Origin: Planctomycetia bacterium
GTDB lineage: Bacteria > Planctomycetota > Planctomycetia > Pirellulales > PNKZ01
DNA length: 45,639 bases
Direction: 5' to 3'
Assembly: GCA_021413845.1 (NCBI GenBank)
Contig: JAIOPP010000152.1
Location: 1-45,639, forward strand
The translations under genes were made by a program, and so were the position numbers. Positions 1 to 45,639 of this stretch are shown piece after piece. Position 1 is the first letter of the stretch. Each line of letters begins with the position of its first letter. The notes under the pieces were generated by a model. That model saw nothing but the letters and a program-made list of their open reading frames with translations, had not been told where the DNA came from and made no database searches.

Positions 1-1
1 C

Positions 2-454
2 GCTGAGCAATTGCTCGACGCGATCTGCCGCGTGACGAATGTGGAAGAGAAGTACGCCGGCCTGCCGAGCGGCACCCGCGCCACGCAGTTGCCGAGCCCT
101 GACGTTGACAATTACTTCCTCAAGGTCTTCGGCCAGCCGGCGCGCGAAACGGCCTGCGCCTGCGAGCGAGCCGGCGAGTCGAACTTGTCGCAAGCGCTGC
201 AAATGATCAACGGGCCGCTCGTGCATGGAAAGATTCGCGACGCGAAAAATCGGGCCCGCACCTTGGTCACCGCCGGTAAGAAGTATCCGGAAGTGATCGG
301 CGAATTATACGTCGCGGCGTTTTCGCGCAAGCCGAGCGAACCGGAACTGAAAGCCGCGCTCGACCATATCGCCCGCTCGGCCGATCCGCAGCGCGGCCTT
401 GAAGACGTTTGCTGGGCGATACTGAATACGAACGAGTTTTTGTTTCAACACTAA
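2..454 (+). CDS. DUF1553-type protein, C-terminal fragment
   Basis: This is the C-terminal end of a gene that begins before the window; the frame is open from base 2, so the first 151 codons seen are not a start. The sequence has the look of the DUF1553 (PSD1) domain of large planctomycete secreted proteins: an LPSPDVDNYFLKVFGQPARE stretch with a following C-x-C-E (CACERAGESNLSQALQMINGP), and the closing pattern LYVAAFSRKPSEPEL...WAILNTNEFLFQH. Full-length family members usually carry a cytochrome-like PSCyt1 domain, DUF1549 and then DUF1553, and their biochemical role is not settled. The next gene lies 43 bases downstream on the same strand and also has a haem-binding motif, so the two may form one transcription unit. 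Confidence 0.85.
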   Translation, partial: AEQLLDAICRVTNVEEKYAGLPSGTRATQLPSPDVDNYFLKVFGQPARETACACERAGESNLSQALQMINGPLVHGKIRDAKNRARTLVTAGKKYPEVIGELYVAAFSRKPSEPELKAALDHIARSADPQRGLEDVCWAILNTNEFLFQH

Positions 455-497
455 ACCGCACGACGCTCTCTCGCGAGCTCCTGCTTTTTCCGATTCC

Positions 498-2336
498 ATG
501 AGGTTGCTGATGTTCTCGAACCGTCGCACGATGGCTGCTTGGGCTTTCTCCGCAATGCTGGGCTGCGCTTCTTTTGCAAGCGCGCCGGTAGCCGCCGCGG
601 ACAAGCCGAAGGAAGAGAAGAAGCCCGAGGCAACGAGCCCCGCCGTGAAGCCGGCGGAAGTAAAGAAGGAAGCTCCGAAGCCGGATGCTGCAAAGAAGGA
701 GCCGGCGAAGGTCGAACCTGCGAAGCCTATAGCGAAGCCGGAAGCTACGAAGCCCGCTGCCGTGGCAAACCCGGCTCCCGCGAAACCGCAAGCAGCTCCC
801 GCGGTCGTCGAGAAGAAGGAAGCGCCGAAGGTCGAGCCGGCCAAGCCTGTCGCTGCAAAACCGGAAGCGACCAAGCCCGCACCCGCTAAGACGGAAGTTG
901 CCAAACCTGCCGCGAAGCCTGAAGCGCCAAAATCCGAACCCCCGAAGCCGGCTGTCGTTGCCAAGCCTGAGGTGAAACCCGCCGCCGCACCCGCCGCGCC
1001 GACTACCGGCAATGCCAAGCTCGTCAGCTTCAAGGCCGAGATCGCGCCGCTGTTGGTGAAGAACTGTCTCGCTTGCCACGGCGCAAGTGATCCCAAGGGA
1101 GACTACCAACTCCACACGTTCGCGCTGTTGATGAAGGCCGGCTCGGGCTCCGAGCCGCTCGTCGCCGCGGGCAAGCCCGAGAAGAGTGAGTTCTTGCGGC
1201 TGCTTACGTCTAAGGAGAAGGAAGAACGGATGCCGAAAGACGGCGACCCGCTTCCGGCCGAGCAAATCGCGTTGATCACCCGTTGGATCGCGGAAGGGGC
1301 TAAGTACGACGGCGGCGACGCCAAGGCCGAGCTCGTCTCGATCGTTCCGCGCAAGGCTCACGCGGCCCCTCCCGAGGCCTATCGCATGGCCGTGCCGGTC
1401 ACGTCGCTGGCGTTCGACCCGAGCGGCAAGGAACTGGCCGCCGGCGGATACCATGAGATCACGGTTTGGAATCCGGTCGACGGCAAGCTCGTGCGGCGCA
1501 TCAAAGACGTCGAGCAGCGCGTCTTCGGCCTCGCCTATTCGACCGACGGCAAGCTCTTGGCCGCCGCCGCCGGAACTCCCGGCGTCTCGGGCGAAGCGGC
1601 GTTATACGATCCCGCCAAGGGAACGCTCGTGCGTCGGTTGGGCTCGATGAGCGATGTCGCACTCGGCGTCGCCTTCTCGCCCGACGGCAAGCGACTCGCC
1701 GTCTGTTCGGCCGATCGTTCGATTCGCCTCTACGACGTCGCCTCGGGTGCCGAAACGTTGCTCATCGAAGACCATGCCGATTGGGTCATGACGGTCGCCT
1801 GGAGCGCCGACGGCACGAAGCTCGTGTCCGGTTCGCGCGATAAGACTTCGAAGCTGTTCGACGTCAAAACCGGCGACTCGATCACCACCTATCCCGGCCA
1901 CGGCGAGACGGTCCTCTCGGCCGCCTTCGCACCCGACGGCAAGAGCGTCTTGACCGGCGGCTCCGACAAGAAAATCCACATTTGGAGTCCGACCGACGGC
2001 AAGAAGATCAACCAAATCGCGAGCGGCGGCGATGTCTATCGTCTGCAAATCGCCGATGGCGAAATCTGGAGTTGCTCGGGCGATAAAACCGCCAAGCGCA
2101 ACAAGCTGACCGACTACGCCGCGATCGCGAGCCTGACGGGCCACGCCGATTACGTCTTCAGCCTCGCCTTAAGCTCCGCCACGAAGCGGGTCGCCACCGG
2201 CGGCTTCGACGGGGAAGTGAAAATCTGGGACACGGAAACGAACAAGCCGGTCGTCAGCTTCAGCGCCGCGCCGGGTTTGGTCGTCGCCGTTGCAACACCG
2301 GCGGCGACTCCGGTTACCCCGGCCGCTAAGAAATAA
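498..2336 (+). CDS. Secreted c-type haem / WD40 repeat protein
   Basis: A 612-aa exported protein. Residues 1-34 form a signal peptide with an Ala-rich end (SAPVAAA). Residues about 35-170 are low complexity, made of imperfect KPEAxKPA-type units rich in Lys, Pro, Ala and Glu. Residues 190-194 are a CxxCH haem-c motif (C190, C193, H194) in a PSCyt1-like setting (KNCLACHGASDPKGDY). The rest is a set of WD40 blades, seen as repeated FSPDGKRLAVCSADRSIRLYDV-like units ending in W/YD. The combination of a planctomycete cytochrome domain with a WD40 propeller is common in this phylum. The haem domain suggests a redox or anchoring role outside the cytoplasm, and the linker may span the cell wall layer; both are inference. 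The start ATG at 498 gives a sensible signal peptide. Confidence 0.9.
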   Translation: MRLLMFSNRRTMAAWAFSAMLGCASFASAPVAAADKPKEEKKPEATSPAVKPAEVKKEAPKPDAAKKEPAKVEPAKPIAKPEATKPAAVANPAPAKPQAAPAVVEKKEAPKVEPAKPVAAKPEATKPAPAKTEVAKPAAKPEAPKSEPPKPAVVAKPEVKPAAAPAAPTTGNAKLVSFKAEIAPLLVKNCLACHGASDPKGDYQLHTFALLMKAGSGSEPLVAAGKPEKSEFLRLLTSKEKEERMPKDGDPLPAEQIALITRWIAEGAKYDGGDAKAELVSIVPRKAHAAPPEAYRMAVPVTSLAFDPSGKELAAGGYHEITVWNPVDGKLVRRIKDVEQRVFGLAYSTDGKLLAAAAGTPGVSGEAALYDPAKGTLVRRLGSMSDVALGVAFSPDGKRLAVCSADRSIRLYDVASGAETLLIEDHADWVMTVAWSADGTKLVSGSRDKTSKLFDVKTGDSITTYPGHGETVLSAAFAPDGKSVLTGGSDKKIHIWSPTDGKKINQIASGGDVYRLQIADGEIWSCSGDKTAKRNKLTDYAAIASLTGHADYVFSLALSSATKRVATGGFDGEVKIWDTETNKPVVSFSAAPGLVVAVATPAATPVTPAAKK

Positions 2337-2347
2337 GCGCTCGTCGA

Positions 2348-2920
2348 TTATCCGGCGACGAAGAACGGGACCGTCGCGAGCGCGGCGGCCGCGAGCCACA
2401 GCGCTGCGCGGGAGCTTCGGCCGGCGAGCAGGTCGTCGACCCGCAGGCCGACATGCACGATCGCGAGGCCCCAGATCGCGAGCAGAAACGCGGCCGTCAG
2501 CTTCCAACCTCGAACCTGCGAGGTGTAAGCCTGAGCGATCCGAACCCATTCCGCTTGCAGGTGAGCATCGAACTTCAATTGCACGTGTAGGAAGATTCGA
2601 TCGGCGCCATCGACTCGGACGCGCTCTTCCCATCGTTCGCCGATGATCCGCCGCGCGAGATCTTCGTCCTTGAGCTCGACCGCGGTCGGCACCGACCCGC
2701 CGGCGGTCGCTTCATTCAAACGTTCTAAGTATTCCTGCACGGCGCTTCTCACCGCCGGCAAGACTTGCTTCTCGCACTCTTCGCGCGTGCTTTCGGGTCC
2801 GACGATCGTTTGCGTCTCATAAACTCCGTCGCGCAAGCCGGCCGGCGCGTCGACCCACGCCGGGCGATCGGCGGCCGGGGCCGTCGGCAACATCAGCAGC
2901 AACGTGAAGAGCGCGTTCAT
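2348..2920 (-). CDS. Small membrane protein downstream of kinase
   Basis: A 190-aa protein of unknown function. It has an N-terminal signal-like segment (FTLLLMLPTAPAA), a soluble region of about 120 residues with charged helices, and two hydrophobic helices near the end (KLTAAFLLAIWGLAIVHVGL and ALWLAAAALATVPFFVAG). Its ATG overlaps the TGA of the upstream kinase gene as ATGA, which implies translational coupling and a shared role with the kinase. It ends 11 bases from the convergent haem/WD40 gene, leaving no room for a terminator between them. No family is recognised. Confidence 0.75.
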   Translation of the reverse strand: MNALFTLLLMLPTAPAADRPAWVDAPAGLRDGVYETQTIVGPESTREECEKQVLPAVRSAVQEYLERLNEATAGGSVPTAVELKDEDLARRIIGERWEERVRVDGADRIFLHVQLKFDAHLQAEWVRIAQAYTSQVRGWKLTAAFLLAIWGLAIVHVGLRVDDLLAGRSSRAALWLAAAALATVPFFVAG

Positions 2921-5208
2921 GCGAAGGTTCGCCTCGCGATACGGACGCCGCTTTTACGCGGCAGCGGAAAGGCGAACGGCAGCAAGAGCGCCGAGCCGGC
3001 GGGAACGAGCATGCCCCACGGTTGCGGAAACGGAAAGACGAGTTGCACCACGCCTGCCCAGAAGACGGCGACGAACACATCTCCCACGCGCCATCGGCTC
3101 GTCCGCTTGGGCAACGTCATGCCCCACCAATCGACCAGCAGAAACGAGAAGCCGAAGTAGCCCATGTAAGCGGGGTACGAAGGGCGACCGGAAACGTAAC
3201 ACTCGGGCCAACTCTCCGGTTTCACGCCGATCAAGAGCGTGCGAAACGACCCGTCCTGAAATGGAATGCCGAAACCGAGATACTCGGCATAGCCCCACGA
3301 AGCCGCGCCGGTCGCGATGCCGACGAAGAAGAACATCAAGCGTCGGCTCGCAGACTCGCGGTCGAGATAACGGACTCCTTTAATGACGAGGGTCGTCAGC
3401 GCGACGGCCGTAAAAGTCGTGGCCGAAGCCCAGAGATAGGTCGTCGTTTCCGGCTGATCGACAAGCAGCAACAACAGCAAACGGACGACGATCAGCGACG
3501 CTCCGAACAAGAGCAAGAGAGAACCGGTCGCGTCGATGGCGAACGGACGGAGCGCCGGCCGGTCGTTCGCCTCGACCGGAACGATCACTTGCGTGACGCG
3601 CTCGTCGTCGGCGATGACGACGGCCCGCGCTTTCCGACCGATGGCGAGCGTGAGCCCGACGACCGCACCGATCGCAACGACGGAGACCACTCCGAGGGCC
3701 GCAAGTTTCCTGCCGGAGATCGATGGAGCGCTCGGCGTCGAGAGCTGCGGCAAGCGGGCGCGAGCCGGATCAAGCTTCACCAAAGCTTCGTATTCCGCTC
3801 GTTCGGCAATCGCGAGTTGCTTCGAGCGCTCCGCATTTCGGATCCCGACGAAGGTCATCATGAGCAGACATAACACGAAAGCGCACGCGGAAACGACGGC
3901 GATCGCTCGACGGCCGAAGCGGCCCGGCGCCTCCCGGCCCGGAAACGCCTCGGTGGCACGTAGCGATAAGCGCTTGCCGTCGGCGAGCCCTTCGCCGGAG
4001 GCATCGCTACGGCGTAAATGATTACGAACGAACAAGAAGGCCGATGCGCCCCCCGTCAACAGGACCGCCAGCGCCGCAATCGAGAAGAACCACGGCACCG
4101 ATTGGAGCACATGCCCGAGCTTGAATACGCTGCCGAGGACGAGCGCCACGACGATCGCCGGCCCGATGCTTTTGCGCATAAATCGCTCGGGACCGGCGCT
4201 GCGCGGCCCAGGCTTCAGCATCGTCTCCAGAGACCTTCGCCGCGCCGGACGAGCTCCGAGCGAGGTCGGATCGGCCGCTAAGGATTTCTTCGGAGCGGTA
4301 GCGACGAGCGCGGCGGCATCCGTCGTCGGGTCGATCGAATGCAAAAACGCTTCGACCGTTTTCGGCCGTTGTTCCGGGTCTTTCTTCAACGCCGCGCCGA
4401 TGGCCGAGCGATACGGTTCCGCCAGCGGCGTCAGGTCGGGCTCAGCGAGCAGATGCTTCATCAAGATCTCGCCGACGCTCTCGCCGTCGAACGGCAGCCG
4501 ACCCGTCAACAACTCGTAGAAGAGAATGCCGAGTGCGTAGATATCGATCTGCTTGCCGTAGCGTCCGTTGGCGATCTCGGGAGCCATGTAGTGAACCGTG
4601 CCGACGCTTTCGGTCTGTCCGCTTCGCCGGCTCGAAGAGATGAACTTCGAGAGCCCGTAGTCGCCGATTTTGACGAAGCCGTTTTCGACGAAGATATTCG
4701 CGGGTTTCAAATCGCGATGCACGATCCCCGCTTGATGCAGATAGCCGACGCCGGCACCGATGCCCCGGAGGATCGCGATCGCTTCGGCCGGCGGCATCCC
4801 CTCGGCGGAGCGCTCGATGATGTCGGTCAGTCGCTCGCCGGCGACGTATTCCATGACGATCCAATGGTTCTCTTCGGCGTCGACTCGAACGTCGTACAAT
4901 GCGATGAGGTTCGGATGCTTCACGTTCAAGCATTGCATCACGCCGCGCAATTCGACTTCCAGATTGCGGCGCACGAGCTTGAGCGCCACATCCTTGCCGG
5001 CATCGCTCACGGCATAGTAGACCTCGCCGAAGCCTCCCTGACCGAGCCCTCGTTTGATCACGTAGCCGGCCAGCACGCGCGAACCGGGGCCATGCGTATA
5101 GGCCGGCCCGCGCGCCGCGGGAGCGCGCGCGGTGAGATTGCGCGAAGCCGGATTCTGCGGCTCGTCGCGCGCTGCGGGATTCGAAGGATCGGGTTGCACG
5201 GGATTCAT
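2917..5208 (-). CDS. Membrane Ser/Thr protein kinase (Hanks type)
   Basis: A 763-aa kinase. The catalytic domain covers about residues 46-292. The glycine loop is GLGQGGFGEV (54-63), the ATP-binding lysine is K77 in VALK, the catalytic loop is HRDLKPAN (164-171) and the APE motif is at 209-211. The metal-binding DFG is written DYG (183-185). About 450 further residues contain roughly nine or ten hydrophobic helices, much more than the single anchor of PknB-like kinases, and no extracellular sensor domain such as PASTA is apparent. The gene sits third in a minus-strand run after a coiled-coil protein and an FHA protein; FHA domains read phosphothreonine, so that neighbour is a natural partner or substrate. 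The following membrane gene overlaps its stop. Confidence 0.93.
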   Translation of the reverse strand: MNPVQPDPSNPAARDEPQNPASRNLTARAPAARGPAYTHGPGSRVLAGYVIKRGLGQGGFGEVYYAVSDAGKDVALKLVRRNLEVELRGVMQCLNVKHPNLIALYDVRVDAEENHWIVMEYVAGERLTDIIERSAEGMPPAEAIAILRGIGAGVGYLHQAGIVHRDLKPANIFVENGFVKIGDYGLSKFISSSRRSGQTESVGTVHYMAPEIANGRYGKQIDIYALGILFYELLTGRLPFDGESVGEILMKHLLAEPDLTPLAEPYRSAIGAALKKDPEQRPKTVEAFLHSIDPTTDAAALVATAPKKSLAADPTSLGARPARRRSLETMLKPGPRSAGPERFMRKSIGPAIVVALVLGSVFKLGHVLQSVPWFFSIAALAVLLTGGASAFLFVRNHLRRSDASGEGLADGKRLSLRATEAFPGREAPGRFGRRAIAVVSACAFVLCLLMMTFVGIRNAERSKQLAIAERAEYEALVKLDPARARLPQLSTPSAPSISGRKLAALGVVSVVAIGAVVGLTLAIGRKARAVVIADDERVTQVIVPVEANDRPALRPFAIDATGSLLLLFGASLIVVRLLLLLLVDQPETTTYLWASATTFTAVALTTLVIKGVRYLDRESASRRLMFFFVGIATGAASWGYAEYLGFGIPFQDGSFRTLLIGVKPESWPECYVSGRPSYPAYMGYFGFSFLLVDWWGMTLPKRTSRWRVGDVFVAVFWAGVVQLVFPFPQPWGMLVPAGSALLLPFAFPLPRKSGVRIARRTFA

Positions 5209-5251
5209 AACGGCAGCGAGCGGAAGAAGCGTTCGAAGCTACGAAACTCGA

Positions 5252-5920
5252 CTACGGGAGCGGTTCCAATTGCAGCGAAAAGTCGTCGGCGCGGATCCGC
5301 GCCGCGTGGTGGATCGTGACGGTGCCCGACGTGCGAGCACCGTCGACATCATACGAACCGTCGGCGCGAAACACCAAGGAGCCGTCGGGCCTGCGGTGTA
5401 AGACCAACGTGCGAGGCCAAGCGGGAGCCGACAGATGCGCATCGTTTTCGGGTCCGATCAGGCAGGTATCGGCAAGCAGCAGAATGCCGTCGGCATGGGG
5501 TTGCAGACGGTGCGAGCTAGCCGGATCGAGCCGCGCCGTCAGACCGAACGATTGCGGAAAGCGAAACGTCCAGCGCGGGCCTCGTCCCGGCTCGTCGCCG
5601 AGTTCGAGCAGAGCGCCGTCGCCGACCCAAGTCGACTCTTGCACCACGGCCCCGTCGACGAAACAGCCCTTCTTCAACGGGCGGAAGCGATAATGCTCGC
5701 CGACGCGTGCGAGTTCGGCATGCCGACGAGAGACGTCGGCCATCACCGCGATATCGACCTCGCTCCGCTCGCTCGAAAGCGAGGTCACGGATGGCAAGAA
5801 GGGGCGAACCGTCGACGACGGCCGTCCGAAGACGACCGCCGCCCGTTCGCAAACCAAATAGCCCCCGACGCCGTCGATCCACAGCATGAAGCGAGCTGAA
5901 GTAGGGAGCACGGCATTCAT
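5252..5920 (-). CDS. FHA domain protein
   Basis: A 222-aa protein with an FHA (phosphothreonine-binding) domain in its N-terminal half. The signature elements are a GRPSS strand, the SRRH core (DVSRRHAEL), a G-x-FVDG segment and a GDGALLELGDE segment. The C-terminal part has a second beta-rich stretch with the same flavour (PRTLVLHRRPDGSLVFRADG) whose fold I cannot name. The start was placed at the ATG at 5920 (MNAVLPTSARFML), because an upstream in-frame ATG would add 31 basic residues and run into the preceding gene. It lies 43 bases before the kinase gene and was probably made with it, so it likely reads the kinase's phosphorylated targets or the kinase itself. Confidence 0.85.
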   Translation of the reverse strand: MNAVLPTSARFMLWIDGVGGYLVCERAAVVFGRPSSTVRPFLPSVTSLSSERSEVDIAVMADVSRRHAELARVGEHYRFRPLKKGCFVDGAVVQESTWVGDGALLELGDEPGRGPRWTFRFPQSFGLTARLDPASSHRLQPHADGILLLADTCLIGPENDAHLSAPAWPRTLVLHRRPDGSLVFRADGSYDVDGARTSGTVTIHHAARIRADDFSLQLEPLP

Positions 5921-5966
5921 GATCGCAGCGGCTCTCGAATCGACGGTAAAGGGTTCATACCCGATC

Positions 5967-6827
5967 TTAGCGCTTCGTAACCGCCGCTTCGGCCGGAGCT
6001 TCGGTCGGAGCATCTTCGAGCGAGATCGCGACGATGTCGGACTTCGCTTGAGCGGTTTGCGGAGCGTTGAAGTAGGCGGTCACTTGTTCGACGATATCGC
6101 GGCTCGCGATGTCGCCGAGGGGAATTTCGTCGAGCGGTTTCGTTTCCGCGGCGACGAGCCTCTCGGAGACATCGAGACGGGCTTTGAGTCCGGCGATCAA
6201 TTGCTTCGTCCGGCTGAGGCGGCCGTCGTCGAGGCAAAGGCTGCTCGTCGTTTGGGCCGCTTCGACCATCTTCAAGCGCGAATCCAATTGCTCGATCTCG
6301 ACTTCTAGTTGCTTCTTCGCGGCGAGCATGCCGTTCATCTTATCATGAGCCGCCCGCAAACTCTGCTCGCGAGCCGTGTGCATTTTACGCAAGTTGTCGA
6401 GCGTTTCGTCTCCCGTCTTACGCCGCTCGAAGCGGCGTGCGAGATCGGTCTTCACGGCCTCGGGCGTATACGACTTGCCGGCATACTTGAGCGGCGTCGT
6501 GCCGCCGGCGGCGAGATCGTTTTTCAAGCGGAGAATATCGGCCGCATCCTTCTCGCGAACTTTCTCTTGCCGCTGGATTTCGCTCGTCAGCTGACCGAGT
6601 GCCGCCTCTTCTTGCGCGATCGCGACCATGTTCTTGCGGACCTCGGGAATGAGATCGTTCAGCATGGTCCTGGCCCGACGAATCTCGAAGTCGAGCGGCA
6701 CCGACGACTGCACGGACTCGCGCACTCCGTCGACCGATGTTTTGACGTAACTCCAACAGTTCTTTCCCAATACGCCGAAGGTCATCAGCGTGCCGACGAC
6801 GAACATTCCGACAAACTTGTGGCTCAT
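5967..6827 (-). CDS. Coiled-coil protein with N-terminal membrane anchor
   Basis: A 286-aa protein. Residues about 5-25 form one hydrophobic segment (FVGMFVVGTLMTFGVLG), and the remainder is largely heptad-rich alpha helix, for example the stretch from IRRARTMLNDLIPEVRK to the paired helices around QLEVEIEQLDSRLKMVEAAQ. The C-terminal 30 residues are Ala/Glu/Thr-rich and probably disordered. It is the first gene of a run that continues with the FHA protein and the kinase, so it could be a scaffold or substrate for them. Similar anchored coiled-coil proteins are common in planctomycetes, without an assigned function that I can name. Confidence 0.8.
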   Translation of the reverse strand: MSHKFVGMFVVGTLMTFGVLGKNCWSYVKTSVDGVRESVQSSVPLDFEIRRARTMLNDLIPEVRKNMVAIAQEEAALGQLTSEIQRQEKVREKDAADILRLKNDLAAGGTTPLKYAGKSYTPEAVKTDLARRFERRKTGDETLDNLRKMHTAREQSLRAAHDKMNGMLAAKKQLEVEIEQLDSRLKMVEAAQTTSSLCLDDGRLSRTKQLIAGLKARLDVSERLVAAETKPLDEIPLGDIASRDIVEQVTAYFNAPQTAQAKSDIVAISLEDAPTEAPAEAAVTKR

Positions 6828-6955
6828 AAAATCCCTCGCCCGGTTGAATTCCCCATTTTGCCCCCGGCCGAACGAAATGCACGGCCCCGGAGAGTTGTTC
6901 GCCGGCGGGATGCCGATCTTGGAAAAAATTCGGAGAGAATTTTCAGCACGCTTTT

Positions 6956-7960
6956 TCAGCGTCGACGTGGGCGGTCCATCATGAACAGGCCGGCCACCAT
7001 GAGGCCGACGCCGGCAATCAGCGCCGAAGTCGAGGGCTCGTGAAAATAGAAGACGCCGGCGAGGGCCGCCAGCGCCGTTTGCGAAGCATTCACCACGTTG
7101 ACATACGCGACCGGGATCAGATGAAACGCCTTCGTCAGTAGAAAAAACGCCACGGCATTGAAGATGCCGGCCCAGAGCATGACCTGAAAATCGTGCGAGG
7201 AGGTCGCTAAGATCCCGTCGATGCCGAGCCGCGCGACGGAAAACCAGCCGAGGCTGGTAACTCCGGCAATGCTAATCACGAGCAACACCGGTGCCGAGGC
7301 GGCCCCGCCGGTCACCATGCGGCGAATGGCGACCCCGAGGACCGCGTAGGCGATGCCGGAAAAGCAGACGACGCCGATCGCCACGCCGACCCAAAACGGC
7401 GTATAAGCGACCGTCTCATCGGGCTGTCGCGCTCGCGCCGCCTCGGCATGCATTCCCAACAACACGATCGAGACGCAAAGCGTCGCGATTGCGACGACCG
7501 AGCGCGGAGTGATCCCTTCGCCGAGCCAGAAGCGCCCCAAGAGCGCCCCGCCGACTAAGATCATGCTGAACGTCAGCGGCACGGCCGCCGCCAGGCCGAC
7601 GATTCCCAAGCCCCATTGAAACGCGACGTTGCCGCCGATGTGCGCGAGCAGGCCCGTGAGCGTGAGCCAGAACCAACTCTTAGCGCTCAGCGCCATCGGC
7701 CGTCCGCGAGTCCGATCCCAGCCGACGATCACGCCGGCGAGAACGAGCGTCGGCACCGCTTTGAGACAGGCGATCCAATAGGGATCGAGGTTCGATTCCG
7801 ACGCCGCCTTCAAACACATGTTCGTCACGGTATAGAGGACCGCCGAGACGAGCGCGAGAATCGTGCCGAGCAGCACGTCGCGCGTGTGCCGCGCATGAGC
7901 GGCGGCTTCGATCTCGACGGCAGTCTCGGGCTCGTTGCGATTTCGTTCGGAGTTGCTCAA
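6956..7960 (-). CDS. EamA/DMT family membrane transporter
   Basis: A 334-aa transporter of the drug/metabolite superfamily with the usual ten hydrophobic helices in two EamA repeats. The first repeat opens with LLGTILALVSAVLYTVTNMCLKAA and the second with FWVGVAIGVVCFSGIAYAVLG. The characteristic ends of the repeats are seen as ALLGRFWLGEGITPRSVVAIATL and ALAGVFYFHEPSTSALIAGVGLMVAG. The start is a TTG at 7960 that overlaps the TGA of the aminopeptidase gene (TTGA), which indicates coupling. An upstream extension in the same frame only runs through the aminopeptidase gene and is not real. The substrate is unknown; family members move amino acids, nucleotide sugars or drugs. Pairing with a peptidase hints at amino acid export, which is only an inference. 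Confidence 0.88.
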   Translation of the reverse strand: MSNSERNRNEPETAVEIEAAAHARHTRDVLLGTILALVSAVLYTVTNMCLKAASESNLDPYWIACLKAVPTLVLAGVIVGWDRTRGRPMALSAKSWFWLTLTGLLAHIGGNVAFQWGLGIVGLAAAVPLTFSMILVGGALLGRFWLGEGITPRSVVAIATLCVSIVLLGMHAEAARARQPDETVAYTPFWVGVAIGVVCFSGIAYAVLGVAIRRMVTGGAASAPVLLVISIAGVTSLGWFSVARLGIDGILATSSHDFQVMLWAGIFNAVAFFLLTKAFHLIPVAYVNVVNASQTALAALAGVFYFHEPSTSALIAGVGLMVAGLFMMDRPRRR

Positions 7961-9093
7961 GAGAGCTCGTCCGGCTGCGGCCACGAGGGGTTCAAGAACC
8001 GGCCGTTTTCGCTGATGAGCTCGTCGTCGACGAAGATGCGGCCGCCGTGGCGCAGATCGCAAACCATGTCCCAATGCAGGCCCGAATCGTTCTTGCCGCC
8101 GGTCTCGGGATACGAACTGCCGACTGCGGCGTGGAACGTGCCGCCGATTTTTTCGTCGAACAGCGTGTTCTTCGTATACCGCTTCACCGAGTAGTTCGTG
8201 CCGATCGCGATCTCGCCGAGTACGCGTGCGCCGGGATCTTGATCGAGCATAGCGATAAGAAACTCCGCCCCCTTCGAGGCCGACGCGTCGACGACTTTGC
8301 CGCCGCGAAACGTCAGCCGGATGCCGTCGCACTCGCGGCCGCCGTGGACCGCGGGGAAGCTGTAGCAAATCGTTCCTTCGACGGCGTCTTCGATCGGACC
8401 GGTGAAGACTTCACCGTCGGGAAAGTTTTCGTGCCCATCGCAATTGACCCAGCGCCGACCTGCGACGGCGAGCCGGATATCGGTCCCTTGCGGCGTGACG
8501 AAGCGAATCTCTTTTTTATCTTGCAGGTAATCGGCCAGCCGCTGCTGCCGCTCGCTCACGGCGCGCCACGCGGCGGCCGGGTCGTCGAAATGCAGCAATC
8601 CGGCTGCGAAGACGAAGCGCTCGTACGCGGCCAGCGACATCTCGGCATCTTGCGCGGCGGCATGGCAAGGAAACTGCGTACCACACCAGCGCAGCTTCCC
8701 TTCGGCGGCGCGCTGAAAGAATTTCGCCATCATCGGCCTGCGGCTCTGCCCGGCGAGCGCTTGCCGCGAGGCATCGATCTCGCTCAACGCTTTCGTATTG
8801 TCCTCGCCCCATAAGCTGATCGACACGTCGATCGCGTCGACCATGAACAGCTCGACGGGATTGGCGAACAGCAATTGCTCGTCCGAGGCTTCAAGCAAGC
8901 GGGTCTCTTGGCATTCGTCGAACGTAACGTTGAAGAACGGATGCCCGCCGGCTTTCACGACGGCCCGATAGAGCGCAGCCAGCAGCGGCCGCCCGACGAC
9001 CGGCCCGGCGAGGCGTACCAAGTCGCCGCGCTTCACCTGCGTGGAATAGTTGACGATGACGTCGGCGAGTTTGTCGTAGCGAGGGTCGGTCAT
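7957..9093 (-). CDS. Aminopeptidase, M29 family
   Basis: A 378-aa leucyl-aminopeptidase of the thermophilic metallopeptidase family M29 (AmpS, AmpT, PepS). The metal-site pattern of the family is intact: E in NFPDGEVFTGP, E in VLGEIAIGTN, then LFDEKIGGTFHAAVGSSYPE with H and Y, and GLHWDMVCDL with H and D. Length agrees with the family (about 370-410 aa). It removes N-terminal residues from peptides in the cytoplasm using two metal ions. The gene heads a two-gene unit with the EamA transporter, with overlapping stop and start. The ATG at 9093 gives the normal family N-terminus (DPRYDKLADVIVNYS). Confidence 0.93.
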   Translation of the reverse strand: MTDPRYDKLADVIVNYSTQVKRGDLVRLAGPVVGRPLLAALYRAVVKAGGHPFFNVTFDECQETRLLEASDEQLLFANPVELFMVDAIDVSISLWGEDNTKALSEIDASRQALAGQSRRPMMAKFFQRAAEGKLRWCGTQFPCHAAAQDAEMSLAAYERFVFAAGLLHFDDPAAAWRAVSERQQRLADYLQDKKEIRFVTPQGTDIRLAVAGRRWVNCDGHENFPDGEVFTGPIEDAVEGTICYSFPAVHGGRECDGIRLTFRGGKVVDASASKGAEFLIAMLDQDPGARVLGEIAIGTNYSVKRYTKNTLFDEKIGGTFHAAVGSSYPETGGKNDSGLHWDMVCDLRHGGRIFVDDELISENGRFLNPSWPQPDELS

Positions 9094-9261
9094 GAGGTTC
9101 GTAAGGGAAAGAGCGCGCCGACGGCTACCTTGCGGGCGTGGCTCTCCCCCAAACGGGCGTGCATCTGCGGGTATCCACGATTTGACGATTCTCCCTGAGC
9201 GAACTAGGTTTGACTAGAGACCTTATTCGCCCCCCGACATGCCTGGAAGGAGTTCGGACCG

Positions 9262-9480
9262 ATGCTTAGCTTGCTCCGAAACCTTCGCTCGCGCATCTTC
9301 CGCTCGCGCACGAACCGGCTCATTCACGACGAGCAGGGGGCGACCGCCGTAGAATACGCCGTGATGCTGGCGTTGATTCTGTTGACGTGCTTGGCGTCGA
9401 TCGTCGCCGTCGGCAACGCAACTTCTAGTTCGTTGTCCAACACGAACACCCGACTGAACAACGTCGGCTTCGGTTCCTAA
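9262..9480 (+). CDS. Flp-type IVb pilin precursor
   Basis: A 72-aa prepilin. The processing site is G26/A27 followed by ATAVEYAVM, with the invariant Glu-Tyr at 31-32, and then one hydrophobic helix (LALILLTCLASIVAV). This is the form cut by TadV-like prepilin peptidases and assembled into thin Flp pili by the Tad system. The leader is rather long (26 residues) and Arg-rich. An AAGGAG ribosome binding site stands nine bases before the ATG. No other tad/flp assembly gene is present in the window, so this pilin gene is isolated from its machinery, which is common in planctomycetes with several scattered flp copies. Confidence 0.92.
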   Translation: MLSLLRNLRSRIFRSRTNRLIHDEQGATAVEYAVMLALILLTCLASIVAVGNATSSSLSNTNTRLNNVGFGS

Positions 9481-9505
9481 GCGCCGTTGCTTCGAAGCCT
9501 TGTGC

Positions 9506-10024
9506 TTACGGTCGGCGAAACCGATCGTAGAACAGCAGCGCCGCCACTGTCTTCGAGTCTTCGATCTCCCCCCGCTGGAGCATCGCCAGCGCTTCGTCCC
9601 AACCGACGACCCAATTCTCGATCTCCTCCCCCGCCTCCCGGTGGGCATCGCCGAGGGTTAGGTCGGTCGCGACGAAGACGTGCATCCGCTCGTTTTGAAT
9701 CCCGGGCGACATAAAGAACTTCGTGAGCGGCTCCATCTTGCCGGCCGTGTAACCGGTTTCTTCGATGAGCTCGCGGCGCGCCGTCTCAAGCGGGGGTTCG
9801 TTCGGCTCCAAGGTCCCCGCCGGCACTTCGATCAACGTCTTTTCCACGGCCACGCGAAAGTTACGAATCAGACATACATGGTCCGCATCGACCATCGGGA
9901 TGACCGCGACCGCGCCGGGATGCACGACCACTTCGCGCTCCAACTTCGCACCGGCAGCGGTCGTTTGCTTCCTTCGCACGACGCGAAATCGCCGACATTC
10001 GAGTAACAATTCGTCGTCTGCCAT
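9506..10024 (-). CDS. NUDIX hydrolase, ADP-ribose pyrophosphatase type
   Basis: A 172-aa NUDIX enzyme. The NUDIX box is complete: G-T-L-E-P-N-E...ARRELIEETG, which supplies the metal-binding Glu residues. The upstream PAGTLEPNE and downstream FFMSPGIQNERMHVFVATDL (a proline at about 15 residues past the box) match the ADP-ribose pyrophosphatase subgroup (NudF-like), which splits ADP-ribose to AMP and ribose-5-phosphate. The start was set at the ATG at 10024, behind an AGAGGTG ribosome binding site; the longer reading from 10093 adds 23 residues without homology. It converges on the pilin gene, with 25 bases between. Confidence 0.9.
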   Translation of the reverse strand: MADDELLLECRRFRVVRRKQTTAAGAKLEREVVVHPGAVAVIPMVDADHVCLIRNFRVAVEKTLIEVPAGTLEPNEPPLETARRELIEETGYTAGKMEPLTKFFMSPGIQNERMHVFVATDLTLGDAHREAGEEIENWVVGWDEALAMLQRGEIEDSKTVAALLFYDRFRRP

Positions 10025-10156
10025 CGAATCACCTCTTTGTTTGATCGTCGCCGATTCTCTTGGTAGGATAGCTCTGACGAATCGGCTCTCCAAGCCGGTC
10101 AGGCCGATCCCCGTTTTCTCTTCAGACGCGGCGCCTCGTTCGCCGTGCGTTCAGCC

Positions 10157-11158
10157 ATGCGTGATTTGCTGAGCTGGAACGTTTCGCTAGGCCGTTGGGC
10201 CGACGTACAGGTACGACTGCACGTTTCGTTCCTCGTGCTCATCGTCGCCGTGTTGCATCTCAGCACCGCGCCGAACGACGCACGCATCGCCGTACCGACC
10301 ATCGCCGGCCTCACCGTGCTGCTGCTCAGCGTCATCGCTCACGAATGCGGCCACTGTCTCGCGGCCTGGAAGTCGGGCGGCCGGATCGATCATGTCTTGC
10401 TCGCTCCTTGGGGCGGGCTGACGTATCTATGCCCTTCGCGGAATTGGCGCGTCGAGCTTGCGATCGCCTTGGTGGGCCCGGCCGTCAACTTGGCGATTTG
10501 TCTTGCCGCGACTCTCACACTAGTCGGGCTCGGCGCACCCGTCGGTGCCAATTTCCATCCGTTCGCGCTGCCGCCGTTGCACGACGAGATGACGGCGATC
10601 GATCTCTTCTCGCTGATCGCTTGGATCAACTGGCTGATCTTGCTGGTGAATCTGTTGCCGGCGTACCCGCTCGATGGGGCTCGCGCGCTGCGCGCCGTGG
10701 TGCGGCCTCGCTTCGGCTTTCGTACGGCGGTCGTCTTGTCGTGGCGAACCGGTATTTTCACCTCGGCCTGTCTGATTCTCGCCGCTTGGGCCCTGCCCGT
10801 CTCGTTCGAGAAGGCTGCGCTCGCCTGTAGTTTGCTCGGTATCTTTTTGTATTTCAGTAGTCGTCAAGAAGCGCAACGCCTGCACGAGGCCGATGCCGGC
10901 GACGACGAAGATCCGTTCGGCGACGCCGTCGACGAGCATGGCCGAGGCGGCGGAATCGACAATCCGCTCCGTCGCTGGTTCGAGCGCCGGCGAAGGTTGC
11001 GCATCGCCCAGCGAGCCCGGCAAGAACGCGACGAAGAATCGCGAGCCGACGACATCTTGGCTCGGCTCCATACGCTGGGTCCGCAAGCTCTGAGCGCCGA
11101 CGACAAGGCCATCCTGCAGCGCGTCAGCGAGCGTTATCGGCAGCGCCAACAAGGCTGA
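10157..11158 (+). CDS. Site-2 protease-like M50 metallopeptidase
   Basis: A 333-aa intramembrane zinc protease of the M50B group. HECGH (residues 62-66) is the zinc-binding helix and NLLPAYPLDGARAL carries the third ligand Asp in its usual second motif. About six hydrophobic helices cover residues 20-235. A soluble tail follows, with an Asp/Glu-rich linker, a very basic stretch (RRWFERRRRLRIAQRARQ) and a final DDILARLHTLGPQALSADDKAILQRVSERYR helix pair, a tail often attached to planctomycete and bacteroidete rhomboid and M50 proteins. The ATG at 10157 is preferred to a GTG four codons earlier. Members of this family cut regulatory membrane proteins such as anti-sigma factors; the substrate here is unknown. 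Confidence 0.9.
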   Translation: MRDLLSWNVSLGRWADVQVRLHVSFLVLIVAVLHLSTAPNDARIAVPTIAGLTVLLLSVIAHECGHCLAAWKSGGRIDHVLLAPWGGLTYLCPSRNWRVELAIALVGPAVNLAICLAATLTLVGLGAPVGANFHPFALPPLHDEMTAIDLFSLIAWINWLILLVNLLPAYPLDGARALRAVVRPRFGFRTAVVLSWRTGIFTSACLILAAWALPVSFEKAALACSLLGIFLYFSSRQEAQRLHEADAGDDEDPFGDAVDEHGRGGGIDNPLRRWFERRRRLRIAQRARQERDEESRADDILARLHTLGPQALSADDKAILQRVSERYRQRQQG

Positions 11159-11395
11159 TCGCGAAGGCGTGTGCCAAGCCTGGCCGCCCTGCATTCTCTT
11201 CGCGCGAAGATCGCTCGCGCGAGCGCTCCGCTTGTAACGACCGTAGCGATTATCGGCGATCGCCTGCTCGCCGATCGCTCAAGAAATCGGCATTCTTCAG
11301 GTTCCATTTCGCGTGTTGCGGAGTTCCGCTCATGACCTAGAGTTGCATGGTCCGTTCCCTATCTCTCGTCGAATGTCCTTTTGGGGCAGCAACTC

Positions 11396-12970
11396 GTGAC
11401 AGCAACCGTCATCGACACCTTCGTTCCGGTCGAATCCGCTGCCGAACGTGCGAAGCGTTCGGAAGTAGAGCAACATCGTGCGCAGCAATACTGCGCCGAT
11501 CTGGCGAAGCGCTTTCAATCGCAGTTCGACATCATCGACCTCGCGACCGGAGAAGTTTTCGCCGGCCGCGCGCTGATGACGGCTGCCTTCGACGAATGCG
11601 CCGAGCAATGCCGCCGCGCCGTCGCGCACGACCGCCCGGAGCTGGTCGGCCGTAACGAGAACGCTTGGCTCGTCATTTTGCCGCTCGGGCGACAAGGCCT
11701 CAACGACTGGATCGCGATCGGCGAAGCCTCTTCTTCCGACGAGCGACTGCTGACCGCGATGGCCGAGATGTTCGTCGAAAGCGTGCAAGCCCGCCGCCGC
11801 ATGCACGACCTGCAAGAAGAGTCGCGCAAGCTTTCGGCGCATATCGGCGCTACGTTCGAAGAAATCACGCTCATCTACCGACTCACGCAGAGCCTCTCCA
11901 TTTCGCATAGCCCGCAAGATATCGGCGCGCAGGCACTCGAACGATTGCACGAAGTGATCGCCGCCGAAGGGTTAGCCATTTACTACAACTTCGCGTTCGA
12001 TGAAGAGCTCTTCAAACACGGCGGCGAAGAGCAACCGATCTTCATCGTGCAAGGGAACGTGCCGACTACGGTCGATCGGTTCACGAAGCTTTCGGCGATC
12101 GTCGGCGAGGCCGATTCGCTCCGTCCGTACATCGCTAACCACGGCATCCCCAACGACGACGGCTCGTTCGACGACGTGCGGCAGCTCGTCATGGTTCCGC
12201 TACGCGAAGGGGAGCGGCTGTTCGGATGGCTCGCGGCCTTCAATCACAAAGACTCGCGCGAGTTCGGCAGCTCCGAAGCGAACTTGCTCGCCTCGATCGG
12301 CACGATCCTCGGCATCCACAGCGGCAACATCGACTTGTACAAACAACAAGCCGACCTCTTCGCCGGCACCGTGCGCACGATGAGCTCCGCGATCGACGCG
12401 AAAGACCCGTACACGCGCGGCCATAGCGATCGCGTGGCCCGCGTCTCGGTGCGATTGGCGCAAGCGCTCGGCTGCGACGACACCACGCTCCGCACGCTGT
12501 ACCTCGCCGGCCTGTTGCACGACGTCGGCAAGATCGGCATCGACGACGGCGTGCTGCGCAAGCCCGGCAAGCTTACCGACGGCGAATACGAACACATCAA
12601 GACCCACGTCGAGATCGGCTACCGCATCCTCCGCGGGCTCAAGAAGATGGGCCATCTGCTCCCCGTGGTCTTGCACCACCACGAATCTTGGGACGGCAAG
12701 GGCTACCCCTTCGGCCTCGCCGGCACGAACATCCCGTATCTCGCTCGGATCGTCGCCGTGGCCGATGCCTACGATGCGATGGCGAGCGACCGTCCGTATC
12801 GCAAAGGGATGGAAGACGAAAAGCTCGACGCGATCTTCCGCAACGGGGCCGGTAAGCAATGGGACCCGGACGTCGTCGATGCGTTCTTCCGCGTGCGTGA
12901 AGACATCCGTCAGATTTCCATGCGTAATCCCGACCCGATCGACACCCTCGCGGTAGAATGGCGCCATTAA
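11396..12970 (+). CDS. GAF / HD-GYP cyclic-di-GMP phosphodiesterase
   Basis: A 524-aa signalling enzyme. The N-terminal 170 residues are a weakly recognisable sensor region ending in a helical linker. Residues about 180-335 look like a GAF domain (QDIGAQALERLHEVIAAEGLAIYY... to ...LVMVPLREGERLFGWLAAFN). The C-terminal domain is HD-GYP: DPYTRGHSDRVARVS, then HDVGK at 375-379, VLHHHESWDGKGYP near 427-438 and VADAYDAMASDRPYR, all complete. Such enzymes open cyclic di-GMP to pGpG or GMP and so lower the second messenger. There is no receiver domain or membrane helix, so the GAF domain is the likely input. I chose the GTG at 11396; a TTG at 11381 is the alternative, and neither has a strong ribosome binding site. 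Confidence 0.9.
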   Translation: MTATVIDTFVPVESAAERAKRSEVEQHRAQQYCADLAKRFQSQFDIIDLATGEVFAGRALMTAAFDECAEQCRRAVAHDRPELVGRNENAWLVILPLGRQGLNDWIAIGEASSSDERLLTAMAEMFVESVQARRRMHDLQEESRKLSAHIGATFEEITLIYRLTQSLSISHSPQDIGAQALERLHEVIAAEGLAIYYNFAFDEELFKHGGEEQPIFIVQGNVPTTVDRFTKLSAIVGEADSLRPYIANHGIPNDDGSFDDVRQLVMVPLREGERLFGWLAAFNHKDSREFGSSEANLLASIGTILGIHSGNIDLYKQQADLFAGTVRTMSSAIDAKDPYTRGHSDRVARVSVRLAQALGCDDTTLRTLYLAGLLHDVGKIGIDDGVLRKPGKLTDGEYEHIKTHVEIGYRILRGLKKMGHLLPVVLHHHESWDGKGYPFGLAGTNIPYLARIVAVADAYDAMASDRPYRKGMEDEKLDAIFRNGAGKQWDPDVVDAFFRVREDIRQISMRNPDPIDTLAVEWRH

Positions 12971-13006
12971 GTTCTCCGGCGTTCGACGGCGAGGCACGAC
13001 TCGGGC

Positions 13007-13504
13007 ATGGCGCGTGAAGAAGAAGACAAAGAAGATCTCCTGCGCGAGGCGACCGCGCTGGTCGAGCGCGTCGAGTTGCTGGATGCCTCACACGAAGGGG
13101 AGCCGCACTCGATCGTCGTCGGCTTCCGTCGCGACGGTGCCGCGAGCTACTTCTTCGGTTCCGATCCGGTCTATCAGTTCAACACCCGTCGCGAGCTGCG
13201 CCGCGGTTTCCATTCCGGCAAGTTGCTCAAGGCCGAGCGGGGCCGGCTCGTCGAGCTGACCCGTACGCGCACCGAGACCGAAACGGGGTTGGAACGGCGC
13301 GAGCTTTCCGAAGAGCACATGGGCGAGCTTCTCGACGACATCCGCCTTCGCCTGAGCGCTTTGGTCGCCCACTGGCTGCGCAACGGCTACTCGCTCGTCG
13401 GCCAAGTTCCGGCGGGAACGGACGTGATGAAGCGCGTGATCGCCGAGACGGAAGCGATCTTGCTGGAGGATATCGTTGTGGCCGATTCGCCGGGACTGCG
13501 GTGA
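13007..13504 (+). CDS. Conserved protein of unknown function
   Basis: A 165-aa soluble protein, acidic at the start (AREEEDKEDLLRE). The middle has a beta-rich, basic surface (IVVGFRRDGAASYFFGSDPVYQFNTRRELRRGFHSGKLL), followed by a helical region. The pattern of a VYQFN strand followed by a Lys/Arg patch recalls small planctomycete proteins of unknown role that I have seen in similar positions; no enzyme motif is visible. It starts 36 bases after the HD-GYP gene on the same strand and could share its transcript. It faces the alpha-CTD-like gene convergently, with a terminator hairpin between. Confidence 0.7.
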   Translation: MAREEEDKEDLLREATALVERVELLDASHEGEPHSIVVGFRRDGAASYFFGSDPVYQFNTRRELRRGFHSGKLLKAERGRLVELTRTRTETETGLERRELSEEHMGELLDDIRLRLSALVAHWLRNGYSLVGQVPAGTDVMKRVIAETEAILLEDIVVADSPGLR

Positions 13505-13522
13505 ACTTGTTAGGCGTTCAAT

Positions 13523-13550
13523 AAAAAAAGCCCCGGCAATTCGCCGAGGC
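13523..13550 (-). terminator. Rho-independent terminator of the alpha-CTD-like gene
   Basis: Read on the minus strand it is GCCTCGGC, loop GAATT, GCCGGGGC, then seven T. The stem has eight pairs, one of them G-U. The T run lies on the minus-strand side, so it serves the gene ending at 13590; on the plus strand there is only a weak CCTTT after the stem. Confidence 0.85.
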
Positions 13551-13589
13551 CCTTTGGGCTATTTCGATTTCGTTTCGTGTCGGCGAGAG

Positions 13590-13853
13590 CTATGCCGCGC
13601 GGCGGCCTTTGCGAAAGAAGCCGATTCCTTCGAGCGATTTATAGACCTCTTCCAAAGTCTTTTCGCCGAAGTTGGAGATGCTCAATAGGTCGTCGCGCGT
13701 GCTGTTCAAGAGGTCGCGCACCGTGAAGATCCCCTTCTCTTCCAAGCAGTTGGTCGTCCGGACGGTGAGGCCGATTTCGGCCGTGCTCATTTCGAGCTTC
13801 TCTTGCATGCCGCGGGCTTCTTCTTCGGCGGCGCGGAGACGAATGCGTGTCAT
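13590..13853 (-). CDS. Free-standing RNA polymerase alpha-CTD-like protein
   Basis: An 87-aa protein that is almost entirely an RNA polymerase alpha subunit C-terminal domain: MSTAEIGLTVRTTNCLEEKG, IFTVRDLLNSTRDDLLSISNFGEKTLEEVYKSLEGIGF. The VRTTNCL and NFGEKTLEEV segments hold the Arg, Asn and Lys that contact UP-element DNA in the normal alpha subunit (R265, N268 and K298 in E. coli numbering). There is no N-terminal dimerisation domain. A 25-residue charged helix (RIRLRAAEEEARGMQEKLE) precedes it. The start at 13853 follows a GGGAGGGA ribosome binding site; longer readings run into an intergenic repeat. It may compete with or supplement alpha-CTD at promoters, or be a helix-hairpin-helix DNA-binding protein; either is inference. 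Confidence 0.88.
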   Translation of the reverse strand: MTRIRLRAAEEEARGMQEKLEMSTAEIGLTVRTTNCLEEKGIFTVRDLLNSTRDDLLSISNFGEKTLEEVYKSLEGIGFFRKGRRAA

Positions 13854-14024
13854 CTTAGGGGGTCCCTCCCGTGTGAAACGTGGCGTTGTTCTGTAGCGTG
13901 CGTCGGGGCCGATACTCCCTTGCCCGCGGCACAAGCGAAGTATAACGAAAGCGGTAGGAAAGCCGCGAGAAAACTTAAGTTTTTGCGTGCCGGCGACGCT
14001 AGCAGCGAATGCAAAAGTCAAAAT

Positions 14025-14065
14025 GCAAAATGCAGAACGCCGGACTTCGCCGTTTTGCATTTTGC
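14025..14065. repeat. Intergenic inverted repeat, TGCAAAATGC type
   Basis: Left arm GCAAAATGCAGAACG at 14025-14039 and right arm CGTTTTGCATTTTGC at 14051-14065 pair at 14 of 15 positions around an 11-base loop. It stands between the M20 peptidase and the alpha-CTD-like gene. Further partial TGCAAAA words flank it. It resembles a dispersed intergenic repeat rather than a terminator, since no T run follows on the minus strand. Confidence 0.75.
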
Positions 14066-14084
14066 CTTCTCACTTCTAACTTTC

Positions 14085-15296
14085 TCAAAGCCCCGTCGCT
14101 AAACGCAACGCGACTCGGCACGCGCTCTGAAACGCTTCGATGTCGAGCCGTTCCTTATTCGTATGCACGTCCATCTGGCCGCAGCCCATCGTCACGGTCG
14201 GCACTCCGTGCAGCGTGAGCCAATTGGCGTCGAGGCCGCCGTTGCTGATCGCGCGCAGCGGCGTGAGCCCGACCGCGGCGACTGCCCGCTCGGCGGCCAA
14301 CACGCAGGCTTCGTTCTCTTTCAACTCAAACGATTCGTAATCGAGCCGATGTTCGATCGCCACGCTGCCGCATGCCCCGTCGACGCTGCGCACTTCGTCG
14401 CAGGCGTTGCGAAAGGCTTCGCAGATCGTGTCGAGAATCAAGCGGCGGAACTTAGGATCGTGGCTCCGGCATTCGGCCCTGAGGTCGACGCGCTCGGTAA
14501 TGACGTTCGTCGCGTCGCCGCCCCGCACGACCCCGACGTTGCTGGTGCCGCGATAGCCGTCGCGCTCGATGAGGCCGAGCCAACCGTGCTGATGGAGCTT
14601 GGCGATCGCCAACGCAGCGATCGTGATCGCGCTGACGCCTCGCTCCGGCGCGTTGCCCGCATGGGCGGCCAAGCCGGTAATCGCGATTTCCAAGCGAAAC
14701 GCGCCGGTCGCGCCGATGGTAATCTTCGAGGCCGCCCCGCCGTCCCAGTTGAAAGCCAACTCCGGTTTCCCGAGCACGCCGAGATTGCAGTACCTGACGC
14801 CGAACAGGCCAACCTCTTCCTGCACCGGCCAGAAGAACGTCAGCGGCGGGTGCGGCAACTTGCGGCGCAAGATCTCGAGCGCGGCGGTCAACACGACGGC
14901 GCAACCTCCCCGATCGTCGGCTCCGAGACCGGTCGTCTTATCGGCCGACTCGACGAATTTGCCGACCACGGTCGGTTTGCAGCCGACGCACAGCGGCACC
15001 GTGTCCATGTGCGCCATCAACAGCCGTCGCGGACCGGGCGACGTGCCGGGCAAGCGGAAGACGAGATTGCCGACCTCTCCCCCGAGCGGCGAGCGAGTCG
15101 GAGCGTCGTCGGTTTCGATGTCGGCGGCATTCGCACCAGCGGCGATCAGCTCCGAGCGGATCAACTCGACGACCCGCCCTTCTTCGCCGCTCCGCCCTCG
15201 CAAAGCCATCAACCGCAGCACCAGTTCCAAAGCCTTGTTCGCATCCGGTTCGACGTTGCCGGTGGAAACTCGAGGGCCTGAATTCGAAGTAGACAT
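14085..15296 (-). CDS. M20 family metallopeptidase, tripeptidase T-like
   Basis: A 403-aa zinc peptidase of the M20 clan, closest in pattern to peptidase T and related enzymes that trim tripeptides or act on acylated amino acids. The metal-site motifs are LLMAHMDTVP (His, Asp), GLGADDRGGCAVVL (Asp), VQEEVGLFGVR (catalytic and ligand Glu), FNWDGG (Asp) and a late TMGCGQMDVHTNKERLDIE (His). A lid or dimer domain is inserted between about residues 190 and 310. Length is typical. It is divergent from rlmN, with about 120 bases between, so each needs its own promoter there. Which peptides it cuts cannot be read from the sequence. Confidence 0.9.
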   Translation of the reverse strand: MSTSNSGPRVSTGNVEPDANKALELVLRLMALRGRSGEEGRVVELIRSELIAAGANAADIETDDAPTRSPLGGEVGNLVFRLPGTSPGPRRLLMAHMDTVPLCVGCKPTVVGKFVESADKTTGLGADDRGGCAVVLTAALEILRRKLPHPPLTFFWPVQEEVGLFGVRYCNLGVLGKPELAFNWDGGAASKITIGATGAFRLEIAITGLAAHAGNAPERGVSAITIAALAIAKLHQHGWLGLIERDGYRGTSNVGVVRGGDATNVITERVDLRAECRSHDPKFRRLILDTICEAFRNACDEVRSVDGACGSVAIEHRLDYESFELKENEACVLAAERAVAAVGLTPLRAISNGGLDANWLTLHGVPTVTMGCGQMDVHTNKERLDIEAFQSACRVALRLATGL

Positions 15297-15414
15297 GATT
15301 CACCGCCTGAGATCGAGAAGGTGCGAACGGGGTCTTACCGCAACCCCTGATTCTACCGGAATCGCCGGGTCGGCGAACGCTCGCCCCTAGGAATTTTCCC
15401 GCTCACCGTAAACA

Positions 15415-16566
15415 ATGAAATCGTTGCGTGTGCGCCGTTCGCGGCTGGTTGCCGTTCGCCGTTCCCCCTTTCGCTTTGCGACTTCGATTTTGCTCCATCT
15501 TCTCGACCTCACCCTCGACGAACTCAAGGCTTGGCTTTCCGCTGCCGGATTGCCTGCGTATCGTGCCGCGCAGATTCGCAAATGGGTCTTCGAGAAACGC
15601 GCCGGTTCGTTCGAAGAAATGACCGACTTGCCGCGCGACCTGCGCGAGCGGCTCGCAGCCGAGTTCCAGATCTTCACGAGCACGATCGTCGCCCATCAAC
15701 AGGCCGACGACGGCACCGAGAAGCTGTTGCTGCAATTCGGCGACTCGCAGCGCATCGAGTGCGTCTTGATTCGCGAAGGGTCGCGCCGCACGATCTGCAT
15801 CAGCACGCAGGTCGGCTGTGCGATGGGGTGCGTCTTCTGTGCCAGCGGACTCGACGGCGTGGCCCGCAACCTCACGACCGGCGAGATCCTCGAACAAATG
15901 CTATTGCTCAACCGCGTGCAAGCGGCCGAAGAACGGCTGAGCAACATCGTGGTGATGGGCATGGGGGAGCCGCTCGCGAACCTCGACAAGCTCTTACCCG
16001 CCCTCGAGCTGGCGACGAAGCCGGAAGGGCTCGGCATCGGAGGTCGACATATCACGGTCTCGACCGTCGGCCTCCCCCCGGCGATGGACCGGCTCACGGC
16101 GATGCAGACCAACTACCATTTGGCAGTGTCGCTGCACGCCCCGGACGACGAGCTGCGCAACAAGATCGTGCCGGTGAATAAGAACATTTCGATCGCGGCG
16201 ATCCTCGCTGCGGCCGATCGGTTCTTCTCCGAAAACGGCCGGCGACTGACGTTCGAATACGTTCTTTTAGGCGAACTCAACGATCGGCCCGAGCATGCGC
16301 GGAAGCTCGTCGAGTTGCTGCGCGGACGGACGGCGCTGTTGAACGTGATCCCCTACAATCCTGTCGCGGGACTGCCTTATAAGATGCCGTCGCAAAAGGC
16401 GCAGCAGCGCTTCTTGGAGATTCTCGCAGCCGGCGGAATCAACGTGCAGGTGCGCACGCGCAAGGGGGATCAGATCGACGCCGCCTGCGGTCAGCTACGC
16501 CGGAGTTTCCCGCAGCCGAACGTCGTCTCAATCGACCCGGTTGCCGTGCAAGCCGTGAAGCCCTAA
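15415..16566 (+). CDS. rlmN: 23S rRNA (adenine2503-C2)-methyltransferase
   Basis: A radical-SAM enzyme that methylates A2503 of 23S rRNA (and A37 of some tRNAs). The cluster motif is C135-AMG-C139-VF-C142. The N-terminal domain (LLDLTLDELKAWLSAAGLPAYRAAQIRKWVF) is typical, VVMGMGEPLANLD follows, and the second catalytic cysteine is C358 in DAACGQLR. Length fits the family. The first 25 residues, up to a TTG at 15490, are Arg-rich, unlike RlmN, and their DNA has the repeated gttcgccgttc look of intergenic repeats. The true start may therefore be the TTG at 15490 (MLHLLDLTLDEL); neither start has a clear ribosome binding site. The 3' end overlaps the convergent oxidase gene by 39 bases. Confidence 0.95.
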   Translation: MKSLRVRRSRLVAVRRSPFRFATSILLHLLDLTLDELKAWLSAAGLPAYRAAQIRKWVFEKRAGSFEEMTDLPRDLRERLAAEFQIFTSTIVAHQQADDGTEKLLLQFGDSQRIECVLIREGSRRTICISTQVGCAMGCVFCASGLDGVARNLTTGEILEQMLLLNRVQAAEERLSNIVVMGMGEPLANLDKLLPALELATKPEGLGIGGRHITVSTVGLPPAMDRLTAMQTNYHLAVSLHAPDDELRNKIVPVNKNISIAAILAAADRFFSENGRRLTFEYVLLGELNDRPEHARKLVELLRGRTALLNVIPYNPVAGLPYKMPSQKAQQRFLEILAAGGINVQVRTRKGDQIDAACGQLRRSFPQPNVVSIDPVAVQAVKP

Positions 16567-17721
16567 GCGATTGAGCTTGAGAAACTCGATCGGCAAGGCG
16601 CTCCGGCCCGTCGTCGCTAAGTCGGCCAATGCTTCGCCGAGTACGCTGGTGAATTTGAACCCGTGCCCGGAGAGGCCCGCCGCGAAGACCACTTCCGGAT
16701 GCTGCGGGTGGCGATCGACTAAGAAGTTTTCATCGGGCGACATCGTGTACATGCACGGCGCATGATCGTTGAGTACGTTCGAGATGCCCGGCAGATGCGC
16801 TTGCAGAAATCCCGCGACGCGGGCCAAGTCGTCCGGGTCGATCGCCTGCGGATTCTCCAGCGGGTTCGTGAGCTCGCGACCGCCGGAATGCTCGGCACAT
16901 TTCAACCCCTCGGGCCCCACGACGGGAAACCCATAGAAGACCCCCGCGGGTGTTTCATACAAGAACGCCGGGGCACCCCGGTCGAGTCGGTAGTCGTCGG
17001 CCAGTGGATCGTCGGCGCGCGGTGCGAACCAATACTGCGGCTTCCGGCGGACGACGAGCGGCACCCCCAAGCCGGCCAGCAACTCACCGGCCCAAGCCCC
17101 CGCCGTGATGATGAGGCGCGCCGCCTCGTAGCGGCCCCGCTCCGTCTCGACAACGACATGCGATGCTCCGCCGGCCGACGCCGGCTCGACATGCCAACCG
17201 CGAACCGTCTCTTCGCACCGAAGCTCCGCACCGTGGCGAACCGCTTCGTCGAGATGGGCCTGCACGCATCCCTCGACCCGCAAGAAGCCGGCGCGGCGCT
17301 CGAAGACGCCGACCATCGACTCCGGCACACGGAAGCCGGGGAAGCGGCGCAGGCATTCCTCGCGCGAAAGCTCGTCGACCGCCAGGCTATGCAACCGAGC
17401 GCTCGCCAACACGCCGGGAACGACGACGCCCCCTTGCGCTGCCGAGGGGCCGATCTCTAATAGGCCCGTCTCTTCGTAAAGCTTGCGACCGGTCGCAGCT
17501 TCGAGCTCGGCCCACAGCGCATAAGCGCGGAGCACGAGCGGAACATAATCGGGATGCTCGAAGTAGGCCTGGCGGATCATCCGGGTCCGGCCATGCGAAC
17601 TGCCGCGAGCGTGCGCGGGGGGAAAACGATCGAACCCCAAGACGCGCAAGCCGCGCCGAGCCAAGTGCATCAGCGCCGCACTACCGACCCCGCCGCAACC
17701 GAGAACCAGCACTTCGTGCAT
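16528..17721 (-). CDS. solA: FAD-dependent sarcosine oxidase-like enzyme
   Basis: A 397-aa flavoenzyme of the monomeric sarcosine oxidase / N-methyltryptophan oxidase family. Features are the N-terminal dinucleotide fold LVLGCGGVGSAALMHLARRGLRVLGFDRF, the family signature GSSHGRTRMIRQAYFEHPDYVPL, and the C-terminal PCMYTMSPDENFLVDRHP with the Cys that binds FAD covalently, followed by FAAGLSGHGFKF. It oxidises an N-methylated amino acid or a similar secondary amine with O2, giving formaldehyde and peroxide. The gene symbol follows the E. coli N-methyltryptophan oxidase; the real substrate could be sarcosine or pipecolate. Its last 13 codons lie on the opposite strand of the rlmN 3' end, an unusual convergent overlap. 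Confidence 0.88.
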   Translation of the reverse strand: MHEVLVLGCGGVGSAALMHLARRGLRVLGFDRFPPAHARGSSHGRTRMIRQAYFEHPDYVPLVLRAYALWAELEAATGRKLYEETGLLEIGPSAAQGGVVVPGVLASARLHSLAVDELSREECLRRFPGFRVPESMVGVFERRAGFLRVEGCVQAHLDEAVRHGAELRCEETVRGWHVEPASAGGASHVVVETERGRYEAARLIITAGAWAGELLAGLGVPLVVRRKPQYWFAPRADDPLADDYRLDRGAPAFLYETPAGVFYGFPVVGPEGLKCAEHSGGRELTNPLENPQAIDPDDLARVAGFLQAHLPGISNVLNDHAPCMYTMSPDENFLVDRHPQHPEVVFAAGLSGHGFKFTSVLGEALADLATTGRSALPIEFLKLNRLGLHGLHGNRVD

Positions 17722-17727
17722 GGTGAA

Positions 17728-17811
17728 AACCAGAAACTAGAAAATGGAAACGAGAACTTCGGAGCCGCAAGAAGTTACCATGCTCCCTCTTCCGGTTTCT
17801 AGTTTCTGATT
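17728..17811. repeat. Inverted repeat of AACCAGAAACTAGAAA words
   Basis: AACCAGAAACTAGAAA at 17728-17743 faces TTTCTAGTTTCTGATT at 17796-17811, which pair at 15 of 16 positions over a 52-base spacer. Extra copies of the CTAGAAA/TTTCTAG word extend the right side to about 17821. AT-rich arms in a GC-rich genome, lying exactly between two minus-strand genes, suggest a dispersed intergenic repeat. Confidence 0.75.
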
Positions 17812-17824
17812 TCTAGTTTTCGCC

Positions 17825-18070
17825 TCAGCGCCAGTCTTCCCCTTCAGGCTCGCCGCCGTCGGTGCCGCCGCACCAGATTTCGAGCGCTTCGAGGAGTCCG
17901 TCTCGTTCTTCTTGATTACCCCAGATCGACTCGCCGTCTTCGAGGCGTACTTCGTAGTAGCCTTCGCGCATGCAATCTTCTTCGCCGCAATAGTGCGGCG
18001 TCTTGCCGATCCACAACACGCGGTAGAGCGGAATGAACTTGTCGTCGATGACAAACATGTTTCCGGACAT
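17825..18070 (-). CDS. Small conserved protein of unknown function
   Basis: An 81-aa acidic protein. It opens with a short beta-rich region (FVIDDKFIPLYRVLWIGKTPHYCGEEDC), which has two Cys and a His in an HYCGEEDC cluster that could bind a metal, and continues with REGYYEVRLEDGESIWGN. The tail is Gly/Glu-rich. I do not recognise a named family, though the YYEVRLEDGESIW strand-turn-strand pattern recalls small planctomycete proteins. The ATG at 18070 is the only reasonable start, and a second ATG four codons in (MFVIDD) is possible. It stands upstream of the oxidase gene on the same strand, but the repeat between them makes a common function unlikely. Confidence 0.7.
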   Translation of the reverse strand: MSGNMFVIDDKFIPLYRVLWIGKTPHYCGEEDCMREGYYEVRLEDGESIWGNQEERDGLLEALEIWCGGTDGGEPEGEDWR

Positions 18071-18349
18071 GCTCGGTCACCCCAGGGCCATAGAGACGGA
18101 TTAGAGAACTCACCGTTGTATTGTACGCACCACGAGTCGACAAGGCTCGAACTAACGCCGGCGGCAACGCCCTGTCGCCGAAAACCGCTCGAATTAGGAG
18201 GTTTTAAGGAGCCGGTAACGAAACGGAGCCTGCTCGGCAGCCACCGCACCAACCGCCGACCGCGAGACTACTTCTCCGGCGTGCTTCCGATTAAGATACC
18301 GGGCACTTCACGGTCCCGACCAGCGGTTAGCGTCAGCAAGCGGATCGAC

Positions 18350-19117
18350 ATGGCTCCGAAAGCAGCGAGCGATACCGAAACACCGGACGCGTCCCCCTCG
18401 TTTCGCGAAGCGCAGACCGCCCAGTATCTAACGGCCGGCGACGAAGCCTATCGCGAAGTCGAAGGGCGCTGGCGGACCTATCGCCGCAAGGGAGCTCAGG
18501 TGGCCGACGCGGCGCGCGCGGCGCTGCCCCAGGCCGACGATGCCGCGGTCGAAGTCGGCTGCGGCGGCGGGATCCTCACGCAACTCGTCGCCGAGGCCCT
18601 GCCCGAGCGGCGGATCGTCGGCACCGATTTCAGCCCCGTCATGCTCGAACAAGCCCGACGGAGGTGCGCCGCACGGCCGCGGGTCGAGTTTCGAGTGCAA
18701 GACGTCTACCAACCGTTTCCACAGGCCGAGGAGTTTGCATTCGGCTTCGGTTGCGACATCCTGCATCATCTCGACGATCCTTCCGCGGCCATGAGCAACT
18801 TGTTGCGCGCTCTGCGCCCCGGCGGAAGGATGCTGTTTCTGGAATCCAACCCGCGCAATCCGGTGCTTTGGCTGCGCGTGCGCAATCGTCCTGAAGAGCA
18901 ACGGGTATTCTTAAACTGCGAAACCACGCTGGCCGAGTGGGCGCGCAACGCCGGCTTCACCGACGTCAAGGTAAGTCTCTTACCGTTTCATCTTCCGAAC
19001 GGCCCGCGCATGCTCGAACCGTTCATGAACTTTCTCGAAGACCGAGTGCTGCACGCGCTGCCGCCGCTGCGCCACCGAGCGGCGCTGTTCGCGCTCAGCG
19101 CAACCCGGCCGGCATGA
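18350..19117 (+). CDS. Class I SAM-dependent methyltransferase
   Basis: A 255-aa methyltransferase. Motif I is VEVGCGGGILTQL, followed by RIVGTDFSPVMLEQARRR (motif II Asp), a DVYQPFPQAEEFAFGFGCDILHHLDDP segment typical of the Methyltransf_11 group, and RALRPGGRMLFLESNP. The C-terminal third is probably the substrate lid. The ATG at 18350 was chosen because the 146 codons upstream in frame lie over the opposite-strand 81-aa gene and do not look like protein. The substrate is unknown; small molecules or quinone-like lipids are possible. The 280 bases before it hold no gene I can support. Confidence 0.88.
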   Translation: MAPKAASDTETPDASPSFREAQTAQYLTAGDEAYREVEGRWRTYRRKGAQVADAARAALPQADDAAVEVGCGGGILTQLVAEALPERRIVGTDFSPVMLEQARRRCAARPRVEFRVQDVYQPFPQAEEFAFGFGCDILHHLDDPSAAMSNLLRALRPGGRMLFLESNPRNPVLWLRVRNRPEEQRVFLNCETTLAEWARNAGFTDVKVSLLPFHLPNGPRMLEPFMNFLEDRVLHALPPLRHRAALFALSATRPA

Positions 19118-19148
19118 TCGACGCGCCGGCCTTGAGCGGCATGACCGC

Positions 19149-19961
19149 CTAAGAGCTCTTACCGAGTTCCATCGCGCGTCGCGTCGCCGCTTCGACCGCC
19201 GCGATCAGATCGCCTCGTACGGCTCCTTGCTCCAATGCCTGGAGGCCGGCGATCGTCGTCCCGCCGGGGCTCGTTACTTGGTCTTTCAACACGCCGGGAT
19301 GCTCGCCCGTTTCGAGGACCATCGCGGCGGCCCCGAGCACGGTCTGCGCGGCGAGGCCGGTGGCGATGTCGCGCGGCAAACCCATGCGCACTCCCCCGTC
19401 GCTCAGAGCCTCGATGATGACATAGACGAACGCCGGGCCGGAGCCGGAAAGCCCCGTGACGGCATCGAGCAATTTTTCGTCGAGCCGGTACGCTCGCCCG
19501 ACGGCGTTGAGCAACCGATCGACGAGGGCGGCATCGTCGGCCGTGGCACCGGGACCGAGCGCGTAAGCGGAAGCTCCGCGGCCGACGAGGGCCGGCGTGT
19601 TCGGCATGACCCTTATATAGCGGGCCTTCGGGCCGAGCCCTGCCGCGAGGGCTGCGAGAGTCACGCCGGCGGCGATCGACACGACGAGCTTGCCGGCCGC
19701 GGCCTCACGTAGTTCTTGATACACGGCAGGCATCTGCTGCGGCTTCACGGCGAGGAACAACACTTCGGCCTCGCCGGCAACGGCGCGGTTCGAACCGACG
19801 AGCTTCGCGCCGGTGTTCTTCGTAAACGCTTCCCCCGCGGCAGCGACCGGATCGTAAGCGGCGATCGATTCCGCGGTCGCCAAGCCGGCTTCGATGAACC
19901 CGCGCGCTAAGGCTCCGGCCATCTTGCCGGCACCGACGAAACCAAGGCGTGGGGAAGTCAT
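19149..19961 (-). CDS. proC: Pyrroline-5-carboxylate reductase
   Basis: A 270-aa enzyme for the last step of proline synthesis, reducing 1-pyrroline-5-carboxylate with NAD(P)H. Seen are the N-terminal Rossmann motif LGFVGAGKMAGALARGF, LFLAVKPQQM, the family segment YIRVMPNTPALVGRGASAYA, and the C-terminal signature LSGSGPAFVYVIIEALSDGGVRMGLPRDIA followed by VTSPGGTTIAGL. Length is standard. The start is the ATG at 19961 (MTSPRLGF); the longer reading from 20039 would add a hydrophobic leader that the enzyme does not have. It converges on the methyltransferase gene, with 31 bases between. Confidence 0.96.
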   Translation of the reverse strand: MTSPRLGFVGAGKMAGALARGFIEAGLATAESIAAYDPVAAAGEAFTKNTGAKLVGSNRAVAGEAEVLFLAVKPQQMPAVYQELREAAAGKLVVSIAAGVTLAALAAGLGPKARYIRVMPNTPALVGRGASAYALGPGATADDAALVDRLLNAVGRAYRLDEKLLDAVTGLSGSGPAFVYVIIEALSDGGVRMGLPRDIATGLAAQTVLGAAAMVLETGEHPGVLKDQVTSPGGTTIAGLQALEQGAVRGDLIAAVEAATRRAMELGKSS

Positions 19962-20150
19962 AAGCGTTGCCGGCGTGAACGAGAGAACGACGATCGAAAC
20001 AAGAGGGGCCAGTGCCGCAATCAGGGAGCGCATCCGCAAGCGGTTCTATCTTAATTGCGAGCCGGGGATTGAGCAAACCGACATAGACGCGCCAACGACG
20101 TTTTGACACACTCCGCCCCCCTTCCCTTATTGCTCCTTCAGGGCTCTCCG

Positions 20151-20678
20151 ATGAACCTCTTCTTGGGTCGCCGCCGGCAATGGTCGCTCTTCGTTGCAGC
20201 ACTGTCGCTCGCGGTCTTTGCCGCTTCGACACAAGCCGAAGGCTGGAGTCTGTGGAAAAAAACGGAAACCCGATCCGATGACGGCGTGGGAGGCATGCCC
20301 TATGCCAACTCCTCGAAGGAAAACCGTTCGTCGCGCTCGTCGGGCTATGCACATCCCAGTACGCCTGCCGATTCAAGCTCTGGTTGGAACGTCGGCGCAG
20401 GAATGAGCAACGCGGGCAAGTCCGTCGTCAACGGCGCCACGACCGCGATGTCGAAGACCGCCTCGATCACGAAGAAAGCCGCCAAGAAGACCGTCGACAT
20501 CGTCACGCTCAAGCCGCTCTGGGCTGCGAAGCCGGCGCCGAACCCGTTCCAGTTGGGCTCGCATCCCGATCCTCGTTCGCACAAGAACTCGAAGCCGGCC
20601 CTGTGGGGCGCTTCGTCGAAGACGAAGAGCGAGCCGCGCACGACCGGTCAGTTCTTCTCGCAACAACCGGTTCGCTAA
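20151..20678 (+). CDS. Secreted protein of unknown function
   Basis: A 175-aa exported protein. Its signal peptide runs to about residue 29 (WSLFVAALSLAVFAASTQA). The mature part is Ser/Lys/Pro-rich with little hydrophobic core. It includes a Lys/Thr-rich helix (SKTASITKKAAKKTVDIVTLKPLW) and a tail rich in Ser, Lys and Pro. The start at ATG 20151 fits the signal peptide better than the upstream frame extension. It is followed 59 bases later by a lipoprotein gene; both encode Lys-rich, low-complexity exported proteins and may be made together. No function can be named. Confidence 0.72.
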   Translation: MNLFLGRRRQWSLFVAALSLAVFAASTQAEGWSLWKKTETRSDDGVGGMPYANSSKENRSSRSSGYAHPSTPADSSSGWNVGAGMSNAGKSVVNGATTAMSKTASITKKAAKKTVDIVTLKPLWAAKPAPNPFQLGSHPDPRSHKNSKPALWGASSKTKSEPRTTGQFFSQQPVR

Positions 20679-20737
20679 CGGCGTTTATCGATCGGATTCG
20701 CAACTAGATTCATCAAGCGGCTTAAGCGGATATTTCC

Positions 20738-21178
20738 ATGACGATACGCACTCGTTCGATCGCAATGACGACGCTGGCTCTGGCCGTGCTTTGCTCCGGC
20801 TGCGCCCCGATGGGCACGGAGTCGTCGATGCGGAAGAAGATCACGTCGGAGCCCGACCCATCGTTCATGAAGCGCGTGAAGAACGATCCGTTCCCATCGG
20901 CCGGGCAACAAGCTCGAATGCCGGCCGCACAGGCCTCGGCTGCGCAAACGAATACGCAAACCGCCGCAGCGACGGCAACCGCCACGGATGAGGATGAGAC
21001 CGCCACGGCCGCAACGGCGAAGGGAGCGGCACCGAAGGAAGTACCGTTGAAGGGAACGCCACTCAAAGCTGCGGCACCGAAAACGGCGGCATTGAGAACC
21101 GCCCCGCAGACCACGACCGGCAGCGGCAATAATAACCGAACTCGCAACGGCGTGAAGCCGGCGAATACGTCCGAGTAG
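20738..21178 (+). CDS. Small low-complexity lipoprotein
   Basis: A 146-aa predicted lipoprotein. The signal peptide ends in a lipobox LCSGC, with C22 the probable lipid-bearing residue. The mature part starts APMGTESSMRKKITSEPDPSFMKRVKNDPFPSAG, and residues about 65-135 are an Ala/Thr/Lys/Pro-rich low-complexity tract that is probably unstructured, with a KGTPLKAAAPKTAA pattern. The DPSFMKRVKNDPFP segment recurs in small planctomycete proteins as far as I remember. The gene follows the secreted-protein gene at 20151-20678. The role is unknown; a cell-envelope tether is one possibility. Confidence 0.7.
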   Translation: MTIRTRSIAMTTLALAVLCSGCAPMGTESSMRKKITSEPDPSFMKRVKNDPFPSAGQQARMPAAQASAAQTNTQTAAATATATDEDETATAATAKGAAPKEVPLKGTPLKAAAPKTAALRTAPQTTTGSGNNNRTRNGVKPANTSE

Positions 21179-21218
21179 AGCGGCTATGTTCGCAATAAGA
21201 CGTTGCCGCTCGCTTCGC

Positions 21219-22187
21219 TCAACCGCCTGATTTCGGAAAGTGTTCCCGCACGTATTTCGCGGCTCCGCGCGAGAGCAGGTCTTCGTCCAATCGCGCAGGA
21301 TCGTCGAAAAAGGCCGCCGCGCTTTCCGAATCCAGCAGATGCGTGCCGAGCAGGTTCAAGGCTTTGTCCGGATCGTATAGTGCTTCGGCATAAATGATCC
21401 GCGGCCCTTCCCCCGCCACCTCGAGCAGCGCCGCGAAGAGTTGCACGACTCGATGCCGGCGCCGCGGCATTTGCGAACCCGCGATGACGACCCTTAGCCG
21501 GTTCCATTGTTCGTCGCTCAGGTTCGCGCGCCAAGCCTCGACTTGCCGGCGATAGTGATCGAGCTCGATCGCCGCCGCCGCTTCCGCGTTGGCTTCTTGA
21601 AGTGGGCCCATGCGGCGCGTGAACTCGAGGAGCTGCTCGCGCGTCGGCGGCGCACCGGCCAAAGCGTCGTCGAAGATCCGCGCGCTCTCGGCGGCGAGCG
21701 ACCGCTGCCGGGCTAACTCTTCCGCCGTGAATTCGTACGTCGGCAACTCGCGCTCGACCTCCGCGATCAGCTTGCGCAGCTGCGTCCAAGAAGCGAGGTT
21801 CTCGGCGGTCGGTTTCGTCGCAGGGTCGCGCAGCTCCAAGTATGCGGTGAACGGCAGGTGCGCCAGCGCTTTGAGCCGCTGATACTTGACGGGCAGCAGC
21901 GTTCCCGCTTGGCGGCGATCTCCTTCAACGAGCACGAGTTTCTCGCCGTCGAACAAAATGATCGGCGTGGTGCCTCGCAACACCTCGCCGCGCGCTCGCG
22001 CATACGCCCCGCGAAAACGAAGGTTCAGCTCACTCGCCGCATCGCTCTGGTTCGCCACCGCCGGCGGCGGCGGTGGCTGAGCGACGACTCGCGCAGGCAA
22101 TGTCGCTATGAGTCCGAGCGCGGAGAGTAACAAACCGATTCGCATCGCGCTAGTAAGCGTAGACCGGCTGGCACGAAGCTCGTTCAT
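21219..22187 (-). CDS. Secreted protein of unknown function
   Basis: A 322-aa exported protein. The ATG at 22187 gives a leader with a hydrophobic core (IGLLLSALGLIATLPARVVA). A Pro-rich stretch follows and then a domain with RGEVLRGTTPIILFDGEKLVLVEGDRR, a beta-strand pattern suggestive of a binding domain. The rest is mostly helical and charged, with the helix-rich C-terminal part (LSDEQWNRLRVVIAGSQMPRRRHRVVQLFAALLE) reading like a periplasmic assembly or scaffolding domain. No enzyme motif is seen. A second ATG at residue 15 (MRIGLLLSA) is also plausible. It runs divergently from the gene at 22512. Confidence 0.72.
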   Translation of the reverse strand: MNELRASRSTLTSAMRIGLLLSALGLIATLPARVVAQPPPPPAVANQSDAASELNLRFRGAYARARGEVLRGTTPIILFDGEKLVLVEGDRRQAGTLLPVKYQRLKALAHLPFTAYLELRDPATKPTAENLASWTQLRKLIAEVERELPTYEFTAEELARQRSLAAESARIFDDALAGAPPTREQLLEFTRRMGPLQEANAEAAAAIELDHYRRQVEAWRANLSDEQWNRLRVVIAGSQMPRRRHRVVQLFAALLEVAGEGPRIIYAEALYDPDKALNLLGTHLLDSESAAAFFDDPARLDEDLLSRGAAKYVREHFPKSGG

Positions 22188-22511
22188 AGATTCAGCCCTG
22201 GCATGGTTTTGACCTGAAATTCGCCCGTTCATCAGGCGATTTCTATGGGATCGTGAGAAGTATTTCCAAAGGTTTCCGCTAGCAGCGCCGGTTATGCAAG
22301 GAGGTCGGTGCCGCGAAGCTGTATCTCGTTATATCGCTTCTGTTTGGAAACGATGAGCAAATCGAAGCGAGCGCGTCTAACAAGCGATTTTTCCAGTGAT
22401 CGAGCGGGCCTTCCCCCCGAAAACCAAGTGTCCGACGACTCGGCAAACAAGCCCCCACCTTCACTAATCCTACAAAAACATTAGGATGGTCTAGTTCCAT
22501 TGAGGACTTCG
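22188..22511. other. Divergent intergenic region without a gene
   Basis: About 320 bases between two divergent secreted-protein genes, more AT-rich than the genes. I see no convincing reading frame. A short inverted repeat ATCCTA ... TAGGAT lies at about 22468-22486, just before the plus-strand start. A promoter for each gene must lie here, but I cannot point to good -35/-10 pairs. Confidence 0.5.
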
Positions 22512-23303
22512 ATGCGTTTGCCCCACCCCTACCGACCCACCGCTCTGCGCTGCGCCCTGTTTCTCGGCGCGCTTGCCGCTGCGCTTCCCTGCGCTACGGC
22601 CGATGCGGATGCCGCGGGCTTCGGGCGCCGGTTTCATGTTTGGGGGCGCTTCCGGCCCGGCAGTTGGGTCGTGCTGCAGCAAGGGATCGAAACCCTCGGC
22701 GACGGCGGCAACGTCGTCTCGCGACATACGTGCGAAACCCGGATGACGCTCGCCTCGTCGAACGACACCGCGCTCACGCTCCAGGTGCAAGCCTCGCTCG
22801 AAGTCGGCGGCAAGAAGCTCGACACGGCACCGCAAGAGATGCGACAAGGAGTGCATGGCGAGACTCCCGAAGTGGCCGCCACGACGGAACTCGAACCGGA
22901 AGAACTCCAGATCGACGGCCGCGCCTACCGCTGCGAAGTCCATCGCTCCGAGGCCGAGGTCAACGGACGCCGGCTCATCACGAAGTCGTGGATCGCTCCG
23001 CAAACGACGCCGTTCGTGCTGCGCCGCCTGACGACGACGACCGACGTCGCCACGGGCAACCTGATCGGCGAAACGCTGAACGAAGTATTGTCTCTCTCGC
23101 AACTCAGGATCATGGCCCGCTCGCGCCAAGTCGCCGAAGTCCGGATCGTGCAGCGGCATCCGCGCGGCCAGACGACCTCGCGGGCCGTAAGTTGCCCGGA
23201 GATCCCCGGCGGCTTGGTCAGTCAGACCTCGGAAGAGTTCGATACCCAAGGCCGGCTGCTACGACGGACGAAGATGGAACTCGTCGACTTCGAGACGAAG
23301 TAA
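22512..23303 (+). CDS. Secreted protein of unknown function
   Basis: A 263-aa exported protein. The leader (RCALFLGALAAALPCATADADA) ends near residue 33. The mature part is beta-rich, with strands such as GRFRPGSWVVLQQGIETLGDGGNVVSRH and TALTLQVQASLEVGGKKL, and ends in EEFDTQGRLLRRTKMELVDFE. This layout, with residues that alternate in strands, suggests a single beta-sandwich or lipocalin-like fold; no named family is recognised. A GAGG sequence lies just before the ATG at 22512; a TTG at 22500 is less likely. A short tandem repeat follows the stop. Confidence 0.75.
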   Translation: MRLPHPYRPTALRCALFLGALAAALPCATADADAAGFGRRFHVWGRFRPGSWVVLQQGIETLGDGGNVVSRHTCETRMTLASSNDTALTLQVQASLEVGGKKLDTAPQEMRQGVHGETPEVAATTELEPEELQIDGRAYRCEVHRSEAEVNGRRLITKSWIAPQTTPFVLRRLTTTTDVATGNLIGETLNEVLSLSQLRIMARSRQVAEVRIVQRHPRGQTTSRAVSCPEIPGGLVSQTSEEFDTQGRLLRRTKMELVDFETK

Positions 23304-23345
23304 CGACAAGATTCCACCACTCGCCACAGAACCCGCGCCCCAGAT

Positions 23346-23372
23346 TCACGACTCTGGGCTCACGACTCTGGG
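23346..23372. repeat. Tandem pair of TCACGACTCTGGG words
   Basis: The 13-base word TCACGACTCTGGG occurs at 23346-23358 and again at 23360-23372. With the CCCAGA just before it (23339-23344) the first copy can also form a CCCAGA/TCTGGG hairpin. It lies in the 80 bases between two convergent genes and looks like another short dispersed intergenic repeat. Confidence 0.7.
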
Positions 23373-23384
23373 CCTGCGAGCACC

Positions 23385-23909
23385 TCACTTCTTCCTCGGT
23401 TTCGGCTTCGGAACCGGTTTCGCCGAGGGCTTCGTCGCCGTTTTCGACAACTCAGTTTTCGGCAACTCGAACTCCGCCGGAAGCTTGTCTTTGCGCTTCT
23501 CCACGCCGGCCCGAGTCGTGATGAAGATCATGTCGGGCCCGCCGGGCGTCTTCGGCTTAATGATATAGACGAGCTTCTCCGACGGATCGGCCTTCTTGAG
23601 GATCTTGCGCAAGAGTTGCCCGGCCGGCTGATACTTCTCGTCGAGCCTGAGCGCTTGCACCTTCGTGATCCCCTCGGCTTGTAAGTCGGGTCCGATGAAC
23701 TCGATCGGTACGCCGATTTCTTCCGAGACGATCGCGAGCGTCGCATCGAGCGCGTTGCGATCGAACGCCAGCGCCATCGGCTTCTTCAACGCTTCGGCGA
23801 CACCGCCGGACGGCGCGTCCGCGGCCCGAGCGAAATCGCCGCCGCCGGTAAACCACACCGACACGACCAATGCCGGCGACAACCAGATGCTTCTTGTGTT
23901 CGTCTTCAT
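23385..23909 (-). CDS. Exported protein with secretin-N/STN-like domain
   Basis: A 174-aa exported protein. Its leader is MKTNTRSIWLSPALVVSVWF through about residue 30. Residues about 40-120 have the pattern of the STN or secretin short domain: MALAFDRNALDATLAIVSEEIGVPIEF, IGPDLQAEGITKVQALRLDEKYQPAGQLLRKIL, LVYIIKPK, where a Leu/Ile-rich helix is followed by an IxF strand. In secretins and TonB-type receptors this domain contacts partner proteins. The tail is basic and Lys/Pro-rich (KPSAKPVPKPKPRKK) and probably disordered, suited to wall or nucleic-acid contact. The start at 23909 fits the leader. Confidence 0.75.
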   Translation of the reverse strand: MKTNTRSIWLSPALVVSVWFTGGGDFARAADAPSGGVAEALKKPMALAFDRNALDATLAIVSEEIGVPIEFIGPDLQAEGITKVQALRLDEKYQPAGQLLRKILKKADPSEKLVYIIKPKTPGGPDMIFITTRAGVEKRKDKLPAEFELPKTELSKTATKPSAKPVPKPKPRKK

Positions 23910-24129
23910 TTCTCTGTTCCTTGTTCCTGAGGTTCCTGAGATCAAGACGTTTCTAAAATCCACCTCCTCACGACAATGTTTACCACGACATAACCAACAC
24001 TCGACTCGACCACCTCGCAGAGTAGCCGAGTCGAGTAACTTTGAACTCCAATCATCGCACTAGGCCGATGCCGCGCGCGTTTCGACAAACAATCACGTCG
24101 AGTTCCCGACGTCTTCAACGTCTCAACGG

Positions 24130-24612
24130 CTATTTGCTTTCTTTCGCGGTAGCCGGCTTCGGACGTGTCTCGCGGTAGTCGACCACGCACACATCCTCGA
24201 GGCACGGCTTCACGATATCGACGAACGCCTTATGCGCCGGGTGCGGCAAGTAGGCATCGCGACCTTTTTCGTCGTCGAAGGTGACGAAGAAGCAGTGCGT
24301 AAACCCTTTCGAGAGGTTCTCGACGCTGACGTCGGTCCCCCACTCGAAGTCGCGAATCGCGTCGATCTTCGTCGGCAACTCGGCGAACGCGTCGGTGATT
24401 TCCTTGAGCTTCTCGGGGGTCGTGCCGGCTTTGAACTTAAAGAACACGACATGCCGCAGCCGCGCGGCCGGCGTAGTCACTGCATCATCCTTCGCCGTCG
24501 CGGGCTTCGAGCCGGCCCGATCTTCCGCCGGAGCGGGCTTACCGATCATGGCCACGCCAACCGAGGCGGCAAGCAGGAAAAACAACGACGTAAACATGGT
24601 CTTGGTTTTCAC
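24130..24612 (-). CDS. Exported Dabb-domain (stress-responsive alpha/beta barrel) protein
   Basis: A 160-aa protein. The N-terminal segment (FTSLFFLLAASVGVAMIGKPAPA) is a signal peptide, and a spacer rich in Ala, Lys and Asp follows. Residues about 52-150 form a Dabb ferredoxin-like domain: RHVVFFKFKAGTTPEKLKEITDAFAELP, FEWGTDVSVENLSKGFTHCFFVTFDDEKGRDAYLPHPAHKAFVDIV. The HVVFFKFK opening and the LPHPAHKAF motif are the hallmarks. Most Dabb proteins are small cytoplasmic dimers; a secreted form with a leader is usual in planctomycetes. Enzymes in the family include olivetolic acid cyclase, but most have no known reaction. Confidence 0.9.
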   Translation of the reverse strand: MKTKTMFTSLFFLLAASVGVAMIGKPAPAEDRAGSKPATAKDDAVTTPAARLRHVVFFKFKAGTTPEKLKEITDAFAELPTKIDAIRDFEWGTDVSVENLSKGFTHCFFVTFDDEKGRDAYLPHPAHKAFVDIVKPCLEDVCVVDYRETRPKPATAKESK

Positions 24613-24831
24613 GTAATGGGTTCCCGTTCCGGCCTCGGCCGAAGAATTTCAGAAGGATCGAAAGCGTACCATCGTCATCCGACGGCACCACGCGTCGATC
24701 CTACAAGCCATGGCGCAGAGTTCAAGCGCCGCGTTTTGCGTTTCACGAAGATGTTCGTCGGTAGTCATCGCTACGGCCGAAACGGCAACTGCGATGAACC
24801 CAGACAACGAAAGCCGGCGAGCTAAACGACA

Positions 24832-24868
24832 CGGCGATGCCGCGACCGTGAAAGTCGCGACATCGCCG
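24832..24868 (-). terminator. Long hairpin after the small basic protein gene
   Basis: CGGCGATG c CGCGAC, loop CGTGAAA, GTCGCG a CATCGCCG: 14 pairs with one A/C mismatch. It lies just past the end of the gene at 24897. It lacks a clean T run on either strand (GTGTCGTTTA on the minus side), so it may stop transcription weakly or protect the 3' end of the mRNA. Confidence 0.5.
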
Positions 24869-24896
24869 CTGAATCCGCCTGACGAAAATGAGCTGT

Positions 24897-25286
24897 TTAG
24901 CCGAACGTCTCGACCAACAAGAGAAACGCTTGGCGCGTCTTCGTGCTGTTGCCGTCCGGGCTCAAGCGAGCAGCCTTATAGAGCGTGAGAGCCGCTTCGA
25001 GCGCAGAGGCGTTGCCGGCCGACGACGTCGTCGCGCCGCCGGTATCGGCACCACCGGACGACTTCTTGTTCTTACGAAAGCCCTTGACCTTCAGCTTGGC
25101 ACGGATGATCGAAACGAGATTCGGCGAAACTTCGACCCCTTGCTCCTTCAAAGCCGCGACGATCTCTTTAGGCATCGCTCCCTTGTGGGCCGCCATGTAG
25201 CTCTTAATCGCCGCGGTCTTGCTGCCGCGGCCCGCACTTGCTGCGTCGCTGCTCGGGGCTGCTTTGGTACGTGCTTTCTTCGCCAT
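24897..25286 (-). CDS. Small basic protein with winged-helix-like core
   Basis: A 129-aa protein. It opens with a Lys/Ala/Ser tail like a histone arm (AKKARTKAAPSSDAASAGRGSK). Then comes a compact helical core, AAIKSYMAAHKGAMPKEIVAALKEQGVEVSPNLVSIIRAKLKVKGF, which reads like a small winged helix; a Lys/Gly-rich linker and a helical C-terminal region follow (ALEAALTLYKAARLSPDG). The core resembles planctomycete proteins thought to bind DNA, often present in several copies; I cannot name the family. An AT-rich 380-base upstream region suits independent control. It may be a nucleoid-associated protein, which is inference. Confidence 0.75.
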   Translation of the reverse strand: MAKKARTKAAPSSDAASAGRGSKTAAIKSYMAAHKGAMPKEIVAALKEQGVEVSPNLVSIIRAKLKVKGFRKNKKSSGGADTGGATTSSAGNASALEAALTLYKAARLSPDGNSTKTRQAFLLLVETFG

Positions 25287-25666
25287 GCTCTATAGTCCTG
25301 CAATAAAAATAGGGAGTCGGGACAAGTAATCAGGTTGAACGAGGGAATCGCATCGGGCTTGTTGTTGGCGCGATTGCCTAAATCCGCTCGGCAAACTTCA
25401 TCACACGATGCCGGTAAAGTAACCGGCTTAATTGCTTAAACAACGTCACACACTAAACTTTGCCTACGCAATGTCAATCCCACCCTAAAGGATGGCGGCA
25501 TCGTTTACGATAGTTGCGTCTCGCTCACTCTCCATTAAACATCACATCGTAAAACACGCTCTCCTATAATGGGCTCGGCGCTATCCTCTATTATCTTCGA
25601 ATTACGATCGCGGCTTAAAAACCGGTAACGATATTCGCACCCAACTCGCAGCGGACTCTCTCTTTC
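25287..25666. other. AT-rich divergent intergenic region
   Basis: About 380 bases between divergent genes with no convincing reading frame. It is noticeably more AT-rich than its surroundings. It holds a short hairpin GCCGGT-aaagta-ACCGGC near 25411 and a good TATAAT at 25565-25570. The TATAAT lies about 95 bases before the plus-strand start, but the sequence 17 bases upstream (TCACAT) is a poor -35. Confidence 0.5.
25565..25570 (+). promoter_or_regulatory. Possible -10 element of the O-methyltransferase/MFS operon
   Basis: An exact TATAAT in the right orientation. It would give an mRNA leader of about 90 bases. The -35 region (TCACAT at 25542-25547) is weak, so this is tentative. Confidence 0.35.
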
Positions 25667-26683
25667 ATGAACCATCACAACGTCGCCGCGCTCAGCAGGA
25701 TGATTTCCGGTTATGCCGTGTCGCAGGTCGTTTACGCGACGGCCAAGCTCGGCATCGCCGAGTTGCTCAGCGCGGGCCCTCGCCACGTCGACGATCTTGC
25801 CGCCGCCACGAAAACGCGACCGGAGCTGCTGTTCCGTATGTTGCGCGCGGCAGCGAGCATAGGCCTGTTTACGGAAGATGACACGGAAAGAAACGAACGC
25901 GTGTTTTCTCTCGCGCCGTTAGGCGAGTTGCTTCGTCCCGATGTCGAAAACTCACAACTGGCCTTCGCGCTGATGATGGGCGAGGAACACTATTACGTTT
26001 ACGGACGATTGTTGGAAACATTACGAACGGGAGAGAACGCCTTCGAGCAGCTCTACGGAATGCCGATCTTTCAGTTCCTTTCCGAACATCCCGACAAGGG
26101 CCGCACGTTCGATAGCGCGATGACGTCGATCCACGGTCGAGAAACGGCCGCGGTGCTCGACGCTTACGACTTCTCCGGCATCGGCGTCTTGGCCGACGTC
26201 GGCGGCGGCAACGGCTCGAAACTCATCGCCATATTACAACGCCATCCGTCGCTGCGAGGAATTCTTTACGATCTACCGCAAGTCGTCGAACGGGCCGCTC
26301 CGCGCATCGCCGCGGCGGGGCTTAGCGATCGCTGTCGGCTCGTCAGCGGCGACTTCTTCCAAGACGTTCCGGCCGGTGCCGATGCGTATCTGATGCGGCA
26401 TATCATTCACGATTGGGACGACGAAAAATCCCTCACGATCCTCCGCAATTGCCATCGCGCGATGCAGCCGGGAGGCAAGTTGTTGCTGGTCGAAAGCGTG
26501 ATCCCAGCGGGCAACGAACCTTTCGGCGCGAAGTTCCTCGACCTGACGATGATGCTCATTCCCGGCGGCCTCGAACGGACCGAGCGGCAATTTCACGAAC
26601 TGTACGCACAAGCCGGCTTCGAGCTCACGCGCATCGTGGCGACGCAAACGGAAATCTCGGTTCTCGAAGGGATCAAGAAATAA
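25667..26683 (+). CDS. O-methyltransferase of the acetylserotonin-MT type
   Basis: A 338-aa enzyme of the Methyltransf_2 family used in secondary metabolism. The N-terminal winged-helix dimer domain is seen as ISGYAVSQVVYATAKLGIAELLSAGPRHVDDLAAATKTRPELLFRMLRAAASIGLF. The SAM site is VLADVGGGNGSKLIAILQRHP with ILYDLPQVVERA, and the active-site segment is MRHIIHDWDDEKSLTILRNCHRAMQPGGKLLLVE, where the His is the usual base. The C-terminal QFHELYAQAGFELTRIVAT closes the fold. It probably methylates a phenolic or polyketide hydroxyl. Three bases later an MFS transporter gene starts, which suggests that the methylated product or its precursor is moved across the membrane. Confidence 0.92.
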   Translation: MNHHNVAALSRMISGYAVSQVVYATAKLGIAELLSAGPRHVDDLAAATKTRPELLFRMLRAAASIGLFTEDDTERNERVFSLAPLGELLRPDVENSQLAFALMMGEEHYYVYGRLLETLRTGENAFEQLYGMPIFQFLSEHPDKGRTFDSAMTSIHGRETAAVLDAYDFSGIGVLADVGGGNGSKLIAILQRHPSLRGILYDLPQVVERAAPRIAAAGLSDRCRLVSGDFFQDVPAGADAYLMRHIIHDWDDEKSLTILRNCHRAMQPGGKLLLVESVIPAGNEPFGAKFLDLTMMLIPGGLERTERQFHELYAQAGFELTRIVATQTEISVLEGIKK

Positions 26684-26686
26684 TCC

Positions 26687-28009
26687 GTGCGGCGAGCCAT
26701 CTTCTTCAGCTACGTCGCCGCGATGATTTGGTCGATCGGCAACGCGCTGACCAGCGGCATGCTCATCGTATTTCTCGCGCAAGAACTCGGGGCCGGCGGC
26801 AAGCAACTCAGCTACCTCCAAGCCGCCCCGGCCCTCTTGGGCCTGCTTCGCTTGTTCACCCCGGTCGCGATCCCGGCGCTCGGCGGCACCAAGCGCACTT
26901 GCTTGCTCTTGAGCACCGTCGCATACCTGCTGCTCTTCGCGGTGCCGGCGATCGTGAGCGTCGGCCGACACGAGATCGATCGTAGTGCCGCACTCGCGGC
27001 GCTGATCGGGCTGCTTTGCGTTCATCAGTTGTTGGAGCAAGTCGCGACGGTCGCCCTGTGGACATGGCTGGCCGATCTCATTCCGCGCCGCATCCGGGGC
27101 CGCTATTTCGCCCGTCGCAACATGCTGCAACTGGCGGTCATCATCCCCACGCTGCTTCTCTCCGGCGAACTTGCCGATCGGGCCACGACGGCCGATCGCA
27201 GCCAAACGGCCACGCTCTACGGAGCGCTCGTCGCCTGCGGCGCGGTCGTGCTCTTAATCTCTCTTTTGCCTCTCCTGGCGATGCCTGCCGCGCGTCCCAA
27301 GCAGCTCGCGCCGACGGCGGCGCATCTCCCGCGCTTCGCATTCCGCGCGTTGTTCGCCTCACTCTACGATCCCGCCTCGCGGCGATTGCTGTTCTACGGC
27401 TGTTGGTTTTCGTTCTTCAACGGGCTCTTCGCTATCGCTCAAAACATTCTTCCCAAAGGAGTGCTCGGGCTCGGGCTGGCGCCGATGAATCGCATGCAAA
27501 CGGTCATGCGCCTCGGACAGATCGGCATCAGCGCGTGGGCCGGCCCTTGGAGCGATCGACACGGTAACCGACCGGTATTAGTGTTGTGCCAACTCGCGGT
27601 CGGCGCGGCTCCGCTCTTTTACTTCATCGCTTCTCCCGCGCAGCCCTATTGGCTCTACGGGGCATGGTTGTTGTGGTCGGCTTATGCGGGCATCAACATT
27701 TGTTTGCCGAACCTTACCATGCGGCTCGCCGGGCCCGAGCAACGTGCCGCACACCTCTCCGCTTACCACGCGCTGACGAGTCTCTTTCTCGTCGTCGGAA
27801 CGCTCGCAGGAGGGTATCTGTTCGATCGTCTCGGTCGCGAGACTTTCTCCCTCTTCGGTTGGTCGCTGGATAAGTTTCACCTCTTCTTCTTGGCGGCGTT
27901 CATCATGCGTTCCGCGGGTGCGGCAATCGTCGCGACGGTGCCGGAACCGGGCGCCGACGCGTGGAGCAAACTCATCGCTCGCCGAGAAACGCCCGACGCT
28001 TCGCGTTGA
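26687..28009 (+). CDS. MFS transporter
   Basis: A 440-aa membrane protein with about 12 hydrophobic helices. The major facilitator loop motif appears in the second half as GPWSDRHGNRPVLVL; in the first half the loop between helices is degenerate (GTKRTCLLLS). It starts with GTG three bases after the stop of the O-methyltransferase gene, so it is almost surely the second gene of that operon. The substrate is unknown; the neighbour suggests export of a methylated secondary metabolite. A central cytoplasmic loop (PAARPKQLAPTAAHLPRFAFRA) separates the two six-helix halves, as usual for the family. Confidence 0.88.
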   Translation: MRRAIFFSYVAAMIWSIGNALTSGMLIVFLAQELGAGGKQLSYLQAAPALLGLLRLFTPVAIPALGGTKRTCLLLSTVAYLLLFAVPAIVSVGRHEIDRSAALAALIGLLCVHQLLEQVATVALWTWLADLIPRRIRGRYFARRNMLQLAVIIPTLLLSGELADRATTADRSQTATLYGALVACGAVVLLISLLPLLAMPAARPKQLAPTAAHLPRFAFRALFASLYDPASRRLLFYGCWFSFFNGLFAIAQNILPKGVLGLGLAPMNRMQTVMRLGQIGISAWAGPWSDRHGNRPVLVLCQLAVGAAPLFYFIASPAQPYWLYGAWLLWSAYAGINICLPNLTMRLAGPEQRAAHLSAYHALTSLFLVVGTLAGGYLFDRLGRETFSLFGWSLDKFHLFFLAAFIMRSAGAAIVATVPEPGADAWSKLIARRETPDASR

Positions 28010-28113
28010 AAGGCCTGAACTATTCCCGCATTAAACTGGGAATAAAATCGGCCGCGCTGCCTGAATAGCCTCTCGCTCCGACCATCGTCATCGTGATCAG
28101 CGCGAGGTTCCTT

Positions 28114-30054
28114 ATGGGCATCGATTCTTTGACAGCGCACGCCTCCTCGGATACTGCACCTCTGACGGAAGAACTCGCGGTCGAAGAGCGTCCGATCGTC
28201 GGTCGCGGCATCGTCTGGAGCATCGCCGCCGGCGGCAGCAGCATGGTCGTGCATCTCGCCCTGCTGCTCATCCTCGGGCTGATCGTCAACGTCGCTCCTC
28301 CGCTATGTCCGCACGCCTGCCCCTTCGCCGTGATGGAAGATCTGCCCGATCCGATCGAGATCATCGAAAAACTGACGGAGTCGATCGTCCCCGCAACGCA
28401 GATCACGACCACGGGACCAGACTCTTTACCGCGGCATCTCGATCATTACGGCAACAACAATCCCCGCTTGCTTTCCGCCGGCCCCAAACTGAATTCTGCG
28501 GAGCAGCCGCAACGCAGCGCGACGACTCCCATCGAAGTCGGCGTCAACAACATCTATGCCATGTCGCGCGATGCGTTCGTCCAAACGGTGCCGTTCGGCA
28601 CTCCCGGCAGTACGCAAAGCGCGCCGAGCTACACCGACGCGATGGACCGGATGACGCAGGAAATTCTCAACAAGCTCGCCAAGAGCAAGGTGCTCCTCGT
28701 GTGGGTCTTCGATCAATCCGAAAGCATGCAAGACGATCGAGCCGAGATCACGGCCCGCATCGATCGGGTTTACGTCGAGCTCGGGCTCTCGGCAGCCGTC
28801 AAGAACGACGCCCTGCTCACGGCCGTCACGAGCTACGGCGCGAACGTCGCCATGCACACGCCGCAGCCGACCTCGAACACCGAGCAGATCATGGCCGCGA
28901 TTCAGGCCGTGCCGAACGACCCTTCGGGCGAAGAAAAGATGTGTCGTGCGGTCACGTTTTCGATCGACCAACATCAGCGTCTCGCACAGCAACAAAATCG
29001 GCAATTGATGTGCATCCTCGTTACCGACGAAAGCGGCGATCAGACTTCGAACTTCTCCGACCTCGAACGAACGATCGAAACCGCGACCGTCGCGAAGTGT
29101 CCGATCTACGTGCTCGGGCGCGAAGCGGTGTTCGGATATCCGTACGCGCACATTCGGTGGACCGATCCCGAAACGAAGTACGGCTGTTGGATCCGCATAG
29201 ATCGGGGGCCGGAGAGTCCGTTTCCCGAACAGCTTCAAGTCGACGGCTTCCAGCGGCGCTACGATGCCCATCCGTCCGGCTTCGGGCCGTACGAGCAATC
29301 GCGCATGGCGCGGCAAACCGGCGGCGTCTTCTTCATGCTGCCGAGCCCCGAAGCGAATCTCGTCCGCCGCGAGGTGCGCGACTACGATCCCGACTCGCTG
29401 CGCACCTACATGCCCGACTTAAGCTCGCGCGAGGCTTATGCCGCCGAGCGCGACAAGCATCCGCTGCGGGCCATGCTCTGGAAAGTCATTACCGACTTGA
29501 ACCCTTACGACAAGCAGCGCGAGGCCTTGATTCAAGTTCGGCTGCATGGCTGGCCGATCGAGCGCGCCGCGTATGCTCATGAAGCCGAAGCAAACATCAA
29601 GAAAGCGACGACGCTGATTCAATACTTCGCACAAGCGCAACAAGCGCTCGAAGGGGTCGCCCACCAGCGGGACCGCGACCCCAGCATTCGCTGGCGCGCG
29701 AACTTCGACGTCGCTTACGCACAGACGCTCGCCTATCAGGCCCGACTCCACGACTACATCGCTTATGTCGGCGCATTCGTGCGCAATCCTAAAGCGATCA
29801 AGAACGAGCTCGGCGAGAGCCGGCAGACCAACGCCTGGAATGCCGCGTTCGTACAGCGCACTCTCGCCAACGATCCGCAGACGACCGCGCTCCGCGAGCG
29901 TTCGGCCCTGCTCTATCGCAAGATCGTTCAAGACCACGCCGGCACTCCGTGGGGAGCGCGTGCCGAATATGAACTCACGCGGCCGTTCGGCATCGAGTTT
30001 CGCGAAAGCCATGAAGACCCGCGCGGCAAGTCGGTGAAAGTCCCCCATCAGTAA
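28114..30054 (+). CDS. VWA-domain membrane protein
   Basis: A 646-aa protein. One membrane helix near residues 40-70 (SMVVHLALLLILGLIVNV) puts the long C-terminal part outside the cytoplasm. A von Willebrand A domain begins with VLLVWVFDQSESMQDDRAEIT; D200-Q-S-E-S is the metal-site (MIDAS) motif, and a later CILVTDESGDQ strand completes it. The rest, about residues 350-646, is helical with no known domain. The start was placed at the ATG at 28114, as the GTG at 28093 would add seven residues. It is followed, after about 105 bases, by a second VWA protein and then a MoxR ATPase, the family usually paired with VWA proteins to assemble or mature complexes. Confidence 0.88.
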   Translation: MGIDSLTAHASSDTAPLTEELAVEERPIVGRGIVWSIAAGGSSMVVHLALLLILGLIVNVAPPLCPHACPFAVMEDLPDPIEIIEKLTESIVPATQITTTGPDSLPRHLDHYGNNNPRLLSAGPKLNSAEQPQRSATTPIEVGVNNIYAMSRDAFVQTVPFGTPGSTQSAPSYTDAMDRMTQEILNKLAKSKVLLVWVFDQSESMQDDRAEITARIDRVYVELGLSAAVKNDALLTAVTSYGANVAMHTPQPTSNTEQIMAAIQAVPNDPSGEEKMCRAVTFSIDQHQRLAQQQNRQLMCILVTDESGDQTSNFSDLERTIETATVAKCPIYVLGREAVFGYPYAHIRWTDPETKYGCWIRIDRGPESPFPEQLQVDGFQRRYDAHPSGFGPYEQSRMARQTGGVFFMLPSPEANLVRREVRDYDPDSLRTYMPDLSSREAYAAERDKHPLRAMLWKVITDLNPYDKQREALIQVRLHGWPIERAAYAHEAEANIKKATTLIQYFAQAQQALEGVAHQRDRDPSIRWRANFDVAYAQTLAYQARLHDYIAYVGAFVRNPKAIKNELGESRQTNAWNAAFVQRTLANDPQTTALRERSALLYRKIVQDHAGTPWGARAEYELTRPFGIEFRESHEDPRGKSVKVPHQ

Positions 30055-30159
30055 ATCGCCGCTCGGAACAAAGAGTCGCGACGGCTGCGAAACGGGGTAT
30101 GATGAACGTCGGCGTGAAAACAAACGGTCATCGACTTCGGCACCCGCAAGGTTCGCTGC

Positions 30160-33100
30160 TTGGACCCCTCGACGTTTCATCTCGAATTCGATCGACCCGT
30201 CTACCTATGGATGGCCGCGGCGCTGCCGCTCATCTGGTGGTTCGGTCGAAGTACGCTCACGTCGCTTGGGCGCGTGCGCGGGACCATCGCGTTCCTCATC
30301 CGCGGCGTGGTCTGGATGTTGCTCGTCGCGGCTTGCGCCGAGATGCAATGGGTCCGCACGGATGATCGCCTGACCGTGATCTACTTGCTCGACCGCTCGC
30401 TGAGCGTGCCCGAGGGGCAGCGGCGGGCGATGATCGAATACGTGAACCGCGCGATCGCCGAGCAACGAGGAGACCAAGACTCGGTCGGAGTGATCGCGTT
30501 CGGGCGCGAGGCGCGGGTCGAATCGCCGCCGCTCGACCGCAAGCTCCGACTCGGCGAAACGCTCGAAGCCACGGTCGATCCACAATACTCGAACATCGCC
30601 GAAGCCTTCAGCCTCGCGCAAGCGGCCTTTCCGGAAGATGCGGCGCAGCGCATCGTCGTCGTCACGGACGGCAACGCCAACCTCGGCGATGTCTATGCCG
30701 AAGCGCGCAGCGCGGTCGATCAAGGAATCGGCGTCGATGTGGTGCCGATCACTTATCGAACCGGCGGGGATATCCTCGTCGAAAAGGTTTCGCTGCCGGC
30801 GATCGCGCGCCGCGGCGAGCCGTTTCAAGTGCAAGTCTTATTGAACAACACGGCCTCGCCCGACGCCGACGCCAAAGCCATCGGCGGCAGCGTCGAACTG
30901 CTCCGTCGCCACGGCGACGACGTGACGGTGCTCAGCAAAGAACACGTCGAGCTTGCGCCGGGCAAGCGCTCGCTGACGATTCGCCAAACGCTCGAAGACG
31001 CCGACTTCTACGTTTACGAAGCGCGATTCACGCCCGACGACCCGCAAGTCGACGCGCAGGTGCTCAACAACAAATCGCTGAACTTCACGCAGGTCGAAGG
31101 GGCCGGCCGGGTCTTATTGATCGAAGACTTTCAACGCCGCGGCCGACACGAACGCCTCGTCGAAGCGCTCCGGCGCGAGAAGCTCGAGGTGGTGACGATG
31201 CCGACGAACCGGCTCTTCGCTTCGCCGGCCGAGTTGATCGGCTTCGACACCGTGATCCTCGCCGACGTTGCGCGTACCAGCGGCGACGGAGCGGACGACG
31301 TCGTCAACTTCTCCGACGAGCAGATCCGCATGCTCCAAGCCAACGTCCAAGAAATGGGCTGCGGGTTCGTGATGCTCGGCGGATCGAATTCGTTCGGCGC
31401 AGGGGGTTGGGCGAATACGCCGCTCGAAGAAATGATGCCGGTCGACTTCCAGATCAAGAACGTCGAGGTGGTGCCGAGCGGGGCGCTAATGCTCGTGCTG
31501 GATAGCTCCGGCTCGATGTCGGGCGAGAAATTGGAGATGTGTAAGACCGCGGCGGTCGCGGCGGTGAAAGTGCTCGGAGCGAAAGACTATGCGGGGGTCG
31601 TGTCGTTCGACTCCGAGGCGCATTGGATCGTGCCGATGCATCAATTCAAATCGGTCGGCGACGTGATCCGCAGAATGGACCGACTCTCGGCCGGCGGCGG
31701 TACGAACATGCGCCCCGGCATGGAAGCGGGCTACGAAGCGATTCAAGGAGTGCCGGCCGCGGTGAAGCATGTCATCGTGCTGACCGACGGACAAACCGCG
31801 GGCCAAGACTATGAACAACTCGCCGCGAATATGCGCAAGCAAGGGATCACGACCAGCTGCGTGGCGCTAGGGGCCGACTCCGCGACGACGCTCCTCGACG
31901 GCATCGCCCGCGCAGGAGGGGGCAAGTTCTATCTGGTGAACCATCCGCGCACGATCCCGCGCATCTTCATGAAGGAAGCGATGCGCATCGCACGACCGTT
32001 GATCTTCGAAAAGAAAGAGGGCTTCGCCGTGCAACGGGAATCGGCCGGGCACGAGGTGCTGCGCGGCATCGACGGCCCGTTGCCGCCGCTGACCGGCTTC
32101 GTACTGACGCGCACCAAGCGCAGCCCGCTGGTGCAGACGTTGATTACGAATCCTTCGTTCGCGGCCGAAGGGTCCGGAACCATTGCCGGAACTTGGACGT
32201 ACGGGCTCGGCCGAACCGCCGTCTGGACGACCGACTGCGGCAAGTCTTGGGCCACGCAATGGGCAACGTGGCCGGAGTTCGATCGACTCCTCACCGGGCT
32301 CGTCCGTTGGACGATGCGACCTCCGACGGCCGGCGGGCGTTATGCCGTTCACGCCGACGCGCAAGACGGCCAAGGGCGCATCGTCGTCACGGCGGTCGAC
32401 GAGCAAGGGGAGTATCTCAACTTGCTTGATCCGCAAGGTTCGGTGATCGGCCCCGACTTGAAACCGAGGCCGATCCAGCTCGAACAAGTCGCGCCGGGGC
32501 GCTACTCGGCCGCCTTCGATACGGACGAGATCGGGAGCTACTTCGTCGTCGTGCGACCGGGAGCGGGAAGGCCGACGTTGCGCACGGGCGTGAATGTTTC
32601 CTACTCGCCCGAGCTGCGCGACCGCGAGCCGAACCTCTCCCTGCTGACGAGCCTGGCGGCGCTGAAGCCGAAGGGTGGGGGCCCGGGCATGCTCGCGACG
32701 GCCCTCTCGAACGGGCTTACGACGACGGCCGCGCCGCTGGGGGTCGACTTCTTTCGGCATGATCTGGCGAAGGCATCCGGCCGGCGCGACCTATGGCCGG
32801 CGCTGGTGCTCGCGGCGGTGCTGCTGTTCGTCGCCGATGTGTTCATTCGCCGGGTCGCCTTCGAGAGCCGCTGGCTTTGGATCGGCTTCGTGTGGCTGCA
32901 AGCGCGCGTGCTGCGGCGCACGGCGCCGGCCGCGGCGCAACCGCACATGGAACGCTTGAAGCGCCGCAAGGAAGAGATCGCGCGGCAGGTAAACGAGCGC
33001 CGCGCGACGGCCGCCGCAGCACCCTCGGCGAACGAGCCACGCGTAGATCCCGTGCGCAACGTCGATTCTGCGCCGGCGAATCAGGGGACACTTGGGAACC

Positions 33101-33264
33101 GTGCGACCCCTTCGGCCTCGGTTCCGAATGCGACGCCGAATGCGGCTCCGGCCGAAGACTACACCTCGCGATTGCTGAGGGCGAAGCGTAAAGTATGGAC
33201 CGAGCGCCGAGACGGCGATCCGCCTCCAAACTCGCCGCCGCAACCCGACGAACCGACACTCTAG
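30160..33264 (+). CDS. Large double-VWA membrane protein with GATase-like insert
   Basis: A 1034-aa protein. Two membrane helices lie at the start (YLWMAAALPLIWWF and IAFLIRGVVWMLLVAACAEM), followed by a first VWA-like domain with MIDAS variant D78-RSLS, and then a region that resembles class I glutamine amidotransferase or DUF4159-like folds (GRVLLIEDFQRRGRHERLVEAL ... MGCGFVMLGGSNSFGAGGW). A second, complete VWA domain starts at D448-SSGSMSG. Near the C-terminus is one more helix (LWPALVLAAVLLFVADVFI), then a basic Pro/Ala-rich cytoplasmic tail. This layout is a known planctomycete form related to BatA/BatB. The TTG at 30160 is preceded by AAGG; the next in-frame ATG is 17 codons in and would shorten the first helix. 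Confidence 0.88.
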   Translation: MDPSTFHLEFDRPVYLWMAAALPLIWWFGRSTLTSLGRVRGTIAFLIRGVVWMLLVAACAEMQWVRTDDRLTVIYLLDRSLSVPEGQRRAMIEYVNRAIAEQRGDQDSVGVIAFGREARVESPPLDRKLRLGETLEATVDPQYSNIAEAFSLAQAAFPEDAAQRIVVVTDGNANLGDVYAEARSAVDQGIGVDVVPITYRTGGDILVEKVSLPAIARRGEPFQVQVLLNNTASPDADAKAIGGSVELLRRHGDDVTVLSKEHVELAPGKRSLTIRQTLEDADFYVYEARFTPDDPQVDAQVLNNKSLNFTQVEGAGRVLLIEDFQRRGRHERLVEALRREKLEVVTMPTNRLFASPAELIGFDTVILADVARTSGDGADDVVNFSDEQIRMLQANVQEMGCGFVMLGGSNSFGAGGWANTPLEEMMPVDFQIKNVEVVPSGALMLVLDSSGSMSGEKLEMCKTAAVAAVKVLGAKDYAGVVSFDSEAHWIVPMHQFKSVGDVIRRMDRLSAGGGTNMRPGMEAGYEAIQGVPAAVKHVIVLTDGQTAGQDYEQLAANMRKQGITTSCVALGADSATTLLDGIARAGGGKFYLVNHPRTIPRIFMKEAMRIARPLIFEKKEGFAVQRESAGHEVLRGIDGPLPPLTGFVLTRTKRSPLVQTLITNPSFAAEGSGTIAGTWTYGLGRTAVWTTDCGKSWATQWATWPEFDRLLTGLVRWTMRPPTAGGRYAVHADAQDGQGRIVVTAVDEQGEYLNLLDPQGSVIGPDLKPRPIQLEQVAPGRYSAAFDTDEIGSYFVVVRPGAGRPTLRTGVNVSYSPELRDREPNLSLLTSLAALKPKGGGPGMLATALSNGLTTTAAPLGVDFFRHDLAKASGRRDLWPALVLAAVLLFVADVFIRRVAFESRWLWIGFVWLQARVLRRTAPAAAQPHMERLKRRKEEIARQVNERRATAAAAPSANEPRVDPVRNVDSAPANQGTLGNRATPSASVPNATPNAAPAEDYTSRLLRAKRKVWTERRDGDPPPNSPPQPDEPTL

Positions 33265-33293
33265 CCCGCCGCAGCCCACCAAGGTATTCGCGA

Positions 33294-34298
33294 ATGACGA
33301 TCGCCGACACGATTCAGGACCGAGCCCAAAGCTTCTTGCGCGACTATCGTGCGGTGCGTGAACAGTTGAAGCGCGTGATCGTCGGACACGATGAAGTCGT
33401 CGACGGCGTGTTGACATGCTTATGCGTCGGCGGGCATTGCCTGCTCGAAGGAGTGCCGGGGCTCGGCAAGACGCTGCTCGTGCGGACGTTGTCGCAAGCG
33501 TTGCGATTGCAGTTTTCGCGAATTCAATTCACGCCCGACTTGATGCCCGCCGACATTCTCGGCACGAATATGTTCGTCGAATCGGAAGACGGCCGACGGG
33601 CCTTCGAGTTTCGTCGCGGCCCGATCTTCACGCAGGTGCTCTTGGCCGATGAAATCAATCGGGCCACGCCGAAGACGCAATCGGCCCTGCTCGAAACGAT
33701 GCAAGAAGGTTCGGCGACGATCGGCGGCACGACCTTCCGCATGGAGCCGCCGTTCTTCGTATTGGCGACGCAGAACCCGATCGAGCAAGAAGGGACCTAT
33801 CCGCTTCCCGAAGCACAGCTCGACCGGTTTTTCTTCAAGGTGCTGGCCGGCTACCCGACGCGGGAAGAGCTCAACACGGTTCTCGATCGCACGACCCGTT
33901 CGGTACACGACGAAGCGGAACCGGTGATCGACGGCCCGCGCATTCTGGAGATGCAGCGGCTCGTGCGCGAAGTCGTGATCGCGCCGCATGTGCAAGACTA
34001 CGCCGTACGGTTGATCCTCGCGACGCACCCGCAAGGCCCGCACGCCGCCGAAGGGGCGAACAAATGGCTCCGGTTCGGGGCCGGCCCGCGCGGCGCTCAG
34101 GCCTTGGTGCTCGGCGCGAAAGTGAAGGCGCTCTTAAACGAGCGTTTCAACGTCAGCTACGACGATCTACGCAGCGTCGTGCTGCCCGCGCTGCGGCATC
34201 GTATCTTGCTCAACTTCGAAGCGCAGGCCGAGAACGTAGAGCCGGACGCGGTGTTGAAGGAACTCTTGGAGAAGGTGCCGCGGCAGAAGGAGGCGTGA
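33294..34298 (+). CDS. MoxR family AAA+ ATPase
   Basis: A 334-aa ATPase. Walker A is GVPGLGKT, Walker B is VLLADEINR, and the family sensor region NPIEQEGTYPLPEAQLDRFFFK is intact, as is the LLETMQEGSATIGG loop before it. MoxR proteins act as chaperones, often for metal insertion or membrane complex assembly, together with VWA proteins. The ATG at 33294 lies 29 bases after the stop of the double-VWA gene. DUF58, the usual third partner between MoxR and BatA-like genes in many bacteria, is absent here. The last three genes on this strand form one likely operon. Confidence 0.95.
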   Translation: MTIADTIQDRAQSFLRDYRAVREQLKRVIVGHDEVVDGVLTCLCVGGHCLLEGVPGLGKTLLVRTLSQALRLQFSRIQFTPDLMPADILGTNMFVESEDGRRAFEFRRGPIFTQVLLADEINRATPKTQSALLETMQEGSATIGGTTFRMEPPFFVLATQNPIEQEGTYPLPEAQLDRFFFKVLAGYPTREELNTVLDRTTRSVHDEAEPVIDGPRILEMQRLVREVVIAPHVQDYAVRLILATHPQGPHAAEGANKWLRFGAGPRGAQALVLGAKVKALLNERFNVSYDDLRSVVLPALRHRILLNFEAQAENVEPDAVLKELLEKVPRQKEA

Positions 34299-34304
34299 GA
34301 GGGA

Positions 34305-34336
34305 AGTGGTCAGGGGTCGGTGGTCAGTGGCCGGTG
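34305..34336. repeat. GGTCAGTGG-type tandem repeat
   Basis: Short tandem words: GTGGTCAGGGGTCGGTGGTCAGTGGCCGGTG-like, in which TGGTCAG occurs twice and GTCGGTGG and GGCCGGTG are variants. It begins seven bases after the MoxR stop and adjoins the hairpin repeat at 34363. It is one of several short dispersed intergenic words in the window. Confidence 0.65.
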
Positions 34337-34362
34337 AGAAATTTTCCGGCGAGCGTTCGGCT

Positions 34363-34412
34363 ACGGCACGCGGAGCGTGCCTGCAACGTTGTAGGCACGC
34401 TCCGCGTGCCGT
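34363..34412. repeat. Perfect 20-bp inverted repeat, interspersed hairpin
   Basis: The arm ACGGCACGCGGAGCGTGCCT at 34363-34382 is the exact reverse complement of 34393-34412, with a 10-base loop GCAACGTTGT that is itself nearly symmetric. All 20 base pairs match. The GGCACGCTCCGCGTGCC word is, from memory, very common between genes of planctomycetes. It lies between convergent genes and could serve as a bidirectional transcription stop or a mobile REP-like element. Confidence 0.85.
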
Positions 34413-34487
34413 GACCATTGGCGCAAAGAAGCTCTTAGCGAGCGCGCGTAGAGAGGAAACCGAGCCCCGGCGAAGTTGCGGGCTGCT

Positions 34488-35318
34488 CTACTCGCTTTGC
34501 GGTTCGTCTTCCGCCGGGCGGAGATAATTGCTCTCTAAGATGCGGGCGTTCTGGTTGCACGATTGGCGGCGGTCGACGGCGTGCCAAGAGCTGACCCCCT
34601 TGAGCTCCGGCATCAGCTCGACGAGTTGGTTGACCAACGTCTGCCCGAGGCGCTGGACCGAGACTTGGCCGGTACGCTCCATGATCGCTTGCACCGTCTT
34701 CATCACGCGGACCATGCGGGCCCGTTGCAAGACGGGAGGCGAGAGCTCGCAGTCGGGCTCGACGAGCAGATCGGCCACGGGAACTTCACACAGCTTTTGC
34801 CAGGCAAAGAGTTGCGCGAGCGTGAGGTCGGCGGTCGGTTCTTCTTGGCGACGTGCTTCTTCGACCGAGATTTCCAAGTGCTGCGAAGCACGCTTGATCG
34901 AGATCCCCTGTTGGCGACGAACCTCGCGCACGCGGTGCATCTCGGATCCGGCCGACTTCGACGACCCGACGGCGTGCGCCGAACCGCTCTGTGTTGAATT
35001 GTTCTGGGCCGAATTGCTCAGTGCAGGACCATCGACGGCCCGCGCTACGGCCGACGACAAGCCGGTGCTCATCGAGCGTTCCGACTCCGTATGCAGTTGA
35101 GCGACTTCCGAGAGTGGCGCATTCAATTCCTTGCGCTCTGCTCTCTTGTGATCCACGACCGAGTCGCTTGGCGACGGCGGCGGATTACCCGCTGGCTCGT
35201 CGTGCGAAGCGTGTTCGCGCGAGCTCTGTTCTCGCGACGCTCCGGCAAGCATGCCGGGTTGCAGCGCAAGAGAAGGAGTGCGAGTTAGCAAATTGAAATC
35301 GATAATGCTCATGGGCAA
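34488..35318 (-). CDS. Protein with degenerate HTH-like core
   Basis: A 276-aa protein. Residues 1-120 are Ser/Ala/Glu-rich and probably disordered. A core at about 128-195 (REVRRQQGISIKRASQHLEISVEEARRQEEPTADLTLAQLFAWQKLCEVPVADLLVE) has the pattern of a Cro/XRE helix-turn-helix followed by the helical end of that fold, as in regulators that open with MHRVREVRRQQGIS. The C-terminal 80 residues are helical with a cluster of Val, Gln and Leu. It is probably a DNA-binding regulator, but the target is unknown. The start is at the ATG at 35318, with an alternative at 35312. A 430-base upstream region holds no gene. Confidence 0.68.
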   Translation of the reverse strand: MPMSIIDFNLLTRTPSLALQPGMLAGASREQSSREHASHDEPAGNPPPSPSDSVVDHKRAERKELNAPLSEVAQLHTESERSMSTGLSSAVARAVDGPALSNSAQNNSTQSGSAHAVGSSKSAGSEMHRVREVRRQQGISIKRASQHLEISVEEARRQEEPTADLTLAQLFAWQKLCEVPVADLLVEPDCELSPPVLQRARMVRVMKTVQAIMERTGQVSVQRLGQTLVNQLVELMPELKGVSSWHAVDRRQSCNQNARILESNYLRPAEDEPQSE

Positions 35319-35750
35319 CTTGAAATGATCCGATGTGAGCGATCGCGGACGTCGTGACAGTAGACAGACACCTCGAACGAGCGCGCATTAAAAGACTGCG
35401 CACTGAGGAAGTGACTTGCCGCTCATCGCTTCGACCGAACTCCTCGCACTCGAATGACACTTGCCCTGTCACTCAAAAGAACGAACGTCGACTGAGCCGT
35501 AGGTGAGAATTCACCCGGTTGCCGACCCGAAAGATATGACGCCTCGGGCAGCACCCAAATAATAGCGCACTCCCCGTTTACAAACAAGAGAGAACGCCAC
35601 GAACTTCAAGGATCGCGTCGCCGACCCGTGCTTCGAGCGAAGCCGGATCGGAAACTCGGAATGCGACAAACTGACGCGGCCTACTCAGGACAATCGTGGA
35701 GCGGGAAACGGTCTCATGCCCATCTCAACCCGGCACGACATGCCCCGTGT
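35319..35750. other. Intergenic region without a gene
   Basis: About 430 bases between two minus-strand genes. I find no frame that looks coding, no clear terminator for the upstream gene and no RNA gene. It contains scattered A/T-rich stretches near 35560-35600 that could hold promoter elements for the downstream gene at 34488-35318. Confidence 0.5.
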
Positions 35751-36617
35751 TTACTCGCCCCAGGTGAAGGCCCGCAACCGCGACATTAGGTAACTCGGGC
35801 CGCGCACTTGGGCACCGGTCGGCGAATCGATCTTAGTATGTTCACCACCGGAGGCCGGCGTGCGGCGGCCGGCGTTTTCCGCACGGCGAGCCGTAGCGCC
35901 GCTCGGTCGGGCCTGTAAACCGCGACGGATCCCCGCGGCCAAGGTAGCTAGGCTCGGTGCCCGGCTCCGGCGGCTGCGGATGGCTACCATCGGCATGGCG
36001 AAGCCGGAGGTGCGTAAATGCGTGAGCAGCCCTTGCCGATCGCCCGACTGTTGCCAGCCGAGCAGCAAGCGCCGGGGAACGAGCAAGAGGTCGGGCAGCG
36101 GCGATTCGGCGGCTTTCGCCCCCGGCTTCGTCGCGCTCGATTTGGCCGGCAGACGTGGAATCGTCCCGACTCCGCCGGATGTTTCGTACATCCCCGCCAC
36201 GGCGACCGCGGACGTCAGGGAGCCCCAAACCTTGGCGAGCTCGTGCGGATCGAACTCGGCCGGGTCGCGGCAGACGAGCAGCGTTTCTCCTTGCGAGTAG
36301 CGCAGCGCGCTCCGCAGGGCTTCCTGCGCTCCGAGCTTCGTCGGGTGGACGAGCAACTGCACCTGAGGGAACTGGAGCGACAGTTCGTGAGCCGTGTCGA
36401 TCGTGCCGTCGGTCGAACCGTCGTCGACCATCACGACATCGAAGCGGGGCGTCAGTTCCGGCAGGATCTCCAAGAGTTCGGTAAGTAGGGTCGGTAGCGA
36501 CGACTCGACATTGTGCAGCGGCAGGACGACGGTTAGCGAGGGATTCAAAAGACGATTCCTAAGTGATTGCGAAACGTTTCCTGAGTGCTCCCGCATTTCC
36601 CGCGCGGTGGAGGCCAT
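35751..36617 (-). CDS. GT2-like glycosyltransferase protein with degenerate DxD
   Basis: A 288-aa protein. Residues about 25-140 match the start of a family 2 glycosyltransferase: LTVVLPLHNVESSLPTLLTELLEIL, DVVMVDDGSTDGTIDTA, HPTKLGAQEALRSALRYSQGETLLV. The position where such enzymes have the metal-binding DxD (usually LMDADLQDPP) reads LLVCRDPAEFDP, so the motif is damaged. The C-terminal half is short, basic and Ala/Arg-rich, without membrane helices or an acceptor-binding domain. It may be an inactive homologue with a scaffold role, or an enzyme that uses other ligands. The start was set at the ATG at 36617; an in-frame extension to 36782 looks like noise. Confidence 0.75.
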   Translation of the reverse strand: MASTAREMREHSGNVSQSLRNRLLNPSLTVVLPLHNVESSLPTLLTELLEILPELTPRFDVVMVDDGSTDGTIDTAHELSLQFPQVQLLVHPTKLGAQEALRSALRYSQGETLLVCRDPAEFDPHELAKVWGSLTSAVAVAGMYETSGGVGTIPRLPAKSSATKPGAKAAESPLPDLLLVPRRLLLGWQQSGDRQGLLTHLRTSGFAMPMVAIRSRRSRAPSLATLAAGIRRGLQARPSGATARRAENAGRRTPASGGEHTKIDSPTGAQVRGPSYLMSRLRAFTWGE

Positions 36618-36985
36618 GTCGATCGGCCATAGCTTCGCACGGGATTCGACCCAGGCGAGAAAGGCAAACCGAAGGGCCCGCGGAACCGCAACTCCATCGA
36701 CGGCGCCGCCCTGGAAGCGCGAAGCTTCCGCCTGATAGCATCGGCCGGACGCGGAACGGAACTCTAGTCTGCAAAACGACAAACGACCTCTGGCGACGAT
36801 AGCGATCAGGCCCGAAATGCCGAAGGCGCGCCCCAGGGAGGGCGTCGCGCCCTCTGCCGGTTGTAAGAGGCGCGAGCGGGCCGATCCTGCCGATCGTACG
36901 CTGCTGGTAACCTTTTGCGGCGGGGCGTATCCTTGAGAAAGGTGTTCCCTCGTTCTTTTCCAGCGTGCTGGGTCGGAGTCGTCTC
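36618..36985. other. Divergent intergenic region before hisI
   Basis: About 370 bases between the glycosyltransferase-like gene and hisI. It includes a GAGGGCG-tcg-CGCCCTC hairpin at 36838-36854 with a perfect seven-pair stem. No T run follows it, and I see no RNA gene or riboswitch that I can name. Promoters for both genes must lie here. Confidence 0.5.
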
Positions 36986-37444
36986 TTGTCGAAAGTACCC
37001 GCCGTTTTCCCCGACTTCTCCGCCGGCGACGGCCTGCTTCCGGCCGTGGCTCAAGACGAGGCGACCGGCGAGATCCTCATGCTCGCCTTCATGAACGCCG
37101 AGAGCTTCGCCGAAACGCTGGCGACCGGTCGGGCCGTGTATTACAGCCGGAGCCGACAACGCCTCTGGCGCAAAGGAGAAGAGAGCGGCCACTACCAGAC
37201 GGTGAGCCAGATTCTCACCGATTGCGACGGCGACGCCCTCGTGCTCAAGGTGCGGCAACACGGCCGAGCCGCCTGCCACACGGGCCGGGTAAGCTGCTTC
37301 TTTCGCGAGATCACTCCGGCCGGAGTGCGGATCATCGCCGAGCCGATTTTCGACCCGGCCGAGGTCTATGGAAACAAAACTCTCCCATCTCCAGGATCGA
37401 CCCCGACCCTTCTCCCGCCGGGGGCTTTGCACAAGAAGTCCTAG
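36986..37444 (+). CDS. hisI: Phosphoribosyl-AMP cyclohydrolase
   Basis: The third histidine-pathway enzyme, opening the ring of phosphoribosyl-AMP. The metal-site signature DCDGDALVLKVRQHGRAACHTGRVSCFF holds the three Cys and the Asp pattern of the family, preceded by LAFMNAESFAETLATGRAVYYSRSRQRLWRKGEESGH. The start is set at the TTG at 36986, with a GGAG sequence six bases before it; a GTG at 36965 is the alternative. The normal family end is near FDPAEVYGNK (about residue 130). The last 22 codons are not HisI: they read through the left half of an intergenic hairpin repeat and the first 22 bases of the inserted element, ending at a TAG at 37442 inside it. The old stop was probably lost to the insertion, or lies in the extra repeat. 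Confidence 0.93.
   Translation: MSKVPAVFPDFSAGDGLLPAVAQDEATGEILMLAFMNAESFAETLATGRAVYYSRSRQRLWRKGEESGHYQTVSQILTDCDGDALVLKVRQHGRAACHTGRVSCFFREITPAGVRIIAEPIFDPAEVYGNKTLPSPGSTPTLLPPGALHKKS
37407..37422. repeat. Left half of intergenic hairpin repeat split by the insertion
   Basis: The 16 bases CCCTTCTCCCGCCGGG end at 37422 where the inserted element begins. They match the left arm of the planctomycete hairpin repeat seen whole at 43254-43297. The matching right half, starting with CCCGCCGGGAGAAGG, lies at 42470 after the element. The last nine bases (CCCGCCGGG) are the target duplication. Confidence 0.85.
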
Positions 37445-37461
37445 ATTATAGCGACTTGTTG
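37429..37461. repeat. Left-end iterated binding motif of the element
   Basis: GCACAAGAAGTC at 37429-37440 faces GACTTGTTGTGC about 12 bases later, matching at 11 of 12 positions as an inverted pair. With the tip it is a cluster of the same word and is probably where the transposase binds. Confidence 0.6.
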
Positions 37462-38676
37462 TGCAGGTGAAGTTCCTGCCCAAAAAGTCGTGTCGATTCC
37501 GAATTCGTGCGTCTCTTGGATCAGCACGTAAATGTTGTGGCAGACGATTTTGCAGAGCACTTCGTTGACCATCGCAGTGTCCGTCTTGCTCCGCACGTGA
37601 TCGCGGAACTTTGCCTTGATCATGCTGAACGTCGATTCGACGTTGCTCCGCTTGTGATAGTGCGCTAGGAACTCACCACGACGGTATTGGAATTAGTGGT
37701 ACATCTTCTTCCAGAGTCCATCGCCCTTGCCGTTGTGAGTCCTGTTCTTGAACGGTATGAACGGTGTCGCGCCCGTGGCTTCGATTGCATCGTAGTTCTT
37801 GTAGCTGCCGTATGCCTTATCGCCGGACACTTCCGCGATCTTGAAGCTCTTCGCGGTGGCTTTCACGAGATCGGGCATTAGGGGTGCGTCTTGCGCCAGT
37901 TTGTCGCGAATCTCCACGGCCGTGACGATGTTCGTCTTCACTCCGCACATCAGGTGGACCTTGACCCATTCGTGCTGCTGTCGCACGGTGCCGTATTTAT
38001 GATCGAAACAGCGGATGAATCGCGAGGTTGAGAAACCCGACGAATCGGCAGCGAAGTCATGCTCGACTGACTTGAGTGGCAAACTGGTTTCCTCGATCAT
38101 CGCCTTTAAGATCGGCGTTAGGTCGGGATTCTCCAACGAATTGAAAATCGTGTTGAAGTGCGGCAGCTTCTCAATGAACCCCTTTTCGTGCGCGGCACTT
38201 AGGTCGCTCATGAAACGCCGACCGGAAACCGTGCTGAAGATTTTGAAGCACGCGGCGAACACCGCGTCATTTAGCGGCAGGCGCGGACGACCGACCTTCG
38301 ATCGCGCCGGCTCGACAATTCCAAGGCATAGGTCGCGCAGTAGGTCAAGGAACCTATCCTTCTCGTGGGTTTGCGCATGGTTGTATGCCGTCAAGTTTTG
38401 AGAGTAGATCTTGCGCTCTGCTTTCGGCGGAAGTGGGGCCGGCTCCTCCTTGTAGTCGAACAGCTCTCGTTGCATAAAGAACTCGACGGCGTAGATATGC
38501 TTGCATTTCCCGCCCGTCGTTTCGTGGTCGGAGCAGCTGCAATGCGGACTCGTGCCGCTCGGCGTAACCTTGTAGCGGCCATTCCCGGACTGACTTGGAA
38601 CAAAGAACGAATCTCCCTGGCGATCAATCCTGAAAGTCGCGGCGATCGCCATGCCGCTCTGCTTGCGTGCATCCAT
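37441..38676 (-). pseudogene. SWIM/DDE transposase interrupted by an in-frame stop
   Basis: A transposase of about 410 codons, if read through. The N-terminus has a SWIM zinc finger (CSCSDHETTGGKCKHIYAVEF: C-x-C...C-x-H), after which comes the DDE catalytic domain: DFAADSSGFSTSRF (first Asp), VSGDKAYGS (second Asp), and HYHKRSNVESTFSMIKAKF (catalytic Glu). A TAA at 37693-37695 interrupts the frame just after KKMYH; related proteins have an aromatic residue here. All sequence on both sides stays in one frame, and a single base change from a Tyr codon explains it. The stop comes before the catalytic Glu, so the protein as encoded would be inactive unless it is read through. The start is taken as the ATG at 38676 (MDARKQSG). 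The final TAG lies 18 bases inside the left tip. Confidence 0.88.
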
Positions 38677-38692
38677 GGACGGAACCATCCCG

Positions 38693-38720
38693 TTGTTTGG
38701 GCGGTATCGCGTGTTAGAAT
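38693..38720 (+). promoter_or_regulatory. Possible promoter for an RNA antisense to the transposase leader
   Basis: TTGTTT at 38693-38698 and TAGAAT at 38715-38720 are separated by 16 bases. A TGT precedes TAGAAT as an extended -10, which would offset the weak -35. It points away from the transposase gene, toward the terminator at 38767. Confidence 0.35.
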
Positions 38721-38726
38721 GCAATT

Positions 38727-38804
38727 GCTTAGGAGCATTCTGGCGCTAGCCGCCGGACTGGTCTTGCCCCGATGCGGCCTTGGCGGGCTGTATCGGGGTT
38801 TTTT
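38727..38804 (+). ncRNA. Candidate antisense small RNA of the transposase leader
   Basis: A short transcript of about 78 bases is proposed from the extended -10 at 38715 to the terminator at 38767-38804. No coding frame is seen. It would lie opposite the untranslated leader of the transposase mRNA, as RNA-OUT does in IS10, and could block transposase translation. All of this rests on promoter and terminator signals; the transcript itself is not shown. Confidence 0.35.
38767..38804 (+). terminator. Strong rho-independent terminator with no gene upstream
   Basis: CCCCGAT (38767-38773) pairs with ATCGGGG (38792-38798), and the stem can continue inward as GCGGCC against GGCTGT with two G-U pairs, to 13 pairs. 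Six T follow directly (38799-38804). It points along the plus strand although no plus-strand protein gene precedes it inside the element. Confidence 0.75.
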
Positions 38805-38833
38805 CGTTTGGCTTGCGTATTCTAATGACCTAA

Positions 38834-38893
38834 TGTTATTTGTCCACCCAAATAACAGGTCGCGTTGACATTTTATTTGGGTGGACGTAAAGT
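38834..38893 (+). promoter_or_regulatory. Promoter with nested operators for the RHH protein
   Basis: TTGACA (38865-38870) and TAAAGT (38888-38893) are 17 bases apart, a good promoter. A perfect 9-bp inverted repeat TGTTATTTG-N6-CAAATAACA lies at 38834-38857 just upstream. A perfect 14-bp inverted pair GTCCACCCAAATAA (38842-38855) / TTATTTGGGTGGAC (38873-38886) shares its left arm with it and runs into the spacer of the promoter. The -10 ends eight bases before the ATG at 38901, so the mRNA would have almost no leader. Autoregulation by the RHH protein is the simple reading. Confidence 0.7.
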
Positions 38894-38900
38894 GTCCGGC

Positions 38901-39083
38901 ATGAGTTCAAAAGAACCCAAGCCTAAACGTGGAAGACCGGCGACGGGAACGACGCCGAAGCGCTATTTCAGAATGGACGACGAGTCGTGGGCACTCGTCG
39001 AGAATGCCGCGCAAGCAGAAGGGAAGACAGTCTCCGACTTCATTCGCGAAGTGATACTGCGGGCTGCGAGACGGAAGGGCTAA
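38901..39083 (+). CDS. Ribbon-helix-helix DNA-binding protein with AT-hook-like arm
   Basis: A 60-aa protein. The first 15 residues (SSKEPKPKRGRPATG) are basic and include KRGRPATG, like an AT hook. Then PKRYFRMDDESWALVENAAQAEGKTVSDFIREVILRAARRK has the strand-helix-helix pattern of the Arc/MetJ/CopG family, whose dimers read inverted repeats. The start was chosen at the ATG at 38901; an upstream TTG reading at 38865 would lie inside the -35. The operator-like repeats in front of the gene suggest it controls its own promoter. It may also control the restriction-modification gene 237 bases downstream, like a controller protein, which is inference. Confidence 0.82.
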   Translation: MSSKEPKPKRGRPATGTTPKRYFRMDDESWALVENAAQAEGKTVSDFIREVILRAARRKG

Positions 39084-39319
39084 GGCCGTTCAGCTGGCAG
39101 GACGCGCGACCACTTGCCAGACCGCGGCGTGCGCGAGTCGGATATTAAGAAGCGACGAATTGACTTGGCACTGTTTCCATGGTTTCAATGACAATGAACG
39201 AATGCTAGCGGTTCGCCGAACTAATGCGCGGCAATCCGCTCTTCTATAGAAGTCGGTTTTTGATACAGTTCCGCACCTTTTCTCGCACTGCAACGATTGC
39301 ACTGACCTCGGCTTGATAA
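39084..39319. other. Gap between RHH and RM genes
   Basis: 236 bases with no credible gene. A weak promoter TTGACT (39160-39165) / TTCAAT (39184-39189), with an 18-base gap, may drive the large gene. No terminator is apparent after the RHH gene. Confidence 0.4.
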
Positions 39320-41980
39320 ATGGCCAAATCATCGGAAACACGAACCGAAGGCGTGGCTCGCGAACTTTTAGAGATTCGCGGGTGGAATCTTTCGCGCCCA
39401 CCAAAAGGGAACTTGCTCTGGAAAAACGAGTACCGAGATTACCCACATCTTCTGGAAGCACTGTCAGGCCGAGGCAAGAAGGGCCGAGGGGGCGACGGCT
39501 ACCCGGATTTCTTAGTCGTAACCGCTGACTCGAATCCGATGCCGCTTATAGTCGGCGAGGCAAAGGCTTCCGAGGATTCGATCGACACCGCCGTTCATGA
39601 GGCGTGCAACTTTTACGGCGAAGCCTTCACCGACCACGGAATGAGGGTGCTGGCTGCCGGCATCGCCGGGAACGACCATTCGAATATCGCCGTTCAGGTA
39701 AGCAAGCGATCCTTCCGAAAGTGGCGACCGATTGAGTATCGCGAGCATCCGATTCAGTGGTTGCCGACGCCGGAGGAGACGAACCGCCTATTAACAAACG
39801 ATGAACTGTATGATCTCCAGCCCCGCATTCCATCCGGCGAGGTCCTGGCAAGGCGAGCGGACGAGATCAATCGCATTCTTCGAGAGTGCAAGATCAAGGA
39901 CGAATACCGGCCTGCAGTAACCGGCGCATTCATGCTGGCTCTTTGGCAATCCAAGGGGCAGATTCGCATGCATCCCGAGCATATCCTTACGGATATCAAT
40001 AGCGCCTGCAAAAAGGCGTTCATTCGTTCCGGAAAGATCGAGCTAGCCGAAAGCATTTTGGTCCCGGAGGCCAATGAAAAGCTGGCCGTTAAGGCCCCTC
40101 GTATTTGCTACATCCTCCGACTGCTTAACGTTACGACGCTCACGGCAGAGCACGACTATCTCGGCCAGCTCTATGAAACGTTTTTCCGATTCACCGGCGG
40201 AAATACGATCGGGCAGTTCTTTACGCCGCGGCACGTTACTCGATTTGTCGTTGATCTATGCGAGGTAAATAAGAACGACGTCGTGGTCGATCCGACGTGC
40301 GGTACGGGTGGGTTCCTAATCGCCGCTCTCTATAAAATGATGGGCGATCGCCACCTTACCCATGATCAAATAAGCGACCTTGTTCGCGGGCATCTTGCCG
40401 GTTTTGAAAGCGAGCCGATCACTGCTGCGCTGTGCGTCGCAAACATGATTCTTCGTGGCGATGGCACGACCGGAATCTACAAGGGTGATTGCTTCAGTCA
40501 TCCCAGTTATCCGACCGGCAAAGCCAATGTCGTTGTGGGAAATCCGCCGTTTCCGCACAAGAAAACCGACGAACCTTCAGAGCGGTTCGTTGATCGAGCC
40601 CTAGAGGCGCTGGATGCCCGGGGAACGCTAGCGATGATCGTTCCCGAATCGCTCTTAGTAAAGCCATCGAAGCGGAAATGGCGGAAGAAGACGCTCGCGG
40701 GGAACTCGTTACGTGCGGTAATGACGCTTCCGGGCGAACTTTTTCAGCCGTACGCGGCCGCCACGACTGCAATTCTCATCTTAGAGAAAGGAGTCCCACA
40801 CAACGCGAAACGGCCGACCTTTTTCTGTCGGATAACCAATGACGGCTACCGCCTGCAAAAAAACGTTCGTCTAGAGCGTGCGGGTGAGCAGTTGTCGGAA
40901 GCCATGGACGCCTACCGAAAGAATAAGTCCATTGCGGGATTTTGCGTTTGGGGATCTGTGGACGGCACCGAGTGGTCTCCGGGAAATTATATCGAAGGCA
41001 TTTCGCAAACGCCGGAGATGATCCAATCGGAGGTTGACGTCGTAATCCGTAGTCAAGCAGCATTCCATGCAACATTTGCCCCGCAATTAAGCGCATTTAG
41101 AGCTTTGATCAGCAGCGGAGAAGTGGCACCTAAGTCGTATGCGGAACTAATCAAGAAGAAGAAGGCGAAAAAGACGAAGGAGTCAAACAAAAAGGCTGAT
41201 ACGCCCGCGCCGGCAGCTGGCACGATCGGTGAGATGTTTGACATCTACTACGGCCAAGGCGCGCTGGAAAGCAAGAGAAACTTGCTTCCCGGTGCGGTGC
41301 CGATCATCTCATCAGCAGGGTCCAATAACGGATGCTACGGATTTTTCGAATTCTCGCAGGTAGCCAACGCAATCGCCCCGTCCTTTGTTACCGTTCCGAA
41401 AACTGGAAGCATCGGCGAAGCGTTTGTTCAGGAGTGGCCGTGCGGGGTTACTTCGGACTGCTTGCTGTTAATGCCGAAAAATGGAACGGACCAGATTGAT
41501 TTGTATATCGCGGCAGCAATGGTTCGGCTGGAAAAATGGCGGTTTAATTACGGTAGAAAAATCACGCCGACTCGGGTATCAAAGATTGCCTTTCCGCGCA
41601 CCGCAGAATTGCGGGAGTGGGTGGCGACTAAATTAAGATCACTGCGGCCGATCGTCAGCGTAACTTTGCATGGCCTGAGCGGACTTGAGGATGCATCAGC
41701 ACGATTTAAAGGTCTCGCGGACGAATGGCGACGTGGGCGCGGGCATAAGTCAACCGTTGCAAAGCTCGTCGTTCATCCCGCGTATCAGCAAATTATCGGA
41801 ATGGGCGAGGCTGTCGTTCCTCTTCTTCTCAGGGAAATGGAACTTCGGCCGTCGCATTGGTCGTGGGCGCTGAGAGCGATTACCGGAACGGACCCTGTGC
41901 CGGAGTCTGCTCGCGGGAAGCTTGATCAAATGGCAACATCATGGGTTAACTGGGGCAAAGAACAGGGGTACATCTGGTGA
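39320..41980 (+). CDS. Single-chain restriction-modification enzyme with extra C-terminal helical domain
   Basis: An 886-aa protein of Type IIG layout. Residues about 1-150 form a nuclease domain: GDGYPDFLVV (P62-D63) and PLIVGEAK (E80, K82) are the PD-(D/E)xK active site, as in HsdR N-terminal domains. A helical region follows. The N6-adenine methylase has GQFFTPRHV (298-306), motif I DPTCGTGGF (324-332) and motif IV NPPF (408-411). A Lys-rich hinge (612-626) leads to a target-recognition domain at about 635-765 (GTIGEMFDIYYGQG ... ITPTRVSKIAFP), HsdS-like. Residues about 790-886 are a helical add-on (LADEWRRG ... HPAYQQIIGMGEAVVPLLLREMELRPSHWSWALRAITG) that I know as a stand-alone protein. 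It probably methylates and cuts DNA by itself. Its TGA overlaps the start of the next gene. Confidence 0.9.
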   Translation: MAKSSETRTEGVARELLEIRGWNLSRPPKGNLLWKNEYRDYPHLLEALSGRGKKGRGGDGYPDFLVVTADSNPMPLIVGEAKASEDSIDTAVHEACNFYGEAFTDHGMRVLAAGIAGNDHSNIAVQVSKRSFRKWRPIEYREHPIQWLPTPEETNRLLTNDELYDLQPRIPSGEVLARRADEINRILRECKIKDEYRPAVTGAFMLALWQSKGQIRMHPEHILTDINSACKKAFIRSGKIELAESILVPEANEKLAVKAPRICYILRLLNVTTLTAEHDYLGQLYETFFRFTGGNTIGQFFTPRHVTRFVVDLCEVNKNDVVVDPTCGTGGFLIAALYKMMGDRHLTHDQISDLVRGHLAGFESEPITAALCVANMILRGDGTTGIYKGDCFSHPSYPTGKANVVVGNPPFPHKKTDEPSERFVDRALEALDARGTLAMIVPESLLVKPSKRKWRKKTLAGNSLRAVMTLPGELFQPYAAATTAILILEKGVPHNAKRPTFFCRITNDGYRLQKNVRLERAGEQLSEAMDAYRKNKSIAGFCVWGSVDGTEWSPGNYIEGISQTPEMIQSEVDVVIRSQAAFHATFAPQLSAFRALISSGEVAPKSYAELIKKKKAKKTKESNKKADTPAPAAGTIGEMFDIYYGQGALESKRNLLPGAVPIISSAGSNNGCYGFFEFSQVANAIAPSFVTVPKTGSIGEAFVQEWPCGVTSDCLLLMPKNGTDQIDLYIAAAMVRLEKWRFNYGRKITPTRVSKIAFPRTAELREWVATKLRSLRPIVSVTLHGLSGLEDASARFKGLADEWRRGRGHKSTVAKLVVHPAYQQIIGMGEAVVPLLLREMELRPSHWSWALRAITGTDPVPESARGKLDQMATSWVNWGKEQGYIW

Positions 41981-42402
41981 GCTTGCCTGTAAGCGAGTTT
42001 CCAAATCTCAAGCCGAACGAATTCGAGCCGACGAGTCCGGAGAACGAATTCTACAACTGCATTGCCTGGGCCGCCGGAGTGCACAATGAATGGTGGGAGC
42101 CATCAGTGGATGGCGTCTGGCCTTCTGGCGTCCCGCTTGACCCCACAATCGAAAACCTTTCTCTCGTCTTCGCAGGGCTCGGTTACGAGTCCTGCGAATC
42201 AGCCGACCTGGAGTCCGGCTTTGAGAAGATCGCGTTTTACGGCACCCACAACGAATACGAGCATGCCGCTCGGCAGCTAGATGACGGTCGCTGGACCAGC
42301 AAAATGGGCGCTGGAATTGATATCCGTCACGTGAACCTTGACTGCATCGGCGGCGGCCTTTACGGGGCTGTCGTATCGATTATGCGACGGCCCAAGCGGT
42401 AG
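41977..42402 (+). CDS. Small Cys/His protein, DUF7689-like, possible papain-like fold
   Basis: A 141-aa protein whose GTG start overlaps the TGA of the preceding gene (GTGA). Conserved points of the family that I remember as DUF7689 are all present: FPNLKPNEFEPTSPENEFYNC, C28 in NCIAWAAG, a Trp-rich region, FEKIAFYG, then H96 in YEHAARQLDDGRWTSKMG and DIRH (H118). A Cys near the start, a His before a strand, and a SK-x-G motif followed by a late His is the order seen in papain-like toxin domains (NCHG...HSG...SKWG...H). That relation is an inference and could be coincidence. The preceding protein ends in a domain often found as a separate gene beside this family. The stop is 67 bases from the right end of the element. 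Confidence 0.75.
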   Translation: MSLPVSEFPNLKPNEFEPTSPENEFYNCIAWAAGVHNEWWEPSVDGVWPSGVPLDPTIENLSLVFAGLGYESCESADLESGFEKIAFYGTHNEYEHAARQLDDGRWTSKMGAGIDIRHVNLDCIGGGLYGAVVSIMRRPKR

Positions 42403-42433
42403 CCACTACCGACTCCTTTTTGTGCAGCCTCCC

Positions 42434-42469
42434 GACTTCTTGTGCAGGAGGGCTTTTATGTGCAAAGCT
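42434..42469. repeat. Right end of the element with iterated TTGTGCA words
   Basis: GACTTCTTGTGC (42434-42445) is the exact complement of the left-end 12-mer, and TGTGCAAAGCT (42459-42469) is the tip. A third TTTTTGTGCAGCC copy lies at about 42418-42427, just inside. Repeated words at both ends look like transposase sites. Confidence 0.65.
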
Positions 42470-42510
42470 CCCGCCGGGAGAAGGTGGCGGCGCAGCCGGC
42501 GGATGAGGGG
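42470..42510. repeat. Right half of the split intergenic hairpin repeat
   Basis: It begins with the target duplicate CCCGCCGGG (42470-42478), continues AGAAGGTGGCGGCGCAGCC and ends GGATGAGGGG. Joined to the left half at 37407-37422 it restores one copy of the planctomycete repeat, equal in form to the whole copy at 43254-43297. Confidence 0.85.
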
Positions 42511-42527
42511 CCATCGCAACCCCTTCC

Positions 42528-42565
42528 ACCACGAACTACGAACCAAGAACAAAGAACCACGAACT
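42528..42565. repeat. Direct repeat ACCACGAACT
   Basis: ACCACGAACT occurs at 42528-42537 and 42556-42565, with related CGAACC and AAGAAC words between them. It lies directly before the start of the next gene and looks like one more low-complexity intergenic repeat. Confidence 0.65.
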
Positions 42566-42570
42566 CAAAA

Positions 42571-43239
42571 ATGCCGCATCGCATTTCCCTAGTCGCCGCA
42601 CTACTCGTTCCGCTTTTATTCGTCGGCGCGGCCTCGGCAGAACTCCCGCTCGTTTTCGAAGACGACTTCGAGCAAGGCTCGGAGCAGCTTGCGAAGCGTT
42701 GGAAGCCGACCGACGCCGCGGCTTGGAAGCTCGTCGATGGGAAGTCGGGCAAGGCTTACAGCTTGTTTCAGCAGAGCAACTACAAGCCGCCGTTTCGTAG
42801 CCCGGTGAATATCTCGCTGGTCGACGACGTCGCCGTGACCGACTTCCGGCTCGAGGCCGATGTCTTATCGACGAAGGCCGACTACCCGCACCGGTCGATG
42901 ATCATGGTGTTCGGCTATCAAGATCCGGCGCATTTCTATTATGTCCATTTCGGAAAGAAGATGGACGACCATGCGAACCAGATCTTTATCGTCGATGGTG
43001 CGGCTCGCTTGAAAATCTCGACGAAGACGACCGACGGTACGAACTGGGACGACGCTTGGCATCATGTGAAGATCGAGCGCAATGCCGCTTCCGGCGACAT
43101 CAAAATCTTCTTCGACGACATGCAAGCCCCGGTCATGACGGCCGTGGACAAGAAGTTCACCTGGGGCCAAGTCGGCCTCGGCTCGTTCGACGACATCGGC
43201 GACTGGGACAACGTGAAGCTGTGGGGGACGAAGAAGTAA
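42571..43239 (+). CDS. Secreted concanavalin/LamG-like protein
   Basis: A 222-aa exported protein. Its leader is SLVAALLVPLLFVGAASA, and the mature part is a single beta-sandwich of the laminin-G or DUF1080-like kind: PLVFEDDFEQGSEQLAKRW, DFRLEADVLSTK, SMIMVFGYQDPAHFYYVHFG, WHHVKIERNAASGDIKIFFD and the closing GQVGLGSFDDIGDWDNVKLWG. The order of strands (EDDF at the start, YYVHF in the middle, VKIER, and FDDIGDWDNVKLW at the end) is that of sugar-binding or sugar-cleaving sandwich domains common in planctomycetes. No catalytic residue is certain. The start is the ATG at 42571; an upstream reading from 42442 runs through the repeat and is not real. Confidence 0.88.
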   Translation: MPHRISLVAALLVPLLFVGAASAELPLVFEDDFEQGSEQLAKRWKPTDAAAWKLVDGKSGKAYSLFQQSNYKPPFRSPVNISLVDDVAVTDFRLEADVLSTKADYPHRSMIMVFGYQDPAHFYYVHFGKKMDDHANQIFIVDGAARLKISTKTTDGTNWDDAWHHVKIERNAASGDIKIFFDDMQAPVMTAVDKKFTWGQVGLGSFDDIGDWDNVKLWGTKK

Positions 43240-43253
43240 GGGCCGTGCAGTAA

Positions 43254-43297
43254 CCCTTCTCCTGCCGGGAGAAGGTGCCCGAAGGGCGGATGAGGGG
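43254..43297. repeat. Whole copy of the CTTCTCC...GGAGAAGG hairpin repeat
   Basis: CCTTCTCC-TGCCG-GGAGAAGG (43255-43275) is an eight-pair stem, followed by GCCC-GAA-GGGC and then GGATGAGGGG. It stands between two plus-strand genes. It is the intact counterpart of the repeat into which the transposon was inserted. Confidence 0.85.
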
Positions 43298-43339
43298 CAG
43301 CCCTCGCAGAACCGAATCGTCGCCAGGGTCCGCAATCAA

Positions 43340-43762
43340 ATGACGAATACTCGAACGGCTCGACGAGTCGACAAAGGGCCGTTGTGGATCCTCGGTTGCA
43401 GCGGGGTGTTTTTCCTGCTGTTATTGTCGCCGTTCCTCGCAATGTCCGTCTTCGATAACTATCTGCGCATCTGGAGCATCTCGGTCAGCAACGGCACCGG
43501 CAAATCGCTTTCGATCATCCTCACGTTCGACGGTGTGCCCGATCGCGCGATCCGCATCGATGGTGTGAGAGCAGACGCGATCTTCGGAAGCTATCTGTAT
43601 TCGGAACGCCGCGATGCGACGCTTAGGTCGATTTGTGTGATCGAGGGTCAGCGAGAACGAACGACGACGCTATCGAAAAGCATCGATGTCGGGTGCGATC
43701 TACGGGTCGACATCGATCCCGACCTCAGCGTGCGCACTTCACTCGATCAAGACGCCCACTAG
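43340..43762 (+). CDS. Membrane-anchored protein of unknown function
   Basis: A 140-aa protein. One hydrophobic helix at about residues 14-37 (LWILGCSGVFFLLLLSPFLAM) follows a basic N-terminus and puts the rest outside the cytoplasm. The outer part is beta-rich: WSISVSNGTGKSLSIILTFDG, YLYSERRDATLRSICVIEG, and so on. Four Cys are present, one in the helix. No domain is recognised. It follows the LamG-like gene with a repeat between, so it probably has its own promoter, and it converges with the repeat-rich protein gene. Confidence 0.65.
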   Translation: MTNTRTARRVDKGPLWILGCSGVFFLLLLSPFLAMSVFDNYLRIWSISVSNGTGKSLSIILTFDGVPDRAIRIDGVRADAIFGSYLYSERRDATLRSICVIEGQRERTTTLSKSIDVGCDLRVDIDPDLSVRTSLDQDAH

Positions 43763-43780
43763 TAGCGGCGCCCCGCTCAC

Positions 43781-44959
43781 TTACTCGTTCTGCTTCGTCC
43801 AAACCAAGTAGCCCGGCTTTCCTTTGTTCGTTACGAAGTCGATTCCCTTGGCGAGTGTGGCGCTGGCGAGGCCGATGTGGCCGACTGCGAAGTCGCCTTT
43901 CGTGCCCGACGCCGCGATCAGCACCGAATTCCCTTCGCCGGTCTTGATCTTCGCGGCGACACCGGGGATCTTCGTCGCGCCGAAGTTCCAGGTGATCTGG
44001 TAGAGGTCGAACAGGTCCGATTCGTTGCCGCCGACCGGTTTGTACGGCTTGAGCGTCACGGTGCCCGCGTATTTTGCGCCGGCGTTCGGGGCCTGCGCTG
44101 CGACGATCTTAAACTCGCCGCTGAGCGAAGCAGGGCCTTCGAGCGTTTCGTTGCCGAGCGTTTCCTGGCCGTCTTTCGCGGCGTTGATCGGCACCCATTT
44201 GCCGGTTAGTTTCCCGCCGTCGATGTCATACACCGCCAGGGCCACGCTTCCTTCCGGCGCGAACGCGATCCATAGCTCGCCCGCCGCTCCGCCGGTTCCC
44301 TTCACGCCGATCCCCAGGAGCTCCGCCCCCTTGAGCTTCATGTCGAGATAGTGGAAGCCGTCTTTACCGGCCATGGTCGTGACGACCCCTCCGCCCCACC
44401 CCGGGACGCTGGAGTTCAACACGTCGAACTTGCCGAGCAATACGGTGCTCATCGCCGCTTCCCCTTCGGCTCGGGCCGCGGCCATCGCCCCCTTCAATGT
44501 CGCGATCTCTTCCGGCGTGAGCTTGAAGAGGTCGGGCATCAACACATAGAGGGCCGCCAGGAGTTGCTTCTTGTCGACCTTGCCGTCGACGAACAGCAAC
44601 CGCTTGCCGCCGAACGAGTCGCGAATGTCGTCGCCATCGAGATAGAGGAGCGACTTCGCCCCCGGCTTACGACGCAAATCGTAGTCGTCGACCATCAAGA
44701 TGCGATAGCCGCCGAACTCGTTGCGGACGTCGTCGTCGTCGAAGTAGAGGAGTGCCTTACCGCCCGGCGCGTCGCGGAGCACGTTATCGTCGATGAAGAG
44801 GAGGCGTTTGCCCCCCGGCTCGGAGCGGATGTCATCGCCGTCGATGAACAGCAACCGCTTGCCACCCGGCTCGGGCCGGATATCGGCGCCGTCGGCAAAT
44901 GCCGAAGAGGCGGTCGAGCAGAAGGCGAGAACGAGTAAAGTCGCGTAGTACGGTCGCAT
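43781..44959 (-). CDS. Secreted protein with six 17-residue tandem repeats
   Basis: A 392-aa exported protein. Its leader ends near residue 22 (STASSAFA). Residues 26-127 are six copies of a 17-residue unit with consensus D-[ILV]-R-x-x-[PF]-G-[GA]-[KY]-x-[LI]-L-x-x-D-[GD]-x; the Arg is at 28, 45, 62, 79, 96 and 113. A helical linker (KKQLLAALYVLMPDLFKLTPEEIATLK) and a beta-rich C-terminal domain of about 240 residues follow. The repeat units may make a small beta-solenoid or hairpin stack; Asp at the turns could bind calcium. I know of no named family for it. The start is the ATG at 44959; upstream codons to 45166 would add a basic region with no leader. Confidence 0.85.
   Translation of the reverse strand: MRPYYATLLVLAFCSTASSAFADGADIRPEPGGKRLLFIDGDDIRSEPGGKRLLFIDDNVLRDAPGGKALLYFDDDDVRNEFGGYRILMVDDYDLRRKPGAKSLLYLDGDDIRDSFGGKRLLFVDGKVDKKQLLAALYVLMPDLFKLTPEEIATLKGAMAAARAEGEAAMSTVLLGKFDVLNSSVPGWGGGVVTTMAGKDGFHYLDMKLKGAELLGIGVKGTGGAAGELWIAFAPEGSVALAVYDIDGGKLTGKWVPINAAKDGQETLGNETLEGPASLSGEFKIVAAQAPNAGAKYAGTVTLKPYKPVGGNESDLFDLYQITWNFGATKIPGVAAKIKTGEGNSVLIAASGTKGDFAVGHIGLASATLAKGIDFVTNKGKPGYLVWTKQNE
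44579..44887 (-). repeat. Six tandem 51-bp units encoding the 17-residue repeat
   Basis: The coding region of residues 25-127 consists of six diverged 51-base units. The units differ enough at the DNA level that slippage in assembly is unlikely, while the protein pattern stays clear. Confidence 0.8.
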
Positions 44960-45098
44960 CGCGGGAACTCCGAACCGTTTTAGGGAAGCCGGGTTCTCAT
45001 TATATCGCAACCCTCGCGGCATCCCAATCGCTTGAGATCGGGCGCGGCTGAATGATCGCCGCGCGTCTGCCGTTGCAGCCGGAAAGATCCGTGACTGC

Positions 45099-45353
45099 TT
45101 ACCGTGGGTGCGGTTTTGCTTGCAGGTCGTCCGTGCCGGGAAGTTGAGTTTCCGTAGTTTGAGCAAGCGTGTTCGGCAAGGCGTGATCGATCAGAAAGCG
45201 CTCGAGCTCTTCATGCGGGATGCGACGAAATCTGCTGCCTGGTACTCGATACCCTTTGAGTGCGCCGGAATCGAACAGGCGAATGATCGTGGTCTGGCTC
45301 AAGTTGCAAATATGCGCCGCTTCACCGGTCGTGTAGGCGGATTTGATTCGCAT
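45099..45353 (-). CDS. Excisionase-like HTH DNA-binding protein
   Basis: An 84-aa protein with a winged helix-turn-helix of the MerR/excisionase family: AYTTGEAAHICNLSQTTIIRLFDSGALKGYRVPGSRFRRIPHEELERFLIDHALP. The phrase GALKGYRVPGSRFRRIP is the usual recognition end of this group. A GAGGAA site precedes the ATG at 45353. The last 25 residues are Pro/Thr/Gln-rich and variable. In planctomycetes this domain often stands beside or is fused to response regulators; no such gene is visible before the window ends. A symmetric 19-bp site lies about 100 bases upstream. Confidence 0.85.
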   Translation of the reverse strand: MRIKSAYTTGEAAHICNLSQTTIIRLFDSGALKGYRVPGSRFRRIPHEELERFLIDHALPNTLAQTTETQLPGTDDLQAKPHPR

Positions 45354-45449
45354 GGTTCAGTTCCTCGGAAATCTTTCACTCGTAGGCCGGCGAACCGCAG
45401 ACGTCTCAACTGAAATAAGAAGTGAGTTGAGATTCGGTCTTTACCGATG

Positions 45450-45468
45450 TCGGAAGAAATTCTTCCGA
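45450..45468. promoter_or_regulatory. Symmetric operator-like palindrome
   Basis: TCGGAAGAA-A-TTCTTCCGA is a perfect nine-pair palindrome around one central base, in the space between two divergent genes (HTH protein and the gene at 45595). Its small centre and symmetry fit a site for a dimeric repressor more than a terminator. Confidence 0.5.
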
Positions 45469-45594
45469 AGGAACACCGGCATGTTCAGGTTCGTCCAGCT
45501 ATTCGATAGTAATTAGAGGGCGTTTCAAAACTTGGTTTGCTAGCTAAACAGGATCGTATTGGTTTGCGTATGGATGACTATCAGGAGGTCATCG

Positions 45595-45639
45595 ATGTCG
45601 CAAGCTTTACCGTTCGAAGCGACGTGCGTTTCGGCGGGT
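45595..45639 (+). CDS. Start of a gene cut by the window edge
   Basis: An ATG at 45595 stands six bases behind a perfect AGGAGG ribosome binding site, and the frame (MSQALPFEATCVSAG) stays open to the last base. Only 15 codons are visible, so the product cannot be named. An in-frame start elsewhere, such as the ATG at 45571 in another frame, lacks the ribosome binding site. Confidence 0.45.
   Translation, partial: MSQALPFEATCVSAG

Follow-up and report, generated by a model that had tools for sequence, protein, structure and literature searches.

The window, the whole stretch of 45,639 nucleotides of planctomycete DNA that was analysed, carries near its end a reverse-strand gene, P0001, which encodes an apparent export signal, a short tandem repeat, two predicted helices and a predicted all-beta C-terminal half. 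These features are listed below, the six repeat units as placed by repeat analysis and by the strands of the structural model.

43784-44959, minus strand: whole coding sequence of P0001, 392 aa, with ATG at 44959 and stop codon at 43781-43783; homologues are similar in length and layout
44894-44959, minus strand: probable Sec signal peptide, residues 1-22, a hydrophobic core followed by A-F-A, judged by eye
44834-44884, minus strand: repeat unit 1, residues 26-42
44783-44833, minus strand: repeat unit 2, residues 43-59
44732-44782, minus strand: repeat unit 3, residues 60-76, with V-L-R in place of D-[ILV]-R
44681-44731, minus strand: repeat unit 4, residues 77-93
44630-44680, minus strand: repeat unit 5, residues 94-110
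44579-44629, minus strand: repeat unit 6, residues 111-127
44540-44572, minus strand: conserved helix directly after unit 6, residues 130-140, a likely barrel plug (model and conservation)
44447-44515, minus strand: second helix, residues 149-171, joining the predicted flower to the C-terminal half (both models)
43784-44446, minus strand: predicted C-terminal all-beta region, residues 172-392 (full-length model, pLDDT blocks of about 56-88, and VIA-align rows)

The ORF program also lists a longer version of the same frame from a TTG at 45166, an unlikely start because the ATG at 44959 begins a sequence that looks by eye like a signal peptide. Under the usual rule for signal peptides and lipoboxes, no lipobox was seen by eye in the signal region, where F precedes Cys14. 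The protein had initially been taken to be secreted, which agrees with this apparent signal, and from the signal peptide as judged by eye we infer that P0001 is exported. Selection acts on the reading frame: in comparison with L017 and L018, with which P0001 shares 62% and 68% amino acid identity, synonymous differences amount to 0.68-0.87 per site and nonsynonymous differences to 0.17-0.30. The contrast is weaker against three proteins of the same genus, and small in their C-terminal half (synonymous 0.55-0.58 versus nonsynonymous 0.50-0.51).

Residues 26-127 consist of six contiguous units of 17 amino acids without a gap, and the 17 residues past unit 6 are the helix region and not a seventh unit. 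The initial annotation had described six units of period 17 marked by Arg at residues 28, 45, 62, 79, 96 and 113; these positions are right, with one Arg in each unit, and the tandem repeat is genuine. Compared with itself at lag 17, the stretch 26-127 has a mean BLOSUM62 score of 2.39, and in the shuffle test the best score over lags 5-34 was 0.23, with none of 5000 shuffles reaching 2.39; at the DNA level Tandem Repeats Finder reports a 51-bp period at 44719-44894. The motif D-[ILV]-R-x-x-[PF]-G-[GA] proposed at the same time fits five of the six units in the window and fails in unit 3, and across the 36 units of the window protein and five homologues it is found in strict form in 13. With the pattern relaxed to [ILV]-R at positions 2-3 of the unit, 34 of these 36 units fit, and Asp at unit position 15 is common to all of them; four of the six position-15 Asp residues of P0001 (D57, D74, D108 and D125) are invariant over eight proteins.

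Homologues were sought at several taxonomic depths. The whole protein found a match in 4 of 57 genomes, the window's own and three of the same genus, the latter at 36-38% identity, and when 396 genomes of the order were searched by alignment, the same four carriers came back; a genome-contig scan likewise gave three relatives, all of the same genus. A profile of the repeat domain, run on 397 genomes of the class, added two from another family (G527 and G561), and a search of 170 genomes of that family gave three carriers, these two and G1040, whose locus (L032) was excluded from the unit counts because it ends inside the gene and the sequence begins after the repeats. The profile of the C-terminal half gave six matches in 327 genomes of the class, including G538 and G495 from a third family. 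In viral contigs none of 14 stretches was confirmed as a relative, and a plasmid scan gave a single poor match (E 0.2). L019-L022 (four of nine matching genomes) and L024-L029 (six of nine), all at E 0.001-0.0071, were dropped, the ORFs inspected, at most two per locus, being without the repeat, and L023/L033 from genome G701 was kept from the repeat-profile matches.

The number of units does not vary among the proteins that show the period. All six period-17 proteins, that of the window and five homologues, have six units each, and in the 15 pairwise comparisons of these proteins identity averages 61% between units that hold the same position and 47% between units at other positions. When the array of the window protein is set against that of each homologue, the unrotated register is best in all five cases (0.70, 0.68, 0.55, 0.48 and 0.49, with next-best registers at 0.59, 0.61, 0.49, 0.46 and 0.46), by a clear margin for three homologues and a narrow one for L004 and L005 (0.48 versus 0.46 and 0.49 versus 0.46). 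The fixed number and single register indicate that the six-unit array was there before these lineages separated, and that it has neither gained nor lost units since then in the period-17 homologues. In comparison with the same-genus proteins, identity is higher in the repeat region (48-55%) than in the C-terminal half (28-30%). The comparison with L017 goes slightly the same way (70 versus 65%) and that with L018 the other way, the C-terminal half being at 76% and the repeat region at 68%.

Two further homologues, L048 and L049 (413 aa), have the C-terminal half and the helix as in P0001 and an N-terminal region in which the lag-17 signal is absent (-1.0). Their best lag is 16, which 20 and 3 out of 500 shuffles equal and which may be a trace of the repeat. 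Although neither protein has any Pfam match, hhalign aligns this region with the six-unit domain and its helix at 94.5% (E 7.5e-8, 118 columns), against 0.3% for the C-terminal profile used as a control; the region may still form six hairpins. Loss of the period in homologues had been named beforehand as grounds for giving up the repeat, and this applies in part: the period is lost in two of eight proteins, in which the helix and the C-terminal half are nevertheless retained. Conservation thus appears to lie with these two elements and the fold, more than with the visible repeat. Invariant in all eight proteins are Q132, A135 and Y138 of the helix and, just beyond it, P142, L144, F145 and L147.

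The domain was modelled with AlphaFold2 over residues 23-172 (150 aa) from 6 alignment rows, with a pLDDT of 91.3 and a pTM of 0.82; one of the five models was poor (38.0). In domain numbering the predicted strands lie at 3-6, 15-18, 21-23, 30-35, 38-40, 47-52, 55-57, 64-69, 72-74, 81-86, 89-91 and 98-103, that is, 12 short strands making two per unit of equal size, and the predicted helices at 108-118 and 127-149. A full-length model built from four alignment rows gives the repeats at low confidence (pLDDT below 50 over residues 1-147). A single solved structure stands out for the domain model, the Tubby C-terminal-like protein 1zxu (Arabidopsis At5g01750), which we take to be LURP-one. In a second look with VIA-align at 344 chains it reaches Z 6.8 with an rmsd of 5.9 over 109 aligned residues (range 9-121, including the helix), values which, with Z below 8, fall in the range where the tool warns of a common arrangement; the row after it has Z 2.2. 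Foldseek gave nothing usable for the domain model in PDB and BFVD, with no match at E below 1, and nothing at E 0.001 for the full model, and 1zxu is unmatched by the domain profile at the sequence level.

In the available part of Durairaj et al. (2023, PMC10584680), 1zxu is among the structures set beside the six-fold beta-flower, and Tubby-like proteins share Pfam clan CL0395 with the beta-flowers, from which they differ by longer strands and loops and by a circular permutation. The beta-flowers are described there as built of 8, 10 or 12 strands in four-, five- or six-fold symmetry. They have a semi-conserved [DNEQ]XXG motif where the hairpin of the repeat turns at its tip, in many cases a C-terminal hydrophobic helix and in some a lipoprotein signal, and in the type example the loops are long on one side and short on the other; that part of the paper gives no function for them (PMC10584680). 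The P0001 domain resembles the six-fold flowers in its 12 predicted strands, in the alternation of long loops and short turns, in the [DNEQ]XXG loop and in the helix that follows unit 6. The motif is present in the loop of five of the six window units and of 23 of the 36 units over six proteins, which are interrelated and not independent; shuffles within units give a mean of 2.4 and a maximum of 9 of 36. P0001 differs from the beta-flowers in its probable signal peptide without a lipobox and in the all-beta half fused to its C-terminus.

At the sequence level the comparison turns on the Pfam family PF21786 (Bflower_3), with a curated cut-off of 34 bits. P0001 itself has no match to it at any reported E, and all five homologues, searched with the domain alone, match below the cut-off at 16.5-20.1 bits (E 0.0006-0.0079); three of them at full length give E 0.019-0.045, and for the L005 domain an unrelated family slightly outscores Bflower_3. 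Since the same model also weakly matches a WD40-like protein of the window genome and, when E-values up to 10 are allowed, 6 of 14 control genomes, weak matches to it by themselves prove little. Among 246 genomes PF21786 matches in seven, and of these matches only the one in G701, from another lineage of the Planctomycetota, rises above the cut-off (38.7 bits). The G701 protein has a unit I-R-G-D-D-I-R-x-G-x-G-S in 17-aa steps, thus a G-D-D-I-R core and the same period as the P0001 domain. Our own repeat profile detects it at E 6.9e-5, BLASTP aligns it with P0001 over 68 residues without a gap (four units, 28%, 32.3 bits), and hhalign gives 78% at E 1.8e-5 over 51 columns; the alignment score is equalled by none of 2000 residue shuffles and, among 2000 period-preserving column permutations, by 7. 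The tie to a Bflower_3 protein above the cut-off thus runs through this one protein. Its frame (L033 1414-1701, minus strand; 96 aa) holds some four units of 17 aa together with a C-terminal stretch that is hydrophobic, and its product is perhaps a half-flower or an oligomer.

Because of the Bflower_3 matches and the alignment with the G701 protein we count the domain among the six-fold beta-flowers, the homologues scoring below the formal Pfam cut-off (best 20.1 versus 34 bits) and the window protein going unmatched; it is most likely a divergent branch of them, probably secreted, with ring closure and function being more conjectural. The initial annotation knew no family with such a unit, a statement that finds no support here, since the unit resembles that of a described fold, five of six proteins match PF21786 below its cut-off and the G701 protein aligns without gaps. 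Three other matches, none of them covering much more than a single unit, were set aside as chance on repetitive sequence: NCBIfam TraY (E 0.0018 with the whole protein and 2.2e-6 with a fragment; 19 residues, below its curated cut-off), PHROG 36214 (E 1.3e-5, 18 residues) and Pfam Pedibin (10 residues, under its curated cut-off). A separate open frame of 124 aa with near-identical short repeats (L034 1420-1791, minus strand), which has a weak Bflower_3 match (E 1.4e-4), may be non-coding repeat DNA.

The C-terminal half has no Pfam match in P0001, and among the C-terminal halves of six members two have one weak match each (E 0.021 and 0.064), none above chance; its profile finds nothing among PDB sequences at E 1. 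Its likeness to lipocalin-like eight-stranded beta-barrels comes from the structural list, not from PDB or Pfam sequence: VIA-align returns many barrel chains, with best Z values of 11.7 (8ah9, a de novo barrel), 10.9 (6ohh) and 10.6 (1jmx, quinohemoprotein amine dehydrogenase). At the moderate confidence of the model, residues 172-392 are probably two lipocalin-like barrels, and the aligned ranges alone suggest that one barrel (about 170-235 and 345-391) encloses the second (about 238-340).

The reading that best accounts for these results, to which we give a probability of roughly 85%, is that the six units are the petals of a divergent six-fold beta-flower in an exported protein that ends in a pair of lipocalin-like barrels. 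Each unit would be a hairpin that starts with a short strand near D-I-R, passes through a loop of roughly six residues (x-E-P-G-G-K) and continues as a longer strand (R-L-L-F-I-D), which would bend sharply into the following unit. The twelve strands would pair and close into a shallow barrel whose channel the helix after unit 6 would fill, an arrangement suggested by the match to 1zxu and by what has been published on the fold. The second helix would connect the exported flower to the two C-terminal barrels. Six units in one register followed by a conserved helix suit a closed ring.

A single-layer open beta-sheet of Gly-rich repeats, like the Sas-4/CPAP G-box or a sheet of the MORN kind, is the alternative that fares best, with a small probability. 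The best PDB sequence matches of the domain profile, weak as they are, are Sas-4 chains (4mpz, E 0.5; 4by2, E 0.74), E-values which, being near 1, are at chance level, and the absence of these chains from the rows listed by VIA-align for the domain model proves nothing. Some flowers themselves carry an annotation as MORN repeat variants, as stated in the available part of PMC10584680; the fixed six units, the conserved helix and the 1zxu match nevertheless fit a closed barrel. A calcium-binding repeat of RTX or dockerin type, with a metal in each D-G-D-D turn, would fit the unvarying Asp at position 15 and the four such residues invariant in eight proteins, and we hold it to be very improbable. 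The repeats of RTX proteins have a period of 9, not 17, the Pfam and NCBIfam matches reported include no RTX- or dockerin-type profile, and the G701 Bflower_3 protein has Arg at the aligned place, so that Asp there is dispensable for the fold. A metal-binding rim on the flower is possible all the same and compatible with the beta-flower reading. The first suggestion for this repeat, a solenoid or adhesive stalk, open-ended and with stacked units forming a rod that would hold the C-terminal half off the cell, suits short, Gly- and Asp-rich tandem units in a probably exported protein, but is likewise very improbable, because such a stalk could vary its unit number, and what is seen is six units in six of six proteins, an unrotated register best in five of five, a model of 12 strands and then a helix, that helix kept in eight of eight proteins including two without the 17-aa period, and a Tubby-like barrel as the lone outstanding structural match.

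As to what such an exported beta-flower might do, we offer two proposals. A tentative and rather doubtful one is that P0001 acts as a binding protein outside the cytoplasm. Its flower would be a rigid, non-extensible head that docks by its long-loop face (Arg and Lys) or its Asp rim on an anionic or metal-bridged component of the envelope, with the C-terminal barrels holding a small hydrophobic ligand. Because the G701 protein has Arg where P0001 has Asp, the position-15 Asp may be a trait of this branch, marking a metal or polar-ligand rim. The other proposal, of slight probability, is an exported Tubby-type binding device whose helix would be a movable plug, whose Asp rim would set this plug by taking up a divalent ion, and whose barrels would in response load or release a lipid-like ligand; if true, it would be the first function for a beta-flower, and one outside the cytoplasm.

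In the literature searched PMC10584680 alone was found for PF21786, and among the matches listed, in a limited collection of papers, there was no earlier report of the P0001 family. The family would represent an unusually regular and probably exported version of the beta-flower. Its members range from six similar 17-aa units to proteins in which the period is gone, and offer a test bed for the origin of a symmetric barrel by duplication and the later loss of the repeat. If the reading is true, the Pfam Bflower_3 model misses true relatives.

P0001 is 62-68% identical to proteins from another order (L017 and L018) and 34-36% identical to those of its own genus (L003-L005), and carriers of the family are scattered among the Planctomycetota. 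Horizontal transfer is the simpler and probable reading of this identity pattern and scatter; an old duplication with paralogues and losses is an alternative history, and a less simple one. The same-genus loci have several neighbours in common with each other and none with the locus in the window: an all-against-all BLASTP (E 1e-5, ORFs of at least 80 aa) of window positions 33000-45639 against L043, L044 and L011-L013 found P0001 and overlapping frames to be the only shared items. With no shared neighbours, gene context gives no function.

Nine neighbouring ORFs were scanned with Pfam. Near P0001 are an N-6 DNA methylase whose type I specificity domain scores below threshold (39320-41977, plus strand) and a small HTH_17 protein (45099-45353, minus strand), surroundings that may be a mobile or defence-related stretch. 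A 265-aa ORF (42442-43236, plus strand) has by eye a secreted, concanavalin-like look of the LamG or DUF1080 type and has no Pfam match at E 0.01. The three same-genus copies at L011-L013 share a convergent neighbour (L011 11155-12285, L012 10694-11794 and L013 11153-12280, all minus strand; 40-46% identity), which in L013 has no Pfam match and which was not found in the window's genome by a search made without a positive control. L011 and L013 have in common, in addition, an upstream protein of 1232 aa that by eye is metH-like.
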